DNA from: Helicobacter macacae MIT 99-5501
GTDB taxonomy: Bacteria > Campylobacterota > Campylobacteria > Campylobacterales > Helicobacteraceae
Assembly (NCBI RefSeq): GCF_000507845.1
Contig: NZ_KI669454.1
Location: 1,092,604-1,156,603 of the forward strand
Direction: 5' to 3'
Length of the DNA: 64,000 bases
The translations under genes and the position numbers were made by a program. Positions 1 to 64,000 of this stretch are shown piece by piece. The notes below the pieces were generated by a model. That model searched no databases. It was not told the origin of the DNA and saw only the letters and a list, made by a program, of their open reading frames with translations. Numbering within the stretch: position 1 is the stretch's first letter; each line of letters opens with the position of its first letter.

Positions 1-2
1 CA

Positions 3-941
3 AAAGAGACAAAATCAAAAAATTCCAAACTAGAATCTGCAAATAATGATAGTGCAGAATCTAGCAAAAATTCTAGAGAGGATTTTGCTGTATTTTTCTT
101 GCGTGGCGATGACGAGCTAGAAGAGACAAAGGCACTAAACGCGCTAAATGCAAATGGCTTTGAAGCACTAGAGCTACTTGAAGCAAGTCAAAGTGAGCTA
201 GAAAATTTAGGGCTTATCGCAGGTAGCATTGGTGCTTATAGCTTGAGGACGATTGTCGGGGAAAAAGCGATTATTTTTGATGAGGATTTGCGCGGGGCAA
301 GCGAGATGATATGTGGCGCAAATGAGCGTGAAAAGCACTTCGTGGGCGTGGATTTGGATTTGTTTGAAAATCTTTGCTTTGCGGATTTGGCAGTGGTAAG
401 GCAGGGGGATATTTGCGCTTGCTGTGGGGCGGAGCTAGCGCACAAAAAAGGCATTGAAATCGGGCATATTTTCAAACTTGGGACAAAGTATTCTGCTCCA
501 TTGCAGGCGAAATTTTTAGATGAAAATGGCAAAGAAAAGCCTTTCATAATGGGCTGCTATGGCATAGGAATTAGCAGAATTCTAAGTGCGATATTGGAGC
601 AAAAAGCCGATGATAAGGGCTGTGTATGGAGTGCTAGCACCGCTCCTTTTAAGGTTGTAATCATCATTGCAAATGCCAAAGACAAAGCCCAATATGACTT
701 TGGATACGCGCTATATGAGAGCTTAAAGCAAGTGGGTGTAGAAGTCGCGCTAGATGATAGGGATTTGCGATTTGGTGCGAAAATGGCAGATTTTGAGCTT
801 ATGGGTGTGGCAAATTTTGCTGCACTTATTGGCAAAGGATTAGAATCAAACCGCGTAGAAATCATTAAACGAGATGGTTTGCAAAAAAGTGAGATAGATT
901 CTGCCAAAGCATTAGAGCAGATTCTAAAAATGATAAAATAA
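3..941 (+). CDS. proS: Prolyl-tRNA synthetase, C-terminal part (5' end outside window)
   Basis: This is the last 312 residues of prolyl-tRNA synthetase, which charges tRNA-Pro with proline in the cytoplasm. The frame is open to the left edge, so the gene starts outside the window; the TTG at 99 is only an internal codon. The visible part begins in a Ser/Lys/Asn-rich stretch and the end of the editing (INS/YbaK-like) insertion. It then shows class II motif 3 (GCYGIGISR) and the HGTP anticodon-binding domain starting near PFKVVIII. The CCGAELAHKKGIEIGHIFKLG segment is typical of bacterial ProS. It is followed by fxsA and hemC in the same direction, the order I know from Campylobacter and Helicobacter. 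Confidence 0.96.
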   Translation, partial: KETKSKNSKLESANNDSAESSKNSREDFAVFFLRGDDELEETKALNALNANGFEALELLEASQSELENLGLIAGSIGAYSLRTIVGEKAIIFDEDLRGASEMICGANEREKHFVGVDLDLFENLCFADLAVVRQGDICACCGAELAHKKGIEIGHIFKLGTKYSAPLQAKFLDENGKEKPFIMGCYGIGISRILSAILEQKADDKGCVWSASTAPFKVVIIIANAKDKAQYDFGYALYESLKQVGVEVALDDRDLRFGAKMADFELMGVANFAALIGKGLESNRVEIIKRDGLQKSEIDSAKALEQILKMIK

Positions 942-1044
942 ATATTTTTGCTAGAAAATCTAATAAAGCAGAATTCAAAAACTATAAAATCTCTGCTAGC
1001 TTTGCTAAAAAGTGTCTTAAAAAAACAACTAAAAGGAAGTGTAA

Positions 1045-1521
1045 ATGCCGACACTAGCACTATTTTTTCTCATAGGCTACATTGCTTTTGAGCTACTTAG
1101 CTTTAGTATTTGGGTTAGTTATTTTGGGTTTTTTAGCCTTTTTTGTGAAATTGTTTTTAGCGGGATTGCTGGGCTTTGGCTTTGGAATTCCCGCACTCGC
1201 TCCCTTAGCTCCTCGCTAAATGAGATTATACATTTTGTGTATGAGGGGCGGATTTTGGATTTGCTAAAAAGTAATATGTTGTTTTTTTTGGGAGCGATTT
1301 TGCTTATAGCACCGGGGTTACTAAGCGATAGTGTGGGGATTATCTGCGTTGTGGCTAGCTTTGTATCCCAGCCAAAACCTAGTGATTTTGTGCGCGACTA
1401 TCGTGCGCGAGAGGATTTTCACTTCAATGAAAAACCTAGCGATGAGGACATTATCGAGGTGGAAATCATTGAGGAATCTAGCAAGCAAAATAAGGCGATA
1501 CAAAAGGATAAAAATGACTAG
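1045..1521 (+). CDS. fxsA: FxsA family inner-membrane protein
   Basis: A 158-residue inner-membrane protein of the FxsA family, whose biochemical role is poorly known (E. coli FxsA overproduction relieves phage T7 exclusion by plasmid F). Hydrophobic segments lie at about residues 4-24, 27-46 and 74-100. The LLIAPGLLSDSVG segment is the family hallmark. The C-terminal 50 residues are charged and cytoplasmic-looking (rich in Glu and Lys). AAGGAAG precedes the ATG. Its last 8 bases overlap the hemC start, so the two are probably co-translated. The proS-fxsA-hemC order matches C. jejuni. Confidence 0.85.
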   Translation: MPTLALFFLIGYIAFELLSFSIWVSYFGFFSLFCEIVFSGIAGLWLWNSRTRSLSSSLNEIIHFVYEGRILDLLKSNMLFFLGAILLIAPGLLSDSVGIICVVASFVSQPKPSDFVRDYRAREDFHFNEKPSDEDIIEVEIIEESSKQNKAIQKDKND

Positions 1522-2515
1522 CAAAAAATTCATAATCGGCACTCGTGGTAGCGCACTCGCACTATGGCAAGCCGAGCATATCAAATCGCGACTAAAAGCC
1601 GAGCTAGGAGTAGAATCTACCTTAAAAATAGTAAAAACCAAAGGCGATAAAATCCTAGATGTTCCCCTTGCCAAAATCGGTGGCAAAGGGCTTTTTACCA
1701 AAGAGCTAGAAGAGCTGTTGCTAAGTGGGGAGATTGACTTAGCAGTGCATTCGCTAAAAGATGTGCCTGTGGAGCTACCAAGTGGGCTAACTCTAGCTAG
1801 CATAACCAAGCGCGAAGATGTGCGAGACTGCTTGCTAAGCTATAAGTATGAAAGCTTAGATTCTCTTCCACAAGGCGCAAAAGTAGGCACAACCTCGCTA
1901 AGACGCACGATGCAAATACTTGCCAAACGCCCTGATTTGGAAGCACTATCCCTTAGGGGCAATGTCCAAACAAGGCTAAAAAAGCTAGAATCTGGCGAAT
2001 TTCACGCCATAATGCTAGCAGCTGCTGGGCTAAAAAGACTAGGTATAACAAATGAGCAAATCCCGCATATTACGGCTTTTGAAGTAGATGAGATGATACC
2101 TGCTATGGGGCAAGCAGCACTTGGCATAGAGTGCAGAAATGATGAAAAGATAACCTCGCTGCTAGAAAAACTAAGCGACAAAGAAGCGATGATATGTGCT
2201 AGCGCGGAGAGGGAGTTTATCCGCGCTCTAGATGGCGGGTGTCAAGTCCCTATTGGCGTTCACTGCAAGATAGTGAGTGATTCTCACAAAGTAGATTTAC
2301 TCAAGATAAATGCAATAGTGGGGATACCAAGCGGAGAAAAAATACTAAGAGAATCTCTAGAAATATCTATCAAAGAGATTCCACAAAAATGCTCGCAAAA
2401 ATCTTTGCTAGAGCTACAAAAAACAGCAAATGATATGGCAAAAAATCTAGCAGACAAAATGATAGCACAAGGTGCGAAAGAGATTTTACAAGAAGCCCTT
2501 AGCTTTTGGGGGTGA
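1514..2515 (+). CDS. hemC: Hydroxymethylbilane synthase (porphobilinogen deaminase)
   Basis: Condenses four porphobilinogen molecules into hydroxymethylbilane, the linear tetrapyrrole on the way to haem. The frame is open further upstream, but the ATG at 1514 has AAAAGGA just before it and gives the canonical N-terminus ending in GTRGSALALWQA; the product is 333 aa. Key residues are present: the HSLKD motif (residues 79-83, catalytic Asp83), the Arg-rich TSLRR segment, and Cys243 in DGGCQVPIG, which carries the dipyrromethane cofactor. The start overlaps the fxsA stop by 8 bases. Confidence 0.97.
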   Translation: MTSKKFIIGTRGSALALWQAEHIKSRLKAELGVESTLKIVKTKGDKILDVPLAKIGGKGLFTKELEELLLSGEIDLAVHSLKDVPVELPSGLTLASITKREDVRDCLLSYKYESLDSLPQGAKVGTTSLRRTMQILAKRPDLEALSLRGNVQTRLKKLESGEFHAIMLAAAGLKRLGITNEQIPHITAFEVDEMIPAMGQAALGIECRNDEKITSLLEKLSDKEAMICASAEREFIRALDGGCQVPIGVHCKIVSDSHKVDLLKINAIVGIPSGEKILRESLEISIKEIPQKCSQKSLLELQKTANDMAKNLADKMIAQGAKEILQEALSFWG

Positions 2516-2702
2516 TATTGTTTTGTTGCCTTGAAGCAATGAAGTAGTTTAGGCACAAATTAGCAAACGAAGTTTTTTCATAAAACAAAGGTAGTGAATT
2601 TTTTGAAAAAGTCTTTTGAATTTTGTTTTAATAAACGAGGTAGCGCATAGCCCTTTTGCAGAAAATATCTCTATTTTTTGCATATTTGATAGAATCTTTT
2701 TG

Positions 2703-3110
2703 CTAAAAACCCGTATCAATTCCGCTAGAATCTAGGCTTTTACTCATTATTTCTTGAGATTTTTTTATCGCTTCTAGTCGCTGGGCTTGAGTGATTTCAT
2801 TATTTTGATTTTGCGCTTGATTTGGTGGGGTGATTGTGGGTTTGGGCTGTGGGCTTGGCTGCTTTGTAGATTTGCTTTGTGGGCGAACTCCCGCTGGCAT
2901 TTTGACAAAGACATCTTCATAGTTTTTGCCACCTTTTCTAAACCTCACATACACATCGCCATTTTGGGTGTTAAACAAATATGTATCCACGCCATCGCTA
3001 AACATTTGCCAATCAGCAAGTGCTGGCGATATACCTAGCAACACAACTGCAAAAACCCCACAAAAAATCTTGCAAAAAAACTTGTGATAAAACCGATAAA
3101 AGTGCTTCAT
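2703..3110 (-). CDS. Small secreted/periplasmic protein of unknown function
   Basis: I do not recognise this 135-residue protein. It has a clear signal peptide: a basic N-terminus, a hydrophobic core around residues 12-28, and a likely signal peptidase I site after SPALA. The mature part starts with a small compact domain (DWQMFSDGVDTYLFN..., VYVRFRKGGKNYEDVFVKMP). It then becomes Pro/Gln/Asn-rich and ends in a charged helix. AAAGGGGAT precedes the ATG. It stands alone between hemC and the divergent pgeF-like gene. No Cys follows the signal core, so it is not an obvious lipoprotein. Confidence 0.65.
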   Translation of the reverse strand: MKHFYRFYHKFFCKIFCGVFAVVLLGISPALADWQMFSDGVDTYLFNTQNGDVYVRFRKGGKNYEDVFVKMPAGVRPQSKSTKQPSPQPKPTITPPNQAQNQNNEITQAQRLEAIKKSQEIMSKSLDSSGIDTGF

Positions 3111-3259
3111 AAATCCCCTTTATTTGTGTTGTCCTAAACATTTTGGCTTCTTTAGCTTTGCCTAAAATCTTTGCGCCTAGCCAAAATAAAGCAAAATAAG
3201 CAAAATTCTAGCATAAAAAATATTGTAAAATTTGCCAAAATCTTAAAAAAAGGTAAAAA

Positions 3260-4225
3260 ATGCCACCCCAAAATATAGCAATCACAAAAACAACCCAAAA
3301 AACACCAAAGCAAAAAATATCACATAGTGATAAGTCCAGCAATAGCGATGAATCCGTATTTTTCTCAAGCAAGCAAAGCGCGGTTTTTAGGGATTGTGAG
3401 ATTGATTTTGTGCTGACTTCTAGGCTTTGTGGGGTAAGCACTCCTCCATATCATAGTCTAAATCTAGCCTATCATACACGCGATAATCCCACAAATGTAG
3501 CCCATAATCGCGCTAAGATTCTCTCTACTTATTTTCCGCAAAAAACGCTTATCTTTTGCAATCAAATCCACTCAAGTATGATTCTAGCGTGTGATAAAAC
3601 GGATTATGACAAAGCCACCGATTCAGCGCAAAACTTGCAAAATCAACACAATCTGCAAGAATGCAATTTAGGGCAGGGCGATGGGATTTTTTGCACACAT
3701 AAAAACCTAGTCGCGCTTATTTTGGTGGCTGATTGCAATCCTGTGTTGATTTTTGATTGCGTAAATGGTGCGTTTGTCGCACTTCACGCGGGTAGGGCAG
3801 GAGTATGTGCTCATATCCTTACAAACGGCATAAACACACTGCTTGCAAATGGCGCAAAGACGCAAAATCTGCGTGTATTTATCGGGGCGTCTATACGAAA
3901 ATGTTGCTATGAGGTGGGGGAGGATTTGGCAATCCAAATACAAAAAGATTTTGGCAAAAAATACATAGAAAAAAGAAGTGGGAAATATTTTTTGGATTTG
4001 ATTTTGATGCTGCTAGATGAGTGCGATAGGGCTGGGATTTTTCGTGAGAATATCGAGGTTTTGGAAGTGTGTAGCTGCTGTGAGGATAGGCTTTTTTCAT
4101 ATCGCAGAGCATATAAAGAAAGCAGAGGGCAAAAAGCGCAAATCCGTAGCCAAAAGACAAGTGAAAGTTGTGAGAAAACTCTCATACAAACGGGTAGATT
4201 TGGGCTTTTTGTAAGCCTAAGATAA
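3260..4225 (+). CDS. pgeF: Laccase-domain purine nucleoside phosphorylase-like protein (PgeF/YfiH family)
   Basis: Member of the YfiH/PgeF 'polyphenol oxidase' family. Relatives act as purine nucleoside phosphorylases/adenosine deaminases and, in E. coli, help keep L-Ser out of peptidoglycan. Zinc-site motifs are visible: NQIHSS (101-106), GDG (140-142), ADCNPV (157-162) and LHAGRAG (175-181). The last is usually HAGWRG; the Trp is absent here but the His is kept. The first 35 residues are Lys/Ser/Thr-rich and look dispensable. AAAGGT precedes the ATG. The C-terminus also carries extra basic residues. Which substrate it uses cannot be told from sequence. Confidence 0.85.
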   Translation: MPPQNIAITKTTQKTPKQKISHSDKSSNSDESVFFSSKQSAVFRDCEIDFVLTSRLCGVSTPPYHSLNLAYHTRDNPTNVAHNRAKILSTYFPQKTLIFCNQIHSSMILACDKTDYDKATDSAQNLQNQHNLQECNLGQGDGIFCTHKNLVALILVADCNPVLIFDCVNGAFVALHAGRAGVCAHILTNGINTLLANGAKTQNLRVFIGASIRKCCYEVGEDLAIQIQKDFGKKYIEKRSGKYFLDLILMLLDECDRAGIFRENIEVLEVCSCCEDRLFSYRRAYKESRGQKAQIRSQKTSESCEKTLIQTGRFGLFVSLR

Positions 4226-4304
4226 TTGCTTCCTTGCACGGGGTTTCACAAAAGCAAAACGCGCTATTTTGCCTAAAATCTGCATAAAAATTGCTTATTT
4301 TGTA

Positions 4305-4310
4305 TATAAT
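4305..4310 (+). promoter_or_regulatory. -10 box of the tRNA-Ser promoter
   Basis: A perfect TATAAT lies 82 bases upstream of the mature tRNA-Ser, preceded by T-rich sequence as usual for Helicobacter sigma-80 promoters. No clear -35 box is seen. Confidence 0.55.
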
Positions 4311-4392
4311 AGCGAGGTTTTATTAGTGCTAGATTTTTAGCTAGCACAAGTGAAGTGTTGCGCGTTTTTTTGCGGTTTGATTAGCGCATTTT

Positions 4393-4480
4393 AGAGAGGT
4401 GTCCGAGTGGTTGAAGGAGCACGCCTGGAACGCGTGTAAAGTGCAAGCTTTCGAGGGTTCGAATCCCTTCCTCTCTGCCA
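4393..4480 (+). tRNA. tRNA-Ser (anticodon GGA)
   Basis: 88 nt with encoded CCA. The acceptor strands AGAGAGG (4393-4399) and CCTCTCT pair fully, with discriminator G. The anticodon stem CACGC/GCGTG holds the loop CTGGAAC, giving anticodon GGA (reads UCU/UCC). A long variable arm and the TTCGAAT T-loop fit a class II serine tRNA. Confidence 0.97.
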
Positions 4481-4628
4481 TATTTAAGCAACTTGCAAAA
4501 TACATTAGACATACTTTGAGAAATAAAAGTCTAAAAACTTTTCTTAAAAAATCTTACAAGATTCCCAAAAAGTGTGCCCAAAAAGTGTGATAGTAGGGAA
4601 TTTGCTTCTAGCATTAAGGAGTTTATCT

Positions 4629-4820
4629 ATGTGTATAAATGGAGAAAATTTCACGCAAAAAAGCCTTAGCCTTATGGAATATTTAGAGCTAAAGGGACTA
4701 AACCCCGCGCTTATCGCCCTAGAGCTAAATGGCAAAATTGTCCCAAAAGATGAGTTTGAAAAAGTGATTTTTAAGCAGGGCGATAAGGTAGAAATCCTTA
4801 GCTTTGTAGGTGGTGGATAA
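4629..4820 (+). CDS. thiS: Sulfur carrier protein ThiS
   Basis: A 63-residue beta-grasp protein that carries sulfur as a C-terminal thiocarboxylate for making the thiazole ring of thiamine. It ends in FVGGG, so it has the Gly-Gly tail that ThiF adenylates. The frame is open upstream of position 4629, but AAGGAG (4616-4621) sits 7 bases before this ATG, and the upstream extension does not resemble ThiS. It is the first gene of the thiS-thiF-thiG-thiH run. No TPP riboswitch is seen between the tRNA and this gene. Confidence 0.93.
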   Translation: MCINGENFTQKSLSLMEYLELKGLNPALIALELNGKIVPKDEFEKVIFKQGDKVEILSFVGGG

Positions 4821-4864
4821 TCCCCAAATGCAGAGCAAATCTAACACAACACTAAAGCAACACA

Positions 4865-5674
4865 ATGAAAAATATACTATTTAATGGCAAAAAGCACCAA
4901 ACCAAAATCACAGATTCCCTAAGTTTTTTTACTAGCCAAAACTGCGATGAAAACGATGTGTGGATAGTAAATGGCTTTGCAAGCAAAGAAGCAAAAACGC
5001 TAGAAAATGGCGATGAGCTGTGGTGTATCCCAAAAGGGAAAATGCCTCCACAAGACGCATTAGAATCAATGATGAGCGCACGACACACACCAAAAGTGCA
5101 CAACGCCCTAAAGCAAGCAAAAGTAGCAATATGCGGGCTTGGAGGGCTTGGCTCACATATTGCAATAATGCTAGCTAGAAGCGGGGTTGGGCATTTGGTG
5201 TTGATTGATTTTGACATTATCGAGCCTAGCAATCTAAACCGACAAGCCTACAACATAAGCGACTTAGGCAAGCTAAAAACTCAAGCTCTACGCTCTCACA
5301 TAAAAGAGATAAACCCTTTTATCACTACGCAGATTTTCACTACCAAAATTGAGCCTAGCAATATCCCAACACTTTTTGAGGGCTGTGAAATCGTGTGTGA
5401 AGCGTTTGATAATCCTTTCGCCAAAGCTATGCTTGCCCAGAATTTTCACACACACTTTCCAGACTCCACGCTGATATGTGCTAGTGGGCTAGCAGGCTAT
5501 GGGGACTCAAACGCGATACAAACACGCAAAATCAACGATAGATTTTATATTTGTGGGGATTTGCTTAGTGCAGCAGGCTATGGCAGAGGACTTATGAGCC
5601 CGCGTGTAAATATTTGTGCTGCTCATCAGGCAAACCTTGTGCTAGAGATTTTGTGTGCCCAAAATGGATTATGA
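4865..5674 (+). CDS. thiF: ThiS adenylyltransferase ThiF with N-terminal ThiS-like domain
   Basis: Adenylates the C-terminus of ThiS with ATP so that it can accept sulfur. Residues 1-58 form a second beta-grasp, ThiS-like domain (IVNGF, LENGDELWCIPKGKMP) without a terminal Gly-Gly. Residues 73-269 are the E1-like adenylating domain with the nucleotide loop GLGGLGSH (91-98), Asp115/Asp117, and SNLNRQ (122-127). This layout corresponds to the shorter 'family 2' ThiF of Campylobacterota; the CXXC zinc pairs of E. coli ThiF are missing. It begins 44 bases after thiS with only a weak ribosome site. Confidence 0.92.
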   Translation: MKNILFNGKKHQTKITDSLSFFTSQNCDENDVWIVNGFASKEAKTLENGDELWCIPKGKMPPQDALESMMSARHTPKVHNALKQAKVAICGLGGLGSHIAIMLARSGVGHLVLIDFDIIEPSNLNRQAYNISDLGKLKTQALRSHIKEINPFITTQIFTTKIEPSNIPTLFEGCEIVCEAFDNPFAKAMLAQNFHTHFPDSTLICASGLAGYGDSNAIQTRKINDRFYICGDLLSAAGYGRGLMSPRVNICAAHQANLVLEILCAQNGL

Positions 5675-5763
5675 AGCAAGGGATTATGAAGCGGGGATTG
5701 TGAGGAAAATCTACAAAAGCAAACTTATAAAGCGACAAAACTACTACGATAAAAGGTAAAAAA

Positions 5764-6684
5764 ATGAGTAAAACAAGCGACAAAAAAAACAATACAACTT
5801 CCATAGATTCCACAAGGCAAACAGATTCTACAACCTCGCTAGATTCCACAAAACTAGATTCTATCAGGCAAGTAGATTTTGCAAAATCTAGCGATATTTT
5901 GCGTCTTGGCAAATATTCATTTAGCTCGCGCTTCATACTTGGCTCGGGCAAATACTCACTTCATCTTATAGATTCTGCTATCAAGCAAGCAAAAGCCCAA
6001 ATCATCACCCTTGCTTTGCGCCGAACAAATCGTGGTGGGCTAGAAAATATCCTAGATTTTATCCCGCCAAATATCACACTACTGCCCAACACAAGCGGTG
6101 CTAGAAATGCCAAAGAGGCTTTGCGTATCGCCCTTTTGGCGCGCGAAATCTGCCAAAGCGATTTAGTCAAAGTCGAAGTCATAAGCGATAGCAAATATCT
6201 TTTGCCAGATAATTATGAAAGTGCCAAAGCTACTGAAATGCTAGCAAAAGAGGGCTTTACTCCACTTGTTTATATGTATCCAGAGCTGTATGCTGCGCGA
6301 GATATGGCAAACGCAGGAGCGTGCGCGATAATGCCACTTGGCGCACCTATCGGCACAAACAAAGGCTTACAAACAAAGGCGTTTATAGAGATTTTGCTTC
6401 GTGAGATAGATTTGCCAATCATTGTAGATGCAGGTATAGGCTCTCCAGCCCAAGCCTGCGAAGCTATGCAGATGGGCGTAAGCGCGATAATGGCAAACAC
6501 AGCCATTGCTAATGCCAAAGACATAGCACAGATGGCACACGCTTTTAGGCTAGGTATAGAGGCGGGTAGGCTAGCTTATCTTGCGGGCTTAGCGCAAGAA
6601 TCCGCTCCTACGCCCTCTTCGCCGATAGAAGACATTTCGCCTGCAAGCAAGCCTAGCCCACTTACAAGTTTTTTGCAAGATTGA
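5764..6684 (+). CDS. thiG: Thiazole synthase ThiG
   Basis: Forms the thiazole phosphate from deoxyxylulose phosphate, dehydroglycine and ThiS-thiocarboxylate. The TIM-barrel core is recognisable from FILGSGKY onward. The Schiff-base lysine is Lys136 in LVKVEVI, the ALRR motif lies near residue 85, and the phosphate-binding region is PIIVDAGIGSPAQACEAMQMG. The first 45 residues are an unusual Ser/Thr/Asp-rich extension built from repeats of 'DST'. AAAAGGT precedes the ATG. The C-terminal Ser/Pro tail is also low complexity. It lies between thiF and thiH, 89 bases after thiF. Confidence 0.96.
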   Translation: MSKTSDKKNNTTSIDSTRQTDSTTSLDSTKLDSIRQVDFAKSSDILRLGKYSFSSRFILGSGKYSLHLIDSAIKQAKAQIITLALRRTNRGGLENILDFIPPNITLLPNTSGARNAKEALRIALLAREICQSDLVKVEVISDSKYLLPDNYESAKATEMLAKEGFTPLVYMYPELYAARDMANAGACAIMPLGAPIGTNKGLQTKAFIEILLREIDLPIIVDAGIGSPAQACEAMQMGVSAIMANTAIANAKDIAQMAHAFRLGIEAGRLAYLAGLAQESAPTPSSPIEDISPASKPSPLTSFLQD

Positions 6685-6800
6685 TTTTGTAAAATCATTT
6701 TTTAGGATTGCTTTTGTAGGGATAAATTTTAGTGATTTTGTATTTTTACACGCTTTTTTTTGCACACTATTTTAGACAAGATTTTAGATAAAGGATAAAA

Positions 6801-7985
6801 ATGGTAAATCCTAGCAGTGTATGGGAATTTCAAAGCACAATGCAAGACATTGATTCTAATATTTTAGAGTGCGTGCTTGAGATAAGAGAATCCTACAACC
6901 CTGATGCTTATAGCTCAAAAGAAGTAAAATCCGCGCTTAGCAAGCACTACCTAGATATTGGCGATTTATGCGCCCTACTAAGTCCAGCAGCACAGCCTTT
7001 TTTAGAAGAAATCGCCACCCAAGCTCAAAAAAGAGTGAAATCCTACTTTGGCAACTCCATAAATGTCTTTACCCCGCTTTATCTTAGCAATCATTGTGCA
7101 AGTAAATGCGTGTATTGTGGATTTCAAAAGGGGAATAAAATCAAACGCGCAAAACTAGAATATGACGAAATCAAAGCCGAGCTAGAAATCATCGCCAAAA
7201 GTGGCTTGCAAGAAGTTTTGTTTCTATGTGGCGAGGGTAGAGAATACGCAAGCGTAGAATACATAGCCAAGTCCTGCGAGCTAGCAAAGCAGTATTTCAA
7301 AGTCATAGGCGTGGAGATTTACGCACTAAATGTTGATGAATATGAGCTGCTACACAAAAGTGGCTGTGATTTTGTAACGCTTTTTCAAGAAACTTATTGC
7401 CCCAAAAAATACGCTAGAATCCACATAGAGGGCGAAAAGAGGGCGTTTGCATATCGGTTTTATGCACAAGAGAGGGCGTTGCGAGCAGGAATGAGAGGTG
7501 TTGGATTTGGTGCATTGCTTGGCATAGATGATTTTCGCAAAGACGCGCTAAGCTGCGCTCTGCACGCGTATTTTTTGCAGCGCAAATACCCACACGCAGA
7601 AATCGCGCTATCAATTCCTCGCTTGCGCCCTATCATAAATAACCCCAAAATCCACCCAAAAGCCGTTACAGAATCTAGGCTTTTGCAAGTGCTATGCGCG
7701 TATCGCCTCTTTTTGCCTTATGCAAGTATTACGATTTCTAGCAGGGAGGGGGCGAGATTTCGCAACAATGTCATAAAACTAGGTGCAAACAAAATCTCTG
7801 CAGGAGTATCTGTGGCGATAGGAGAGCGAAGCGCGGAGGAGAAAAAATCCCGTGGCGATGACGCCGAAAAAAAGGGAGATGAGCAATTTAGCATAAGCGA
7901 TAATCGTAGCGTGGAAGAGATTTTATCTATGCTAAAAATCGCTCATCTCCAACCTGTGATGAGCGATAGTGTCTTTGTAGGGTAG
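6801..7985 (+). CDS. thiH: 2-iminoacetate synthase ThiH (radical SAM)
   Basis: Cleaves tyrosine with a radical SAM mechanism to give dehydroglycine for ThiG. The iron-sulfur cysteines are Cys99, Cys103 and Cys106 (CASKCVYC). The biotin/thiamine-synthase-associated C-terminal domain contains ITISSREGARFRNNVIKLG. The protein is 394 residues, slightly longer than usual because of a charged insert (Glu/Lys/Asp-rich, around residues 340-365) before the last helix. Its ribosome site is ATAAAGGATAAAA. Last gene of the thiS-F-G-H run, so the cell should make thiazole by the anaerobic tyrosine route. Confidence 0.95.
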   Translation: MVNPSSVWEFQSTMQDIDSNILECVLEIRESYNPDAYSSKEVKSALSKHYLDIGDLCALLSPAAQPFLEEIATQAQKRVKSYFGNSINVFTPLYLSNHCASKCVYCGFQKGNKIKRAKLEYDEIKAELEIIAKSGLQEVLFLCGEGREYASVEYIAKSCELAKQYFKVIGVEIYALNVDEYELLHKSGCDFVTLFQETYCPKKYARIHIEGEKRAFAYRFYAQERALRAGMRGVGFGALLGIDDFRKDALSCALHAYFLQRKYPHAEIALSIPRLRPIINNPKIHPKAVTESRLLQVLCAYRLFLPYASITISSREGARFRNNVIKLGANKISAGVSVAIGERSAEEKKSRGDDAEKKGDEQFSISDNRSVEEILSMLKIAHLQPVMSDSVFVG

Positions 7986-8034
7986 ATTTGTGCAAGCCTT
8001 TTGTAGGGAATATTTATATGGCATATTTGTGAGG

Positions 8035-8054
8035 TAGATTTTATAAAAAATCTA
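8035..8054. terminator. Possible bidirectional terminator between thiH and the HcpA-like gene
   Basis: An A/T-rich inverted repeat (TAGATTTT, loop, AAAATCTA) lies between two genes that converge. The stem is weak, so this is tentative. Confidence 0.3.
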
Positions 8055-8070
8055 AAAAAGCCAAAAATCC

Positions 8071-9339
8071 CTATCTCTTATAGACAGAAGACTGCCTTTG
8101 CTTGTTTGGACGAGGTTTTATGTTGTAAGTTGGCTTTGGATTGATATGCAAGTCTTCTTTTAGTATGCGATAGTTATCGCAAGCTTGTTGTAGTCCTGCA
8201 TTGCACGAGTAGGTGTATAAGTCAAGTGCGTATTTTGTATCTTGGGTAACACCTAGCCCTTTTTGGTATAGCACGCCTAGATTGCTACACGACTTGACAT
8301 CTCGCGCTTCACACGCTCTTTTAAAATACTTCGCTGCATAGGCATAGCTTAGAGGGACATCATCTACGCCATTTGCATACATCCACCCTAGATTGCTACA
8401 CCCTACTATATCTCCTGCATTGCACGCGGCGTAGTTTAGGTCTGCTTGGCTTAGCTCGGATTTTTTCTTGCCATATATGTTTTTGGTATTGCTTAGTAAG
8501 CCTAGATTGTAACAACCTAGATTGCTTCCCCCCTCGCAAGCTAGTTTATAGTATTTTATCGCAGTGAAAAAGTCCTTTGCCATTCCATCGCCATTTGCAT
8601 ACATAAATCCTAGATTATTGCACGCTATAGCATCTCCTCCCTCACACGCACTCATATAGTATTGTGCGGCTAACTCTTTGTCATCTTTTGTCGCAGTTTT
8701 GTCATCATTATATAGCATTGCTAGATTGGTGCAAGAGGTAGGGTCGCCTGCAGAGCAACCGATTTCATAATATTTTTTGGCGCGGCGGATATTGGTATCT
8801 ACGCCCTTTCCTGTGGCATACATAGTTCCTATGGCAAAGCACCCGCTAGGATTTCCACCCTTGCAAGACTTTTTGAAAGAATCATAGGCGTTTTGGTAGT
8901 CGCCACTTTTGGCAAATTCTATCCCCGCTTTTAGCTGTGCTGTGGGAATATCTGGCGAGGTAAGCCTATCAGCAGAGGGATATTCGTGCGGAAGTAGGTT
9001 TGATTGCTGTGGTTGCGCTCCATTTGTGCCATTATTTGCTTGGGTGGCATCTCCATTACCACCATTACCATTGCCATTACCATTTCCTTGCGCGGTAGGC
9101 GTATTGCCATTTAGTGCTGGGTTTTGCGAGGGTGGGGGGAGATTTTTATCATCATATTGTGAGCCCATTTGTGCTAGCTCATCTTCGCTCAAATCCCTAT
9201 CAAGCCCATAAGTAAACCTGCCATTTTGGTTTGGCTCTTGTGCTTCATCTGCGTGGCTTATGCCCATAGATAGCACGCCTATAATCCCTAGCAAAGCTAC
9301 CGCTAATAAAATCCTTTTTGTCTCTTTGACTTCTCTCAT
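8071..9339 (-). CDS. Secreted Sel1-like repeat protein, HcpA type
   Basis: A Helicobacter cysteine-rich protein (Hcp) family member, secreted and made of Sel1/TPR-like helical repeats. Seven repeats end with paired cysteines about eight residues apart (for example CKGGNPSGC, CSAGDPTSC, CEGGDAIAC), giving one disulfide per repeat. Hcp relatives in H. pylori bind penicillin weakly and stimulate immune cells. I chose the ATG at 9339 (422 aa) because GGAG precedes it and a signal peptide (ILLAVALLGIIGVLSMGISHA) follows. The frame extends up to a GTG at 9501 but without signal-peptide logic. A Gly/Asn repeat linker lies after the signal peptide. Confidence 0.85.
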   Translation of the reverse strand: MREVKETKRILLAVALLGIIGVLSMGISHADEAQEPNQNGRFTYGLDRDLSEDELAQMGSQYDDKNLPPPSQNPALNGNTPTAQGNGNGNGNGGNGDATQANNGTNGAQPQQSNLLPHEYPSADRLTSPDIPTAQLKAGIEFAKSGDYQNAYDSFKKSCKGGNPSGCFAIGTMYATGKGVDTNIRRAKKYYEIGCSAGDPTSCTNLAMLYNDDKTATKDDKELAAQYYMSACEGGDAIACNNLGFMYANGDGMAKDFFTAIKYYKLACEGGSNLGCYNLGLLSNTKNIYGKKKSELSQADLNYAACNAGDIVGCSNLGWMYANGVDDVPLSYAYAAKYFKRACEARDVKSCSNLGVLYQKGLGVTQDTKYALDLYTYSCNAGLQQACDNYRILKEDLHINPKPTYNIKPRPNKQRQSSVYKR

Positions 9340-9562
9340 ACTGCGCTCCATTTGTGCATTTTGTGGCATTTGCCTGCTTGTTTGATTTCTAAGGATTCTA
9401 GCAAAAGCCGTTCCTTTGCTAAGTCCTAGTAATGTTTGCGCCACAAACAAAAACCTTATATACTTGATTTTGCTATACTTCACATTTGAAATTTTTGCCA
9501 CATACTAGGTATTTTTTATTTGAGTTGATTTTACTTTAGATTTTAGCACCAAAGGATTTGCA

Positions 9563-11965
9563 ATGCCGCACGACACACTCACCAAAAGAAGCGATTTACA
9601 CAAAAAATTTTGCATAGCTGATATGGATTGCGCCCTTAGTAGTCATAAACTTAGCAAAGATGATTATAGTGAGATTTTAAGGATTTTGGGGCGTGAGCCA
9701 AACCTTGTAGAGCTAGGGATTTTTAGTGCTATGTGGAGCGAGCATTGTAGCTATAAATCTAGCAAAATCTATCTAAACGGATTCCCCACAAGCGCGGAGT
9801 ATGTGATACAAGGACCGGGCGAAAACGCAGGTGTAATCGACATAGGTGGAGGTATGGCAGCGGTATTTAAGGTAGAATCACACAATCACCCAAGTTTCAT
9901 CGAGCCAACTGCAGGAGCTGCCACAGGAGTAGGTGGGATAATGCGTGATATATTTACGATGGGAGCGCGACCTGTGGCAAGCCTAGATTCTATCCGCTTT
10001 GGCGAAGTGTGTAGAGAGGACACCATAGGCAAAAAGCACAAATATTTGCTCTCTGGCGTTGTAGAGGGAATCGGCGGATATGGGAATTGTATGGGAGTGC
10101 CAACTATCGGGGGGGAGAGCACATTTGAGCCTTGCTACAATGGCAATATTTTGGTAAATGCTTTTTGTCTAGGGCTAGCAAAAAAAGAAGAGATTTTTTA
10201 TGCAAAAGCAGAGGGCGTGGGCAATCCCGTAATCTATGTAGGAAGCAAGACAGGGCGTGATGGGCTAGGTGGGGCAGTGATGAGTAGCGATAGCTTTAGC
10301 GAGGATTCTACCTCTTTGCGTCCTACTGTGCAGGTGGGCGACCCATTTACAGAAAAGCTATTGCTTGAGGCGTGTTTGGAGTTATTCAAACGCGATTTAA
10401 TCGTAGGAATCCAAGATATGGGCGCAGCAGGACTTACAAGCTCTAGCTTTGAAATGGCAGGGCGAAGTGGTAGCGGTATGCGACTAGAGCTGGAGAAAGT
10501 GCCTATGCGAGAATCTCAAATGAATGCTTATGAGCTAATGCTAAGTGAGAGTCAAGAAAGGATGCTAATCTGTGCCAAAAAAGGCAAAGAGAGCGAGATA
10601 AAAGAAATATTTGAGAAATGGGAGCTTGATTGCGCGATTATCGGTGAGGTAACAGATAGTGGGATTATGGAGCTACTTTGGGAGGGAGAGTGCGTGGGGA
10701 AAATCCCTATTGCACCTCTAAGTGAAGCCTCCCCCGTGCTAAAGAGGGAAGTGCAAAAGCCAAATTATCTAGACAAAATCAACAAGCTAGATTCTAACTT
10801 CATAAAAAACCTAAATGGCAAATCAAACAACGAGCTTTTTAGGGAGCTTTTGGGGCATATAGATATTTGTGATAAAAAATGGATATATAGCCAATATGAT
10901 AGCACCGTGCAGACAAATACGATAGTGCCAAGTGGCAAGCTAGATGGCAGTGTGGTGCGCGTAAAAGAAAATGGCAACGCACTAGCAATGAGTATTTATT
11001 GTGCGCCACAAATATGCTATCTAAACCCACGCGAGGGTGGCAAAATCGCCGTAGCCACAGCAGGACGAAAGCTAGCCACAAGGGGTGCAAAACCACTTGC
11101 GATAAGTGATTGCCTAAACTTTGGTAACCCTCAAAATCCTGAAGTAATGTGGCAGTTTAGCGAAGTGTGTGAGGGGATAAAGCAGGCGTGCAAGGAGCTA
11201 AAAACGCCTGTGGTAAGTGGCAATGTATCGCTTTATAACCAAACCGATGAAATAGACATATATCCTACGCCCACTATCGTTAGCGTGGGTATAAGTGCTA
11301 CGGGCACAAATGAACGCAGTGGTGCAGACTACATAATCGATTCTGCGTTAAAAGAAAATGGAAATGTGATTTTGCTACTTGGCAATATCTGTGATATAAG
11401 CGGATTTAGCGGGAGTGTAGCACAAAAAATAATAGGTGGGGACTTGTGCGGGGAGGTGCGTATAGATTTGGATAGAGAGAGGGCATTGTGGGAGTTTCTC
11501 CACAAAGGCATAGCAAGCGGGCAAATCCTAAGCGCAAAGGCAATCGGCAAAGGTGGGCTAGCTATCGCACTTGCAAAAATGGCAATACTTGGAGGCAAGG
11601 GCGTAGATGCAAGGGGGTTTGGCAAAGTGCTAAAATCTATGGAATCTAAAAATCCTAGTAAGGATTTTGGTTGGGGTTTTAGCAAGGATTTCAGTAATGA
11701 TTTTGAGGCAGAATCCAGCAAATGGCTTTTTGCCCAAACTCAAAGTTGCGCTCTAGTGGAGTGCGCTCCTAGTCAAGTCGCGGCATTGCAAAAAAGCGCG
11801 GATTTGCTAAATATACCGCTTTATGAGGTGGGGAAAGTTTGTGGCGGGGTAGTTTGTGAGGAGGCAAGCAAATCAAACTTGCGCATTTGCATAGCCGACA
11901 TAGATATAGATTTAGGCAAAGCAAGCAAAATCTATTTTGAAAGTTTTGAAAAATACATACACTGA
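9563..11965 (+). CDS. purL: Phosphoribosylformylglycinamidine synthase subunit PurL
   Basis: Synthetase subunit of FGAM synthase, the ATP-dependent fourth step of purine synthesis, working with PurS and PurQ (not in this window). At 800 residues it is the small, multi-subunit type. Conserved segments include [40 protein letters not shown] and [13 protein letters not shown] Lys/Ser/Phe-rich insertion lies near residues 690-715. A G7 run near 10109-10115 encodes the conserved IGGE, and the reading frame is intact. AAAGGA precedes the ATG. The gene is divergent from the HcpA-like gene. Confidence 0.97.
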
Positions 11966-12190
11966 AGTAGTTGCGCAAAAATCTTACGCAAAAAATAATC
12001 TAAAAAATAATTTAAGCTAATGAATTTTGTATATATTGCGTAGAGGGGGTTTGTAAAAGGTTTTTGCCAAAAAATGTTTTATAGAGATAGTTTTTGTTGA
12101 AAACAGCTTTAAGGTATTTTTTGCAAAATTCTTGGGTTTTTGTTTTTAGCACACGATTTAGTTAGCCTCTAATTCTATCGCTTCAAAACC

Positions 12191-12967
12191 TCACTCTCCC
12201 AAAAAATATTTTCTCTCTTTATCCTCATCAAACTCATTTTCTAAAACCCACATATCTCTTTCTCTCCTTGCTTCGCACTCCTTTTTGTCTGTGCTGATGA
12301 AATCTAAGCAATCATAATACACTTTTTCTATTGCTTGCACTCGCTTATCGCGCAAAAAATATTTTTCTTTTTGAGCTATATAAAAATCCAAGCAAGAGGT
12401 TTTGTCATTATGTATGCGAGATTTTTTGTAGGTCAATATCCGCTTCGCTCTAGCTGGGTCTTGCGTGGCTACTATGGATTCTAGCGTGGCGTAAAAATCC
12501 TCGTTGTATTCGTAATTTTTTCCATTGATTTTAGGGCAGATACCTAGCTTTATTTCATATATTGGCTTAGAATCTTTGATAAAAAATATCGCCACGCCAT
12601 TATCTAACCCAATCATATCTTTGTTATTTTCTAAAAGCATTGTTTTTTGTGTTGGAATTTTTTTGGGTATTTTTGCGTTTTTTAGTGCTTCGTTGTATTG
12701 TCCATAGCGGATTTTGTGATAGTATAGATTTTTTTCTTTTTTATCCGTGCAAAAAGAATAAATATTGTTTAACATTTCAGCGTTTTTTTGCGAGTTCATA
12801 AAGTAGCACACTTCCATATCTAGCTTTTTATCCTCCACATCTTGCAAGAGCGCGTAAAATGGCGACTTTGAAAGATAGATAAAGTGATAAGATAAAATCA
12901 CAGCTATTAAAGCAATGGTGAAGCAAACAAGCACACAAAAAGTTAATCGTTTTTGTTTATTTTGCAT
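12191..12967 (-). CDS. Membrane-anchored protein of unknown function, copy 1 of a tandem pair
   Basis: I do not recognise this 258-residue family. It has one N-terminal membrane segment (residues 9-32) and then a Lys/Glu/Tyr-rich domain with several cysteines, so it probably faces the periplasm. AAAGGAA precedes the ATG. The gene directly upstream (12993-13812) is a second copy; the two share a 141-bp identical stretch and a 78-bp identical stretch. This copy is intact. It is convergent with purL across a 225-bp gap in which I see no gene. Confidence 0.6.
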   Translation of the reverse strand: MQNKQKRLTFCVLVCFTIALIAVILSYHFIYLSKSPFYALLQDVEDKKLDMEVCYFMNSQKNAEMLNNIYSFCTDKKEKNLYYHKIRYGQYNEALKNAKIPKKIPTQKTMLLENNKDMIGLDNGVAIFFIKDSKPIYEIKLGICPKINGKNYEYNEDFYATLESIVATQDPARAKRILTYKKSRIHNDKTSCLDFYIAQKEKYFLRDKRVQAIEKVYYDCLDFISTDKKECEARRERDMWVLENEFDEDKERKYFLGE

Positions 12968-12992
12968 TATTTTTTCCTTTGATTTTTATGCA

Positions 12993-13812
12993 CTAATCAA
13001 GCGAGAAAATACATTCTCCTTGTATATTTTCGTAGTATTTATTGATAAAATCCATATCCTTTTTTCTTTTTATTTCACATTCGCTTTTGCTTTCCCACCA
13101 AAAATCCAAGCATTCGTAATATGCTTTTTCAATCATTTGTCTTTGGCTTTGAGGAGAGCAATATTTCACACTTTCGGATTCATAAGAATCCACACAAGAC
13201 ATACTCTCAATATGATATATATCATAATAAGATGAGTTTGATTTTTTGTAAGTCAGTATCCGCTTCGCTCTAGCTGGGTCTTGCGTGGCTACTATGGATT
13301 CTAGCGTGGCGTAAAAATCCTCGTTGTATTCGTAATTTTTTCCATTGATTTTAGGGCAGATACCTAGCTTTATTTCATATATTGGCTTAGAATCTTTAGT
13401 AAAAAATATCGCCACACCGCTATAAAATCCCTCTAAAGTTTCTATATTACTTTCTAGTGGCTTTGCTTTTTTTTGTGGGGAGTTTTTGCGTGCTGTTTTT
13501 TATGGCATTTTGGAGGGTGGATTTGTAAGTGTCATAGTGGATTTTGTGGTGGTGTTGCTTTAGGTTATATTTTGCTTTGTTTGATTGTTTGTCATCATTG
13601 CAAAAGGTGTAAATATCAGGGATTTTTCTAAAATTGTGCAAAGCATACTCAAAGTAGCACACTTCCATATCTAGCTTTTTATCCTCCACATCTTGCAAGA
13701 GCGCGTAAAATGGCGACTTTGAAAGATAAATAAAGTAATAGTAATAAACTAAAACTAGCAAACAGACAAAGACACAAAATATAGCAATGTAAATTTTTTT
13801 GATTTTTTTCAC
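12993..13812 (-). pseudogene. Copy 2 of the tandem unknown membrane protein, frameshifted at an A8 run
   Basis: Homologous along its length to the neighbouring copy: N-terminal membrane segment, FIYLSKSPFYALLQDVE block, then the KDSKPIYEIKLGICPKING block. The N-terminal half (from a GTG at 13812 with AGGTGG before it) stops at 13447. The C-terminal half continues in another frame to 12993. The shift lies at a run of eight A on the coding strand (T run 13467-13474). Reading with seven A would join the halves into about 272 residues with a sensible sequence across the joint. It may be a decayed gene, a slippage-switched gene, or a sequencing error in the homopolymer. Confidence 0.65.
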
Positions 13813-13889
13813 TATTGTCCACCTGTATGATAGTAGATATAAAGTTCTTTTTCAGACCTAATAGCCTCTATTATTAAGAGTCGCCTAAG

Positions 13890-14081
13890 CTATTCCGTAT
13901 CGACAAAATCCCAATCTATGACTATTCCACTTCCACCATAAAATCCCTTACTCAAATCTGCTATGACATATTCTTTTGGCGATGCTTCAAGGGCTTTTAC
14001 AGCTGGTTCATTTTCCAAACCCATAATAGTATCATTTCCCCATTTAATATCAGGGCTAGAGGTGTCATCTACTCGCAACAT
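13890..14081 (-). CDS. Small protein of unknown function
   Basis: A 63-residue acidic reading frame that I do not recognise. AAAGGA lies six bases before the ATG at 14081, which supports a real start, although the frame is open up to 14114. There is no signal peptide or membrane segment. The sequence looks like the end of a larger globular domain (LSKGFYGGSGIVIDWDFV), so it could be a remnant. Confidence 0.4.
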   Translation of the reverse strand: MLRVDDTSSPDIKWGNDTIMGLENEPAVKALEASPKEYVIADLSKGFYGGSGIVIDWDFVDTE

Positions 14082-14279
14082 AATTTGTCCTTTTGATTTA
14101 GATTTTGACAGCAATAATATTTCTAAAAAGTAAATATTTTAGAAATGCAAATCATTTTGTAAGTTTAGTAAAAAATAGCTAGATTTTGGGAATATTAGAG
14201 AAGTAACGCAGATTTTAAAGCTAAAAAATCTATAAAAAAATATCAAAGTTTTTAGGAAATATTTTTAAAATCCAAAAAT

Positions 14280-14675
14280 CCATTGGCTTGGTATAAGCCG
14301 AGTTCTGTCGAGGGTGGCTATTTATCTAGGGTGCATTTCACAACACACCTCAAGCAAAGGGCAAAATCTAAGACATTTACCACGCCCTTTTTGCTACGGA
14401 TTGGGTTTGCACGGCACTGCTAGTTGCCTAGCAGTCGGTAGGCTCTTACCCCACCTTTTCACCCTTACTCATTTGTGCTTATCCTTCTTTTAGCGGTGCT
14501 TTTTAATGCTTGCAAAAACATTTTTGCAAAAAATAAGCACAAATGAGCGGTTATTTTCTGTTGCACTTTCCCTTAGGTCGCCCTAGCCATTCGTTAAATG
14601 GAATCCTTGTCTTATGTAGCTCGGACTTTCCTCTCTTAAATCTTAAAGAGCAGCCACCACCAAACCAATGGAAAA
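14280..14675 (-). ncRNA. rnpB: RNase P RNA
   Basis: Catalytic RNA of RNase P, which trims tRNA 5' ends. On the minus strand it has the universal AGAGGAAAGTCCGAGCTAC near its 5' end, the GGGCGACCTAAGGG core, and GACAGAACTCGGCTTATA near its 3' end. The terminal P1 helix is formed by CCATTGG at the 5' end and CCAATGG at the 3' end. A T-rich stretch follows the 3' end. The 5' end is placed from P1 and the promoter and may be off by a few bases. Confidence 0.93.
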
Positions 14676-14687
14676 TGGAGAAAAGCG

Positions 14688-14693
14688 ATTATA
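14688..14693 (-). promoter_or_regulatory. -10 box of the rnpB promoter
   Basis: TATAAT on the minus strand, preceded by TGC as in an extended -10 element, ends about 15-20 bases upstream of the start of RNase P RNA helix P1. Confidence 0.6.
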
Positions 14694-14727
14694 GCATAAT
14701 CTAAAAATATGCTTAAGGTATTTTAAT

Positions 14728-14769
14728 ATGAAAAATAAAGTTTTTAGCCCTTACACGATAAGTGATTAA
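14728..14769 (+). other. 13-codon reading frame at the island's left edge, possible gene remnant
   Basis: ATG to TAA encodes MKNKVFSPYTISD, with AAGG about nine bases upstream. The sequence resembles the first residues of old-yellow-enzyme-type NADH:flavin oxidoreductases (K-L-F-S-P-[YF]-T-I ...), so it may be the stump of such a gene cut when the island arrived. A leader peptide is the other possibility. A 13-residue match is weak evidence. Confidence 0.25.
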
Positions 14770-14794
14770 AAAGTTTGCAAAGGTAGATACGCCG

Positions 14795-14809
14795 TTTTTT
14801 TTTTTTTTT
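14795..14809 (+). repeat. T15 tract in the promoter region of the five-gene island
   Basis: Fifteen T in a row directly upstream of TATTAT (14811-14816), a likely -10 box, about 40 bases before the first ATG of the island. Runs of this length slip readily in Helicobacter. T-tract length in promoters is known to tune transcription (for example H. pylori sabA), so expression of the whole island may vary with tract length. Confidence 0.7.
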
Positions 14810-14849
14810 GTATTATACGAACCGAATCAATATATGTAGAGGTATTTTT

Positions 14850-17033
14850 ATGGCGAACTTAAAAATATTAAAAGTCATACACGGTTTTCCGCCAGATTTT
14901 ATGGCAGGGAGCGAAGTTTATTCGGCTACGCTTGTAAAAGAGCTATCTTTAAGAGGGCATAATGTTTTTGTTTTTACTCGCATAGAAAATGAATTTTTAA
15001 AGCCTTACGCCCTCTATGATGAGGTAATCAAATATAAAAAATGCAATCCAATACATATTAGACGCATCAATAAACCAAAAGATTATCTATATAGAGATAA
15101 ATTTCTTGATACAAATATAGAACAAGCATTTTTAGAATACATAAATGAAGTAAAACCAGATATTGTGCATTTTGGGCATCTTAGCCATTTATCCATAAAT
15201 CTTATTTCTATTGCAAAATCTTTGGGTAAGAAAGTGGTTTTCACGCTACACGATTTTTGGCTGTTTTGCGTAAAAGGGCAACTTATCAATCAAGACAATG
15301 AAATATGCCTAAAACCAAGTGTGCAAAATTGTCAAAAATGCTCTCCATACAAGCCAGAGATAAAAGAAGTAGAGCAAATATTCAAAGCAATGGATAAAGT
15401 GCGAGAGCAAATAGATATTTTTATCTCGCCCTCTCATACCGTGCGTGATTTTTTCATTCAGCAGGGCATACCAGAATCTAAAATCATCTATCAAAAATAT
15501 GGATTTGATAAGCAAGCCATAAAATATAAAAAAAGAATCTTTAGAAAAAATTCAAAAATTAGATTTGGATTTATGGGGCGGATTATCCCTACCAAAGGTA
15601 TTAGCGTGCTATTAAATGCTTTTAGGGATTTGCCAAATGATGATTTATATATTTATGGAAGTGTCGCTAAGTCGCAAATGAGGTTTTTAGAGCTACAAAA
15701 AAATGTAAAATTTATGGGCAGTTATGATAATTCTGAAGTTGATAAGATTTTGGATTTTATTGATATTTTGATTGTCCCATCGGTTTGGTTAGAAAACTCT
15801 CCGCTTGTAATCCAAGAGGCGTTTCTATCGGGCGTTATAGTTATAACCTCAAATATCGGTGGTATGAAAGAGCTTGTAGGTAATAATGATGGATTTTTGT
15901 TTGAGGTTGGAGATTCTAATGATTTAGTTAAAGTCATCAAAAAAATCAAGCAAGATTGCAGAATACTTAATAAAATCAAAGACAATAGAGATAAAGTAGA
16001 TTCTAAACAAAAAGATGTGAATAAAATAGTTAGCATATATCATAGCCTTATCAAAGGAGAAAATATATCAAATTTGCCAACCTCTCTAAAAAGAATAACT
16101 ATTGACACAAATCCAGATACTTGCAATTATCAATGTAAAATGTGCGATACTCATAGTATTTATAACGCGCACTTTAGAAAATGCCGTCCTGATATGCCAC
16201 TAGATATATTAAACAAAACGCTAAATCAATCCAAATCTATGGGCGTAAGCGAAATTATCCCCACAACAATGGGAGAGCCAACCCTATATAAATACTTTGA
16301 TAGGATAGTGGATTTTTGTTTGCATAACGATATAAAACTTAATCTAACCACCAATGGCAGCCAGCTTTTTAACAAAAAATATAACCAAACATATATACAA
16401 AATAGACTTTTGCCCGCATTAAGCGATATAAAAATTTCTTTTAATAGTTTGGATTCTGCGGTAAATGAAGAAATTATGCGCAATACAAATACAAAAAAGA
16501 TTTTAGATAAAATCCAAAAGCTATGCTATTTGAGAGACACATTTTATCCCAAAGTAAGCATAACGCTACAAATGACATTTATGAAAAGCAATATGGAATC
16601 TATAAAACCGCTTATCAAATATGCCATAAAACATAAAATAAATCGTATAAAAGGGCATCAATTATGGATAACTCACAAAGAATTAGAAAATGAAGCTATC
16701 TATAAAGATAAAAAATATATAGATTTGTGGAATAAACTCATAATGTCATTGGAGAGTTATAGGAAAAAAATAAAATTAGAAAATTTTTATTTATTAGAAT
16801 CTAGCGGAATCACAAAAGGGGAGTGTCCATTTTTGGGCAAAGAGCTTTGGATAAATTACAAAGGAGATATTGCGGTGTGTTGCGCCCCAGATAAAGAGAG
16901 AAAAAAATTAGGAGATTTTGGCAATATAAATCAAGTAAATTTATCCCAAGTATTAAATTCGGCGCAATATATAGAGCTTTTGCAAAACTATACCCATAAG
17001 GAGGTTTGTCAAAAATGTCTAATGAGAAAATAG
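14850..17033 (+). CDS. Fusion of a GT4 glycosyltransferase and a radical SAM/SPASM-like enzyme
   Basis: First gene of the A/T-rich island, 727 residues from the ATG at 14850 (AGAGG upstream). Residues 1 to about 400 are a GT-B family 4 glycosyltransferase: HGFPPDFMAGSEVYSATLV at the N-terminus, FGFMGRIIPTKGISVLLNAF in the donor domain, and SGVIVITSNIGGMKELV in the nucleotide-sugar region. Residues about 410-727 are a radical SAM domain with Cys425, Cys429, Cys432 (CNYQCKMC). A C-terminal cysteine cluster (GECPFLG, AVCCAPD, CQKC) resembles SPASM auxiliary iron-sulfur sites. A glycosyltransferase and a radical enzyme in one chain suggests sugar transfer and radical modification of the same acceptor. 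The substrate is unknown. The next gene overlaps by 19 bases. Confidence 0.85.
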   Translation: MANLKILKVIHGFPPDFMAGSEVYSATLVKELSLRGHNVFVFTRIENEFLKPYALYDEVIKYKKCNPIHIRRINKPKDYLYRDKFLDTNIEQAFLEYINEVKPDIVHFGHLSHLSINLISIAKSLGKKVVFTLHDFWLFCVKGQLINQDNEICLKPSVQNCQKCSPYKPEIKEVEQIFKAMDKVREQIDIFISPSHTVRDFFIQQGIPESKIIYQKYGFDKQAIKYKKRIFRKNSKIRFGFMGRIIPTKGISVLLNAFRDLPNDDLYIYGSVAKSQMRFLELQKNVKFMGSYDNSEVDKILDFIDILIVPSVWLENSPLVIQEAFLSGVIVITSNIGGMKELVGNNDGFLFEVGDSNDLVKVIKKIKQDCRILNKIKDNRDKVDSKQKDVNKIVSIYHSLIKGENISNLPTSLKRITIDTNPDTCNYQCKMCDTHSIYNAHFRKCRPDMPLDILNKTLNQSKSMGVSEIIPTTMGEPTLYKYFDRIVDFCLHNDIKLNLTTNGSQLFNKKYNQTYIQNRLLPALSDIKISFNSLDSAVNEEIMRNTNTKKILDKIQKLCYLRDTFYPKVSITLQMTFMKSNMESIKPLIKYAIKHKINRIKGHQLWITHKELENEAIYKDKKYIDLWNKLIMSLESYRKKIKLENFYLLESSGITKGECPFLGKELWINYKGDIAVCCAPDKERKKLGDFGNINQVNLSQVLNSAQYIELLQNYTHKEVCQKCLMRK

Positions 17034-18646
17034 AGATTTCACTTGATGAAACGCACCATACAATAGGTAATAAACCGCTTTATACAAAGAGATATGCTAA
17101 AGTCCTAAGTTTTCATAACGGAATAGCTCCCGTATATGAATTGGCTAATAAAAAAGATAAACTACTAAAAGCATTTTTTATAGATAAAAATAATACAAAG
17201 CTATTTGGAAGAGAATTTAAACAGGCTTTTGGATTTTATGAGGGATTGGCTTGTGTGAGTGATGAAAGCGGGTTTTATCATATTTTAGAAAATGGTAAAG
17301 ATGCCTATAAAAGCAGATTTCTTTGGTGTGGAAACTTTGTTGAAAGATCTTGTGTAGCGAAAGATAGCAAAGGTAAATATTTCCATATTGATAAATCTGG
17401 CAAACCGCTATATAAAGAAAAATTTTGTTATGTAGGCGATTATAAGTATGGCATCGCCGTTGCGTTGTTAGAAAATGGCAAATGCGTTCATATTTTGAAA
17501 AATGGCAAGAGACTTTATAATAAAGAATATGAAATTTTAGAACCATTTCATAAAGGCGTAGCTGTCGCAAAAGATGCAAAAGGATACTTTCATATTGATA
17601 AGCAAGGAAACGAACTTTATAAGCAAAGATATGCAAGGTTAGAGCCTTTTTACAATTCAAAAGCGTTTGGGTTGGATTTTGACGGAAATAAAATCGTTAT
17701 TAAAGAATCTCAAAAATATCAACATAAGATTTTGGCTAATAATGAGGATTTTATCAAGAATTACATATCAAATGAAGCGTTTTCTTTTTTCAAAATGCGT
17801 ATTCTTCATAGCATTTTAGAACTTGGCGTATTGGATAGCTTAAAAAATAAATCAAAAATAAAATTAGAAAGCTATCCTAAAAAACTTATCTTGCAATGGC
17901 TTATAGCCAATAACTATATCACAAACAAATTTGAACTTACGACAAAAGGGAATATTGCTTTAAGCCTCAAACCGCTTATTTGCTATTGGCAGGGATTGCC
18001 ATTTATCATAAGCGAAAATTTAGAAAAAAGTCTTAAATATAATAAAGAGTTCTTTAGCGAACAATTTGGTATGCCTTATTTTGATTATATATCGCAAGAA
18101 AAAAATAGCGATGAAGCAAAAAAATTTAGTTTTATTTCTCAATTTTATACAAAAGATTATCATATTTCTAATCTTGCATTTGATAGAGAAATAGTATGTG
18201 ATATTGGGTGTGGTAGCGGGGTTTTGCTTGATAGTATTTATAAAAATTTCCCTAATATTAAGCCTGTTTATGCGGACAAAAAAGATTTTAGAATTATCAA
18301 AAATAAAACATTTAAGAAAATTGATTTTTTCAAACCTTTTAATATTAAAGCAGATGTATTTATTATTAGCAGGATTTTGCACGACTGGGACGATGAAAAT
18401 GCGATAAAAATTTTAAAAAACATTTCCAAAAATATGAGTAAAAATAGCGTATTGCTTGTTTTTGAAAGTTTTGTAGATATAAAGACTTTAAGCAATTTGG
18501 ATATTTGCTTTCATTTACTAAATTTTTTGGGAGGTAAAGAGCGTAGCTTAAAAGAATTTAAAAATCTTTTTAAAAAAAGCGGTTTAAGGATTGAAAATAT
18601 CATAGAGGGGAAACTTATAAATATCATAAAAGTGAGGAAAAAGTAA
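17015..18646 (+). CDS. Fusion of WG-type repeats and an O-methyltransferase
   Basis: 543 residues. Residues about 15-235 contain roughly five repeats of about 45 residues with the pattern 'F-H-I-[DL]-x-x-G-x-x-L-Y ... Y ... P-F-x-x-G-x-A', a WG-like repeat expected to form a beta structure for binding. Residues about 250-543 are a SAM-dependent methyltransferase of the caffeate/hydroxyindole O-methyltransferase type. They have a winged-helix-like dimer part, the SAM loop DIGCGSG (from Asp396), and HDWDDE, where His456 matches the catalytic base of that family. AAGGAGG (16998-17004) sits ten bases before the ATG at 17015, inside the end of the previous gene, so translation is likely coupled. 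The target hydroxyl group is unknown. Confidence 0.8.
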   Translation: MSNEKIEISLDETHHTIGNKPLYTKRYAKVLSFHNGIAPVYELANKKDKLLKAFFIDKNNTKLFGREFKQAFGFYEGLACVSDESGFYHILENGKDAYKSRFLWCGNFVERSCVAKDSKGKYFHIDKSGKPLYKEKFCYVGDYKYGIAVALLENGKCVHILKNGKRLYNKEYEILEPFHKGVAVAKDAKGYFHIDKQGNELYKQRYARLEPFYNSKAFGLDFDGNKIVIKESQKYQHKILANNEDFIKNYISNEAFSFFKMRILHSILELGVLDSLKNKSKIKLESYPKKLILQWLIANNYITNKFELTTKGNIALSLKPLICYWQGLPFIISENLEKSLKYNKEFFSEQFGMPYFDYISQEKNSDEAKKFSFISQFYTKDYHISNLAFDREIVCDIGCGSGVLLDSIYKNFPNIKPVYADKKDFRIIKNKTFKKIDFFKPFNIKADVFIISRILHDWDDENAIKILKNISKNMSKNSVLLVFESFVDIKTLSNLDICFHLLNFLGGKERSLKEFKNLFKKSGLRIENIIEGKLINIIKVRKK

Positions 18647-18647
18647 A

Positions 18648-19385
18648 ATGCTAATATATGAAAGTATGATAAAAAATTTACAGCTCGTTCCAAACGGGAC
18701 AAATGCTAAATTGCTATTAAGACATTCTATCCGTCCTCAAGACAATGACGGAAATGCTGATTTTAGCTTGGGATTGACACGAGAGGGAAAAGAATTTGCC
18801 AAGCTGTTTGGAAAATATTTAGGCGGGCATTTAGATAAAAATTTTAAAGTAGATATACAAAAGGTAAAAACAAGTATATCGCCTCGCTGTAAAGAAACGG
18901 TAGAAATGATTTTGCAAGGTTACCGCAAGGAAATCCCTATACAAGAAGAGAAAATTTTGCATACTATGTGGATAGAAAATAAAGAAAAATGGGATAAAGT
19001 TTTTAGGGACTATGATAAAAAAATGAAGATTTTATTACAAAAAATGCTTGATGGGGAGTATTTTGATGGAGTATATCCTGTCAATTTAAGTGTGGCAAAA
19101 ATGCTGCAAGTAATGGACTTCTATGACAATACCGCAAAGAAACAAACAGATAAAAAGAGCTTGTATAGGCTTGATATATTTGCAACGCACGATTCACTCA
19201 TTATGCTTTTGCTTGCATATTTGCTCGGTAAAAATATCGCCGAATTTAATGAATGGATATATATGCTTGAGGGTTGTATTTTATGGCTTGAGGAATATAA
19301 GCTTTATGTTGTTTGGCGCGGTGATAGATATGAGATAAAATTAGAATCTTCTATTTTAGAATTACTAAATCAAAAGGATATTTGA
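18648..19385 (+). CDS. Histidine phosphatase superfamily protein
   Basis: 245 residues with the LLLRHSIRP motif, where Arg25 and His26 match the RHG phosphohistidine site of the phosphoglycerate-mutase-like superfamily; Gly is replaced by Ser. A second conserved His follows in FATHDS. Between them lies a helical insert typical of acid-phosphatase-like members. GAGGAAAAAG precedes the ATG, one base after the previous stop. It probably removes a phosphate from an intermediate of the island's pathway. No signal peptide is present, so it should act in the cytoplasm. Confidence 0.75.
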   Translation: MLIYESMIKNLQLVPNGTNAKLLLRHSIRPQDNDGNADFSLGLTREGKEFAKLFGKYLGGHLDKNFKVDIQKVKTSISPRCKETVEMILQGYRKEIPIQEEKILHTMWIENKEKWDKVFRDYDKKMKILLQKMLDGEYFDGVYPVNLSVAKMLQVMDFYDNTAKKQTDKKSLYRLDIFATHDSLIMLLLAYLLGKNIAEFNEWIYMLEGCILWLEEYKLYVVWRGDRYEIKLESSILELLNQKDI

Positions 19386-19387
19386 TT

Positions 19388-20404
19388 ATGGGTGTATATA
19401 ATCGCTATAAAACACTTAAAAATCCTATTTTTATGCAGAGATATATAAACCAGCATTGCACTATGCTAAAATGGGGGTGTGTATTTGGTTTTGATAGAGA
19501 TAAAAAATTATACTACAAAATTTCACACAATATGACTAGATTTATTTTTATTAAACTAAAATTATTGTTTGTTTATAAGCTATATATTATGGCAAGATTT
19601 TTATTTGGAAAAATTGATTTGCCATATTTGCAGATTGTCGTAACGACAAAATGCACTTTGCGATGCAAGGATTGCCACGATTTAATGCCACAAATACCAA
19701 ATGAATCTCACTATAACGGAGTATTAGAAAATATAATAAGAGATTTCAATATAATACTAAATAGCGTAGATAGTATAGCTTCTATAAGAATTCTTGGAGG
19801 CGAACCTCTTTTGTTTAAAGATTTACCAAAATTGCTTAATTTTATAAAAAATCAAAATAAAATTAAAAGTTTTGATATTATTTCTAATGCGACTATACCA
19901 TTTAATCATAACTTGATTTCAGAGCTTAAAAACTGCCATAAAGTAAGGATTTTTATAGATGACTATACAAAACATACTAATAAAACCACAAAACAAAAGC
20001 TAAATGCCATAACAGATGAGCTTGCTAAAAATAAAATAAAGTGTTTTGTTCTAAATAGTGGGGGAGATGATAGTTGGTTTGAAGCTGGCAAAGTTTTTAA
20101 AAGACATAGGAAAAGGGAGGATATAATAAAAAACTTTCTTATGTGCGGAATGTATTGCGTATCTTATATTGGCTCAAACAGCGATAAAAACGGCGGTATA
20201 TTTATATGCCCGAGAGCAAGCTCTATGAGTAAAATATTTGGTTTAGAAAAATTTAGTGGGGATTTTATCGCTTTAGATTCCAAGACACTAAAGCAAGATT
20301 TTGTAGATTTTTACTCCAAAGACTTTTTTGAATGTTGTGATTATTGCCACGATATGGATAAACCTAAAAAAATGATTCCAGCGGGAATCCAAATAAGCAA
20401 ATAA
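19388..20404 (+). CDS. Radical SAM protein
   Basis: 338 residues from the ATG at 19388, preceded by AAAGGA and overlapping nothing. The radical SAM cysteines are Cys89, Cys93 and Cys96 (CTLRCKDC), followed by the GGEP motif (ILGGEPLLF) that helps bind SAM. C-terminal cysteines (MCGMYC, ICPRAS, CCDYC) could hold auxiliary clusters. The N-terminal 70 residues include a hydrophobic stretch (FIFIKLKLLFVYKLYIMARFLF). It is the second radical enzyme of the island and differs from the radical domain fused to the glycosyltransferase. Substrate unknown. Confidence 0.8.
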   Translation: MGVYNRYKTLKNPIFMQRYINQHCTMLKWGCVFGFDRDKKLYYKISHNMTRFIFIKLKLLFVYKLYIMARFLFGKIDLPYLQIVVTTKCTLRCKDCHDLMPQIPNESHYNGVLENIIRDFNIILNSVDSIASIRILGGEPLLFKDLPKLLNFIKNQNKIKSFDIISNATIPFNHNLISELKNCHKVRIFIDDYTKHTNKTTKQKLNAITDELAKNKIKCFVLNSGGDDSWFEAGKVFKRHRKREDIIKNFLMCGMYCVSYIGSNSDKNGGIFICPRASSMSKIFGLEKFSGDFIALDSKTLKQDFVDFYSKDFFECCDYCHDMDKPKKMIPAGIQISK

Positions 20405-20426
20405 TTGTTTATATAGGATAAAATTT

Positions 20427-21641
20427 ATGAGGTTTTTTATATTAGGAAATATCAATGCAGGGAAAAGCACATTTGCTAAGAAAATCCAACTATATCTTAA
20501 AAGTAAAGGATTAGAATATCCTATTTTATCGATTGATGATTTTCGCAAAAAATATGGAAATGGCAGCAAAAAAAGCGAAAACATAGCCCAAAATAAATTT
20601 TATCTATCCATAAACAAAACTCAAAACGCCATTATCGAAATGGTTGGATTTGGAGATATAGCCACAAATATTATAGAAAGTTTGGATAAAAATAGCTGCA
20701 TTATCATATACATAGAATCTCCCCTAAATATTTGCCTAAAAAGACTAAAAACCAAAAAGAAAATGTTAGAGAGCATTCCATACCCAGAATCTATAAATAA
20801 TATAGAAAAAACGATTCACAATTTGAATGCTTATTTTACTCGTGGAAAATTGCAAGAAAAATGGAAAAAGGTATATCTAATATTTTACAAAATAAATACT
20901 ATGGATAATTTAAGTGATTTTATCAAAAGACTACCATTAGAGCATTATCATTATTTAAGCGAGGTTATCCACATACTAAAATCAAATAATTATAAAAAAC
21001 TTGTTTCTTTTGGAGGACTTGGCAGATGCGATATAAATATTTTTTCCGATTTGGATTTAATCCTCATAACAAAGAAAAAAATTTCACAAGTATACGAATT
21101 GTTAAAAAACTTTTTTGAAAAAATGAAATATTTTAAAATATACGCGTTAGATGAAAAAATCATTATAAATATTCATAGCCATATTGTCATTGAAATCGCT
21201 GTTGTCCATAATTTTTGCGAGTATATACAATTCTACCACGGTTCAAGCATAACAAATATTTCTAAAAGTATTTTATTAGGAAACGAAAAATTAGACAAAG
21301 AAATAAAGCATCTAATCATAAATTATAAGCCAAATGTGATTAACCGAGATATTTGTGAAAAAAAGATAAACTATTATGTAGAGTTGCTACAAAAAGCATA
21401 TTTGGCAAATGATGATTTTAGATTTTATTTTATGAATAATCTTATCGTAAATCAAGTCGTGAGAGTGCTGTGTCTAAAAGAAAATATAACCGAATTTTTA
21501 TATTGTCCAAAAAATATAAATACATTGGTTAAGAAATATAATATCAAAACAATTCTTTGGGATATGATTACCGATAAACAAAAACACATTGATAAATTAT
21601 TTAACTTTTTGAAAAATATTGGCTTAAGAGATTATAAATAA
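20427..21641 (+). CDS. Fusion of a P-loop kinase and a nucleotidyltransferase
   Basis: 404 residues. Residues 1 to about 165 look like a small P-loop kinase (AAA_33/adenylylsulfate-kinase-like), with GNINAGKST (7-15) as Walker A and SIDDF (35-39) as a likely catalytic Asp. Residues about 175-404 have a polymerase-beta-type nucleotidyltransferase signature: GGLGR (196-200) followed by SDLDL with Asp208 and Asp210. A chain that phosphorylates and then nucleotidylates a substrate would produce an activated, NDP-linked building block; this is inference. It ends 23 bases before the convergent asd gene and closes the island. Confidence 0.75.
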   Translation: MRFFILGNINAGKSTFAKKIQLYLKSKGLEYPILSIDDFRKKYGNGSKKSENIAQNKFYLSINKTQNAIIEMVGFGDIATNIIESLDKNSCIIIYIESPLNICLKRLKTKKKMLESIPYPESINNIEKTIHNLNAYFTRGKLQEKWKKVYLIFYKINTMDNLSDFIKRLPLEHYHYLSEVIHILKSNNYKKLVSFGGLGRCDINIFSDLDLILITKKKISQVYELLKNFFEKMKYFKIYALDEKIIINIHSHIVIEIAVVHNFCEYIQFYHGSSITNISKSILLGNEKLDKEIKHLIINYKPNVINRDICEKKINYYVELLQKAYLANDDFRFYFMNNLIVNQVVRVLCLKENITEFLYCPKNINTLVKKYNIKTILWDMITDKQKHIDKLFNFLKNIGLRDYK

Positions 21642-21664
21642 TGTTACTTTAGTTTTATTTGTGT

Positions 21665-22705
21665 TTATTTGCCTCTAGCTATTTCACACCATTTTTGCGC
21701 GATTCGCACGGCGTTTGTAGCAGCTCCTACGCGGATTTGGTCAGCTACACACCAAAAATGCAAAATCTTTTTATCAAAATTATCCACACGCACTCGCCCC
21801 ACATAGGTTTCATTGGTATCTGTGGCGATTGTAGGCATAGGGTATAGACCATTTTGTGGTTCATCAATCAGCACGATATTCTGCGCAGATTTTAGCGCGT
21901 CTTTTGCATCTTTTGCGCTTACTTCACAAGAGAATCTAACAGTTATGCTCTCGCTATGGCTTCGCAGCACAGGCACGCGCACGCAAGTCGCGCTGATAGG
22001 GAAATCCGCGTGCATAATCTTGTGCGTTTCTTTTATCATTTTCATTTCTTCTTTTGTGTAGTCATTTTCCATAAACACATCAATATGTGGGATAACATTT
22101 AGCGCGATTCTGTGAGGAAACACGCTAGGCGAGGCAGAATCTAGCTCAAAAGCAAAGAATTTTTGCATTTGCAAGACTAACTCTTCCATTCCTTTTTTGC
22201 CAGCTCCACTTACTGCTTGGTAGGTGCTGACATCCACGCGTTCTATGCCAAACGCCTTATGCAAGGGGGCTAGGGCTTGCACCATTTGGATTGTAGAGCA
22301 GTTTGGATTGGCGATGATATTTTTTTTGGCAAAATCGGCTATGTCTTGTGGATTTACTTCAGGGACTACTAGAGGGACATCTTTATCTAGACGGAAAAAG
22401 CTCGTGTTGTCAATGACTAGCGCACCAGATTTTGCAGCACTTGGTGCATATCTCTCGCTTACGCTTCCGCCTGCGGAAAAAAACGCGATTTCTATCCCTT
22501 GCTCGCTAAATACTTCATCGGTAGTTTCTAGCACAGCGACTTCTTTGCCTTGCACCTCTATGCTTTTGCCGATACTATTTTTGCTGGCAAGTGGGACGAT
22601 TCTCTCTAGTGGGAAACCCACTTCTTCTAGCACGCGGACAATCTCTTCTCCCACCGCACCTGTCGCACCAACTATGCCTACGACATATTTTTTTGCATTA
22701 CTCAT
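21665..22705 (-). CDS. asd: Aspartate-semialdehyde dehydrogenase
   Basis: Reduces aspartyl phosphate to aspartate semialdehyde, the branch point to lysine/diaminopimelate, threonine and methionine. The Rossmann loop GATGAVGEE is at the N-terminus. The catalytic Cys is in NPNCSTIQM, and the substrate region includes QAVSGAGKKG and RVPVLRSHSE. The length (346 aa) is normal. GGAGG precedes the ATG. Its codon use differs clearly from the A/T-rich island whose last gene converges on it. Confidence 0.97.
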   Translation of the reverse strand: MSNAKKYVVGIVGATGAVGEEIVRVLEEVGFPLERIVPLASKNSIGKSIEVQGKEVAVLETTDEVFSEQGIEIAFFSAGGSVSERYAPSAAKSGALVIDNTSFFRLDKDVPLVVPEVNPQDIADFAKKNIIANPNCSTIQMVQALAPLHKAFGIERVDVSTYQAVSGAGKKGMEELVLQMQKFFAFELDSASPSVFPHRIALNVIPHIDVFMENDYTKEEMKMIKETHKIMHADFPISATCVRVPVLRSHSESITVRFSCEVSAKDAKDALKSAQNIVLIDEPQNGLYPMPTIATDTNETYVGRVRVDNFDKKILHFWCVADQIRVGAATNAVRIAQKWCEIARGK

Positions 22706-22796
22706 TTTTTATCCTCCATTTTGCAGATATTTTTAGGCAAAATCTTGTTAGCTTGTTGATTTTCATTGCATTAAATTTTGCTTATTAGCAGAAGTT

Positions 22797-24212
22797 TTAG
22801 TTTCGCTCTTTGTAGTCATTGTAGCCAAAGGATTTTAGCAAGCGAAATCTGCGCTCTTTACCCGATTCACTTGATTTGCTAGACTTGCTTGTTTCTATTA
22901 TGCCAAGACTTGGCAAAGGCACGCCATTAAAGGTTGTGTTTTTCACAATCGTGTAGTGTAGCATATCCAAAAAAGCCACTCTATCCCCCACTTCTAGCGG
23001 AGTATCAAAGCTAAAATCCCCGATAATATCGCCCGCTAAGCAAGTAGGACCACCAAATCGATAGGCATATTTACCGCCACTTTTGCTAGTGCTAGAATCA
23101 CACTCGCCCTTGTCTGCTTCGCATAGCACTTTTTTGTCATTATTATCGCTAGTGCGATTTTGGTTGCGTGAGATTTTTATCACGCTTGGACGATATGGCA
23201 TTTCTAGGCAGTCAGGCATATGTGCGCTGGCACTTACATCTAAGATAGCGATTTTTTTTTCATTTTCTACTATATCTACCACTTCTCCTAGCAAAAACCC
23301 ACTCTCCCAGCCCACAGCTTCACCGGGCTCCAAAAACACCTCAATATCATCATACTTTGATTTTATGTCTTTGATAAGTGAGATAAGCAAATCAGTGTCA
23401 TAGCCTTTTTTGGTGATATGATGTCCGCCACCTAGATTTATCCATTTCATCTGCTTAAGTGCGCTAGAGAAGTGCCTATGTATGTGCTCTAGCGTCCGAG
23501 CTAGTGCATCTGCACCTTGCTCACAATGTGTATGGAAGTGTAGCCCCTCAATTCCCTCTAGCGCAGAATCTACACTATGCTTTTTGTTTTCTTCACACTT
23601 TTTGCTAGATTTTGCTAAGTCTTTTAAGCCTTTTTCAAATTCGCTAGGAGTAATCCCAAGCCTAGAATACTTAGCGCAAGGATTGTAGATTTCAGGCTCT
23701 ACCTCGCTAAAAAGTGGATTTAGTCGTAGTCCCACACTGATAGGGCTTAAGCCGAGTTTTGCTAGTTGTGCATTTTTGGATTCTATTGAGGGTTTGTATT
23801 TTTGCCATTGGGCAAAGGAGTTAAAAATAATATGCGTAGCTATGGATAGAAGTGCGTTTATCTCGCTTGGCTTGTATGCAGGGGAAAATACACATACTTC
23901 TTTGCTGCTCTCTCTGCCACCGATTTCCTCAAACCCTAGTGTAGCCTCATAGATTCCACTTGCGCTACTTCCAGCTAGCACTTCGCGCACTTTGTCAAAT
24001 TTGCGCCAAAACGCATAGCCCTTCAGTGCAAGCAAGATTTTCGCACCACTTTGTTTTTGGATATTATCTAAAATCTCAAGGTTTGATTCTAGCTTATGAT
24101 TTTCTAGCACATAGCAAGGAGAGGGCAAAGCAAAGTAGTCAAAATCCTCGCTTAAAACTTTTTCTTGGGACGATAAATCATCTGCTAGCTTTGTGTTTTC
24201 TTGTTGCGACAT
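22797..24212 (-). CDS. nspC: Carboxynorspermidine/carboxyspermidine decarboxylase
   Basis: A fold-III PLP decarboxylase that makes norspermidine or spermidine from its carboxy precursor, the polyamine route of Campylobacterota. The PLP lysine is in LLALKGYAFW, and the phosphate-binding and substrate motifs include NLGGGHHITKKGYD and LEPGEAVGWESGFL. At 471 residues it is longer than usual; inserts rich in Ser/Lys/Asp appear near residues 195-210 and 350-375. An A9 run on the coding strand (T9 at 23252-23260) encodes NEKKIAIL; the frame is intact. The ribosome site is weak. Confidence 0.92.
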   Translation of the reverse strand: MSQQENTKLADDLSSQEKVLSEDFDYFALPSPCYVLENHKLESNLEILDNIQKQSGAKILLALKGYAFWRKFDKVREVLAGSSASGIYEATLGFEEIGGRESSKEVCVFSPAYKPSEINALLSIATHIIFNSFAQWQKYKPSIESKNAQLAKLGLSPISVGLRLNPLFSEVEPEIYNPCAKYSRLGITPSEFEKGLKDLAKSSKKCEENKKHSVDSALEGIEGLHFHTHCEQGADALARTLEHIHRHFSSALKQMKWINLGGGHHITKKGYDTDLLISLIKDIKSKYDDIEVFLEPGEAVGWESGFLLGEVVDIVENEKKIAILDVSASAHMPDCLEMPYRPSVIKISRNQNRTSDNNDKKVLCEADKGECDSSTSKSGGKYAYRFGGPTCLAGDIIGDFSFDTPLEVGDRVAFLDMLHYTIVKNTTFNGVPLPSLGIIETSKSSKSSESGKERRFRLLKSFGYNDYKERN

Positions 24213-24277
24213 TGTTAGATTCTCTAATTTTTGTGTGGGTTTATAAACCTTGCCCCCAAATTACTGCATTTTTCGTG

Positions 24278-25234
24278 CTACTTTATCATCAAGTCTTGTA
24301 TCGCTCGCTCTATTTCTAGCGGATTTGACTTAGAGATGAAAGCATTTGCCTTTAGCGACATTGCCATATCCTCATTGCTTGAGCCACTCATAGATGAATT
24401 TACCACGATAGGAATCTTTGAAGTAGCAGAATTTTCTTTGACTTGCTTTATCACTTCAAATCCACTTGCTTCAGGCATTTCCAAATCCGTGATAATCATA
24501 CCGATATTTTCGATATTAGTGCTTGGGTCAAAAAGATAATCCAAAAGCCGTCTACCATTTGGAAAATCGTGATGGATTACGCCGACTTTGTCTAGGATTA
24601 TTTGCATTGTTTTTAGCACGCTTGGGCTATCATCAGCTAGCAAAATCTCTTTTCGCGTGCGGACTTTATTTACTTTTTCTAAATCTTGCTCTTTTTCTTT
24701 GTCTATCCAAGGGAACACATCAACAAGCATTTTTTCAATATCTACCACTTGGACTAACCGCCCATCAAAATAGCGAGTGCGAGATACAAGTTTGTTGCTA
24801 GGATTGCCCGCAGAGCCACCTGTGCTTTGCTCGATTTCTGTCCATTTTTTGCTTAGGATTCTATCTGCTTCATATACGCGCACGCCTATTGTCCAGCGTG
24901 AAAATTCACAAATCATCACAATGTCATCTTGCCCATCTTGCTTGATTCGATACGGACGCAAGTCTTTTGTTTTGTTGCTCGCATCATAGAAAAACCACTT
25001 GCGCATATCAATAAGCGGGATAGTAAGCTCCCTAATAGTGATAAGCCCTTCTACAAGCGAGCTAGGCTCGTGGCTTACGATAGTAATCACGCCACGATAT
25101 TTCACAACCTCACGGATTTTGAAAACATTTACTGCGTATAAATCTCTACCTTTTTCTATGCGGAAGCAGAGTAGCTGAAGTTCGTTGTTTTTGTGGAGAT
25201 TGGTGATTTTATCGACATTTGCAAGATTGGACAT
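24278..25234 (-). CDS. cheV: Chemotaxis coupling protein CheV
   Basis: 318 residues with an N-terminal CheW-like coupling domain (about 15-175) that links receptors to CheA. The C-terminal response-regulator domain (about 195-318) has the phosphoacceptor Asp in IITDLEMPEASG and the acidic pair in LLADDSPS. The C-terminal switch lysine is in FISKSNP. Helicobacter species carry several CheV proteins. AAAGGAA precedes the ATG. Confidence 0.93.
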   Translation of the reverse strand: MSNLANVDKITNLHKNNELQLLCFRIEKGRDLYAVNVFKIREVVKYRGVITIVSHEPSSLVEGLITIRELTIPLIDMRKWFFYDASNKTKDLRPYRIKQDGQDDIVMICEFSRWTIGVRVYEADRILSKKWTEIEQSTGGSAGNPSNKLVSRTRYFDGRLVQVVDIEKMLVDVFPWIDKEKEQDLEKVNKVRTRKEILLADDSPSVLKTMQIILDKVGVIHHDFPNGRRLLDYLFDPSTNIENIGMIITDLEMPEASGFEVIKQVKENSATSKIPIVVNSSMSGSSNEDMAMSLKANAFISKSNPLEIERAIQDLMIK

Positions 25235-25348
25235 TTTGGATTCCTTTCGTGTAGAGATTTTGGCTTTTTGCCTTTTTGTATCTCTTAAAGCCTCTTTTTA
25301 GATTTTGCTATCATAGCATAAAAGTGCTTTATATAAGCCAAATGTGCG

Positions 25349-26554
25349 CTAAAATTGCTTCAAAAACGCTTTTAGATTTTTGGCAGCTTGGCGGATTCTG
25401 TTGCGATTTTCGATTAGGGCTATGCGGACATATTCATCGCCGTGGTTGCCAAACCCTATCCCCGGGCTTACAGCGATTTTTGCCTCTTGCAGGAGTTTTT
25501 TAGAAAACTCTAGACTGCCTAAATGTCTTGCCACTTGCGGAATCCTAGCCCATATAAACATACTAGCCTTTGGCTTACTCATATCCCAGCCAGCCACACC
25601 AAAACTCTCAATCAGCACTTCCATTCGCTCCTCATACTTCCTAGCGATTTCTTGGACACATTCTTGTTCGCCATTTAGTGCGATTGTTGCAGCGATTTGC
25701 ATAGGTGTGTAGATTCCATAATCAAGCCAGCTTTTTATCTTTTGTAACGCCCCTATAAGCCTAGAATTGCCAACCACACAGCCGATACGCCAGCCCGCCA
25801 TATTGTAGCTTTTTGAGAGAGTGTAGCTCTCTACTGCGACATCTAGTGCGCCATCTACTTCAAAGATACTAGGCGCGACATACCCCCCAAAGCTCAAATC
25901 CGCATACGCAATGTCATTTATGATATAAAATCTTTCTTTTTTTGCTAGCTTTACAAGTTTTTCATAAAACCGCTTATAGACAACGATAGTTGTTGGATTG
26001 TGTGGAAAATTGGTTACGACAAATTTAGGCTTTGGCATCGTGTTTTTTAGCGTTTCTTTTAGTGAAGCAAAAAACGCCTCCTCATCTAGCTCGTATTCAT
26101 CATTCCATTTTAATCCAAATGTCGCTACATTTGCTCCTGATAGCATAAAAGCGTAGTAGTGTATAGGATAAGCAGGCTCTGCGACTATGGCGGTGTCGCC
26201 CACATTTGTGATAGCTTGGATAAGATGGACAAAGCCCTCTTTACTTCCCATAGCTATGCAGACTTGGGTTTCGGGGTCTAATTCTACTCCGTATTTGCGC
26301 TTATAGGTATCACTCACTGCTAAGCGAAGTTTGTAGATTCCTTTGCTTGCAGAGTAGCCGTGATTTTTGGGTTTTTGGGCTGCTTCACAGAGTTTGTCAA
26401 TGATATGTTGCGGTGTAGCACCATCTGGGTTGCCCATACTAAAGTCAATGACATCTTCGCCATTTTGACGCATTTTTAGTTTGATTTCGTTGATAGCTGC
26501 AAAGACATATTTTGGTAGTCGCTTGATTCTCTCAAACTCAATTTCCTCAAACAT
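25349..26554 (-). CDS. Class I/II aminotransferase (AlaC/DapL-like)
   Basis: 401 residues of a PLP fold-I aminotransferase. The PLP lysine is in TLSKSYNMAGWRIG, and NFPHNPTT is the substrate/cofactor loop (usually NPPNPT). The C-terminal Arg is in YVRIALIENRNRIR. The closest families by eye are alanine-synthesising AlaC and proteins often labelled LL-diaminopimelate aminotransferase; the exact substrate cannot be fixed from sequence. AAGGAG precedes the ATG. It lies near asd, with which it could share amino-acid metabolism, but cheV and nspC lie between them. Confidence 0.85.
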   Translation of the reverse strand: MFEEIEFERIKRLPKYVFAAINEIKLKMRQNGEDVIDFSMGNPDGATPQHIIDKLCEAAQKPKNHGYSASKGIYKLRLAVSDTYKRKYGVELDPETQVCIAMGSKEGFVHLIQAITNVGDTAIVAEPAYPIHYYAFMLSGANVATFGLKWNDEYELDEEAFFASLKETLKNTMPKPKFVVTNFPHNPTTIVVYKRFYEKLVKLAKKERFYIINDIAYADLSFGGYVAPSIFEVDGALDVAVESYTLSKSYNMAGWRIGCVVGNSRLIGALQKIKSWLDYGIYTPMQIAATIALNGEQECVQEIARKYEERMEVLIESFGVAGWDMSKPKASMFIWARIPQVARHLGSLEFSKKLLQEAKIAVSPGIGFGNHGDEYVRIALIENRNRIRQAAKNLKAFLKQF

Positions 26555-26611
26555 ATTCTCTCCTTTTTGTTTTTGTAATGGTGCTTTTAGATTTTGGCTT
26601 TTTAATGGATT

Positions 26612-27091
26612 TTATTTTGCCAAAGTCTTTGCAGCATTTTCTCCTACGCCTTTGTAGTGCTTGTTTTGAGGATTTTCAAAGTAGCCTTTTAGCTCATTTG
26701 GATTTAGTCTTTCTATTTTTTCTCTTTCGCGCTTATAGATAGCATCTTCATAAAACTGCACTTTAGATTCTAGTTTGTCAAGGGCGCGTTGGTATTCGTT
26801 GATGATTTTTAGGGTTTCATCGCGTTGTTTTTGGATTATGGCTAGCCTTGCTTCAAATGTAGATTCTCCCTTTAGGCACAAGTCTACATATTCTTTGATT
26901 TGCCCCACACTTAGCCCGCTTTGCCTAAGGCAATGCACCGTAGCTACCCAGCCCAAATCATTCTCGCTGAAGTAGCGTATATTGTTATCATCTCTTTGTA
27001 TAAACGGAAACAAGTTATTTTTCGCCCAAAATCGCAAAGTATGACTTGAAATGCCTGTCTTTTCCTCTACTTCTTTTATCGTGTATGCCAT
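26612..27091 (-). CDS. MerR-family transcriptional regulator
   Basis: 159 residues beginning with a MerR winged helix (AYTIKEVEEKTGISSHTLRFWAKNNLF), then the wing and a long dimerisation helix (about 75-125). The effector region has no cysteine cluster, so it is not a metal or SoxR-type sensor. I chose the ATG at 27091 because AAGGAG lies seven bases upstream. The frame is open to 27181, but that would place the start upstream of the likely -10 box. Its regulated genes are not evident; the next gene downstream is the aminotransferase. Confidence 0.88.
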   Translation of the reverse strand: MAYTIKEVEEKTGISSHTLRFWAKNNLFPFIQRDDNNIRYFSENDLGWVATVHCLRQSGLSVGQIKEYVDLCLKGESTFEARLAIIQKQRDETLKIINEYQRALDKLESKVQFYEDAIYKREREKIERLNPNELKGYFENPQNKHYKGVGENAAKTLAK

Positions 27092-27161
27092 TTTGCACTC
27101 CTTAGATTTATCTTGCTTCTTTGCGCTTTTGCGTGAAGCGATTATCAAGCATTGCGCGTGC

Positions 27162-27167
27162 ATTATA
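27162..27167 (-). promoter_or_regulatory. -10 box of the MerR-family gene
   Basis: TATAAT on the minus strand preceded by TGC (extended -10), about 70 bases upstream of the start codon at 27091. Confidence 0.55.
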
Positions 27168-27350
27168 GCAAAAATTTGCATTTAAATTTTCTATATTGTG
27201 AGGTTATAAGCGTGTAAGCAAAAAGCCTAAATTTAAGATTTTGGTGTAAATAAAAAAAGCGTGATTAAAAAATCTGATTAGTTAGGGTAAGCAAAGATTT
27301 TAATCGTAAGAATTTAACAGCATTATAGAAGTGTTGTGTTTTAGGCTATC

Positions 27351-27367
27351 GCAAAAAGCGTTTTTGC
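27351..27367. terminator. Palindrome GCAAAAA-GCG-TTTTTGC in the 384-bp gap between the MerR gene and sodC
   Basis: A 7-bp perfect inverted repeat with a 3-base loop, lying about 110 bases downstream of the sodC stop. It could terminate sodC. Otherwise the 27092-27475 gap holds only the MerR promoter and A/T-rich sequence, with no gene I can support. Confidence 0.35.
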
Positions 27368-27475
27368 ACCAAAAGCAATACTTTATAAGTAAAACACCTT
27401 TTTGTATTCGCTTAGAAATCATTTGTAGCAATTCGCGCAAGAAGCATTAAATAGTCTTGCGCGTAAGAAAAATTA

Positions 27476-28069
27476 TTATTGGATAACTCCGCAGGCTACT
27501 CTTGCTCCACCACCACCAAGAGGTGCGGGGTGGTCGCTGTGATTATCCCCGCCGAAGTGAATCATCAAAGCGCGATTTTTGATTTCGTTTATATTTTTGA
27601 TTTTGGGGGCAAGCACAGGCACATTCGCGCTACCATCTTTTTCTACAAACAATGAAGGTAAATCCCCTTTATGCCCCTCATTATCCCAAGGGAATGAATG
27701 TCTATTTGTTTTCTTTGGGTCCCAGTGTCCCCCCGCTTGCATACCTAGCCCTTTTTCATTGCTACCACAGTTTGGATTTTCGTGGATATGAAATCCGTGA
27801 AGCCCAGATTTTAGTCCCTTTAGATTTGGGAAAAATGCTACTCCATAAGGTGTTTGCACCGCTACGACTTCGCCTGCTTCTTTGTTGTTCTTGTTATCTA
27901 AAATCTCCATTTTAATAACTAAGTGATTTTTTGCACTTTTTGGGTCGAAGTTTTGTGTATTTTCTGCTAGGGAGATTGTAGATAGCGCGAAAATACAAGT
28001 AGCCAAAAATCCGATTTTGCCTTTTGCTCTGTGTGAGAGATTCTCTCTCATTTGCATTTCCTTTTGCAT
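27476..28069 (-). CDS. sodC: Secreted Cu/Zn superoxide dismutase
   Basis: Converts superoxide to peroxide and oxygen in the periplasm. After a signal peptide (core [16 protein letters not shown]) it shows the metal ligands [22 protein letters not shown] and [11 protein letters not shown], plus the disulfide cysteines in NPNC and VACGVIQ. The active-site Arg is in GGARVACG. Two starts are plausible: ATG at 28069 (AAAGGA five bases upstream) and ATG at 28051 (AAAAGGA seven bases upstream); either keeps the signal peptide. Not in an evident operon. Confidence 0.95.
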
Positions 28070-28246
28070 TTGTTTCCTTTATAGTTTGATATGTGCTTTA
28101 TAGACAAAGCAAGGAATTGTATAGGATTTGTATAAGATTTTGGTTACATTTTTGCAAAATCTAAAATCTTTTTCCTAAAAACTTTTGCTACACAGCTACA
28201 TATTTGGAAGCACCAAATTTGAAGTGCTTTTAAATAGATTCTAGGC

Positions 28247-28252
28247 TATAAT
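28247..28252 (+). promoter_or_regulatory. -10 box upstream of pncB
   Basis: TATAAT 58 bases upstream of the pncB ATG, in the gap between it and the divergent sodC. Confidence 0.5.
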
Positions 28253-28310
28253 ACACACCAATCTTAAAACTCCAACTACAATTTCTAAATATCGCACAAA
28301 GGCACTTTTA

Positions 28311-29909
28311 ATGCACGCCAAAAGCAATTCAAATAACACCAAATATGACACACAAAACCATTCCTTGCAAAGCCATTTTTCGCAAAGCCATTCTCCACAA
28401 GCCCACTTGCCACAAAGCCATTATGGCAAGACAATTTTTAGAGAGAAAAACTTAGCCTTGCTTTGTGATTTTTATGAATTTTTGATGAGCAATGGCTACT
28501 TAAAATCAAGCATAAAAGACACGATTTGCTACTTTGATGTGTTTTTTAGGCAAGTGCCTGATAATGGTGGCTTTGTCATCGCTAGTGGGCAAGATAGTAT
28601 TGTGGATTTTATCACCAACCTGCAATTTAGCTCGCAAGACTTAGAATTTTTGCGCGTGCAAAATCTTTTTAGCCCTGATTTTTTGGCATATTTAGCAGAA
28701 TTCAAATTTAGTGGGGATATTTATGGTGTGCGTGAAGGGGAAGTAGTTTTTGCAAACGAGCCGATTTTGACCGTGCGGGCAAAGGCTAGCGAAGCACAGA
28801 TTTTAGAGACTTTTATCCTCCTAGCACTAAACCACCAAAGCCTAATCGCCACCAAGACAAATCGCATAGTTCGCGCTGCCCAAACTCCTAGCACAAAAGA
28901 CACTAAAGACAAAAAAAGCAAGACACAAAATAGAGCGATACTAGAGTTTGGTTCACGCAGAGCACAAGGCATAGATGCCGCACTAAGTGGAGCTAGAGCG
29001 GCTTACATAGGAGGTGTGCAAGCCACTGCTTGCACGCTTGCAGGCAAAATCTATGGCATAAAAGTAGCAGGCACGATGGCTCACAGCTGGGTGCAGGCTT
29101 ATGATAGCGAGCTAGAAGCATTTAGAGAATATTGCAGGCTATATCCAAACAACGCGATTTTACTCATTGACACCTATGATAGCCTAAATAGTGGCATACA
29201 AAACGCAATAATCGCGCTAAAAGAGTTGCTACAAGCCACAAGTGGAAAGGCAAAAAATTATGGCATTAGGATTGATTCTGGCGATTTGTGTGCGCTATCA
29301 AAGAGATTAAGAGATATGCTTGATAGGGCAGGGCTAAATGAGGCAAAAATCGTAGCAAGCGGTGCGCTAGATGAGATAAGAATCAAGCAGATTTTGCAAA
29401 ATGGCGCGTGCATTGACGCATTTGGTGTAGGTGAGCGGCTAATCACTGCAAAAAGTGCCCCCGTGCTTGGCTGTGTGTATAAGCTCGTGGCAAAAGAGCA
29501 AAATGGCAAAATCACACCTACGATAAAAATAAGCGAGGAAGCAAGCAAAATAAGCCTGCCACATTATAAAAAACTCTATCGATTTTTTGACAAAAATAGT
29601 GGGGAAGCGGTATTTGACAAACTATATTTGCACGATGAAAATCTAAATGAGATTTTGGACGACAAAAACTATATGGCAAAAGAGCTACATATCCCATATT
29701 TTAAAAACGGCGTGCGAGTGTATGAAAAACCAAGCCTAGAGCAAATACGAGTGTATGCACAAAAAGAAGTATCAAAGCTAAATGAAAATCTAAAACAAAT
29801 AGATAATCCACAAGAAAATCAAACACCAATCCCAACTTATGAGGTAAGGCTAAGCCAAAATCTAAGCGCATTGCGAGAGCAACTGCTAGCAAAAGCACCA
29901 CAAAAATAA
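28311..29909 (+). CDS. pncB: Nicotinate phosphoribosyltransferase
   Basis: Joins nicotinate to PRPP to give nicotinate mononucleotide (Preiss-Handler NAD salvage). 532 residues; the N-terminus carries a His/Gln/Ser repeat (SQSHSPQAHLPQSHYGK) before the conserved LLCDFYEFLMSNGYL. The catalytic region includes FGSRRAQG, where the phosphoribosyl-binding His found in many relatives is not obvious, and GTMAHSWVQAYDSE with its conserved His. GIRIDSGDL and GVGERLI form the PRPP/phosphate sites. Its neighbour is a nicotinamide phosphoribosyltransferase, so two entries into NAD salvage sit together. Confidence 0.93.
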   Translation: MHAKSNSNNTKYDTQNHSLQSHFSQSHSPQAHLPQSHYGKTIFREKNLALLCDFYEFLMSNGYLKSSIKDTICYFDVFFRQVPDNGGFVIASGQDSIVDFITNLQFSSQDLEFLRVQNLFSPDFLAYLAEFKFSGDIYGVREGEVVFANEPILTVRAKASEAQILETFILLALNHQSLIATKTNRIVRAAQTPSTKDTKDKKSKTQNRAILEFGSRRAQGIDAALSGARAAYIGGVQATACTLAGKIYGIKVAGTMAHSWVQAYDSELEAFREYCRLYPNNAILLIDTYDSLNSGIQNAIIALKELLQATSGKAKNYGIRIDSGDLCALSKRLRDMLDRAGLNEAKIVASGALDEIRIKQILQNGACIDAFGVGERLITAKSAPVLGCVYKLVAKEQNGKITPTIKISEEASKISLPHYKKLYRFFDKNSGEAVFDKLYLHDENLNEILDDKNYMAKELHIPYFKNGVRVYEKPSLEQIRVYAQKEVSKLNENLKQIDNPQENQTPIPTYEVRLSQNLSALREQLLAKAPQK

Positions 29910-30153
29910 CCACTGCAAAAAACTACAAAGCAAAATCCACTACAAAAAAAATACACAAAAACCCTCGCAAAATACGCTTATAAGATTTTGCAAAACCTCA
30001 AAACCACTTGCAAAATCACTAAAATCTGCTACAATCCAAAACTTTTGTTTTATCACACTTTTGCGTTGCTATTTTGCTGATTTGAGCGCAAAAAAGCGCG
30101 AAAAGCACAATGCAAAAACACCAATATTTTTACGCTTTTTTAAGGACTTTGCA

Positions 30154-31593
30154 ATGACAAACAATCTAAAAAATCCACAATACCCCACGCTACTTTTTAT
30201 CGCTGATTGCTACAAATACACGCACGCGAGTATGTATCCACAGGGCTTAGAGTCTGTGTATAGCGTGCTTTATTGTCGCAATCCTAGACTTGATTTGAGC
30301 GCGCTAAATGGGCATATCGTAGCCTTTGGTATGCGCCAAGCAATCGCCAAGCTAAAAACGCTTTATGCAGAATTTAAAGCCGCTAGTGAGGCAAGCATAA
30401 AATCTGGGTTGGAGTTTTTATACAGCGATTTTATGAAGCTAGATAAATCCCAAGAATCCTACCATTTCCTCATTGATAAATGGCTTAGCCTGCCAAATGA
30501 GATTCCTATCCACTTCAAAGTCGTGCCTGAAGGGAGCTTTATCCCCTCGCACTCGCCCATCATCACGCTCCAATCAACCAAGCAGGAGCACTGCTGGTTT
30601 GTAAATTTCATAGAGACTTATTTAAATTCTCAAATTTGGAAATCCTGCCTTGTGGCGACAAACGCAGCGCGCTTTAAGCGCATAGAATACGACTGCTTGG
30701 GCTACTACCTTGATGAAAGCTACAATTTCCACGACTTCGCACAGCGCGGAATGAACGGCATAGAGGACTGCTACAACTCCTCTATGGGACATATTTTGTT
30801 TTTTAATGGCACGGATTCTATGATGGCACTAAAGCACCTCTATGATGAATACGGTGCGCAAGCAAACCTAGTTGGCTCAATCCCTGCAAGCGAGCATAGC
30901 GTAATGTGTCTAGGCGGGCAAAGTGGCGAGGTGGAGAGCTTTAAGCGCATTATGAGAGCTTTCCCCAAATCAATGGTGTCAATCGTGTCTGATACTTGGA
31001 ATCTTTGGGAGATTATCGAAGGGCTAAAGCACGATAAAGAGGCAAATGAGATGATACAAAATCGCGCATTTCCTATCGTGCTGCGTCCTGATTCTGGAGA
31101 CCCGTTTTTAATCCTCACAGGCGATGCAGGCTCAAGCGATGAGCGGGCGAGAAAAGGCGTGATAAGACTTGTTGATGAGTATTTCTCCCTAAGCAAAGTG
31201 CGCATAATCTATGGCGATGCTATCACGGTGGAGCGTGCAAGGGCGGTGTATGATTGGTGCAAAGACAATGGCTATAACCCAACGGAGTTTTTGTGCTTTG
31301 GGATTGGCAGCTATGCGTATAACTCGGGCATAAGAGATGATGTGGGCTTGGTAAGCAAGATGACTTGGGCACGGATAAATGGGGAAAACAAGCACCTTAT
31401 CAAATCCCCCATAACAGGGGGCGAGAAGCTCTCACTCTCTGGCAAAGTAGGCATAGATAGGCACACGCGCAAGACTAAGCAGTTTTTGGATAGCGATTTG
31501 GAAAATGACTTTTTAAGCGAGGATTTAAGCATTCCTAGTTTGGGGGATTTGCGCGGATTTGTCAAAGCGGAATTTTTACGTGTGCTTGGATAG
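30154..31593 (+). CDS. nadV: Nicotinamide phosphoribosyltransferase (NadV/NAMPT type)
   Basis: Makes NMN directly from nicotinamide and PRPP. 479 residues from the ATG at 30154 (AAGGA eight bases upstream); the longer open frame from 30061 lacks a ribosome site. NAMPT hallmarks include FIADCYKYTHASMYP, NFHDFAQRGMNGIED, GSIPASEHSVMC, VLRPDSGDP and the LIYGD-like RIIYGDAIT. The DFAQRG His/Phe segment fits the nicotinamide pocket. It follows pncB by 244 bases in the same direction. NAMPT genes occur patchily in bacteria and some phages, so transfer is possible, although codon use resembles the neighbours. Confidence 0.92.
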   Translation: MTNNLKNPQYPTLLFIADCYKYTHASMYPQGLESVYSVLYCRNPRLDLSALNGHIVAFGMRQAIAKLKTLYAEFKAASEASIKSGLEFLYSDFMKLDKSQESYHFLIDKWLSLPNEIPIHFKVVPEGSFIPSHSPIITLQSTKQEHCWFVNFIETYLNSQIWKSCLVATNAARFKRIEYDCLGYYLDESYNFHDFAQRGMNGIEDCYNSSMGHILFFNGTDSMMALKHLYDEYGAQANLVGSIPASEHSVMCLGGQSGEVESFKRIMRAFPKSMVSIVSDTWNLWEIIEGLKHDKEANEMIQNRAFPIVLRPDSGDPFLILTGDAGSSDERARKGVIRLVDEYFSLSKVRIIYGDAITVERARAVYDWCKDNGYNPTEFLCFGIGSYAYNSGIRDDVGLVSKMTWARINGENKHLIKSPITGGEKLSLSGKVGIDRHTRKTKQFLDSDLENDFLSEDLSIPSLGDLRGFVKAEFLRVLG

Positions 31594-31645
31594 TTTTTGC
31601 TCTTTTTTGCATTTAAGTGGCTTTGGATTTTTAGTTTTTTTTACA

Positions 31646-31981
31646 TTAGTTTATAGATTTATCTAGCCATTTTTGATATTTCTCACTCATAGATTCTATG
31701 GGCAAAGAAATAATTTGTGGTGTGTCATAAGAGTGGATTTTGCCGATAAAAAGGGCGATTGCTTCAAAGTGCTTTTTGTGCGTTTTTATTTGTAAGAGAT
31801 ATTCTCTTTCATTGCAGATTGCCCCTTGCCATTCATAAAGACTTGTGATTTTGCGGATTTGGATACAAGCACATAGTCGCTTTTTTAACAGGGATTTTGC
31901 GATTTTGTGCGCTTCTTTTTTTGTGGGTGTTGTTGTTTGGATAGCGATATATTTGGTGGTTTTAGGTGGCATTTGTGGCAT
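31646..31981 (-). CDS. cutA: CutA1-type divalent ion tolerance protein
   Basis: 111 residues of the trimeric CutA1 family, ferredoxin-like fold, linked to copper tolerance in E. coli though its molecular role is unsettled. Family segments: AIQTTTPTKKEAHKIAKSLL, RLCACIQI, YEWQG, EYLLQIKT and YDTPQIISLPI. AAAGGA precedes the ATG. The gene is convergent with nadV. Confidence 0.9.
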   Translation of the reverse strand: MPQMPPKTTKYIAIQTTTPTKKEAHKIAKSLLKKRLCACIQIRKITSLYEWQGAICNEREYLLQIKTHKKHFEAIALFIGKIHSYDTPQIISLPIESMSEKYQKWLDKSIN

Positions 31982-32184
31982 TGGTGTCCTTTATTTTAGT
32001 CTTGCATTTTATATCGTCATCGCACGCGCAAAAATATAAAAACTTTTTGCAAAAATTTTCACTTGATTTTTTAGCAATGCTTATAAAATATCGTAAAATA
32101 GCTTGCTTTCTCATTATGCTTCATATATTGATATAAGCGATTTTTAAGCGACTTAGGACTACAATATTTCAATTTTGTTAGTCG

Positions 32185-32211
32185 TTATCATTTTGTGTAT
32201 AAAAATGATAA
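32185..32211 (+). promoter_or_regulatory. NikR-like operator in front of the TonB-dependent receptor gene
   Basis: A perfect 10-bp inverted repeat (TTATCATTTT ... AAAATGATAA) with a 7-base spacer. Read as TATCA-N15-TGATA it fits the H. pylori NikR half-site pattern TRWYA-N15-TRWYA exactly. TATAAA inside it (32198-32203) could be the -10 box, so binding would block transcription. It lies 28 bases before the ATG. A Fur-type site is the alternative. Confidence 0.55.
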
Positions 32212-32239
32212 TGGCACAAGAAATAAAAGGAGCTTAAAA

Positions 32240-35140
32240 ATGGAGTTTGAAAAGCATTTCTACAAACAAAAAATTAGTGGATTTCGCGCTTCTTTCTTGC
32301 TAGCAAATTTTCTACTAGCATTATTTGCCAATCTCTCCCACGCACAGCAAAATCAACCCTCAAGCAACGCAGAAAAAATAAATAGCATTACGCCAGATAA
32401 TATCGGGGGGGGGGGGGGGGGCGATACTAGCCAAAATCAACCTCCAAACGACACAGATTCTAACGACAACCTAAAAGCAACTTCTCTAGGCAAAATCACA
32501 GCCTACGGACACAAAGACTCTTCCTCTACCTACTCATCAAGTGCGGGGACAATCTCACGCACTTTACTAGAATCAAACCCAAGTGGGAATGGCGATATAA
32601 CCTCAATCCTGCGCCTACTTCCAAATGTGCAGTTTGACAACTCTCAATTACGAAGCACTTCCCCCGGTGAAATCGACCCTGCAAACATTTCCATAAGTGG
32701 CGGGCTTTTTTGGCAAAATAATTTCCAACTTGATGGGTTTAATATGAACAACGACTTAGACCCGCACGGCAGCACCACAAACAACCAAACCTCCATACGC
32801 TCCACAGGCTCGCAAGGGTTAAACATTGACACAAGCCTTTTAGAATCCATAACCGTGCAAGATAGCAATGTAAGCGTGGCTTATGGTGGATTTAGCGGTG
32901 GGGTGGTAGAGGCAAATGTCCGCAGAGCACGCAAAGATAGTGGAGGTATCAAAGGCTGGCACGGCAATATCTCATATCAATTCACACAAGGCAATGCCGA
33001 CCCTCAAAAATTCTCACTCACCAAGTATCACTACGATGAGCGTGCAGAAAGCAATCTCTTTTTAAGCGCAGATGAACGCTACCAACCAGAATTTTTCAAA
33101 TACTCTATCAAATCAAGCCTAGAAGGGCATATCACTAAAGATTTAGGATTAGTAGCGAGCTTTACCACTACACAGAGCATTATCCCGCTAAGCTCATATC
33201 GCAATCTTGCCTCATATCGCTATGGTAATGACTTAGACAAAAAGCGTGAAAACAAACGCCAATCCTACAACTACTATCTAAAAGCACATTGGAATCCACG
33301 CGAAAATCTCACCCTAGAAGCAAATCTAGGCTATGCCCCGCAGTATAACACCTACTACAATGACGCCGCGGCAAATAGCTACTATGAAATACGAAGCGGA
33401 GGCTACCAAGCGGGACTAAAAGCGTTATGGCAGCTCCCAAAAGCTCTATGGACACAATCGCTAGGACTATCTTATGTAGAAAACTCACGCAAAAGCGATG
33501 CGAACTATTTTTATCAATGGTTTCGCAGTGTGGATAAAAATTTTGGTGGAATTTCTACGCTAGTGTTTGAGGGTGGGTTTGGCGATTTAGACCAAACCCA
33601 AGCTACCACCACTTACAAAAGTGATTTTAGCTTTGAGCCACTGCAAATCCACCGCCTAAGCAACAATATCCGCTTAGGCTTTGAAATCTCTCATCTCTAC
33701 ATTGGGCGCAATCGCCCAACCGACCATTATTGGATGCAGGGCAATCCTGAAAGAATGACTGCGGAGCAATCTTGCGGGGTGGATTCTCTAGGATATGATG
33801 GGCTTTGCTCTTCTTCGCCACTGCTCTTAAGCGGAAAACCTATGACAAGCGGGAGTGGTGCTGGCGGGCAATTTGCCACACAAATACGAATCAACAAAGC
33901 AAATAATTTTGTCTTTAATGGGCTAAGTTATGGAATCTACGCAGAAAATGATATGCAGTTAGATTTTGGCTTTATGGGGCTTCTTAACATTCGTCCGGGC
34001 TTGCGCTTTGATGGCGATAGCTATATGGGCAAGCACACTATTGCGCCGAGATTTTCGCTTAGCTACATTACACCTGCACCAAGAGAGTGGCAAACCAAAC
34101 TCACATTTGGGGCAAATCGCTACTATGGGCGCAATTTATTGAGCTTTTGGCTCTATGCACAGCAGAGCAAAAGCTGGGAAGTGTGGCGCAGGCAAATGTG
34201 TGGTGATAATAGTCAAGCAAATGGATATACTTGCGGTAGTGGCGCAAATAAGCCTAGCGATTGGAAGCGTAATAATGATTACAATCTAAGTAGTTTCTTT
34301 CACTTTGAAAAACTTCGCGTGCCTTATGATGATGAACTAATGGGCGGTATCACACAACAACTCGGAATCTTCGAGCTAAGCGCAAAGTATATTATGCGAT
34401 TTGGACGCGATGAAGTGATGAGGCAAGATACGGGGAATGCTCAAACGCGCAGTGATTCGTATTGGAACAATAACGGTAGCTCACAAAGCGACATAATAGC
34501 GGTAATGTTGCAAAACACACAGCCCATAAACACCTTTGGAATCGCTCATCACTATTTGTTTGCCTATGATGTTACGCAAGTAAAGCGCAGTTATAACATT
34601 TGGCTAAATACGCATAACGGCGTGGATAGAGATGATGATGAATATGCTAATAATGAGCTTATCTACTATGACGGAGCTCTCATACGCTACCGTGATAGAC
34701 CTGTGGAAAACTTCGCGCGACCATTTACCCTGCGACTTACCACCACACATAGCTTCAAAATCTCGCGCACAAAGTGGCTGTGGAACAACTTTTTCCGCTA
34801 TCGCGGTGGGTTTGATAGAATGATAAACACCGCGCAAACCATAAGCATAAATGGCACGAATTATCAGCGGTTTGACAAAATGCACTTCAAGGCAGCATTT
34901 AGCTGGGATATGCGACTAGGAATGGAAGTAGATGTCTATCGTGGCAAAAAAATGCGAAACATACTTTATGTCAATGTGGATATTTATAATGTGCTTAACA
35001 CACGCAATATGACAACGCTCCAAGCCATAGGCACAACCACCACTAATGGCGCGATAACTCCCGGGATTGCTTCTGCGGGAACATTTATGGTGTATGAAAT
35101 GGGACGACAGTTTTGGTTTCAAGTGGGATATAAATTTTAA
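32240..35140 (+). CDS. TonB-dependent outer-membrane receptor with an in-frame G17 tract
   Basis: 966 residues from the ATG at 32240 (AAAAGGAG upstream; the open frame from 32195 lies inside the operator). A signal peptide ends at SHA. Next come a Gly6 run encoded by seventeen G, the plug domain (ITSILRLLPNVQF, LDGFNMNND, VSVAYGGFSGGVVEANVRRA) and a large beta-barrel that ends in an aromatic residue (FWFQVGYKF). Such receptors import metal chelates, haem or cobalamin using TonB energy. The NikR-like operator suggests a nickel role, as for H. pylori FrpB4/FecA3; substrate not provable here. The tract is in the ON register. A small barrel gene follows 14 bases later. Confidence 0.88.
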   Translation: MEFEKHFYKQKISGFRASFLLANFLLALFANLSHAQQNQPSSNAEKINSITPDNIGGGGGGDTSQNQPPNDTDSNDNLKATSLGKITAYGHKDSSSTYSSSAGTISRTLLESNPSGNGDITSILRLLPNVQFDNSQLRSTSPGEIDPANISISGGLFWQNNFQLDGFNMNNDLDPHGSTTNNQTSIRSTGSQGLNIDTSLLESITVQDSNVSVAYGGFSGGVVEANVRRARKDSGGIKGWHGNISYQFTQGNADPQKFSLTKYHYDERAESNLFLSADERYQPEFFKYSIKSSLEGHITKDLGLVASFTTTQSIIPLSSYRNLASYRYGNDLDKKRENKRQSYNYYLKAHWNPRENLTLEANLGYAPQYNTYYNDAAANSYYEIRSGGYQAGLKALWQLPKALWTQSLGLSYVENSRKSDANYFYQWFRSVDKNFGGISTLVFEGGFGDLDQTQATTTYKSDFSFEPLQIHRLSNNIRLGFEISHLYIGRNRPTDHYWMQGNPERMTAEQSCGVDSLGYDGLCSSSPLLLSGKPMTSGSGAGGQFATQIRINKANNFVFNGLSYGIYAENDMQLDFGFMGLLNIRPGLRFDGDSYMGKHTIAPRFSLSYITPAPREWQTKLTFGANRYYGRNLLSFWLYAQQSKSWEVWRRQMCGDNSQANGYTCGSGANKPSDWKRNNDYNLSSFFHFEKLRVPYDDELMGGITQQLGIFELSAKYIMRFGRDEVMRQDTGNAQTRSDSYWNNNGSSQSDIIAVMLQNTQPINTFGIAHHYLFAYDVTQVKRSYNIWLNTHNGVDRDDDEYANNELIYYDGALIRYRDRPVENFARPFTLRLTTTHSFKISRTKWLWNNFFRYRGGFDRMINTAQTISINGTNYQRFDKMHFKAAFSWDMRLGMEVDVYRGKKMRNILYVNVDIYNVLNTRNMTTLQAIGTTTTNGAITPGIASAGTFMVYEMGRQFWFQVGYKF
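32405..32421 (+). repeat. G17 homopolymer tract inside the receptor gene
   Basis: Seventeen G in a row about 55 codons after the start. Insertion or loss of one or two bases would truncate the receptor just past its signal peptide, as expected for a contingency locus. The present length keeps the frame open. Confidence 0.9.
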
Positions 35141-35154
35141 AGGGGGGTTAGACA

Positions 35155-35976
35155 ATGAAAAGAGCAATCAAAGATTTATTTTTTGTGTGGTTTGTGATGA
35201 TTTCATCATTACAAGGGCTTAAATCAAGCGATTTATTTGAATCACCAAAATCCATAAATAGTGGCGAAGTAAGCGGATTTATACTAGGGCTTGGTGCGTC
35301 TTATGGCTCATTTGGATTTACACAATACAGCGAAACACAAACCACTATCGTAGACAATAAATCCACCGCACAAGGTGGCACTACTACAACTACTACCATA
35401 ACGCCACTATATTCTATCAGCGCAAATGGCTATGGCGCGGGCGGTGGAATTATCTTGGGCTATCAGGGGTTTTTAGAGCCTTTTAAGCAAGTGGTGCAGT
35501 TTGGAGTGCGTGTATATGGAGACTTAAACGCCACAAAAACGCACATAAAAAACGATGATAAAATTTATGCCCCCACAATGCTACGATATGGGCTAAATAT
35601 TGATATGATGATGAATTTTATCGTAGTGAAGCGTGTGTTTGGACTTGGGCTATTTGCAGGGGTGCGAATCGGTGGGATTTCGTATCTGGGCAAAGACATA
35701 GATAGTATTGACAGAGAACTGCGTGGGCTAAATAATGGCAATTTCCCAAAAAGCAGGTTTGATTTAGGCATAAATGTGGGGCTAAGAGCAAATATCGCTA
35801 GAAATAGTGGTGTTGAGTTTATTTTTGCTTTGCCTATGTTTGAGCTTGATTACAAAGCAAATAAAGAGCGTGTAGCTAAATCAAATGGACAAACTACAAC
35901 CACTACAAATCGCCTAAGGGGCGACTTCAAGGAGCGGTGGAGTGTGGGCTTGCGCTATATTTGGACATTTGATTAA
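35155..35976 (+). CDS. Helicobacter-type outer-membrane beta-barrel protein
   Basis: 273 residues: signal peptide, then alternating hydrophobic strands typical of small Helicobacter outer-membrane proteins, ending in an aromatic strand (WSVGLRYIWTFD). Two Thr-rich loops (GGTTTTTTITP and GQTTTTTNR) look surface exposed. It starts 14 bases after the receptor stop and its ribosome site is AAAGGGGGG, so the two are probably transcribed together. Function unknown. Confidence 0.75.
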   Translation: MKRAIKDLFFVWFVMISSLQGLKSSDLFESPKSINSGEVSGFILGLGASYGSFGFTQYSETQTTIVDNKSTAQGGTTTTTTITPLYSISANGYGAGGGIILGYQGFLEPFKQVVQFGVRVYGDLNATKTHIKNDDKIYAPTMLRYGLNIDMMMNFIVVKRVFGLGLFAGVRIGGISYLGKDIDSIDRELRGLNNGNFPKSRFDLGINVGLRANIARNSGVEFIFALPMFELDYKANKERVAKSNGQTTTTTNRLRGDFKERWSVGLRYIWTFD

Positions 35977-36103
35977 AAGCACAAATAAAGTGCGAGATTT
36001 TTTTTACACAAAAGATTTTCATAAAAAGTGTGTATAAATGTAATCTTTTGTGCTTTTTGCCAAATGAGAAAACTATCTTTTAATCGCAAATTTATCAAAA
36101 TAG

Positions 36104-36109
36104 CATAAT
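36104..36109 (+). promoter_or_regulatory. Likely -10 box of pta
   Basis: CATAAT in an A/T-rich stretch 36 bases before the pta ATG; one mismatch to the consensus. Confidence 0.35.
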
Positions 36110-36145
36110 ATTTAGTGTCTTAAATTTCCTAAAAAGAGGTGTAAA

Positions 36146-37150
36146 ATGAGTTTTATCGATGACATTAAAGCAAAGGCAAAGGCAGATATTAAAAAAATCG
36201 TGCTCCCAGAGACAAGCGACATACGCACGCTAGAAGCGGCGAGCACGATTTTAGCAGAGGGCTTTGCAGAGGTGATTTTGGTAGGCGATGAGGGCGAGAT
36301 AAACTCACGCGCTAAAGACAAGGGCTTAAATGTATCCAAAGCAGAGTTTATAAACCCCACTAATAGCCCGCTTTTGGAGGAGTTTATCAAACTTTTTGTA
36401 GAATTGCGCGGGGCAAAGGGAATGGATAGTGCGCAAGCAAAAGATTTGCTCCTTAATAATCCTTTGTATTTTGGCGTGGCGTTGGTGCGAAGTGGCAAGG
36501 CAGATGGAATGGTGGCAGGCGCGATAAATGCCACCTCTGATGTGCTACGAGCGGGACTGCAAATCATCGGCACGGCAAAAGATTCTAAAATCGTATCGAG
36601 CTTTTTTGTGATGGTTGTGCCAAATTGCGACTTTGGGCTTAATGGGACATTTGTGTTTGCTGATTGCGGATTGGTGCAAAATCCTAGCGCAGAGGAGCTC
36701 GCACACATTGCCATTAGCTCGGCAAAGAGCTTTGAAGCCCTTACCAAAGCCACGCCCTATGTGGGATTGCTAAGCCACTCCACTTATGGTAGTGCCAAGC
36801 ACGCCGATGTGGATAAAGTGATAGAGGCGCGTGATATTGCCAAAAAGCTCGCGCCACACATTGCTATTGACGGGGAACTTCAGCTTGATGCGGCAATCGT
36901 GCCAAGCGTGGGAGAATCTAAAGCAAAAGGCTCAAATGTCGCAGGCAAAGCAAATGTGCTGGTATTCCCTGATTTAGATTCTGGAAATATCGGCTACAAA
37001 CTCGTCCAAAGGCTCGCTAAGGCAGAAGCGTATGGTCCTATCACGCAGGGAATGGCAGCCCCTATCAATGACTTATCGCGCGGGTGTAGCGCACAAGACA
37101 TTGTGGGTGTAGCTGCACTTACCGCCCTACAAGCACAAGGCGCGAAGTAA
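36146..37150 (+). CDS. pta: Phosphate acetyltransferase
   Basis: Interconverts acetyl-CoA and acetyl phosphate. 334 residues, the short single-domain type without the DRTGG/regulatory N-terminus of E. coli Pta. Conserved parts: KIVLPETSDIRTLEAA at the start, SGKADGMVAGAINATSDVLRAGLQ in the middle, and LVFPDLDSGNIGYKLVQRL with QGMAAPINDLSRG at the end. AGAGGTG precedes the ATG. No acetate kinase gene follows; mnmE comes next. Confidence 0.96.
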   Translation: MSFIDDIKAKAKADIKKIVLPETSDIRTLEAASTILAEGFAEVILVGDEGEINSRAKDKGLNVSKAEFINPTNSPLLEEFIKLFVELRGAKGMDSAQAKDLLLNNPLYFGVALVRSGKADGMVAGAINATSDVLRAGLQIIGTAKDSKIVSSFFVMVVPNCDFGLNGTFVFADCGLVQNPSAEELAHIAISSAKSFEALTKATPYVGLLSHSTYGSAKHADVDKVIEARDIAKKLAPHIAIDGELQLDAAIVPSVGESKAKGSNVAGKANVLVFPDLDSGNIGYKLVQRLAKAEAYGPITQGMAAPINDLSRGCSAQDIVGVAALTALQAQGAK

Positions 37151-37188
37151 GCGCAAGTAATAGAAGCCGATAAAAGCAATAAATAAAA

Positions 37189-38841
37189 ATGCCAATAAAG
37201 CAAGAATCTAGCCCACACCTTAGCTCACAATGCTCTAGTGATACACAAGACACAATCGTAGCAATATCAACGCCAAATATTGCAGTAAGTGGTGGGGCTA
37301 ATCGTGGAGCGGGTAGTGTGCTAGGAGGGGGCATAGCCATAGTTCGCTTAAGCGGCACACAAGCCCTAAAAATCGCTTCTCTCATTGCTGTGCCTGTAAA
37401 AAACAACACTTTAAACACTAACTCCAAAAATCCAAGCAATCAAATAATTAACCAAAAAGCTAATCAAAAAACTAACCAAGAATCTAGCAAAGACAAAAAT
37501 CAAATCCCTACACAAAATCCAAGTGCCACACAAGCACAAAATACAAATTTCACGCAACACCAAGCAAAATCAAAAATAGATTTTATCGATTTATCCCCAC
37601 GCCACGCTACGCTGTGCAATGTCTATGACAAAGAGGGAATCTTGCTAGATGAAGCTATCATCATCTACTACAAATCCCCCCATAGCTACACTTGCGAAGA
37701 TGTCATCGAAGTGCATTGCCACGCAAGTGATATTATCGCACAAAAGGTGCTACAATCCTGCTTGCACTATGGTGCTAGGCTCGCACGCGGGGGGGAGTTT
37801 ACCAAGAGGGCGTTTCTAAATGGACGCATTGACTTATCCCAAGCAAACGCTATCGCTCAAATGATAGCTACTAAAGATGCCTATCTGCAAAGTGCCCTCA
37901 TATCCCAGCTAAAAGGCTCGCTAGGGGATTTTGTGCGTGAGGTGCGTGAGGTGCTGTATTTCGCGCTTGCAAGTGCGGAAGTGATGATTGATTATAGTGA
38001 GGAGGATATTCCAAGCGAGCTTATAAGCGATATACGCACCAAGCTAGAATCCTTGCGAGTAAGGCTTGCTAAAATCTATGATTTTTCCACCACTAGAGCC
38101 AAAATCGGCAACGCGTGGAAGCTAGCAATTATTGGCAAACCAAATGTCGGCAAATCTTCGCTTCTAAATGCGATTTTGCTCCAAGAGAGGGCGATTACCT
38201 CAAATATCGCAGGCACGACACGCGATAGAATCGAAGAGGAAATCATAATTGACGGTAGCATTGTGCGTCTTATCGACACCGCAGGCATACGCACTAGCAC
38301 AGATATGATAGAATCCAAAGGCATACAGCTAAGTTTGCAAGCCTTGCAAGAAGCAAATATTGTCCTTGCGATTTTTGATAGCTCACGCCCGCTAGATAGC
38401 GAGGATACTCAAGTGCTAGACGCGCTAAGCAAAAACAAAAAAGACAAAAAAATCTTAGCTATTTTTAACAAAAGCGATTGCAAAAATGTCCTAAAAAACC
38501 AAGACATAAAGCGTATAGAAAATCTATGTGATGAAAGCCTATCCATAAGTGCGCTAGATGTCGAGCACACTGCACACACACTACAAGAGAAGCTAAAAGA
38601 AATCATTGCCAAAAGTAATCTAAATGGCGAAGTGATTTTAAGCGCGTCCTATCAGCTAGAATCCCTAAAAACAAGCATTGCCAATCTTGATTTAGCATTG
38701 CAAAGGCTAGATACAAGTGAGCTAGAGCTATTTGCTTATCACATAAAAGATACGCTAGAATCTATCGGGCAAATCACTTCGCCATATACAAATGAGGAAA
38801 TGCTAGATAAAATGTTTTCTCAATTTTGTCTTGGCAAGTGA
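37189..38841 (+). CDS. mnmE: tRNA modification GTPase MnmE
   Basis: With MnmG, modifies U34 of certain tRNAs using methylene-THF and GTP. 550 residues, about 100 more than usual because of an Asn/Gln/Lys-rich insert (about residues 80-135) in the N-terminal domain. Also present: RGGEFTKRAFLNGRIDLSQA, the G1 loop GKPNVGKSS (from Gly316), the G2 region GTTRD, DTAGIR (G3) and NKSD (G4). The C-terminal CLGK provides the catalytic Cys. The ribosome site is weak, and the gene starts 38 bases after pta. Confidence 0.95.
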   Translation: MPIKQESSPHLSSQCSSDTQDTIVAISTPNIAVSGGANRGAGSVLGGGIAIVRLSGTQALKIASLIAVPVKNNTLNTNSKNPSNQIINQKANQKTNQESSKDKNQIPTQNPSATQAQNTNFTQHQAKSKIDFIDLSPRHATLCNVYDKEGILLDEAIIIYYKSPHSYTCEDVIEVHCHASDIIAQKVLQSCLHYGARLARGGEFTKRAFLNGRIDLSQANAIAQMIATKDAYLQSALISQLKGSLGDFVREVREVLYFALASAEVMIDYSEEDIPSELISDIRTKLESLRVRLAKIYDFSTTRAKIGNAWKLAIIGKPNVGKSSLLNAILLQERAITSNIAGTTRDRIEEEIIIDGSIVRLIDTAGIRTSTDMIESKGIQLSLQALQEANIVLAIFDSSRPLDSEDTQVLDALSKNKKDKKILAIFNKSDCKNVLKNQDIKRIENLCDESLSISALDVEHTAHTLQEKLKEIIAKSNLNGEVILSASYQLESLKTSIANLDLALQRLDTSELELFAYHIKDTLESIGQITSPYTNEEMLDKMFSQFCLGK

Positions 38842-38901
38842 TAAAGTGCAAAATGTGATAGAAGCGCAAAAGTGCGAAAATGCACTAAACAAGGAGAATC
38901 T

Positions 38902-39603
38902 ATGAGGGTTTTTGTATTTGCATTTTGTGTGGTGTTTGGAAGCGTTTGTATGAGTGTTTGTATGGCGGATTCTAGCATAAAATCTAGCCCAAAATCTAGC
39001 TTAGATTCTAGCGAGGATTTTGCACTAGAATCTAGCGCAGAGTCTAGTCAATCAAAAAGCACAAAATCTAGTAAAAAATCAAAATCCAAAAAAGATTTTA
39101 GCCCTACTTCAAATTTTGCTCTAGGGATTTTTGGCAATTTTGGCTCGATGATGGGCGGTGGAGTAGAAGCTGGTTTTTGTATCTATTGTGGCGAAGTGTG
39201 GCAGGTGCGAAATGCAATATCACTTGAAGCAAAAGGCATAAAATTACACAGCGATTCTTATGATAGCCTAGCCCTCATCGCACACGAAAAAGTCATATTT
39301 AGCGCGACACTTGGCAGCTCTTTAGCCTCACGCATAGGGTTGCCATTTTTTCGTCCATATCTGCATATTAGTGCTGGATTTGGCTTGCTAGATTCTGCCC
39401 ATACGGATTTTTCTCGCTCGCCATATTATTATGAAGTGCAAGGTGGAATGGGACACGAGTTTATCTCTCTAAAAGGGCATAGCGCGTATTTTGAAGTGGG
39501 AGGAGGAGTGGCAAACTTAAGTGCTAAAGTGCCACAAATGCTAGAAAAAACCGCATTAGGAGGGATTTTTAAAGTTTTGGTGGGAATGAGATTTTATTTC
39601 TAG
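38902..39603 (+). CDS. Outer-membrane beta-barrel protein of unknown function
   Basis: 233 residues from the ATG at 38902, which has AAGGAG five bases upstream; an in-frame upstream start at 38872 lacks one. A signal peptide (FVFAFCVVFGSVCMSVCMA) is followed by a Ser/Lys-rich spacer of about 50 residues. Then come beta strands typical of small outer-membrane barrels, ending GGIFKVLVGMRFYF with a terminal aromatic residue. Not assignable to a named family. Confidence 0.65.
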   Translation: MRVFVFAFCVVFGSVCMSVCMADSSIKSSPKSSLDSSEDFALESSAESSQSKSTKSSKKSKSKKDFSPTSNFALGIFGNFGSMMGGGVEAGFCIYCGEVWQVRNAISLEAKGIKLHSDSYDSLALIAHEKVIFSATLGSSLASRIGLPFFRPYLHISAGFGLLDSAHTDFSRSPYYYEVQGGMGHEFISLKGHSAYFEVGGGVANLSAKVPQMLEKTALGGIFKVLVGMRFYF

Positions 39604-39789
39604 AGATTTTTAGCCTAAATCTTTTATCGCGCTTTTGTGGTGGCTTGACTTGTGGCTAGCTAGTTGGCTTATGATTGTGCTTTTTTGGGTAAAATGCTCC
39701 TCTAAGGCTTTAGGCAAAATCTCTTAAAACCACTTCAATCCTTAAAGCAAAAACTGCCAAATCCAAAACCCACAAAAAAAAGGAGCAAA

Positions 39790-40815
39790 ATGAAAAATAT
39801 CAAGCTATATATATGCGTGTTTTTTATAGCTAGCACATTAGCCCAAAGCATAGAGCAAAATCAATCCACTCCGCTACAAAATCCAAAACAAGAAAAAAAT
39901 AAAGATTCTGCCAAAAAAGACACTAAAAAAACTCCCCAAAACGATGCTCAAAAAAAAGAGCAAAATAACGCACAAAGCAATACGCCAAAACCACAAACTA
40001 CCACAACCACACCACCCAAAAGCCAAACACCACTTACTTCCCCTAGTGCTATCACAGCACAAATCCCGCATATCGCTTATAATGGCACGGCATATATTTT
40101 CACTACAAATGAGGCAAATCCAAAGTCGCTAAAATTTGGCGCAAAAACGATTTCTTGGCTAGCACACCCCACAAAGACAGATACAAAAATCGCACTTGTG
40201 GGCGTGCCATATCGCGCAAATCTTGGCAAAATCACTCTAAAAGAGGGGCTTATTTTGGAAGTAAAAGCTGCCAACTACAAAAAAGAGCAAATTACAGTTA
40301 CAGATACTTCAAAAGTCCGTCCAAACGCAGCACAGCAGGAGAGAATAACGCGTGAGCTAGAGGAAGCAAACAAAATCTACCTAACGCGCACAAAAGAGCG
40401 ACTATGGAGTGAGAGATTTGAGCTACCACTAGGGAGCGTGATAACAAGCCACTATGGCAATGCTAGAATGTTTAACAACGAGGTAAGGAGCTACCACGCA
40501 GGCACGGATTTTCGCGCACTTATTGGCACACCCATAAAAGCAGCAAATGATGGCAAAATAGCACTTGCAAAGGAGAGATTTCTATCGGGCAAAAGCGTAG
40601 TCATCGACCACGGAGAGGGGATTTATAGCGCTTATTTTCACTGCAGTGAGCTAAAAGTCGCAGTGGGCGATAGCGTAAAAAAGGGACAAATAATCGCGCT
40701 AAGTGGCGATACAGGGCGCGTTAGCGGTGCGCATCTGCATTTCTCTATGATGGTGCAGGGAGTGAGTGTAGATGCACTGCATTTTATCACTACTCTAAAC
40801 GCACTATTTGAGTGA
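39790..40815 (+). CDS. M23-family peptidoglycan endopeptidase
   Basis: 341 residues: signal peptide, a long Lys/Gln/Thr/Pro-rich linker (about 20-90), a small beta domain, then a LytM/M23 domain. Zinc ligands are visible as HAGTDF (HxxxD) and HLHF (HxH), with GSVITSHYGNARMFN before them. All ligands are kept, so it should be active, cutting peptide cross-links in the cell wall; relatives (Csd/Pgp proteins) set cell shape in Helicobacter and Campylobacter. AAGGAG precedes the ATG. Confidence 0.88.
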   Translation: MKNIKLYICVFFIASTLAQSIEQNQSTPLQNPKQEKNKDSAKKDTKKTPQNDAQKKEQNNAQSNTPKPQTTTTTPPKSQTPLTSPSAITAQIPHIAYNGTAYIFTTNEANPKSLKFGAKTISWLAHPTKTDTKIALVGVPYRANLGKITLKEGLILEVKAANYKKEQITVTDTSKVRPNAAQQERITRELEEANKIYLTRTKERLWSERFELPLGSVITSHYGNARMFNNEVRSYHAGTDFRALIGTPIKAANDGKIALAKERFLSGKSVVIDHGEGIYSAYFHCSELKVAVGDSVKKGQIIALSGDTGRVSGAHLHFSMMVQGVSVDALHFITTLNALFE

Positions 40816-40882
40816 AGCAAAAATTAAATTTGCCAAAATCCAAGCCACTAGCCACAAGTCGCTAACTTAAAAGGAATCACAA

Positions 40883-42578
40883 ATGCCACAAAGAAAAATC
40901 CCACAACACTATGCAGTTTTTAAGCAAAATCTGCTAGATTTTATTCACACACCACGATTTAGGGCTATTTTTGTTTTTGGTGTCTGTCTATATCTTGTCG
41001 CGCTTTTTGCGCTATTGCGAGGGAATGCGTATTATTTAGATGATTGGGTTAGGAGTATGAATCGTCAAGGATTTAGCGGATTTTCTCGCTATATGGCGAC
41101 ATTTTTGGTAGAGGTGCTAAATCTTTTTGATGGGATTTTGGATATTTCCCCGCTTTATCAGCTGCTAGGTATTTGCTTTCTCACTCTTGCGTCTATGGCA
41201 ATTTTATACGCACTAAATGGTGGCTTTAGTTTTTGGGGAATCATCGCTTTAGCACCGCTTGGGCTAAGTCCATATTTTTTGCAAAATATCTCATATAGAT
41301 TTGATTGTGCTACGATGAGTTTCGCGCTATTGTGCGTGTGCTTGCCTTTTATCTTTCGCAAAAATCTAGTTGTGTTTTGCGCTGCGAGCGTGGTTTGTCT
41401 AGTGTTTTCATACCTAAGCTACCAAGCTGCAAATAGCGTATATATCGTGCTTTGTTTGTTTTTTATCTTTGTGATGACAGTTGAAAGTCTTAGCAAAAAG
41501 CATATTTTGGCTTTTGTGCTCTCTTGTGCGGGAAGTTTTGTGCTTGCTAGCGGGATTTACAAAGTGATTTTTGTGCGAAAAACTGATATAAACAGCTATG
41601 CTAGCGATAAAATGCTTTCTTTTAGTGAAATGTTCGGGGGGGGGGATATATGCAAACATAAGCACTTATTTTCATCACTTGCTTAGTGATATGGCGTGGA
41701 GTCCATTTATCTTTATTTTTTGCGCACTATGTGTGTTTTTTGTGATTGTTTGTTGTTTTGGGGACTTTGCTAGAGAATCTAAAAATACTAAGGCTTCTTT
41801 GCTAGGCAAAGTTTGCATATTTATTTGCGCTATTTTGTTTTTGGGCGTGAGTTTAGGTTTGTCTTTTGGGGCGTATTTGGTGCTAGAGAAGCCTATATTT
41901 GCACCACGAGTGTTTAATGGAATCGGTGCTTTTGTAGCTGTGCTTTGCTTGTTTTGTCTTAGATATTCTCAAAATGGCAAAGTTTTTAAATTTTTGGGAC
42001 GAGCTTTTGTGCTTATCCTAACCTATCAGTGTGTGCTTTATGCCAATGCCTATGGTAACGCGCTTGCAAAGCAGCAAGAATACACAATGTTTCGGGCAAA
42101 TTTGCTGATAAATGATTTGATTAAAATAAAGCCAAACCCCACTTACACCACACATTTGCAAGACAGGCGAAATCCAAACAAATGGTGGCACAAATGGAAA
42201 AAGCCAAAGCTACTCAAAGACTATGACACGATAATTTTCATAAAAGGCACTATCGGCTACACTCCTACTGCACAAGAGCTAGCGCGTAGATATGCTATCA
42301 CAAAGGCACTTTTGCCGATACATTTTGGGGAAGCATTTACCACGCCTGCAGTTTTGCAAGTCTATAAGATTCCTTATGCGATTGAAACTTTTAGCGAGCA
42401 ATCCTACCAAGAATGCACCAAAAAAGACACAAAATCTACAAGAGATTCTACCATAGATTCTAGTGCGAAAATTTTGCTAGAAAACCCTTATCACAAAATC
42501 GAAACTTATCAAGCAAAAGAATCCAAAAACGACACCCCAAAAACTTGCCTTATCGTTACACTTAAACCAAGCGAGTAA
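40883..42578 (+). CDS. GtrII-like membrane glucosyltransferase, phase-variable, OFF in this sequence
   Basis: A polytopic membrane protein of the GtrII (glucosyltransferase) type. The short loop after the first membrane segment carries the family's NAYYLDDWVRS, with acidic residues that bind the lipid-linked sugar. About ten membrane segments follow, then a soluble C-terminal domain. The frame from the ATG at 40883 (AAAAGGAA upstream) ends at a TAG at 41684-41686 because of ten G at 41636-41645. With nine G it would run to 42578, giving 564 residues. It probably decorates lipopolysaccharide or another surface glycan, with slippage switching it. Confidence 0.78.
41636..41645 (+). repeat. G10 tract that frameshifts the GtrII-like gene
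   Basis: Ten consecutive G about 250 codons into the gene. Ten is the OFF length; 9 or 12 restores one long frame. Confidence 0.9.
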
Positions 42579-42760
42579 AATCTAAAATAATTAAGCAAGC
42601 AAAATCTAAGCAACCAAAATTTAAGTAAGTAAAAAATCCTTAAGCAAATAAAATCATCAAACAAAAGAATCTTAGATTTTTTTGGTTCGCTTGGTTTTTA
42701 GATTTTGTTCTTTTTGTGGCGAGATTGCTTTTGTAGTTCTTGCTCTTTTGTGGATTTTGC

Positions 42761-44122
42761 CTAGTTGATTATTCCCTTTTTGGGTAGTAGGCTAGCTACG
42801 ATTAGCACGAGTGCCATCATTATTGTTACATAGATAAAAAATCCATTCTCCACACCTGCGTTTTTGAAATTTAGCGCGACATATTGCGCAGAGCCACCAA
42901 AAATCGCATTTGGTATCGCATAGCCAAACCCCGTGCCAAGCGCACGAATGTGCATAGGAAATAGCTTTGCTTTAAAGATTCCAGCCACTGAAGTATAAAA
43001 ACTAAGTATCACAAAAAGTGCGACTATCACGCCAAAGGCATAGTATGGATTTGCACTCACTTGCGTGCTTCCTAGCAACATAAATAGCGGGTAGATTCCA
43101 CACATTGCTAGGGTAGCAAAGATGATGAGAGACCGTTTATGCCCGATTTTGTCCCCTAGTAGCCCAAAAAGTGGCTGCATACACATAAGCAAAAATAGCG
43201 CGTAAAGCATAATATGATTTGAAGTAGTCGTGCTGATATGCGCAGAATTTATCATAAAAGTCTTTGTATAAGTTGTGATAGTATAAAACGCTAGAGAGCC
43301 ACCCGAAGTGATTCCCACCACGAGCAAAAAGGGCTTCCAGCTTTGAAGTAGTGCTTTTAGCGTGCCTCTATCCTCGTGCTTCTCTAAATCCTGCGCACTC
43401 TCTTGCATAATGCTTCTTACAAAAAGCGAACCTAGTGCCAAAACCCCACCTATGACAAACAAAATCCTCCAAGCCCACTCTTTCATCTCTGCTTCGGTGT
43501 AAAAATATAGCATTATACTGATACTTGCCACTGCCAAAAGCTGCCCACCGATGAGTGTAACATACTGAAAAGATGAGTAAAATCCGCGCTTTCCCTCGCT
43601 TGCTAGCTCGCTAAGATAAGTCGCTGCTATGCCATACTCGCCACCCACGCTTATGCCCTGAATAAGTCGCGCTATAAGCAAAAGTATCACGGCAAATTCC
43701 CCCACGCTATCTTTGCTAGGCAGAGCTGCTATCATAAAAGAGCCTAGTGCCATAAGCACTACCGAAATCACCATAGATGACTTACGCCCGATTTTATCCG
43801 CTAGAGAGCCAAAGAGCCAAGAGCCAATCGGACGCATAAAAAACCCAAGCGCGAAAATCCCAAACGCGTTTATCTGCTGAATCGTGGGATTATCCGAAGT
43901 AGAAAATGTATGCGCAAAATACACTGCGCTAAAGGCATAAATATAGAAGTCAAACCATTCTACGAGATTTCCACTACTTGCTGCGATGATAGAGCGGATT
44001 TTGGCTTGCTTTGATAGTTGGTTCGTAGCGGGTGTAGAATCTGCTTTGTCTTGTGAAGTGCCACTCTGCGAAGTAGTGCTTTGCGAAGCGGCAGTAGTGG
44101 ATAGGTTTTTAGAGTTTTGCAT
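42761..44122 (-). CDS. kgtP: MFS transporter of the metabolite:H+ symporter family (KgtP-like)
   Basis: 453 residues with 12 predicted membrane segments. The N-terminal signature GNLVEWFDFYIYAF, the loop ADKIGRKSSM and GEYGIAATYLSELA identify the MHS branch, which includes alpha-ketoglutarate permease KgtP and the proline/betaine carrier ProP. The overall look matches KgtP proteins of Helicobacter, but the substrate is an inference. The first 40 residues are a Ser/Thr/Gln-rich extension. AAGGAC precedes the ATG. Confidence 0.8.
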   Translation of the reverse strand: MQNSKNLSTTAASQSTTSQSGTSQDKADSTPATNQLSKQAKIRSIIAASSGNLVEWFDFYIYAFSAVYFAHTFSTSDNPTIQQINAFGIFALGFFMRPIGSWLFGSLADKIGRKSSMVISVVLMALGSFMIAALPSKDSVGEFAVILLLIARLIQGISVGGEYGIAATYLSELASEGKRGFYSSFQYVTLIGGQLLAVASISIMLYFYTEAEMKEWAWRILFVIGGVLALGSLFVRSIMQESAQDLEKHEDRGTLKALLQSWKPFLLVVGITSGGSLAFYTITTYTKTFMINSAHISTTTSNHIMLYALFLLMCMQPLFGLLGDKIGHKRSLIIFATLAMCGIYPLFMLLGSTQVSANPYYAFGVIVALFVILSFYTSVAGIFKAKLFPMHIRALGTGFGYAIPNAIFGGSAQYVALNFKNAGVENGFFIYVTIMMALVLIVASLLPKKGIIN

Positions 44123-44323
44123 TTTAGTCCTTTTTGTGATTTAAGTAGTTTGGAATTGTCTTTTTTGATTTTTATGGAATTTTTAAAAATCAAAAAAATC
44201 TCAAAGTGGAATCCAAAAACATTCTAGCCAAAGAGTTTTAAAACGACTAAAAATATTGCGTAGCTTTTTGTTTCTTTTTGACAAAGGGTTACAAAAATAA
44301 ACAAAATATGTTTGCTTGTGTTT

Positions 44324-45064
44324 TTACGGATTTTGCTTATTTGTGGAAAAAAGTGCCGAGCCTATGCGAAGCATATTTGCCCCGTTTTGTATCGCTAAGT
44401 CAAAATCCCCACTCATACCCATAGATAGCACACTAGCACCTGCGCTAGAGAGGCTATCATACAGCTCTTTTGTGATTGCAAAGCTATCATTTATCTTGCT
44501 TCTATCATCGCTGTGCGCACCGATAGTCATTATCCCACATAGATTGAGATTTTTGGCACGGTCTTTTATTTCTAGAAAAGCTTCTTTAGCACATTCTAGG
44601 CTAAATCCGTGCTTGCTAGGCTCATTTGCGCTATTTACTTGCAATAGCGCAGGTTGGGTTATGCCTAATTCTAGGCATTTTTCATCTATGGCTAGAGCTA
44701 ATGGTAGGGAGTCTATGGAGTGGATAAGTGCTGGGCGAAGTGCAAGGAGGGAGTTTATTTTGTTGCGTTGAAGTGTGCCGATGAAGTGCCATTTGATAGG
44801 ATTTTTATCAATAGAGTTTTTGCCAACAAGACTTTTGGAGTCTATTTCGCCAATTTTTTGCCTCAAGTCTTGGACTTTGTTTTCGCCAAAGTAGCATTGC
44901 CCTAGAGAGTGCAGAGTCAAAATCTCTTGCGTGCTGTGGTATTTTGATACAGCGATTAGCTTTATTTCGTGGGTTTTTATATTGTGTTTTTGTGCGTAGA
45001 TTTGGGAGTATTTTTGGACTTTGTCTTGGATAGATTTTAGGTTTTGTCTAAAGTCGCTTATCAT
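44324..45064 (-). CDS. yggS: YggS-family PLP homeostasis protein
   Basis: 246 residues of the YggS/PLPBP family, which binds pyridoxal phosphate and keeps its level balanced, without known catalysis. The PLP lysine is in LIAVSKYHS; GENKVQ, WHFIGTLQRNK and MSMGMSGDFDLAI-type segments are present (seen here as LSMGMSGDFDLAIQNG). A short extra stretch near residues 75-90 (Ser/Lys/Asn-rich) is unusual. An A19 run lies 66 bases upstream of its start. Confidence 0.92.
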   Translation of the reverse strand: MISDFRQNLKSIQDKVQKYSQIYAQKHNIKTHEIKLIAVSKYHSTQEILTLHSLGQCYFGENKVQDLRQKIGEIDSKSLVGKNSIDKNPIKWHFIGTLQRNKINSLLALRPALIHSIDSLPLALAIDEKCLELGITQPALLQVNSANEPSKHGFSLECAKEAFLEIKDRAKNLNLCGIMTIGAHSDDRSKINDSFAITKELYDSLSSAGASVLSMGMSGDFDLAIQNGANMLRIGSALFSTNKQNP

Positions 45065-45130
45065 TGTTTCTCTTTATCGCAAAAATAGTAGATATTTTGG
45101 TGGGGATAGTAAAAACATTCTAAAAAGTGT

Positions 45131-45149
45131 AAAAAAAAAAAAAAAAAAA
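45131..45149. repeat. A19 homopolymer tract between yggS and tRNA-Arg
   Basis: Nineteen A on the plus strand, T19 when read toward yggS. Its position 67-85 bases upstream of the yggS start puts it in or near that promoter. It also lies just downstream of the tRNA-Arg 3' end, where the minus-strand T run could serve as a terminator. Confidence 0.8.
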
Positions 45150-45175
45150 CAAAAAGTTTCAAAGAAAGTAAAAAG

Positions 45176-45252
45176 TGGTGTCCTCGGCGGGATTTGAACC
45201 CACGACCTTACGATTAGGAATCGTACGCTCTATCCAGCTGAGCTACGGGGAC
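45176..45252 (-). tRNA. tRNA-Arg (anticodon CCT)
   Basis: 77 nt with encoded CCA. The anticodon stem TACGA/TCGTA holds the loop TTCCTAA, giving anticodon CCT (reads AGG). D-loop and T-loop (GTTCAAATC) are regular. The acceptor stem GTCCCCG/CGAGGAC has one C-A mismatch at pair 5-68. It is followed on its 3' side by a T19 run. Confidence 0.95.
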
Positions 45253-45301
45253 AAGCCCCCACAAGAGGGGACAAGCCCCATAAAAATGGGGGGAAGAAGA
45301 C

Positions 45302-45586
45302 TTATTTAGCCTTAGCTACTAGGTCTTTCAAGCTCTTACCGGGCTTAAACTTAGGAACATATTTGTCCTTAGTTGTGTAAGTTTTGTTGCTGCCGGGAAC
45401 TTTACCAGTTTTGCCTTTTTGCACTGTGGCTTCAAATTTGCCAAAGCCAACTAGCTCAACAGGCTTTTTCTTGCTAAGTGCTTTTTCCACAGCTGCTACA
45501 AAAGCGTTTACTGCGTCCTCTGCACCTTTTTTGCTTGAAAACTTGCCAGCTTCTTTTACAAGTTCTACAAACTCTGCTTTATTCAT
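45302..45586 (-). CDS. hup: HU-type DNA-binding protein
   Basis: 94 residues of the HU/IHF family, a small dimer that bends and compacts DNA. The beta-arm with the intercalating Pro is in KTGKVPGSNKTY, and the conserved GFGKFE segment is present. AAAGGAG precedes the ATG. The inverted repeat CCCCAT...ATGGGG just after the stop (about 45276-45291) may act in termination before the tRNA. Confidence 0.95.
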   Translation of the reverse strand: MNKAEFVELVKEAGKFSSKKGAEDAVNAFVAAVEKALSKKKPVELVGFGKFEATVQKGKTGKVPGSNKTYTTKDKYVPKFKPGKSLKDLVAKAK

Positions 45587-45671
45587 CGTGTCTCCTTTGA
45601 GGTGAAATTTAAAGCGTGCTTATTCTATACAATTTTTTCCCTAAAATCAAGGATTTTGCGCAAAATTTTAT

Positions 45672-45713
45672 AAAAAAGTGCAAAATTTTCCCTATTTTTA
45701 GGGCATTTTGCAC
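45672..45713 (-). terminator. Terminator of the phosphomannomutase gene
   Basis: A long perfect hairpin: GTGCAAAAT pairs with ATTTTGCAC, and inside it CCCTA pairs with TAGGG. On the minus strand it is followed by TTTTTTAT, a classic rho-independent terminator. It lies 226 bases after the mutase stop and before hup. The rest of the 353-bp gap (45587-45939) holds only the hup promoter region and no gene I can support. Confidence 0.7.
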
Positions 45714-45939
45714 GATTTTTGTCCTACAAAGCCCTTTTTTACTTGATTTTTAGTTTTTAGATTTTTTATGTTTTAGCTTCTTTTTTTTTGCTTATTTTTT
45801 TGACACTTGCTAGATTTCACACGCCTTAGCATAATCCATATCATTGTGCAAAATTGTAGTGCAAAATTTACACCCCTCGCACCTCTTGCACTGCTAAAAT
45901 CCCTCCAAAAGCCCTCTTTCTAGCTCCATAGCCACACTC

Positions 45940-47397
45940 TTAGCATTCTCTTAGCACAGAAAATATCGCATTTTGATATTGCTCTAGTTCCTCTTTTGAT
46001 TTTGCTTCAAACCTCGTTACAAGCACGGGCGTGGTGTTGCTAGCCCTTACCAAAGCCCAGCCGTTTTCAAACACCACTCTTACCCCGTCAATGTCGATAA
46101 TATCATAAATTCTTGGGAATCTGCGATGAGATTCTGTATGTATGGTTATATCTCTACTATCTCGCGCTATGGCTTCTAGCTTTGCCTTTAGATTTGCTAT
46201 TTTGGCAAATTTTTCTTCCTCTGTGGTTGAGATTTTTTCCTCATCAGTGGAGTAGAGTTTGGGTAGGGATTTTATGCTAGATTCTACTTCACTAGGTGTG
46301 TGCATTGCAAATAGCTCTAGCGAGCGCAATGCCGCATATAGCGCATCATCATAGCCAAAATACCTATCATTAAAAAACAAATGCCCACTCATTTCTGCTG
46401 CCATTTGCGCATTTAGTTCTTTTAGTTTTACTTTTAGATTGCTATGCCCTGTCTTATACATTATGGCTGTGCCTAGAGAATTTATCTCATCATACATTAT
46501 TTGAGAGCATTTTACTTCGCCTATGATAGTTGGATTTGGCGTGATTTTGGCGATTTCTCGTGCAAATAGTATCGCCATTTCATCGCCTTTGTAGAGATGA
46601 TTTTGCGTCATCAGCGCGATTCTATCCGCATCTCCGTCAAAAGCGATTCCAATAGACGTGCTATTTTCTTTCATATACTTGATAATATCAGCGAGGTTTT
46701 TTTCTTCGCTTGGGTCGGGGTGGTGGTTAGGGAATGTGCCATCAGGCTTTTCATATAGGCTTGTATGCTTTATTTTTAGGCGAGATAGCACATTTTCTAG
46801 CCCGAGCGCACCCACGCCATTACCATAGTCAAGCACGATTTGGTAAGGGAAATCCTCCAATCGCGCAAAATGCTCCACCAAAAAATCCTCATAGTTTTTT
46901 AGCGCGTCTAGATTTTTGGCTTGATTTTGCGCTGTGTCTAGTGCTTTTAGCTCGCTTTGTGCTAGCTCTGCGCCCAGATTTCTTATATCCTCTCCATAAA
47001 AAGGCTTTCTATCAATAGTGATTTTAAATCCATTATATTGTGGCGGATTGTGGCTACCTGTTATCATCACAGAGCTTGTGATATTTGCTTTTTTGTCTAT
47101 TTTTTCGCTCGCAAATGTGGCGAAATACGCCACAGGCGTGGGAATCATACCCATAAAATACACTTCCACACCACTTGAGATAAAGCCATCTTTTAGCCAT
47201 TCATACAGCGTGGGGGAGTGCGTGCGTGCATCATATCCTATGGCGACTGTCTTGCTTGCGCTAGCAAGTATGCGCTTGCCAAGCAAAAGTCCTATATGCT
47301 GCACGACTTCTTTTGTGAGGCTTTCTCCATAAATCCCGCGAATGTCATATTCTCTAAAGATATTCATATCTACTTTTTGGTTTGCATTTTTACTCAT
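45940..47397 (-). CDS. manB: Phosphomannomutase/phosphoglucomutase (AlgC/ManB type)
   Basis: Moves phosphate between C6 and C1 of mannose or glucose, supplying GDP-mannose and UDP-glucose routes for lipopolysaccharide. 485 residues with all four domains. The phosphoserine loop is TGSHNPPQYNGFK, the metal loop DGDADR, and the sugar loop GEMSGH is seen as AEMSGHLFF; RASNTTP is the C-terminal phosphate loop. AAGGAG precedes the ATG at 47397. An Asp/Lys-rich insert lies near residue 160. H. pylori has a homologous gene for LPS synthesis. Confidence 0.92.
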   Translation of the reverse strand: MSKNANQKVDMNIFREYDIRGIYGESLTKEVVQHIGLLLGKRILASASKTVAIGYDARTHSPTLYEWLKDGFISSGVEVYFMGMIPTPVAYFATFASEKIDKKANITSSVMITGSHNPPQYNGFKITIDRKPFYGEDIRNLGAELAQSELKALDTAQNQAKNLDALKNYEDFLVEHFARLEDFPYQIVLDYGNGVGALGLENVLSRLKIKHTSLYEKPDGTFPNHHPDPSEEKNLADIIKYMKENSTSIGIAFDGDADRIALMTQNHLYKGDEMAILFAREIAKITPNPTIIGEVKCSQIMYDEINSLGTAIMYKTGHSNLKVKLKELNAQMAAEMSGHLFFNDRYFGYDDALYAALRSLELFAMHTPSEVESSIKSLPKLYSTDEEKISTTEEEKFAKIANLKAKLEAIARDSRDITIHTESHRRFPRIYDIIDIDGVRVVFENGWALVRASNTTPVLVTRFEAKSKEELEQYQNAIFSVLREC

Positions 47398-47700
47398 TTT
47401 TGCTCCTTTTTGCTGTGGCTTTTGCTTTTTTTGAGATTATAGATTTTCCTACATTCTCACTAATGAGAGTCTAATAAATCTACATTTTTTTTACATAACC
47501 TTTTTTGCTAAACTTGTATAAAAATCCTTAAAAAATTTTTAAGAAAGTTTGTAAAACCTATATAGATTTTTCATATATTAGATAAAAAGATACCAAAAAG
47601 ACTTAAATTTAGATTTTTTGCTTTACTTTTGAGTTAAACTTATAGGGTTTGTAATAAACTAGACATAACCCAAAAAAACATTACTTCCTAAGGAGATACG

Positions 47701-50477
47701 ATGAATATAGATAAAAGCACAAAATGTATAAGTGCTTTGAGGCACAAACGAGAGAGAGAGAGAGAGAGAGTAGTTCACGCTTAATCAGTTCCCCCTCCAT
47801 TGCGAGTGGGCATAATGTTAGTTCCCCCTCCCGCAGCACGAGTGGGGCTAGGGGGTGGGTAGATACCACTTCCGCACTTCAAGTAAAGCTAACAACTGCC
47901 AATAGTGCGAATATTTCCGTTACCAACAATACAAATTCAAATGTTTCCGTCATTGCGAGCGAACGAAGTGAGCGTTGCAAAACAAGGCGAAGCCGAAGTT
48001 TCTTTAGTGATGACGAATCTTTCCACGCTTTTTCTAATGCAAAAGATACCCACCCCCAAACCCCCTCCGCAAAGGAAAGGGTTTTTAAAAAACAAAGCCA
48101 CCACCACTTAAGCGCAAAAATACTCCTAGCCAAAGTAGCAATCATATCGGGGCTTTTTTGTCAAGCACTTGTAGCAACTGATTTCACAGGCTCTATGAGT
48201 GCTAGCGAACTACAAAACAGGCTTCAATCCGACAATGATAAAACTTACAATTTTGGCACGACAAACGCCAAATTATCTGTGGGTGCAGGCACTGTATCAA
48301 AAACTTTTACCACTTATTCATCGCTAAATTTTCTAAACACCTCTGCTTCTAGCACGACTTTTGACTTTACGGGTGTTGGCTATTCATCGATAGTTTTAAG
48401 TGGTGGCACTAGTATAGGAGGGCTTATTTTAAAAGGTAGTTTTAGTGGTGGTGTAAGCGTGAGTGGTGGGGCAAGTGTAGGTGGTGAGGGAATATCTTTA
48501 AACGATACCTCAAATATATCATCACTCACTATCGGTGGTGCAGGGAGTTTTGTAAGTAAAATACGAAGTAGTGGGACTGTTAATTATAATGACCAAACAA
48601 AAAATGCTACTCTTACAGGTTTTGGCAAAATAGGCACACTTACTGTGGGAACAGCAGGCGTGTTTTCTCCTTATTTAGGAAGCACATATTTAAGGGCAGA
48701 TATAACCAATCTCAACATTCACTCTATATCTCTTACCATAAATGCTAGTTCTACTGCTTGGAATAGCGTGCCTAGAACCGATGCATTAAAAGGGCAACAC
48801 ATTACTATATCTAATTCGACAGGGGCGATTGGCGATAGGATAAAGATAGGAGATGGCTCTATATATCTCTCCATTGGACCAAATGCACAGGCAGGCTCGT
48901 GGTATAACTACCAATACCTTGTGCTAACAAACGATGGCAACACCTATAACCCAAACTATAAAATAGGATACAGTAGCATAACAGCTGCGCCCGGTGTGTC
49001 AATCAAAGAGGGGGAGACAGGATTTATCCTAGAAGCTGATGTCGCTACTAGCTACGGCGCGGGTGTGTATCGCTCTCTAGCCCTAAGCTATATGCGCCGT
49101 CAAGCGATGACACAAAATATCCTAGATACGATGACGACAAAGACATTTCATAGCGATAGATACTACAACCAAGAAGTAGAGCTAAGGCTAATCCAATACG
49201 ATATGTCTAGGCTAACCAACCGTAGCTCTAAGTTTGCTAAGCAAACTCGCAAAAATCAAGTAAAAATCGACAAAATGCGTGATAAGCTAGCCAAGCTAAC
49301 CCTAGAGCAGTCCAAAGGACAAAATCTAGACAAAGGATATAACAACTTTGAAGTCATAGACCAACTTGATGTAATGTTTATCCCCTATACGGGTAGGCGA
49401 GATTGGCGAGTTTTTGCACTTCCTTATGCTGTGCATAGCTTCGTAGATATGGGTGCAAAAAGCTCCGCCATAGAATACGCAGGTGGTGCATTGGTAGGAT
49501 TGCAAAGAAATTTGAAGGCAAGCGGAATCGTTGGTGCGTATATGGGGTATGAATTTTCTCACGCAGATACTACCCTAGCTGGCGCACCTGCCACAGTGCA
49601 GACAAATAGTATCCAAGCAGGGCTAAACTATTTTAAAACCTTTGCGATTACTTCTAAAATATGGGAGGGGTTTATCAAAGCAACTATTCGTGGTGGAGCG
49701 GATTTGCCACAATTTAGATTTGAAGCGGGCGGAAAAACAAACAAAATAGACTCCGACTCAAAAAACTCTAGCGTGCCACTAATGTATAGCGTAGGCGCGG
49801 AAGTGCGCGGTGGTTTTACATTTTATTACTTCAAGCGAAATAGCTACCTAAGTCCTGAAGTCGGGCTAAGCTATGATATGCTATCTAGTTTTCCTATGAA
49901 ATTTATGAAGCCTGTTATTCCAATTGATGGGGTAGATTTTATGCCTTTGGGAGCAAATGAATATTACAATTCTATCTATTGGCATTTGCCACAATTAAGC
50001 GCAGCTGTGCGATACTACAAAATGTGGGGAAATAAGTTTCGCACAAATTTGAAAGTGGGCGTGAAGTATAATATCATAAATGGCAAACAAGCAAGTTTTA
50101 GGATTGGCGAAAGTGAAGACTTTAAAAACACGGGCAAAATAACCCTGCCTGCAGTGTATGGGAATCTAGCACTTGATTTTATTTGGATGATAAAGAAAAA
50201 TCACGAGCTAAGCTTTGGCTATGATGGGCTTTTCTATGCTAGCACTTTTGCCAAAGAAAAAAACGCTCAAGGACAAAGCGTAAAAACAGATGATTGGTTT
50301 AATGGCGTAACTACGACTTTGAATCTCAAATACGCGTATTGGTTTGGTGGCACGGACTATGTCAAAGACAAAGACGGCAATGCTATCTCTCGCTCCGCAC
50401 TTGAGAACTCACAAAAGAAATCTAAGCCAAAGAAGCCTAAAAAGTCCAAGAAAAAAATCTACTATATTGATGAATAA
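47701..50477 (+). CDS. VacA-like autotransporter, OFF at the best start, with repeat elements in its 5' end
   Basis: The long frame (917 residues from an internal ATG at 47724) ends in an autotransporter beta-barrel resembling the VacA-like Helicobacter family. It has a Gly/Ser/Thr-rich passenger (about 155-440), a coiled linker (YMRRQAMTQNILDTM onward), the barrel, then a Lys-rich tail (KPKKPKKSKKKIYYIDE). The only start with a good ribosome site (AAGGAG, 5 bases away) is the ATG at 47701. From there the frame passes the (AG)10 repeat and stops at 47782. Nine AG units would join it to the long frame (924 residues). The secretion signal (hydrophobic 131-151) sits far from the N-terminus because of a repeat-derived insert, so export may fail even when ON. 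Confidence 0.75.
47751..47770 (+). repeat. (AG)10 dinucleotide repeat near the autotransporter start
   Basis: Ten AG units 17 codons into the gene. Loss of one unit or gain of two would put the ATG at 47701 in frame with the rest. Dinucleotide slippage of this kind is typical for Helicobacter surface genes. Confidence 0.9.
47790..48100. repeat. Palindromic repeat elements inserted in frame in the autotransporter 5' end
   Basis: Two kinds of repeat are visible. CATTGCGAGCGAACGAAGTG (around 47951-47970) is the same word found in the intergenic repeats at 50.5-51 kb. GGGGGTGGGTAGATACC (47852-47868) faces AGATACCCACCCCC (about 48045-48058) about 180 bases away as an inverted pair. They encode SerArg-rich protein with no autotransporter character and separate the start from the signal peptide. 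Confidence 0.7.
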
Positions 50478-50535
50478 ATGGTTTGATTTAAGCGTGGGCA
50501 TTTGGTATAAGGCTTAGATTAGGTTTTATGGTTTT

Positions 50536-50985
50536 GTCATTTTGTCATTGCGCGTAAGTCGCAAGACTTACGCGGCAAAACAAGCGAAGCGAAGTTTCTT
50601 TAGAAAACAAGCGTAGCGCAGTTTCTTTAGTAATCCACACGCCAATCGTCATTGCGAGCGAACGAAGTGAGCGTGGCAATCCATAAAAAAGACATAGATT
50701 GCCACGACTTGACTTCGTCAAATCTCGCAATGACAAATAAAAGCGTGGATTGCTTCGTTGTGGCTTAGCCACTGCCTCGCAATGACAAATATGAAGAACT
50801 TTTTAGATTGCTACGAACACCAAAGCGATTCTCGCAATGACGGACAAAGATATAGATTACCACGAGAATCCTTGCGGATTCTCTCGCAATGACGAATTTT
50901 TTGAATTACTAAAGAAACTTTGCCGCGCTTGTTTTTGCTACGATTCCACGCTTTCAAGCCGAATCTAGCAATGATGAATACTTTT
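50536..50985. repeat. Cluster of dispersed palindromic repeats
   Basis: This 531-bp gap (50478-51008) holds no gene. It carries at least five units beginning or ending with CATTGCGAG/CTCGCAATGAC. The clearest full unit is at about 50650-50733, with CATTGCGAGCGAACGAAGTG at one end and CTCGCAATGAC at the other. Others carry the insert words AAACAAGCGAAGCGAAGTTT and variants. They can fold into long hairpins and may terminate transcription of the autotransporter gene. Confidence 0.8.
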
Positions 50986-51008
50986 GGATATTTTTGATAG
51001 CTTATTAT

Positions 51009-51518
51009 TTACAAATCACGGATTTTTTTGGCAGGGTTGCCTGCATAGATTCCACTTTTGGTTATGTCTTTGGTTACCACGCTTCCCGCGCCGATTACGA
51101 CATTATCACAGATTTTCACAGGCAAAATCGTAGCATTACTTCCGATACTTACATTATTTCCTACACTTGCGCCACGCCATTTGTTTTTATCAGCACTTGG
51201 CTTACCCTCTCTAAACAAATCATTTACAAACGCCACACTATGCCCGATGAAGCAATTATCCCCGATAATGCTAAGCGAGCAGATGAAGCTGTGGCTTTGG
51301 ATACGGCAATTATGCCCGATAGTTACTTCGTTTTGGATTTCTACAAATGGACCCACAAAGCAGTTATCCCCAAAATGACAGCCATAAAGATTTAGTGGCT
51401 TTACTATGCAAAACCCTTTCCCGTGTGTAATATCTACAATCTCGCTTTTCAAAATCCGCATTTGTGATGATTGTGCTTTTTTGGATTTTGTATTTGATTT
51501 TGCATTATTATTTGCCAT
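51009..51518 (-). CDS. Hexapeptide-repeat acyltransferase
   Basis: 169 residues of a left-handed beta-helix acyltransferase. Hexapeptide repeats run from about residue 45 to 155 (VTIGHNCRIQ, IIGDNCFIGHSVAFVND, VSIGSNATI, VVIGAGSVVTKDI), followed by AGNPAKKIR. The His in FIGH and the loop that follows resemble sugar N-acetyltransferases such as WbpD/WlbB, which acetylate amino sugars for surface glycans; the exact substrate is unknown. A possible later start is the Met at residue 20. The ATG overlaps the end of the methylase gene by 11 bases, with AAGG upstream. Confidence 0.8.
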   Translation of the reverse strand: MANNNAKSNTKSKKAQSSQMRILKSEIVDITHGKGFCIVKPLNLYGCHFGDNCFVGPFVEIQNEVTIGHNCRIQSHSFICSLSIIGDNCFIGHSVAFVNDLFREGKPSADKNKWRGASVGNNVSIGSNATILPVKICDNVVIGAGSVVTKDITKSGIYAGNPAKKIRDL

Positions 51519-53397
51519 CTTTTATGCCTTGTATTTCCCACTCTATTGCATAGATTCTCTCTTTTGCATTATCAAGTCTAGCGATTTTATCCATAGAGCC
51601 TTTGTCATAGTCGCTTGGCACGCGCAAAGAGTGCAGGCTTTGGGTGTCTATCGCGACATCGGTGCTTGTTTTGTAAAGCCGTGATAATGCTTCCTCGCCC
51701 TGTGTGGAGAAAAAATAACAATAAAGCCCGATAGCTACTTGCTTGCTAGGAGCTCGAAGCACGATGATTCCAGCATTTACCACGCTTGGAATCATATTTA
51801 TGCTAGAGATGCTAACCCCATCTTTTTGTAAGACTTCTTTTTTGGCAAACGCGTTTTGTCCTACTATGGCGATTTTGGGGCTTACCCCTCGCAAAGATAG
51901 CAAAATATCATAAGGCTTTATGCGGTATTTATAGATTTTGGCAGCGTTGCCTTTGTCTTTTTTTGCTTCAAAGCTTTGCGTAAAGCCACAGATAGCAAAA
52001 TCTGCTATGCCTATGTCATAAAACTCAATAGGCTCATCTTGGCTTGTGCCTTGCACTCTTTGCCCGCGAAATATCTCTACACCCAAATCTTGCAAGCTAA
52101 AATCTTTGGCAAGTTTTTTTGTTTTGGCAGTGATTGGTAGTGGGGTAGGTGGCACAAGTCGCAAGTTTATGTAGCTTTGGGCTCGCAAGTCTTTTGGAGA
52201 GATTTTCTCAAGCGGAGTTAGCGCAGAATGTGGAGTTAGCTTTTTGTAGTGATAGATTTCTAGAAGTCTTTCGATATTTTTTAGGCGATTATACTTGCCG
52301 TCTTTGGCAAAAAAATGCTCGTTATTTGCGTTTATATGCAAAATCTCTTTGTTGCCTTTAGAGACAACAATCACAGAAAAATCATAATTTTGATGAGGAA
52401 AAATATTTTTGGGTAGCTCGATTATAGCTTCTATAAGTCCATTTTGACACAGATAGGAGCGTAGCTTGCCCTCTAGCGAGGATTTTAGCAATGTTTGATT
52501 ACGCACGATAAAAACGCCTTTTTGCTTTAGGTGAGCAAGAGAGTGCACCAAAAACACTAGCTCGGGATAGGATTTTGCTAGTATTCCCATTTCCCTAAAC
52601 CTCATATCATCTTTTAAATTTTCAGTGCTCATTTGTGCGTTTAGCGGTGGATTGCAAAGGATTTTGTCAAACTTCATAAAGTCAAAATCTTGTGAATCTA
52701 TCGTGGAATTTTTACTTTGGTTAGCGTTTTGTTTTGTGTTTTGTGTGTTTTTTTGGACTCTAAAGAGTGGATTTTCCAAAATATCGCCCACACCCAAATG
52801 TGTCTCCTCTATCCCGCTAATGCTCGCAATAAGCCTAGCAAGATAAGAAAGTTTAGAATCTAGCTCCTCGCCATATAGTTTTATTTTTTTGCTTGGCAAG
52901 CACAAAAACACACTTCCCATTCCATAGCAGGGGTTATACACTTCATCATTATCTTTTATATCCAAAATCCCTACCAAAAGACGATTTATCTCGCTAGGCG
53001 TGGAGTAGAAATACAGCTTATTAGAGGTTTTTTTCTGTGTGATAAGGTGCAAAAACTCCTCAATTAACTCATTTGAAATCTTTGATATGTGGCTTTGCTC
53101 AATAAATCGCAAAATCTTTATAGGGTTTATTTTGGATTCTTGTGTGAGTAGTAAGGTAGTGTATTTAGGTTCTTTTAGGGTAGTTTTTAGCACTTCAAGT
53201 AGTTTATTGCTAGCTTTTGTTTTATTGACAGATGAGAGTAGGCTAGAGTATTGTTTTGGCTTTTTGATTTTTAGCAAAATCATCTCAAGCATAACACCTA
53301 TAACATCAAGTGTGTCGATATAATAAGGCTTTAGATAGTCAAAGCATTTTAAAAGTGGCTGCAATGTATCAAAATCTGTATTTTTTGTAGAATCCAT
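51508..53397 (-). CDS. Type I-like N6-adenine methylase fused to a specificity-like domain, orphan
   Basis: 629 residues. After an N-terminal helical region (1-130), an HsdM-type methylase domain shows YSTPSEINRLLVGIL (120-150) and a degenerate SAM loop VYNPCYGMGSVF (usually D-P-x-x-G-[ST]-G). The catalytic NPPL (in CNPPLN) replaces NPPF/Y. A long Asn/Gln-rich insert lies before it. The C-terminal 200 residues resemble an HsdS target-recognition module (FSLQDLGVEIFRGQRV ... YDILLSLRG). No restriction subunit is nearby. It may methylate DNA alone, regulate, or be inactive because of the altered SAM loop. Confidence 0.75.
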   Translation of the reverse strand: MDSTKNTDFDTLQPLLKCFDYLKPYYIDTLDVIGVMLEMILLKIKKPKQYSSLLSSVNKTKASNKLLEVLKTTLKEPKYTTLLLTQESKINPIKILRFIEQSHISKISNELIEEFLHLITQKKTSNKLYFYSTPSEINRLLVGILDIKDNDEVYNPCYGMGSVFLCLPSKKIKLYGEELDSKLSYLARLIASISGIEETHLGVGDILENPLFRVQKNTQNTKQNANQSKNSTIDSQDFDFMKFDKILCNPPLNAQMSTENLKDDMRFREMGILAKSYPELVFLVHSLAHLKQKGVFIVRNQTLLKSSLEGKLRSYLCQNGLIEAIIELPKNIFPHQNYDFSVIVVSKGNKEILHINANNEHFFAKDGKYNRLKNIERLLEIYHYKKLTPHSALTPLEKISPKDLRAQSYINLRLVPPTPLPITAKTKKLAKDFSLQDLGVEIFRGQRVQGTSQDEPIEFYDIGIADFAICGFTQSFEAKKDKGNAAKIYKYRIKPYDILLSLRGVSPKIAIVGQNAFAKKEVLQKDGVSISSINMIPSVVNAGIIVLRAPSKQVAIGLYCYFFSTQGEEALSRLYKTSTDVAIDTQSLHSLRVPSDYDKGSMDKIARLDNAKERIYAIEWEIQGIKDGK

Positions 53398-53570
53398 TTT
53401 ATAAAAAACTCCATTTTAAAAAATCTGCACCAAAATTCTAGCATTTTTGTCAAAATCATCACCAAAATCACAGATGAAATTGCGATAAAAAGCTATAATT
53501 TTGGCTTTGTTTTTTTGCCAAAGAGTTTTCTTAAAGTTGATTTTAAGTTTATTTTTAGAGGTGATTTATT

Positions 53571-54296
53571 ATGCTAGAGATTTTTCCTGCGATTGATTTA
53601 AAAGGCGGCAAGGCTGTTAGGCTATATCAAGGCGAGTTTGATAGTGCGAAAATCTATGGAGAAGCACACGATTTTTTGCGTTTATTTGAAGAGGCTGGGG
53701 CAAAGTGGGTGCATATTGTCGATTTAGATGGTGCACTAAGTGGAAAGAATGAAAATCTAGCATTGATAGAATCTTTGCGTAAAAGCACTTCACTACAAAT
53801 CCAAGTAGGAGGTGGAATTCGCGATGAAGAGGCTATCAAGCGATATATAAATATCGGTGTGGATAGAGTGATACTTGGCTCAATCGCGCTAAAAAATGTA
53901 GAATTTACCAAGACTGTGGCAAGTAGCTATCCTGTGGTGGTAGGCATAGACGCTAGAGGTGGCAAAGTCGCAGTAGAGGGCTGGGGAAGTGTAAGTGAGA
54001 TAGATGCGCTAGAGCTAGCAGGGGAGTATAGAGATAGTGCCATAGAGGGTGTTATCTGCACAGATATTTCAAAAGATGGAGCATTAAGCGGGATAAATAT
54101 TGATTTCACACTCTCTATTGCAAAGGCTTGTGGCAAGCCAACTATCGCAAGTGGCGGGTGCAAAGGCATAGAAGATGTAACCAAACTAAAAAAGGCTTTT
54201 GAGGGCGAAAATCTAGCTGGTGGGATTATAATCGGCAAGGCTTTTTATGAGGGGAAAATCAACTTAAAAGAAGCGATAAAAGAGGCTAACCGCTAG
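53571..54296 (+). CDS. hisA: ProFAR isomerase HisA
   Basis: Histidine biosynthesis, fourth step: isomerises ProFAR to PRFAR. 241 residues of a TIM barrel made of two half-barrels, with catalytic Asp in PAIDLKGGKAVR (N-terminal) and in CTDISKDGALSG (C-terminal). Phosphate loops GGGIR and SGGC are seen. AGAGGTGA precedes the ATG. The other his genes are not in the window. Confidence 0.96.
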   Translation: MLEIFPAIDLKGGKAVRLYQGEFDSAKIYGEAHDFLRLFEEAGAKWVHIVDLDGALSGKNENLALIESLRKSTSLQIQVGGGIRDEEAIKRYINIGVDRVILGSIALKNVEFTKTVASSYPVVVGIDARGGKVAVEGWGSVSEIDALELAGEYRDSAIEGVICTDISKDGALSGINIDFTLSIAKACGKPTIASGGCKGIEDVTKLKKAFEGENLAGGIIIGKAFYEGKINLKEAIKEANR

Positions 54297-54459
54297 TTTT
54301 GTGTGATTTTTAAACGCGCACAAAAACCATAAACAAAATCTAATAAAAAGGCAAAGAAAGGGATAAATCTTAATGGTTTTATGTTATGATTACGCAATTT
54401 AAAAGGTGCGTAAGATTTGCCCTTGCATTGATTAAGCAAAGTAAATAAAGGAGTTTCCC

Positions 54460-54834
54460 TTGAGATTATTAGTCGTTGATGATAGCTCCACAATGAGACG
54501 AATCATAAAAAACACTCTTGAGCGACTAGGCTACCAAGATATTTTAGAAGCCGAGCACGGGGTGCAAGCGTGGGAGATTATGGATGGGCAAGAGGGCATA
54601 GGGGTGCTGATAACAGACTGGAATATGCCTGAAATGAATGGGCTTGATTTGGTAAAAAAGGTTCGCGCTGATGGGCGATACAAGGAGATTCCAATCATTA
54701 TGGTAACCACAGAGGGTGGCAAGTCTGAAGTCATTACCGCGCTAAAAGCTGGCGTGAATAACTACATTGTGAAGCCATTTACCCCTCAAGTGCTAAAAGA
54801 AAAGCTAGAGGTCGTGCTAGGTGTAAATGATTGA
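54460..54834 (+). CDS. cheY: Chemotaxis response regulator CheY
   Basis: 124-residue receiver domain that switches flagellar rotation when phosphorylated. It starts with TTG, fixed by AAAGGAG (54447-54453) six bases before it, and the N-terminus (RLLVVDDSSTMRRIIKNTL) is canonical. The acceptor Asp is in LITDWNMPEMNG, with Thr in MVTTEGG and Lys in YIVKPF. It is followed by prmA, ftsH, a Psd-like gene and pssA, the order also known from H. pylori and C. jejuni. Confidence 0.95.
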   Translation: MRLLVVDDSSTMRRIIKNTLERLGYQDILEAEHGVQAWEIMDGQEGIGVLITDWNMPEMNGLDLVKKVRADGRYKEIPIIMVTTEGGKSEVITALKAGVNNYIVKPFTPQVLKEKLEVVLGVND

Positions 54835-54970
54835 CATATATTTTGTGTATTTGAGTTGCGTTGCTTTTGGCAAATGACTATTAAGTGTAGAGCCACATAA
54901 GAGTTCATATAGTTTTATAAAGATTGCAAAAATTCAAAAATCATAAGATTATAGAAGTTATATAGTTTTT

Positions 54971-56173
54971 ATGAAAACACATTATTATGAGACTTGCATT
55001 GTCCCCACAGGATACTTTGACATTTTTTGCGATTATGTGCTTGAGATGACGGGAGAGGCTATCGAGCAAAAGCCTATAACGCAAAAAGAGCTTCAAAAAT
55101 CTAACCAAGAATCTACAAAATCCACTACAAAAACTTCTGCAAAATCTGCAAGAGAACCTGCAAAAGATTCCACAAAAAACCATACAAAAACCCCAACCAA
55201 AAATCTTTCAAATCCTATATGGCATTGTTGCAATGCTGATTTTAGCGAAATTTGCGCAAACTTAGCGATAGCTGAAGCAAAAGGTATAGAATCCCAAATG
55301 ATGATTGTCCGCGCAGAATCCACCCCACAAAGTCTTTTGAAAGAATTGCAGGATTTTACACAAACTTTAAGCGAGCGCGTAGGAGAAAAAGTAGGTTTTG
55401 CTTATAGTGTAAAAAAATGCGAAAATATTGATTGGATAGAAGCGTATAAGCGCGGTGTTAGCCCCATAGAGTGTGCGAGATTTTATATCCGTCCTTCGTG
55501 GTGTGAGCCACCAAAATCTAGCTATGTCCAAACGACAAAGCCACCAAAAAGCACAAAAGCACTCAAAAATACCAAATCTAGCACACTTATAGACATTATC
55601 ATTGACCCGTCTTTAGCGTTTGGCTCTGGACATCACGCAAGCACTTTTTTGTGCCTAGAGGAGTTGCACAAAGTCGATTTGGAGTGGAATTTGCGCAATA
55701 AGGTTTGTTTAGATTTGGGCTGTGGAAGTGGGATTTTGGGCATAGCTATGGTAAAAATGGGTGCAAAAGTCGATGTGTGCGATATTGATGAATACGCCAT
55801 AGAGCAAACGCGTAAAAATTTCGCGCAAAATCGTGCGGATTATGACAAAGCATATCAAAGCACGCTTGATAAAATGCTAGCAAACCCCTCATTTGATGCA
55901 AAATATGACCTTATTTGTGCAAATATTTTGGCTGATATTTTACTGCCTTTGCGAGATGATTTTGCGCTTGCCTTAAATCGTGTCAAAAATCGCAAAAACC
56001 CAAAAAACTGCGATAAACATATTTTTACTCCTCTGCTGATATTATCGGGAATTATTGAGAGCAAAGCTCCCCTTATCATCTCACATTTTTGTGCCAAAGA
56101 TTCTGCCTTTGTTTTGCTTGATGAGAAGTGCAAAGATGAGTGGGTGTGCCTAAAATTTGCTTTGCAGAATTAG
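54971..56173 (+). CDS. prmA: Ribosomal protein L11 methyltransferase PrmA
   Basis: Trimethylates L11 with SAM. 400 residues, about 100 longer than usual because of a Lys/Thr/Ser/Glu-rich insertion (about 38-75) in the N-terminal domain and another before the SAM domain (about 185-205). The motifs DPSLAFGSGHHAST and LDLGCGSGILGIAM mark the methyltransferase, followed by DIDEYAIEQTRKN and LICANILADILLPL. The ribosome site is weak. It lies between cheY and ftsH as in H. pylori. Confidence 0.92.
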   Translation: MKTHYYETCIVPTGYFDIFCDYVLEMTGEAIEQKPITQKELQKSNQESTKSTTKTSAKSAREPAKDSTKNHTKTPTKNLSNPIWHCCNADFSEICANLAIAEAKGIESQMMIVRAESTPQSLLKELQDFTQTLSERVGEKVGFAYSVKKCENIDWIEAYKRGVSPIECARFYIRPSWCEPPKSSYVQTTKPPKSTKALKNTKSSTLIDIIIDPSLAFGSGHHASTFLCLEELHKVDLEWNLRNKVCLDLGCGSGILGIAMVKMGAKVDVCDIDEYAIEQTRKNFAQNRADYDKAYQSTLDKMLANPSFDAKYDLICANILADILLPLRDDFALALNRVKNRKNPKNCDKHIFTPLLILSGIIESKAPLIISHFCAKDSAFVLLDEKCKDEWVCLKFALQN

Positions 56174-56217
56174 CATTAGCCAAAATCAACCAAATTTGGC
56201 TAATTTTCTTGCCAAAA

Positions 56218-56228
56218 TATAATATAAT
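56218..56228 (+). promoter_or_regulatory. Overlapping -10 boxes of ftsH
   Basis: Two overlapping TATAAT hexamers (56218-56223 and 56223-56228) 56-66 bases before the ftsH ATG. Confidence 0.5.
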
Positions 56229-56283
56229 GTGGCTTTTAAGTCTTTTGACAAACAAATTATTTTAGAGGAAATAAGAGGAAACA

Positions 56284-58224
56284 ATGGAACAAAATACACA
56301 AAATAATCAACAAAATGGTGGTAAAAAACCACAAAAAACACCACCAATGAAGCAAAATCCTATTTTACTTTTTATCGTTTTTGCCGTGATTGCTATGTTT
56401 GTAGTGAAGTTTAGCAGTGGCGATTCTACGCTTTTTAGCACCGCTTTTGGTGGTAATGCGACTCGCAGTATGGAATACTCCGAACTAAAGCAGCTCATCT
56501 CTAGCCGTCAAGTAAGCAATGTAAGCATAGGGCAAACTATCATCAAGGCAAATGGTATAGATTCTAATGGTGCAAAGATTACTTTCATAGCGCGAAAAGT
56601 AGCCGACCCTACGCTAGTTCAGTTATTAGAAGAGAATGGCATTCCTTATGGTGGGTTTAGCGAGAGCAACTTTTTGACAGATATGTTTGGCTGGTTGCTA
56701 CCCATTTTTATTTTTCTTGGACTTTGGATGTTTTTGGCAAGCAGAATGCAAAAAAATATGGGCGGTGGGATATTTGGTATGGGAAGCTCAAAAAAGCTCG
56801 TAAATGCTGAAAAACCCAAAGTGAAATTTGATGATATGGCAGGCAATGAAGAAGCAAAAGAAGAAGTTGTAGAAATCGTGGATTTTCTAAAATACCCTGA
56901 TAGATACGCTGCTGTGGGGGCAAAAATCCCAAAAGGCGTCTTGCTTGTAGGACCACCGGGCACAGGTAAGACTTTGCTTGCAAAGGCAGTGGCAGGCGAA
57001 GCAAATGTTCCGTTTTTTTCTATGAGTGGGAGTAGTTTTATAGAAATGTTTGTGGGGCTTGGTGCAAGTCGCGTGCGTGATTTGTTTGAAATGGCAAAAA
57101 AAGAAGCACCTAGCATTATTTTTATTGATGAGATTGATGCTATCGGCAAATCTCGCGCTGCGGGTGGAATGGTAGGCGGGAATGATGAGCGAGAACAAAC
57201 ACTAAATCAGCTTTTGGCAGAAATGGACGGCTTTGGTAGTGAAAACGCCCCTGTCATTGTGCTAGCTGCGACAAACCGCCCTGAAGTGCTTGACCCTGCA
57301 TTGCTTCGACCGGGGCGATTTGATAGGCAAGTCTTGGTTGATAAGCCAGATTTTAGCGGTAGGCTAGAGATTCTAAAGGTGCATATCAAAGCTGTGAAGC
57401 TATCACGCGATGTTGATTTGGAAGAAATCGCAAAACTTACCGCAGGACTTGCGGGAGCTGATTTAGCAAATATCATCAACGAAGCTGCACTACTTGCAGG
57501 TAGAAACAACCAAAAAGAAGTATCTCAAAGCAATCTAAAAGAAGCAGTCGAGCGAGGAATCGCAGGGCTAGAGAAAAAATCTCGCAGAATCTCCCCCAAA
57601 GAAAAGAAAATAGTAGCCTATCACGAGAGCGGACACGCCCTCATAGCTGAAATGACAAAGGGTGCTTCCAAAGTCAATAAGGTATCTATCATTCCGCGTG
57701 GTATGGCAGCACTTGGCTACACGCTAAACACGCCTGAAGAAAACAAATACCTTATGCAAAAGCACGAGTTGCTAGCAGAGGTTGATGTGCTACTTGGTGG
57801 GCGTGCAGCTGAAGATGTGTTTTTGGGCGAAATCTCCACAGGTGCTAGCAATGACTTAGAGCGGGCTACTGACATACTAAAAGCGATGATAAGCTACTAT
57901 GGTATGACAAATGAAAATGGACTTATGGTGTTAGAAAAGCAACGCAACGCATTTTTGGGTGGTGGGCTTGGTAGCTCAAGGGAATTTAGCGAAAAAACTG
58001 CAGAGAGTGTGGATAGCTTTGTGCGAGCTACGCTAGATTCTCGCTTCAGTGAAGTCAAAAAGACGCTAAAAAGCTATGATGGCGCGATAGAACTAATGGT
58101 AAAAGAATTGTTTGACAAAGAGGTTATTGACGGCACGCGTGTGCGCGAAATCATCACTGATTTTGAAAAACAAAACGATATGCCAACGCGCATTGTCCCG
58201 CAAGAACAAGAGGAGGAGGTTTAG
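56284..58224 (+). CDS. ftsH: ATP-dependent zinc metalloprotease FtsH
   Basis: Membrane-anchored protease that unfolds and degrades membrane and short-lived proteins. 646 residues: an N-terminal membrane segment (about 27-44), a periplasmic domain, a second membrane segment (about 135-150), then an AAA domain with Walker A GPPGTGKT (223-230), Walker [11 protein letters not shown] and the second region of homology ending LLRPGRFDR. The zinc site is HESGH (447-451), with the distal Asp expected in [20 protein letters not shown] precedes the ATG. All key residues are present. Confidence 0.97.
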
Positions 58225-58279
58225 AAATCTTAATAAAATAAGGTTTATAAACCAAATATACCAAGACAAAGGAGCTAAA

Positions 58280-58873
58280 ATGAACAACACGCAAATCATT
58301 ACAAAAGAAAGCTTTAATGGACTTTTTGCGCTTGGGATTTGGATAGTTTTTTGCTGGTTTTTTGATTTTTCATTTGGGACATTTATCGGTGTTTTGGGGC
58401 TTTTGGCTTGGATTTGGGCTTATAGAAATCCTGAGCGAATCGCCTTGCAACAAGGCAAAGACATTGTATTAGCCCCGATAGATGGCTATATCAGCAATAT
58501 TGAGCAATTAGATAACGGTGTTTGCATACATATCAAGGTGGGGTTTTTTGATGTGGGCTTGGTGCGTGCACCTACGAATTGCAAGGAGCTATCTATTTCT
58601 AAGCAGGCAGGGCTTTTGGCGTATTTTTCTCCGCTAAATGAAAGCCTAAATGAAAGCCTACACGCAAAAAGCAAAAACTTTGAAATTATGCTTTTGCCAC
58701 GCATTTTTAGGCATTCTTCGTTTTATGCACCTATCGAATACAAAGCGGGCGATAGAATCGGCTTTATGAAAGTAGGCGAAGTAAAAATGCGTGTTTATGG
58801 CAATATCGAGATGATAAGCAGGATTGGGGACAAAATCCAAGCAGGCGTTAGTGTGGTGGGAAATCTACGCTAA
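58280..58873 (+). CDS. Phosphatidylserine decarboxylase-like protein lacking catalytic residues
   Basis: 197 residues from the ATG at 58280 (AAAGGAG upstream; the open frame extends back inside ftsH without a ribosome site). Two membrane segments (about 13-43) are followed by a Psd-type domain: LAPIDGYI, IHIKVGFFDVGLVRAP, PIEYKAGDRIG, and a hammerhead end GDKIQAGVSV. In true Psd enzymes the DVH His and the GS Ser (which becomes pyruvoyl) are needed; here the aligned residues are Gly93 and Glu167. It sits between ftsH and pssA, as in H. pylori. Likely a non-enzymatic paralogue or one with another role. Confidence 0.75.
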   Translation: MNNTQIITKESFNGLFALGIWIVFCWFFDFSFGTFIGVLGLLAWIWAYRNPERIALQQGKDIVLAPIDGYISNIEQLDNGVCIHIKVGFFDVGLVRAPTNCKELSISKQAGLLAYFSPLNESLNESLHAKSKNFEIMLLPRIFRHSSFYAPIEYKAGDRIGFMKVGEVKMRVYGNIEMISRIGDKIQAGVSVVGNLR

Positions 58874-58917
58874 GTCATCAAAAAGCAAAAATACCTGATA
58901 AAAATTGCAAAAATGAG

Positions 58918-58930
58918 AAAAAAAAAAAAA
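58918..58930 (+). repeat. A13 tract upstream of pssA
   Basis: Thirteen A in the gap between the Psd-like gene and pssA, 131 bases before the pssA start. It could affect a local promoter, but there is no clear -10 box beside it. Confidence 0.55.
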
Positions 58931-59061
58931 CAAGGGGCATAAAATCTTGTAGTGCTTTTCTTAAATTTGCAAGCCGTGTATTAAGTTAAATTACACAAGC
59001 ACAAAACATAGCTAAATCTGCAAAATCTAGCAGAAGTTAGCAAAATCATAAGGATAAGGCG

Positions 59062-59799
59062 ATGAATATAAACCCTCTTTTTATCTTGCCAAACCTATTT
59101 ACTGCAGGTGGAATCTTTTGCGGAATAGTAAGCATTATGCTTGCTTCAAACACACGCTTTGAGCTAGCGGCGTGGCTTATCGTGCTTGCTATGGTGTTTG
59201 ATGGGCTTGATGGTAGAGTGGCTAGGCTTACACACACTACTAGCAAGTTTGGCGTGGAGTTTGATTCTCTAGCAGATATTGTAGCCTTTGGCGTAGCACC
59301 TGCTATGTTGCTTTATTACTACATTCCACAAATCGGCTCAAGCTACGGATTTGACGGGGATTATGGACTATATCGCATTTTTGTTTGTGCGTTGTTTGTC
59401 ATATTTGGCGCGATTCGCTTAGCTAGGTTTAATGTAACGACAAGCAACACCGAGCCAAATACATTCATAGGGCTTCCCATACCTAGTGCAGCGGTGATTT
59501 TGGTGCTTTGGATTTTGCTTGATTTGCGCTATGGATTTTTAGCACCCAAGTTCAGCTACGCGCTTCTTATTTTGGCATTTTTGCTAAGCATTTTAATGGT
59601 AAGCAATATCCGCTACCCTAGCTTTAAAAAATTGCGATGGAATCTAAAGCTATTTGTCATCTTGCTAATCGCCCTTGCGGCGATTATTAGTTCAAAATTT
59701 TATGTGGAGATTTTTTGCGCACTTTTAAGCGGATATATGCTTTATGGCATTATTCGATTTATCGTGCTTATGTGCAAAGTCCTCCTTAAAAAATGCTAA
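59062..59799 (+). CDS. pssA: CDP-diacylglycerol-serine O-phosphatidyltransferase
   Basis: Makes phosphatidylserine from CDP-diacylglycerol and serine, the precursor of phosphatidylethanolamine. 245 residues with about seven membrane segments. The CDP-alcohol signature is complete: DGLDGRVAR, then G and D...D in FGVEFDSLAD, with the expected spacing. AAGGATAAGGCG precedes the ATG. Its partner decarboxylase must be encoded elsewhere because the neighbouring Psd-like protein lacks the catalytic residues. Confidence 0.95.
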   Translation: MNINPLFILPNLFTAGGIFCGIVSIMLASNTRFELAAWLIVLAMVFDGLDGRVARLTHTTSKFGVEFDSLADIVAFGVAPAMLLYYYIPQIGSSYGFDGDYGLYRIFVCALFVIFGAIRLARFNVTTSNTEPNTFIGLPIPSAAVILVLWILLDLRYGFLAPKFSYALLILAFLLSILMVSNIRYPSFKKLRWNLKLFVILLIALAAIISSKFYVEIFCALLSGYMLYGIIRFIVLMCKVLLKKC

Positions 59800-59878
59800 A
59801 AAATAAATAAACACTTTTAGCGCGAAATCCGCCTTTTGCACTTAAAGAATCTCTAGTATTCAAAAAAAAGGAAAAACA

Positions 59879-61519
59879 ATGAAAAACACAACAAACGATA
59901 GAATCATCATATTTGATACGACATTGCGAGATGGGGAGCAAAGCCCCGGAGCTTCTATGAATATTGAGGAAAAAATCCAAATCGCATTGCAGCTAGAAAA
60001 ACTAGGCGTGGATGTCATTGAAGCAGGGTTTGCAGCGTCTAGTCCGGGAGATTTTGAAGCCATACACCAAATCGCTTCAAGGCTTACTACTACGAGCGTT
60101 TGCTCACTTGCTCGTGCGGTAGATAGCGACATAGAAGCAGCAGCAAAGGCGATAACCCCAGCCAAACTAAAAAGAATCCACACCTTTATCGCCACAAGCC
60201 CAATCCATATGCAATACAAACTAAAACTCCCACCAAATGAAGTCATCAAACGCGCTGTCAATGCCGTAGGACTTGCAAAGTCTTTATGCGAAGATGTGGA
60301 GTTTAGCTGTGAGGATGCACTTAGAAGTGATATAGGGTTTTTAAAAGAAATCTTGCCAGCTGTGATTGAAGCAGGGGCTAGCACGATAAATCTGCCCGAT
60401 ACTGTTGGCTATCGCTTGCCAAATGAAATCGCTTCATTTATGAGTGAAATCCACAGCTTTCTTTATGAGAGATTTGGGGAGAAAGCATTGCTATCTACGC
60501 ATTGTCATAATGACTTGGGGCTAGCGGTGGCAAACTCTATCGCTGCGATACAAAGTGGTGTGCGACAGGTAGAGTGCACGATAAATGGTTTGGGCGAGAG
60601 AGCAGGTAACACCGCATTAGAAGAAATCGTAATGATACTAAAGACACGAAAAGATTTATTTGGGATAGATTCTACCCTTGATAAAAATCCTAGCAAAAAT
60701 TCGCTTGATACGCGCATAAATACTAAAGAGATTTATGCCACAAGTAAGCTAGTAGCCGACATAACAGGTATCCGCCCCCAGCCAAACAAGGCTATCGTAG
60801 GCAAAAACGCATTTGCACACGAGAGCGGAATCCACCAAGATGGCGTGCTAAAAAACCCAGAGACTTACGAGATTATGCGACCTAGTGATATTGGCATACC
60901 AGATTCTAGTGGATTGATTTTGGGCAAGCATTCGGGTAGGGCGGCATTTAAAGATAAAATAAAAGAACTAGGATTTGCGCTAAATGATGAGGAAATCCTA
61001 GTCGCTTTTGGTAAATTTAAGCAACTTTGCGATAGCAAAAAAGAAGTCTTTGATGAGGATATTAGTGCCATTTTGCGTGAGCAATCAAGCCATATTCCTC
61101 AAGTATTTAGCCTAAATCTACTCCAAGTAAGCGCGTGTAGTAGTGGTAAATTTTGCGCTGCTGTGAGTATCAGCAAGCTAGAATCAGATTCAAGTAAGCA
61201 GATAAAAGAAGTAGAATACAGCGATTCTGCGCTTGGAAATGGCGCGGTAGATTGCGTGCTAAAAAGCATTGATAGGATTAGTGATATTAGCGGGCATTTG
61301 CTTGACTACAAGGTAGAATCCGTAAGCAAAGGCAAAGACGCCCTAGCCAAAGTCGTAGTCAAAGTCGCTTTTGAGGATGCTAAAAAAGCAATGATAGGAC
61401 ACGGCATAGATATTGACACGATGAGTGCAACTGCAAAGGCATATATCTCTGCGCTAAATAGCTATCTTTCTATGAAAAACTTTTTGGGAAAAACTTTTTG
61501 GGAAAATAAAAATTTGTGA
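59879..61519 (+). CDS. leuA: 2-isopropylmalate synthase
   Basis: First committed step of leucine synthesis: acetyl-CoA plus 2-oxoisovalerate. 546 residues, the long type with a C-terminal regulatory LeuA dimer domain (about 400-520). The catalytic barrel starts [25 protein letters not shown] and GLGERAGN give the metal and substrate sites, and GKHSGRAAF the linker helix. A short Ser-rich insert is seen near residue 275. AAGGAAAAA precedes the ATG. It lies between pssA and copA; its stop overlaps the presumed copA start by four bases. Confidence 0.95.
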
Positions 61520-64000
61520 AAAAAGATTTTGGCACAGATACATATATGGACTTTTCATCACAAAAAGATTTAGCAGAGACTTTAGCTAGCACTGCGCCAA
61601 AATCAAACACAGATGGGATTTGTAGTGCGAAGTTTTATATCGAGGGTATGAGCTGTGCAGCGTGTAGTGCAAGCATAGAGCGTGCGCTATCTCGCAAAGA
61701 TTTTATAAAATCCGCTCAAATAAACCTAATCACAAAGTCTGCTATTGTCAAATACGATAGCACAAAAGCTAGCTTAGATGATATTTTTGCCCTTATCTCA
61801 AAGCTAGGATTTTCGCCATTTGTAGCAGATTCTGCCACAAAGCAAAAACTAGATTTTACAAAACCTAGCGCAACTACTTTAGGCACAAATTCCACTACAA
61901 CGCACGCGCAAACCACAGCAAAACCCCCAAGCCAAATCTTAAAAAAACTCCGCTTTTTTATCACTTCTTTTAATTCCCTTGACAAAAGACTTTTGCCACC
62001 AAAATTGCGGATTTTGTGTAGTGTGCTTGCCACACTTCTTGTGCTATATTTATCGATGTTTCCTATGTTTAGCTCTAGCGTGCTTATTGCGCCATTTGAT
62101 GATTTTGGTATAAATATCGCCACACAGATTATTTGCACACTCATTGTCGCACATATGGGGAGGGATTTTTATTTCAAGGGCTTTGCTACGCTTTTTGCCC
62201 GCACACCTACTATGGATTCTCTAATCGCTATTAGCACCGCAAGTGCGTTTGCATATAGCTTGTGGCTTTTGATGTTTCATACACACGGCGGAGAGATACC
62301 ACATTTATATTTTGAGAGTATTTGTGTGATTATCACATTTGTGCTTTGTGGCAAATCCTTAGAATCAAGTGCGAAATCCCAAGCAAACGAAGTGATAAAC
62401 GCGCTTTTATCGCGCAATGTCAAAAACGCCATAAAGCTAGATTCACTCACACATAAAGTAGAGTCAAATATCCCCATAGATTCTATCAAAGAGGGCGATT
62501 TGCTAAAGGTTTTGCCTTATAGCTTTGTCCCTGTCGATGGCGTGGTGGCTAGCGGGGATTGTGCCATAGATGAGTCAATGCTAAGCGGGGAGGTTTTGCC
62601 CGTGCCAAAAAGTATAGATTCTCCACTTTTTGCAGGCTCGCTAAACACCACACAAGCATTTATAATGCGTGCAACTTCTAGCGCAAAAAATAGCAGCCTA
62701 AGCGCGATGATAGCACTCATAGAGGAGGCTATCACTTCTAAGCCACACATTTCGCGCATAGCTGATAAAGTCGCAAGTGTATTTGTCCCCGCTGTGATTG
62801 TTATCGCACTTATCGCAGGAAGCATTTGGAGTGTGGCAAAAGATTTTAGCTTTGGATTTGAGATTTTTATCAGCACTCTAGTGATTTCTTGCCCTTGTGC
62901 TTTGGGGCTAGCCACACCGCTAGCAGTGATGATAGGCAATGCCCTAGCAAACAAAAATGGCGTATTTTTCAAAAACGCGCAAAGTTTTGAAACCGCCTCA
63001 AAAGTCAGCGATGTTGTATTTGACAAAACAGGCACGCTTACAGATTCTGCCCTGGAAGTGCGCGAAGTGCTACCTTTTGGCGAAATATCAAAAGATGAGA
63101 TTTTGGCTATGGGTGCTAGCATAGAAAGAGGTAGTGAGCATATCATCGCAAAAGCCCTCATAAAAGCAGCTACACAAAGCGTGGCTAATAAGAGCTATGA
63201 TTTTAGCGATTTTGTCGCTTACGCAGGGCTAGGCATAAAAGCCACGATGAAAGAAGCTAGCGATAAAAAGGGGCAAGTTTTTGTGCTAGGAAGTGAAAAG
63301 TTTTTTAAAAATTTAGATTCTAGTATATCTCTAAAATCACTTGAAAAAGACGCGATTTGCGTGTATCTAGGAGTGCAAAACCAAGACAACACATACAAAA
63401 TCTTAGGCGTGATTTATCTGCAAGATAGCATAAAAAGCGAGGCTTTTAGACTGATAGAAGCATTAAAAAGGCGCAATATCACGCCACATATCTTAAGTGG
63501 GGATATTGCTAGCAATGTTAGTCGCGTGGCACAAGAATTGCAAATAGATGATTTCATCGCGCAAGCTAGCCCAAAAGACAAGCTAGAATTTATCCAAAAT
63601 ATAAGTCAAAAATCTACAAAAAAATCCACGCAAAAATACACACAAAAATTTGCGCAAAAAGATTCCAAAAACCCCCAAAATCTCGTAATGATGATAGGTG
63701 ATGGCGTAAATGATGTGGGCGCACTGCAAGCAAGTGATATTTCAGTTAGCTTCAAAGAAGCAAGTGAGGTAAGCGAAAAAAGCGCGGATATTATCATTTA
63801 TAGCCACGATTTAGGCAAAATCTACTATGCGATTAGCTTAAGCAAAGCAGTGCTAGCAAATATTAAGCAAAATCTATTTTGGGCGTTTTGTTATAACGCG
63901 CTTTGTATCCCGCTAGCGTGCGGTGTGCTGTATGGATTTGGTGTGCTTCTAAATCCTATGATTGCCGCATTTGCAATGAGCGCAAGTAGCCTTAGTGTGG
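61516..64000 (+). CDS. copA: Copper-exporting P-type ATPase CopA (3' end outside window)
   Basis: Pumps Cu(I) out of the cytoplasm. The GTG at 61516 overlaps the leuA stop (GTGA); an ATG at 61546 is another possible start. At least 828 residues are in the window. Visible parts: an N-terminal metal-binding domain with GMSCAAC (Cys47, Cys50), paired membrane segments, an actuator domain ([13 protein letters not shown]), the ion site CPC (459-461), the phosphorylation site DKTGT (Asp503), and GDGVND (from 728). The N-domain reads SEHII where most copper ATPases have SEHP. The gene lies downstream of pssA, as in H. pylori, where copA follows pssA directly. Confidence 0.93.

Follow-up and report, generated by a model that had tools for sequence, protein, structure and literature searches.

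The 64,000-nucleotide stretch of Helicobacter macacae MIT 99-5501 analysed here (the window) contains, at 14850-21641, an island of five nearly abutting, co-directional genes on the + strand, with rnpB on one side and asd on the other:

14278..14669, - strand: rnpB, the left neighbour (Rfam RF00010, 264.9 bits)
14795..14809, + strand: T15 homopolymer (homopolymer scan), immediately upstream of TATTAT, a -10-like element
14850..17033, + strand: P1, a GT4 glycosyltransferase/radical SAM/SPASM fusion of 727 aa
17015..18646, + strand: P2, a fusion of a WG-repeat domain (about 220 aa) and a class-II small-molecule O-methyltransferase
18648..19385, + strand: P3, histidine phosphatase superfamily, with RHSIRP, RC, and HD motifs
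19388..20404, + strand: P4, a second radical SAM enzyme in which additional cysteines are conserved
20427..21641, + strand: P5, a predicted P-loop kinase domain (GNINAGKS; PSTK-like) plus a nucleotidyltransferase domain (GGLGR...SDLDL) of the LinB/ANT type
21665..22705, - strand: asd, the convergent right neighbour (Pfam Semialdhyde_dhC, 3.3e-58)

Start codons of P1-P5 were chosen by us, partly through alignments with homologues; the intergenic gaps are -19, +1, +2, and +22 nt, and asd ends 23 nt beyond the end of P5. Short open reading frames overlap or flank the five genes. An initial annotation had described five tightly spaced, co-directional genes of lowered G+C content between rnpB and asd, which the coordinates and base composition bear out: the G+C content of the island is 0.294 (29.4%), versus a mean of 0.407 (40.7%; sd 0.011, minimum 0.385) in 201 windows of 6.8 kb drawn outside 12-22 kb. 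Low G+C content is not general to this type of gene set, since the copy in another genome of the family (L152) has 0.35-0.38, close to the 0.37 of the sequence around it. The island had also been taken to start at 14795, but this is the first base of the T15 tract rather than a gene start. The tract and the TATTAT element lie about 40 nt before the ATG of P1, and their arrangement makes the tract a candidate length-variable promoter spacer. A consensus promoter scan listed no + strand site at this position, and a homopolymer scan found no run of at least 9 bases upstream of the P1 homologue in L152. Other identified neighbours in the window are genes for an Orn/DAP/Arg-type decarboxylase and a purL-like protein. 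In H. canis (L001) and the MAG L002, asd is followed by tmRNA in place of the island, and no island gene was found in the asd flank of either (10 kb and 1.1 kb, respectively).

The gene identities proposed initially hold in Pfam and NCBIfam domain calls, with P5 identified mainly by its predicted fold. P1 matches Glycos_transf_1 (7.5e-26), Radical_SAM (6.2e-10), and SPASM (5.7e-10), and carries an EX7E motif at 315, CX3CX2C at 425, and invariant cysteines at 659, 677, 678, 720, and 723. An alignment of nine glycosyltransferase-radical SAM sequences contained 145 invariant columns, including EX7E and the radical SAM and SPASM cysteines, and P1 is also matched by the phage family phrog_21308 (1.7e-104). 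Fusions of glycosyltransferases with RRE domains were considered and dropped, as no link was seen. P2 matches WG_beta_rep (2e-07) and Methyltransf_2 (1.3e-20); it retains the SAM motif DIGCGSG, an HDW motif, and invariant histidines in its WG domain, which is better conserved than the methyltransferase part. Judged from entry titles, the nearest solved relatives of the methyltransferase are small-molecule enzymes. All 50 fold matches listed for P2 are methyltransferase-family entries, and a search with one WG protein as query gave no solved relative at E<=1.

P3 matches His_Phos_1 (1e-04; 22.5 bits, cut-off 21.7). P4 matches Fer4_12 (4.7e-06) and Radical_SAM (2.7e-06; 28.1 bits, below the cut-off of 29.5), and its additional conserved cysteines appear SPASM/twitch-like by eye. 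For P5, Pfam gave only the sub-threshold matches NTP_transf_2 (0.017) and APS_kinase (0.039), and the NCBIfam match to selen_PSTK (8.2e-07) scores 28.7 bits against a cut-off of 290.5; its annotation as a kinase plus nucleotidyltransferase thus comes mainly from the predicted fold. In that model, the nucleotidyltransferase domain is nearest to small-molecule (lincosamide, aminoglycoside) enzymes, with TM scores of 0.62-0.63 to LinB by target length, and the kinase domain resembles O-phosphoseryl-tRNA(Sec) kinase (PSTK; 0.45-0.48 by target length). Identity to P5 over these matches is about 11-19%, and no description among the chains listed is of a kinase/nucleotidyltransferase fusion. The aminoglycoside cluster of Rickettsia buchneri, for which kanamycin/gentamicin-type synthesis genes (kanC, btrB) are characteristic, was taken to be different and dropped; PMC8770908 links it to RAGE-A, and the main text of that paper does not contain the terms radical SAM, glycosyl, pREIS2, or Wolbachia.

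P1 and P2 are full-length homologues of two proteins of the Undecim Cluster of Wolbachia phage WO. In BLASTP, P1 aligned to UC3 (WD0613) with 37.1% identity over 785 columns (residues 4-727 to 1-774; E 5.4e-157), and P2 to UC4 (WD0614) with 29.5% identity over 562 columns (E 3.4e-52). This cluster (WD0611-WD0621) is described in PMC9203015 and PMC4701759 without an assigned product, and related clusters occur in Rickettsia, Cardinium, and Phycorickettsia. PMC9203015 reports it as highly expressed in Wolbachia, a statement qualified by PMC4701759, in which WD0614-WD0616 belong to the proteins of lowest abundance in the set; PMC12801941 reports its duplication in an obligate Wolbachia strain. 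In both systems, a GT4/radical SAM-SPASM fusion is followed by a WG/O-methyltransferase fusion, adjacent and on the same strand in the window. The initial view that no pathway with this set had been described must therefore be revised, as its first two genes are homologues of UC3-UC4. Nevertheless, we do not file the island as an Undecim Cluster, because counterparts of UC2 and UC5-UC8 were not found beside it: BLASTP of P1-P5 against UC2 and UC5-UC11 gave no match at 1e-3, and Pfam showed no UC2- or UC5-UC8-type domain in P1-P5 or in three open reading frames at 12191-13812. Missing beside the pair are the UC2 epimerase, PhyH, the ABC exporter, the threonine aldolases, and the transporters, whereas the window has a histidine phosphatase, a second radical SAM enzyme, and a kinase/nucleotidyltransferase. 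The Undecim Cluster belongs to phage WO, while the copy between rnpB and asd is apparently chromosomal. In the open-access literature searched, no paper was found that combines "Undecim cluster" with "Helicobacter", or in which "WG repeat" and "radical SAM" occur alongside "O-methyltransferase" or alongside "glycosyltransferase".

Among 121 genomes of the family, 4 carry the P1-type radical SAM domain (E<=1e-30), and exactly these 4 also carry full-length P5; P2 is found in 3 of them. A fifth genome matching P5 carries a 77-residue fragment with stops. The family genomes share the gene order glycosyltransferase, radical SAM, WG/O-methyltransferase, histidine phosphatase, (P4), P5, beside different neighbours. 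P4 is an optional member: it is present in L154 and L155 and missing between P3 and P5 in two genomes (G429 and G448; loci L152 and L153). P3 homologues are found in L152-L154. All five genes together were seen only in the window and in G426, both of the Helicobacter family, and in G426 they are spread over two contigs, with the glycosyltransferase and radical SAM enzyme as separate genes. A further genome, G436, has P1, P3, P4, and P5 and no P2 match, but as its P1 and P3 lie at contig ends, P2 may still be present there. The proposal that the five genes act as one pathway unit is thereby supported by the shared distribution of the P1-type radical SAM domain, P5, and mostly P2, and by the retention of the core elsewhere, but the complete set was seen in only two genomes.

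Genomes were also reached through relatives of asd (the best 80 of 154), and P2 was found in 0 of the 13 genomes first reached in this way. Only the methyltransferase part of P2 is matched in G079, the fourth strong match, with no island neighbour in the 11.7 kb around it; the other 21 of 25 P2 matches (E 6.5e-16 or weaker), mostly to WG-repeat proteins, were left out of the counts. P5 had no relative in an initial scan of genome contigs, nor in any of 398 genomes of the order, a sample without the four family carriers. P4 matched 368 of 398 genomes, mostly weakly, and reached E<=1e-40 in 15; at the seven strong P4-like loci read, from 6 of these 15 genomes, there were no other island genes. 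Some P4-like genes of the order stand apart from other island genes, for example after an RlmN gene. At a weaker P4-like locus (L146), the gene lies, by eye, among sugar-type genes, with faint similarity to radical SAM/epimerase queries. When three genomes outside the order were searched with a P2 alignment, one of them matched the methyltransferase part twice, and a second had a single WG-type match interrupted by stops. The WG domain was found in 0 of 398 genomes in the phylum of a Bradyrhizobium genome at 1e-15, in a search without a positive control, so that its rarity is only suggested.

Beyond the family, three further genomes of the order (L111-L113) carry epimerase, glycosyltransferase, radical SAM, WG(-O-methyltransferase), and histidine phosphatase genes in this order, the last at the equivalent place. 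The glycosyltransferase, radical SAM, and WG core is also found in phage WO, on three plasmids of Arsenophonus sp. from louse flies, and on the viral contigs L117 and L161. The plasmids (annotation for CP132908.1 and CP132904.1, tblastn matches only for CP132902.1) have glycosyltransferase, radical SAM, and WG-O-methyltransferase genes in the same order as the window, but the first two are separate open reading frames in CP132908.1, an epimerase gene comes first, and PhyH, SHMT-family, and threonine-aldolase-type (Beta_elim_lyase) genes follow. PhyH adjoins the WG gene in both phage WO and Arsenophonus, and the genes annotated or scanned there include no phosphatase; L117 showed none either. 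The set on L161 has an integrase gene on one side and, beyond one intervening gene, an endolysin gene on the other; it encodes a Y_phosphatase3 protein (1.1e-30) where others have the histidine phosphatase. As these two enzymes are unrelated, this replacement argues that dephosphorylation is a real step.

In the cassettes read, a WG gene accompanies the radical SAM gene and is usually adjacent to it (two genes away in L161). Methylation is not essential, since the SAM motif is degenerate in Arsenophonus and in the protein P0157, and L112, L113, and L117 have a WG gene without a methyltransferase. In P0159, the WG domain is fused to a histidine phosphatase instead. The neighbourhood search suggested in the initial annotation thus recovered a conserved unit within the family and a core beyond it, while P4 proved to be an optional member and P5 had no match in L111-L113, L115, L116, L117, L161, or the WO proteins, nor in other viral contigs or phage records. 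Activation of a donor by the kinase and nucleotidyltransferase, as first envisaged, is possible, but is weakened by the absence of P5 from the outside-family copies compared and by the small-molecule character of its nearest folds.

Gene content, order, co-occurrence, conserved motifs, and presence on chromosomes, plasmids, and viral contigs are direct observations. The reading we prefer, with a probability of roughly 0.5, sees in the island the Helicobacter version of a mobile biosynthetic cassette, which would produce a modified glycoside via a phosphorylated intermediate; the product would most likely be small and soluble. The cassette core would consist of the GT4 glycosyltransferase, the radical SAM/SPASM enzyme, and the WG-repeat protein, often joined by a phosphatase and an O-methyltransferase and, in many copies, by an NDP-sugar epimerase. 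The GT4 domain would transfer a sugar to a phosphorylated small acceptor, after which the phosphatase may remove the phosphate and make the transfer irreversible. Sucrose-phosphate synthase and its phosphatase, and MshA and its phosphatase in the mycothiol route, form soluble glycosides by this logic; there, too, a phosphatase stands beside a GT4 enzyme, but neither radical SAM nor WG proteins are known to accompany them. In the cassette, the radical SAM/SPASM domain fused to the GT4 domain might then oxidize or epimerize the sugar or aglycone, while the WG domain, with its row of invariant histidines, could hold the intermediate or contribute to the active site. A hydroxyl would be capped by the class-II methyltransferase. 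In Helicobacter, P4 would add a second, optional radical step, and P5 would phosphorylate and/or nucleotidylate a hydroxyl of the substrate or product.

The "small and soluble" part of this reading is weaker than the "glycoside" part, because surface-glycan loci commonly contain both GT4 enzymes and epimerases. A less likely alternative is that LOS, capsule, or another envelope glycan gains a radical-modified, O-methylated sugar, with phage-borne copies serving as receptor-masking cargo. Besides the GT4 enzyme and epimerase, the location of the L161 set fits this, the endolysin-integrase interval being a usual place of lysogenic conversion genes, and the T15 tract could allow phase variation, as occurs in other Helicobacter surface loci. 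Section 16 of PMC9203015 likewise predicts exopolysaccharide/LPS roles for UC1-UC3. However, Pfam and NCBIfam searches of the island proteins revealed no flippase, polymerase, initiating transferase, ligase, exporter, or lipid-carrier enzyme, and hydropathy indicated no clear membrane helix in them (19-residue stretches above KD 1.6: one in P3, at 1.63, and none in P1, P2, P4, or P5). In addition, the relatives of the methyltransferase and nucleotidyltransferase are small-molecule enzymes. With neither a clear membrane protein nor a flippase or polymerase encoded in the island, the surface molecule proposed initially is unproven.

RiPP-like modification of peptides or proteins, with the WG protein as one possible substrate, appears improbable. 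SPASM enzymes often modify peptides, and the WG protein, a repeat protein in which His, Tyr, and GN/GD motifs are invariant, accompanies the radical SAM gene; yet the gaps between P1-P5 leave no room for a precursor gene, so that the overlapping or flanking short open reading frames and the WG protein would be the candidates, and no RRE family is among the Pfam and NCBIfam matches listed (for P1, 25 of 36 NCBIfam rows). That the radical SAM enzymes are viperin-like and the island a defence island is very improbable: PADLOC pVip matches both P1 (2.5e-14) and P4 (4.4e-09), but at 51.4 bits or less, P1 scores 46.3 bits against the NCBIfam viperin model NF038283 (cut-off 180) and better against another radical SAM family, TIGR04317 (83.2 bits, itself below cut-off), and P2, P3, and P5 have no PADLOC match. 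To our knowledge, viperins have neither a SPASM domain nor a glycosyltransferase. Independent acquisition of five genes at an A/T-rich hotspot can hardly be credited, given the shared distribution and the gene order kept beside different neighbours; it is already contradicted for P1, P2, P3, and P5 and possible for P4, whose relatives stand without other island genes elsewhere in the order.

Returning to the glycoside cassette, new elements are the Helicobacter variant, with its histidine phosphatase, optional second radical SAM enzyme, and kinase plus LinB/ANT-like nucleotidyltransferase; the viral-contig cassettes and the tyrosine phosphatase that replaces the histidine phosphatase; and the better conservation of the WG domain, with its invariant histidines, relative to the methyltransferase. 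More tentatively, these sets may represent a class of natural-product cassettes not recognized before, which phages and plasmids carry between phyla. At its centre, a histidine-rich WG domain would act as scaffold or catalyst together with a (often fused) glycosyltransferase/radical SAM pair, yielding a radical-modified glycoside via a phosphorylated intermediate, while phosphatases, methyltransferases, dioxygenases, and kinase/nucleotidyltransferases would be exchangeable tailoring modules.

The comparison suggests a core of glycosyltransferase, radical SAM enzyme, and WG protein with interchangeable tailoring genes, and makes the WG domain worth study in its own right rather than as a passive repeat. 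Wolbachia is hard to manipulate, and the Helicobacter-type and other copies of the order offer a simpler place to find the Undecim product. Should that product be a diffusible glycoside that insect symbionts, Helicobacter-like bacteria, and phages share, host-associated microbes without close kinship would have this trait in common.

Five co-directional genes on the forward strand make up an A/T-rich island between two minus-strand neighbours:

14278-14669, minus strand, rnpB, left neighbour of the island
14850-21641, plus strand, five-gene island (products P1 to P5, in gene order)
21665-22705, minus strand, asd, right neighbour of the island

The likely starts are ATG codons at 14850, 17015, 18648, 19388, and 20427, which leave spacings of only -19, 1, 2, and 22 nt between successive genes, so that the five likely share one transcript. 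The island has a G+C content of 0.294, compared with a mean of 0.407 outside 12-22 kb (sd 0.011, minimum 0.385; 201 windows of 6.8 kb each). Low G+C is not universal among related cassettes, as the cassette genes of L152, a locus from a related genome, have values of 0.35-0.38 in a locus of 0.37. Left of rnpB, three minus-strand ORFs at 12191-13812 are A/T-rich too (about 0.33 G+C) and gave no matches in a Pfam/NCBIfam search at 0.1; they perhaps belong to the same foreign tract. Upstream of P1, a T15 tract (14795-14809) lies immediately 5' of a TATTAT element, and its length could set promoter spacing and thereby cause phase variation of P1. Elsewhere in the window, a G17 tract (32405-32421) lies within a 981-aa frame with a weak match to a TonB-receptor Plug domain (8.4e-05, just below the cut-off), which is perhaps a phase-variable outer-membrane receptor. 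Further long homopolymers are G10 (41636-41645), A19 (45131-45149), and A13 (58918-58930).

P1 is a GT4 glycosyltransferase (GT) with an EX7E motif, fused to a radical SAM (rSAM)/SPASM enzyme with CX3CX2C. P2 joins a WG-repeat (WG) domain to a class-II O-methyltransferase (motifs DIGCGSG and HDW), and among solved structures it is most closely related to O-methyltransferases of small molecules, including LaPhzM, MmcR, DtpM, and Plu4890-4895. P3, a histidine phosphatase, carries RHS and HD motifs. The second radical SAM enzyme, P4, has additional cysteines. P5 combines a PSTK-like P-loop kinase and a nucleotidyltransferase, the halves being assigned by sequence motifs. In its structure model (15 sequences, mean pLDDT 85), the first half matched the folds of O-phosphoseryl-tRNA(Sec) kinase and adenylate kinases, and the second those of LinB and ANT. 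A 19-residue hydropathy scan found a clear membrane helix in none of the five proteins.

The island genes form one unit. In a survey of 121 family genomes, reached via H. canis, full-length P5 homologues occurred in four (G426, G429, G436, and G448), and the P1-type rSAM domain (E<=1e-30) in the identical four; a fifth genome, G002, had only a 77-residue P5 match with stops. The chance of this overlap is 1 in 8.5 million assuming independent genomes, a figure weakened by kinship. P2 (E<=1e-30) was found in three of the four, G436 having no match. The gene order is P1 fusion-P2-P3-P5 in G448 and epimerase-GT-rSAM-P2-P3-P5 in G429, where GT and rSAM are separate genes. G426 carries NYN gene-epimerase-GT-rSAM-P2 on one contig (the GT frame as read lacks its start) and P3-P4-P5 on a second. 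In G436, the P1 fusion, truncated by a contig end, adjoins an argininosuccinate synthase gene, and another contig end holds P3 (in part)-P4-P5. Of these four carriers, then, two have P4 and two lack it between P3 and P5; elsewhere in the order, the P4 family occurs without other cassette genes at the loci examined. Such P4-like genes were seen in six other genomes (L139-L145). The one in L139 directly follows an RlmN gene, and its counterpart in L140 follows one that looks very similar by eye. Homologues from protein searches point the same way: P0003 (P4), P0065 (P2), and P0177 (P5) have a common longest contig of 13,580 bases, as do P0067 and P0179 (373,690 bases, which is also the length of the cassette-bearing contig of G448).

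The cassette is most likely mobile, since its neighbours vary between carriers and the island is missing beside asd in H. canis and the MAG locus L002. The neighbours in G448, G429, and G436 differ from those in the window, and the G448, G429, and G426 cassettes have NYN and other upstream genes in common. NYN-domain genes with two related unknown genes lie upstream of the cassette at L152:7132-7707 and L153:5644-6075, and an NYN gene also does so in L166. In H. canis and L002, asd is followed by tmRNA, unlike in the window, and no island genes were found in the asd flanks (10 kb and 1.1 kb, respectively). The island itself appears to sit on a Helicobacter-type chromosome, as the closest compared relative of its asd is from Helicobacter canis (75%) and a P5-identical protein is on record on a 1.68 Mb contig.

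The core extends beyond Helicobacter. P2 matched 25 of 398 genomes of the order (E<=1e-3), 21 weakly and four strongly (E 2e-135 to 3e-40). Three of the strong matches (L111-L113) share the order epimerase-GT-rSAM-WG-histidine phosphatase, the L113 epimerase frame being short, at a contig end; the fourth is a methyltransferase fragment. By tblastn, the set was also found on three Arsenophonus plasmids and in Wolbachia phage WO (MN180251.1), which encodes the Undecim Cluster proteins UC2 (epimerase), UC3 (GT/rSAM fusion), UC4 (WG-methyltransferase), UC5 (PhyH), and UC6 (ABC transporter), and two threonine aldolases. On Arsenophonus plasmids L115 and L116, panB, panC, and panE lie close to the cassette (L115:3553-6223), and a vitamin link is possible for these cassettes. 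Two IMG/VR contigs carry the set: L117, which has a terminase gene and in which a WG protein follows a GT-rSAM fusion; and L161, with GT-rSAM-Y_phosphatase3-O-methyltransferase-WG flanked by an endolysin gene and a phage integrase, one regulator-like gene lying between endolysin gene and cassette. Beside the L161 cassette, the gene at L161:7290-8198 has an RtcR-like PADLOC match (3.2e-17) and a Sigma54_activ_2 match. Nine GT-rSAM sequences were placed in an unrooted tree, which separated WO, Arsenophonus, and L117 from the other six with support 100; 145 columns never vary across the nine.

The initial annotation knew of no described pathway with this gene set. The GT/rSAM-WG core is already known, as UC3-UC4 homologues have been described: two papers (PMC4701759; PMC9203015) report them in Wolbachia and Rickettsia and point to potential syntenic homologues in Desulfovibrio, Haliangium, Capnocytophaga, and Saprospira. 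None of the open-access papers searched linked the core to Helicobacter or named the WG/rSAM/glycosyltransferase set. UC3 is 37% identical to P1 (785 columns) and UC4 30% to P2 (562 columns); most Undecim Cluster genes are missing from the window, however, and the island is therefore not classed as one. Rather, it is a new variant on a core common to the Undecim Cluster.

Within P2, the WG part is better conserved than the methyltransferase part. All 22 invariant columns of a 36-sequence alignment fall in the WG part, including His 37, 92, 127, 162, 182, and 196, although one WG-only row and one with a phosphatase replacing the methyltransferase by themselves preclude invariant columns downstream. 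When every row has both parts (32 rows), the WG part still holds 30 of 38. The methyltransferase is dispensable to the cassette, because no match was found beside WG in L112, L113, or L117 (in L111, WG bears one), it is a separate, unfused gene in L161, and its SAM motif is degenerate in Arsenophonus and the homologue P0157. Phosphatases recur in three forms, namely an adjoining histidine phosphatase, a WG-fused one (P0159), and an unrelated tyrosine phosphatase, which suggests that the pathway runs via a phosphorylated intermediate; none was seen in the WO, Arsenophonus, or L117 cassettes.

We infer the chemistry of the cassette as a whole. GT4 enzymes paired with phosphatases follow the logic of several soluble glycosides. 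A surface molecule had been proposed initially, and a surface glycan is still conceivable given the phage setting and the epimerases. A soluble product is favoured, as no gene of the island clearly encodes a membrane protein, flippase, or polymerase, and both the methyltransferase and the nucleotidyltransferase have folds of small-molecule type. P5 could serve in building-block activation, product tailoring, or protection of the producer.
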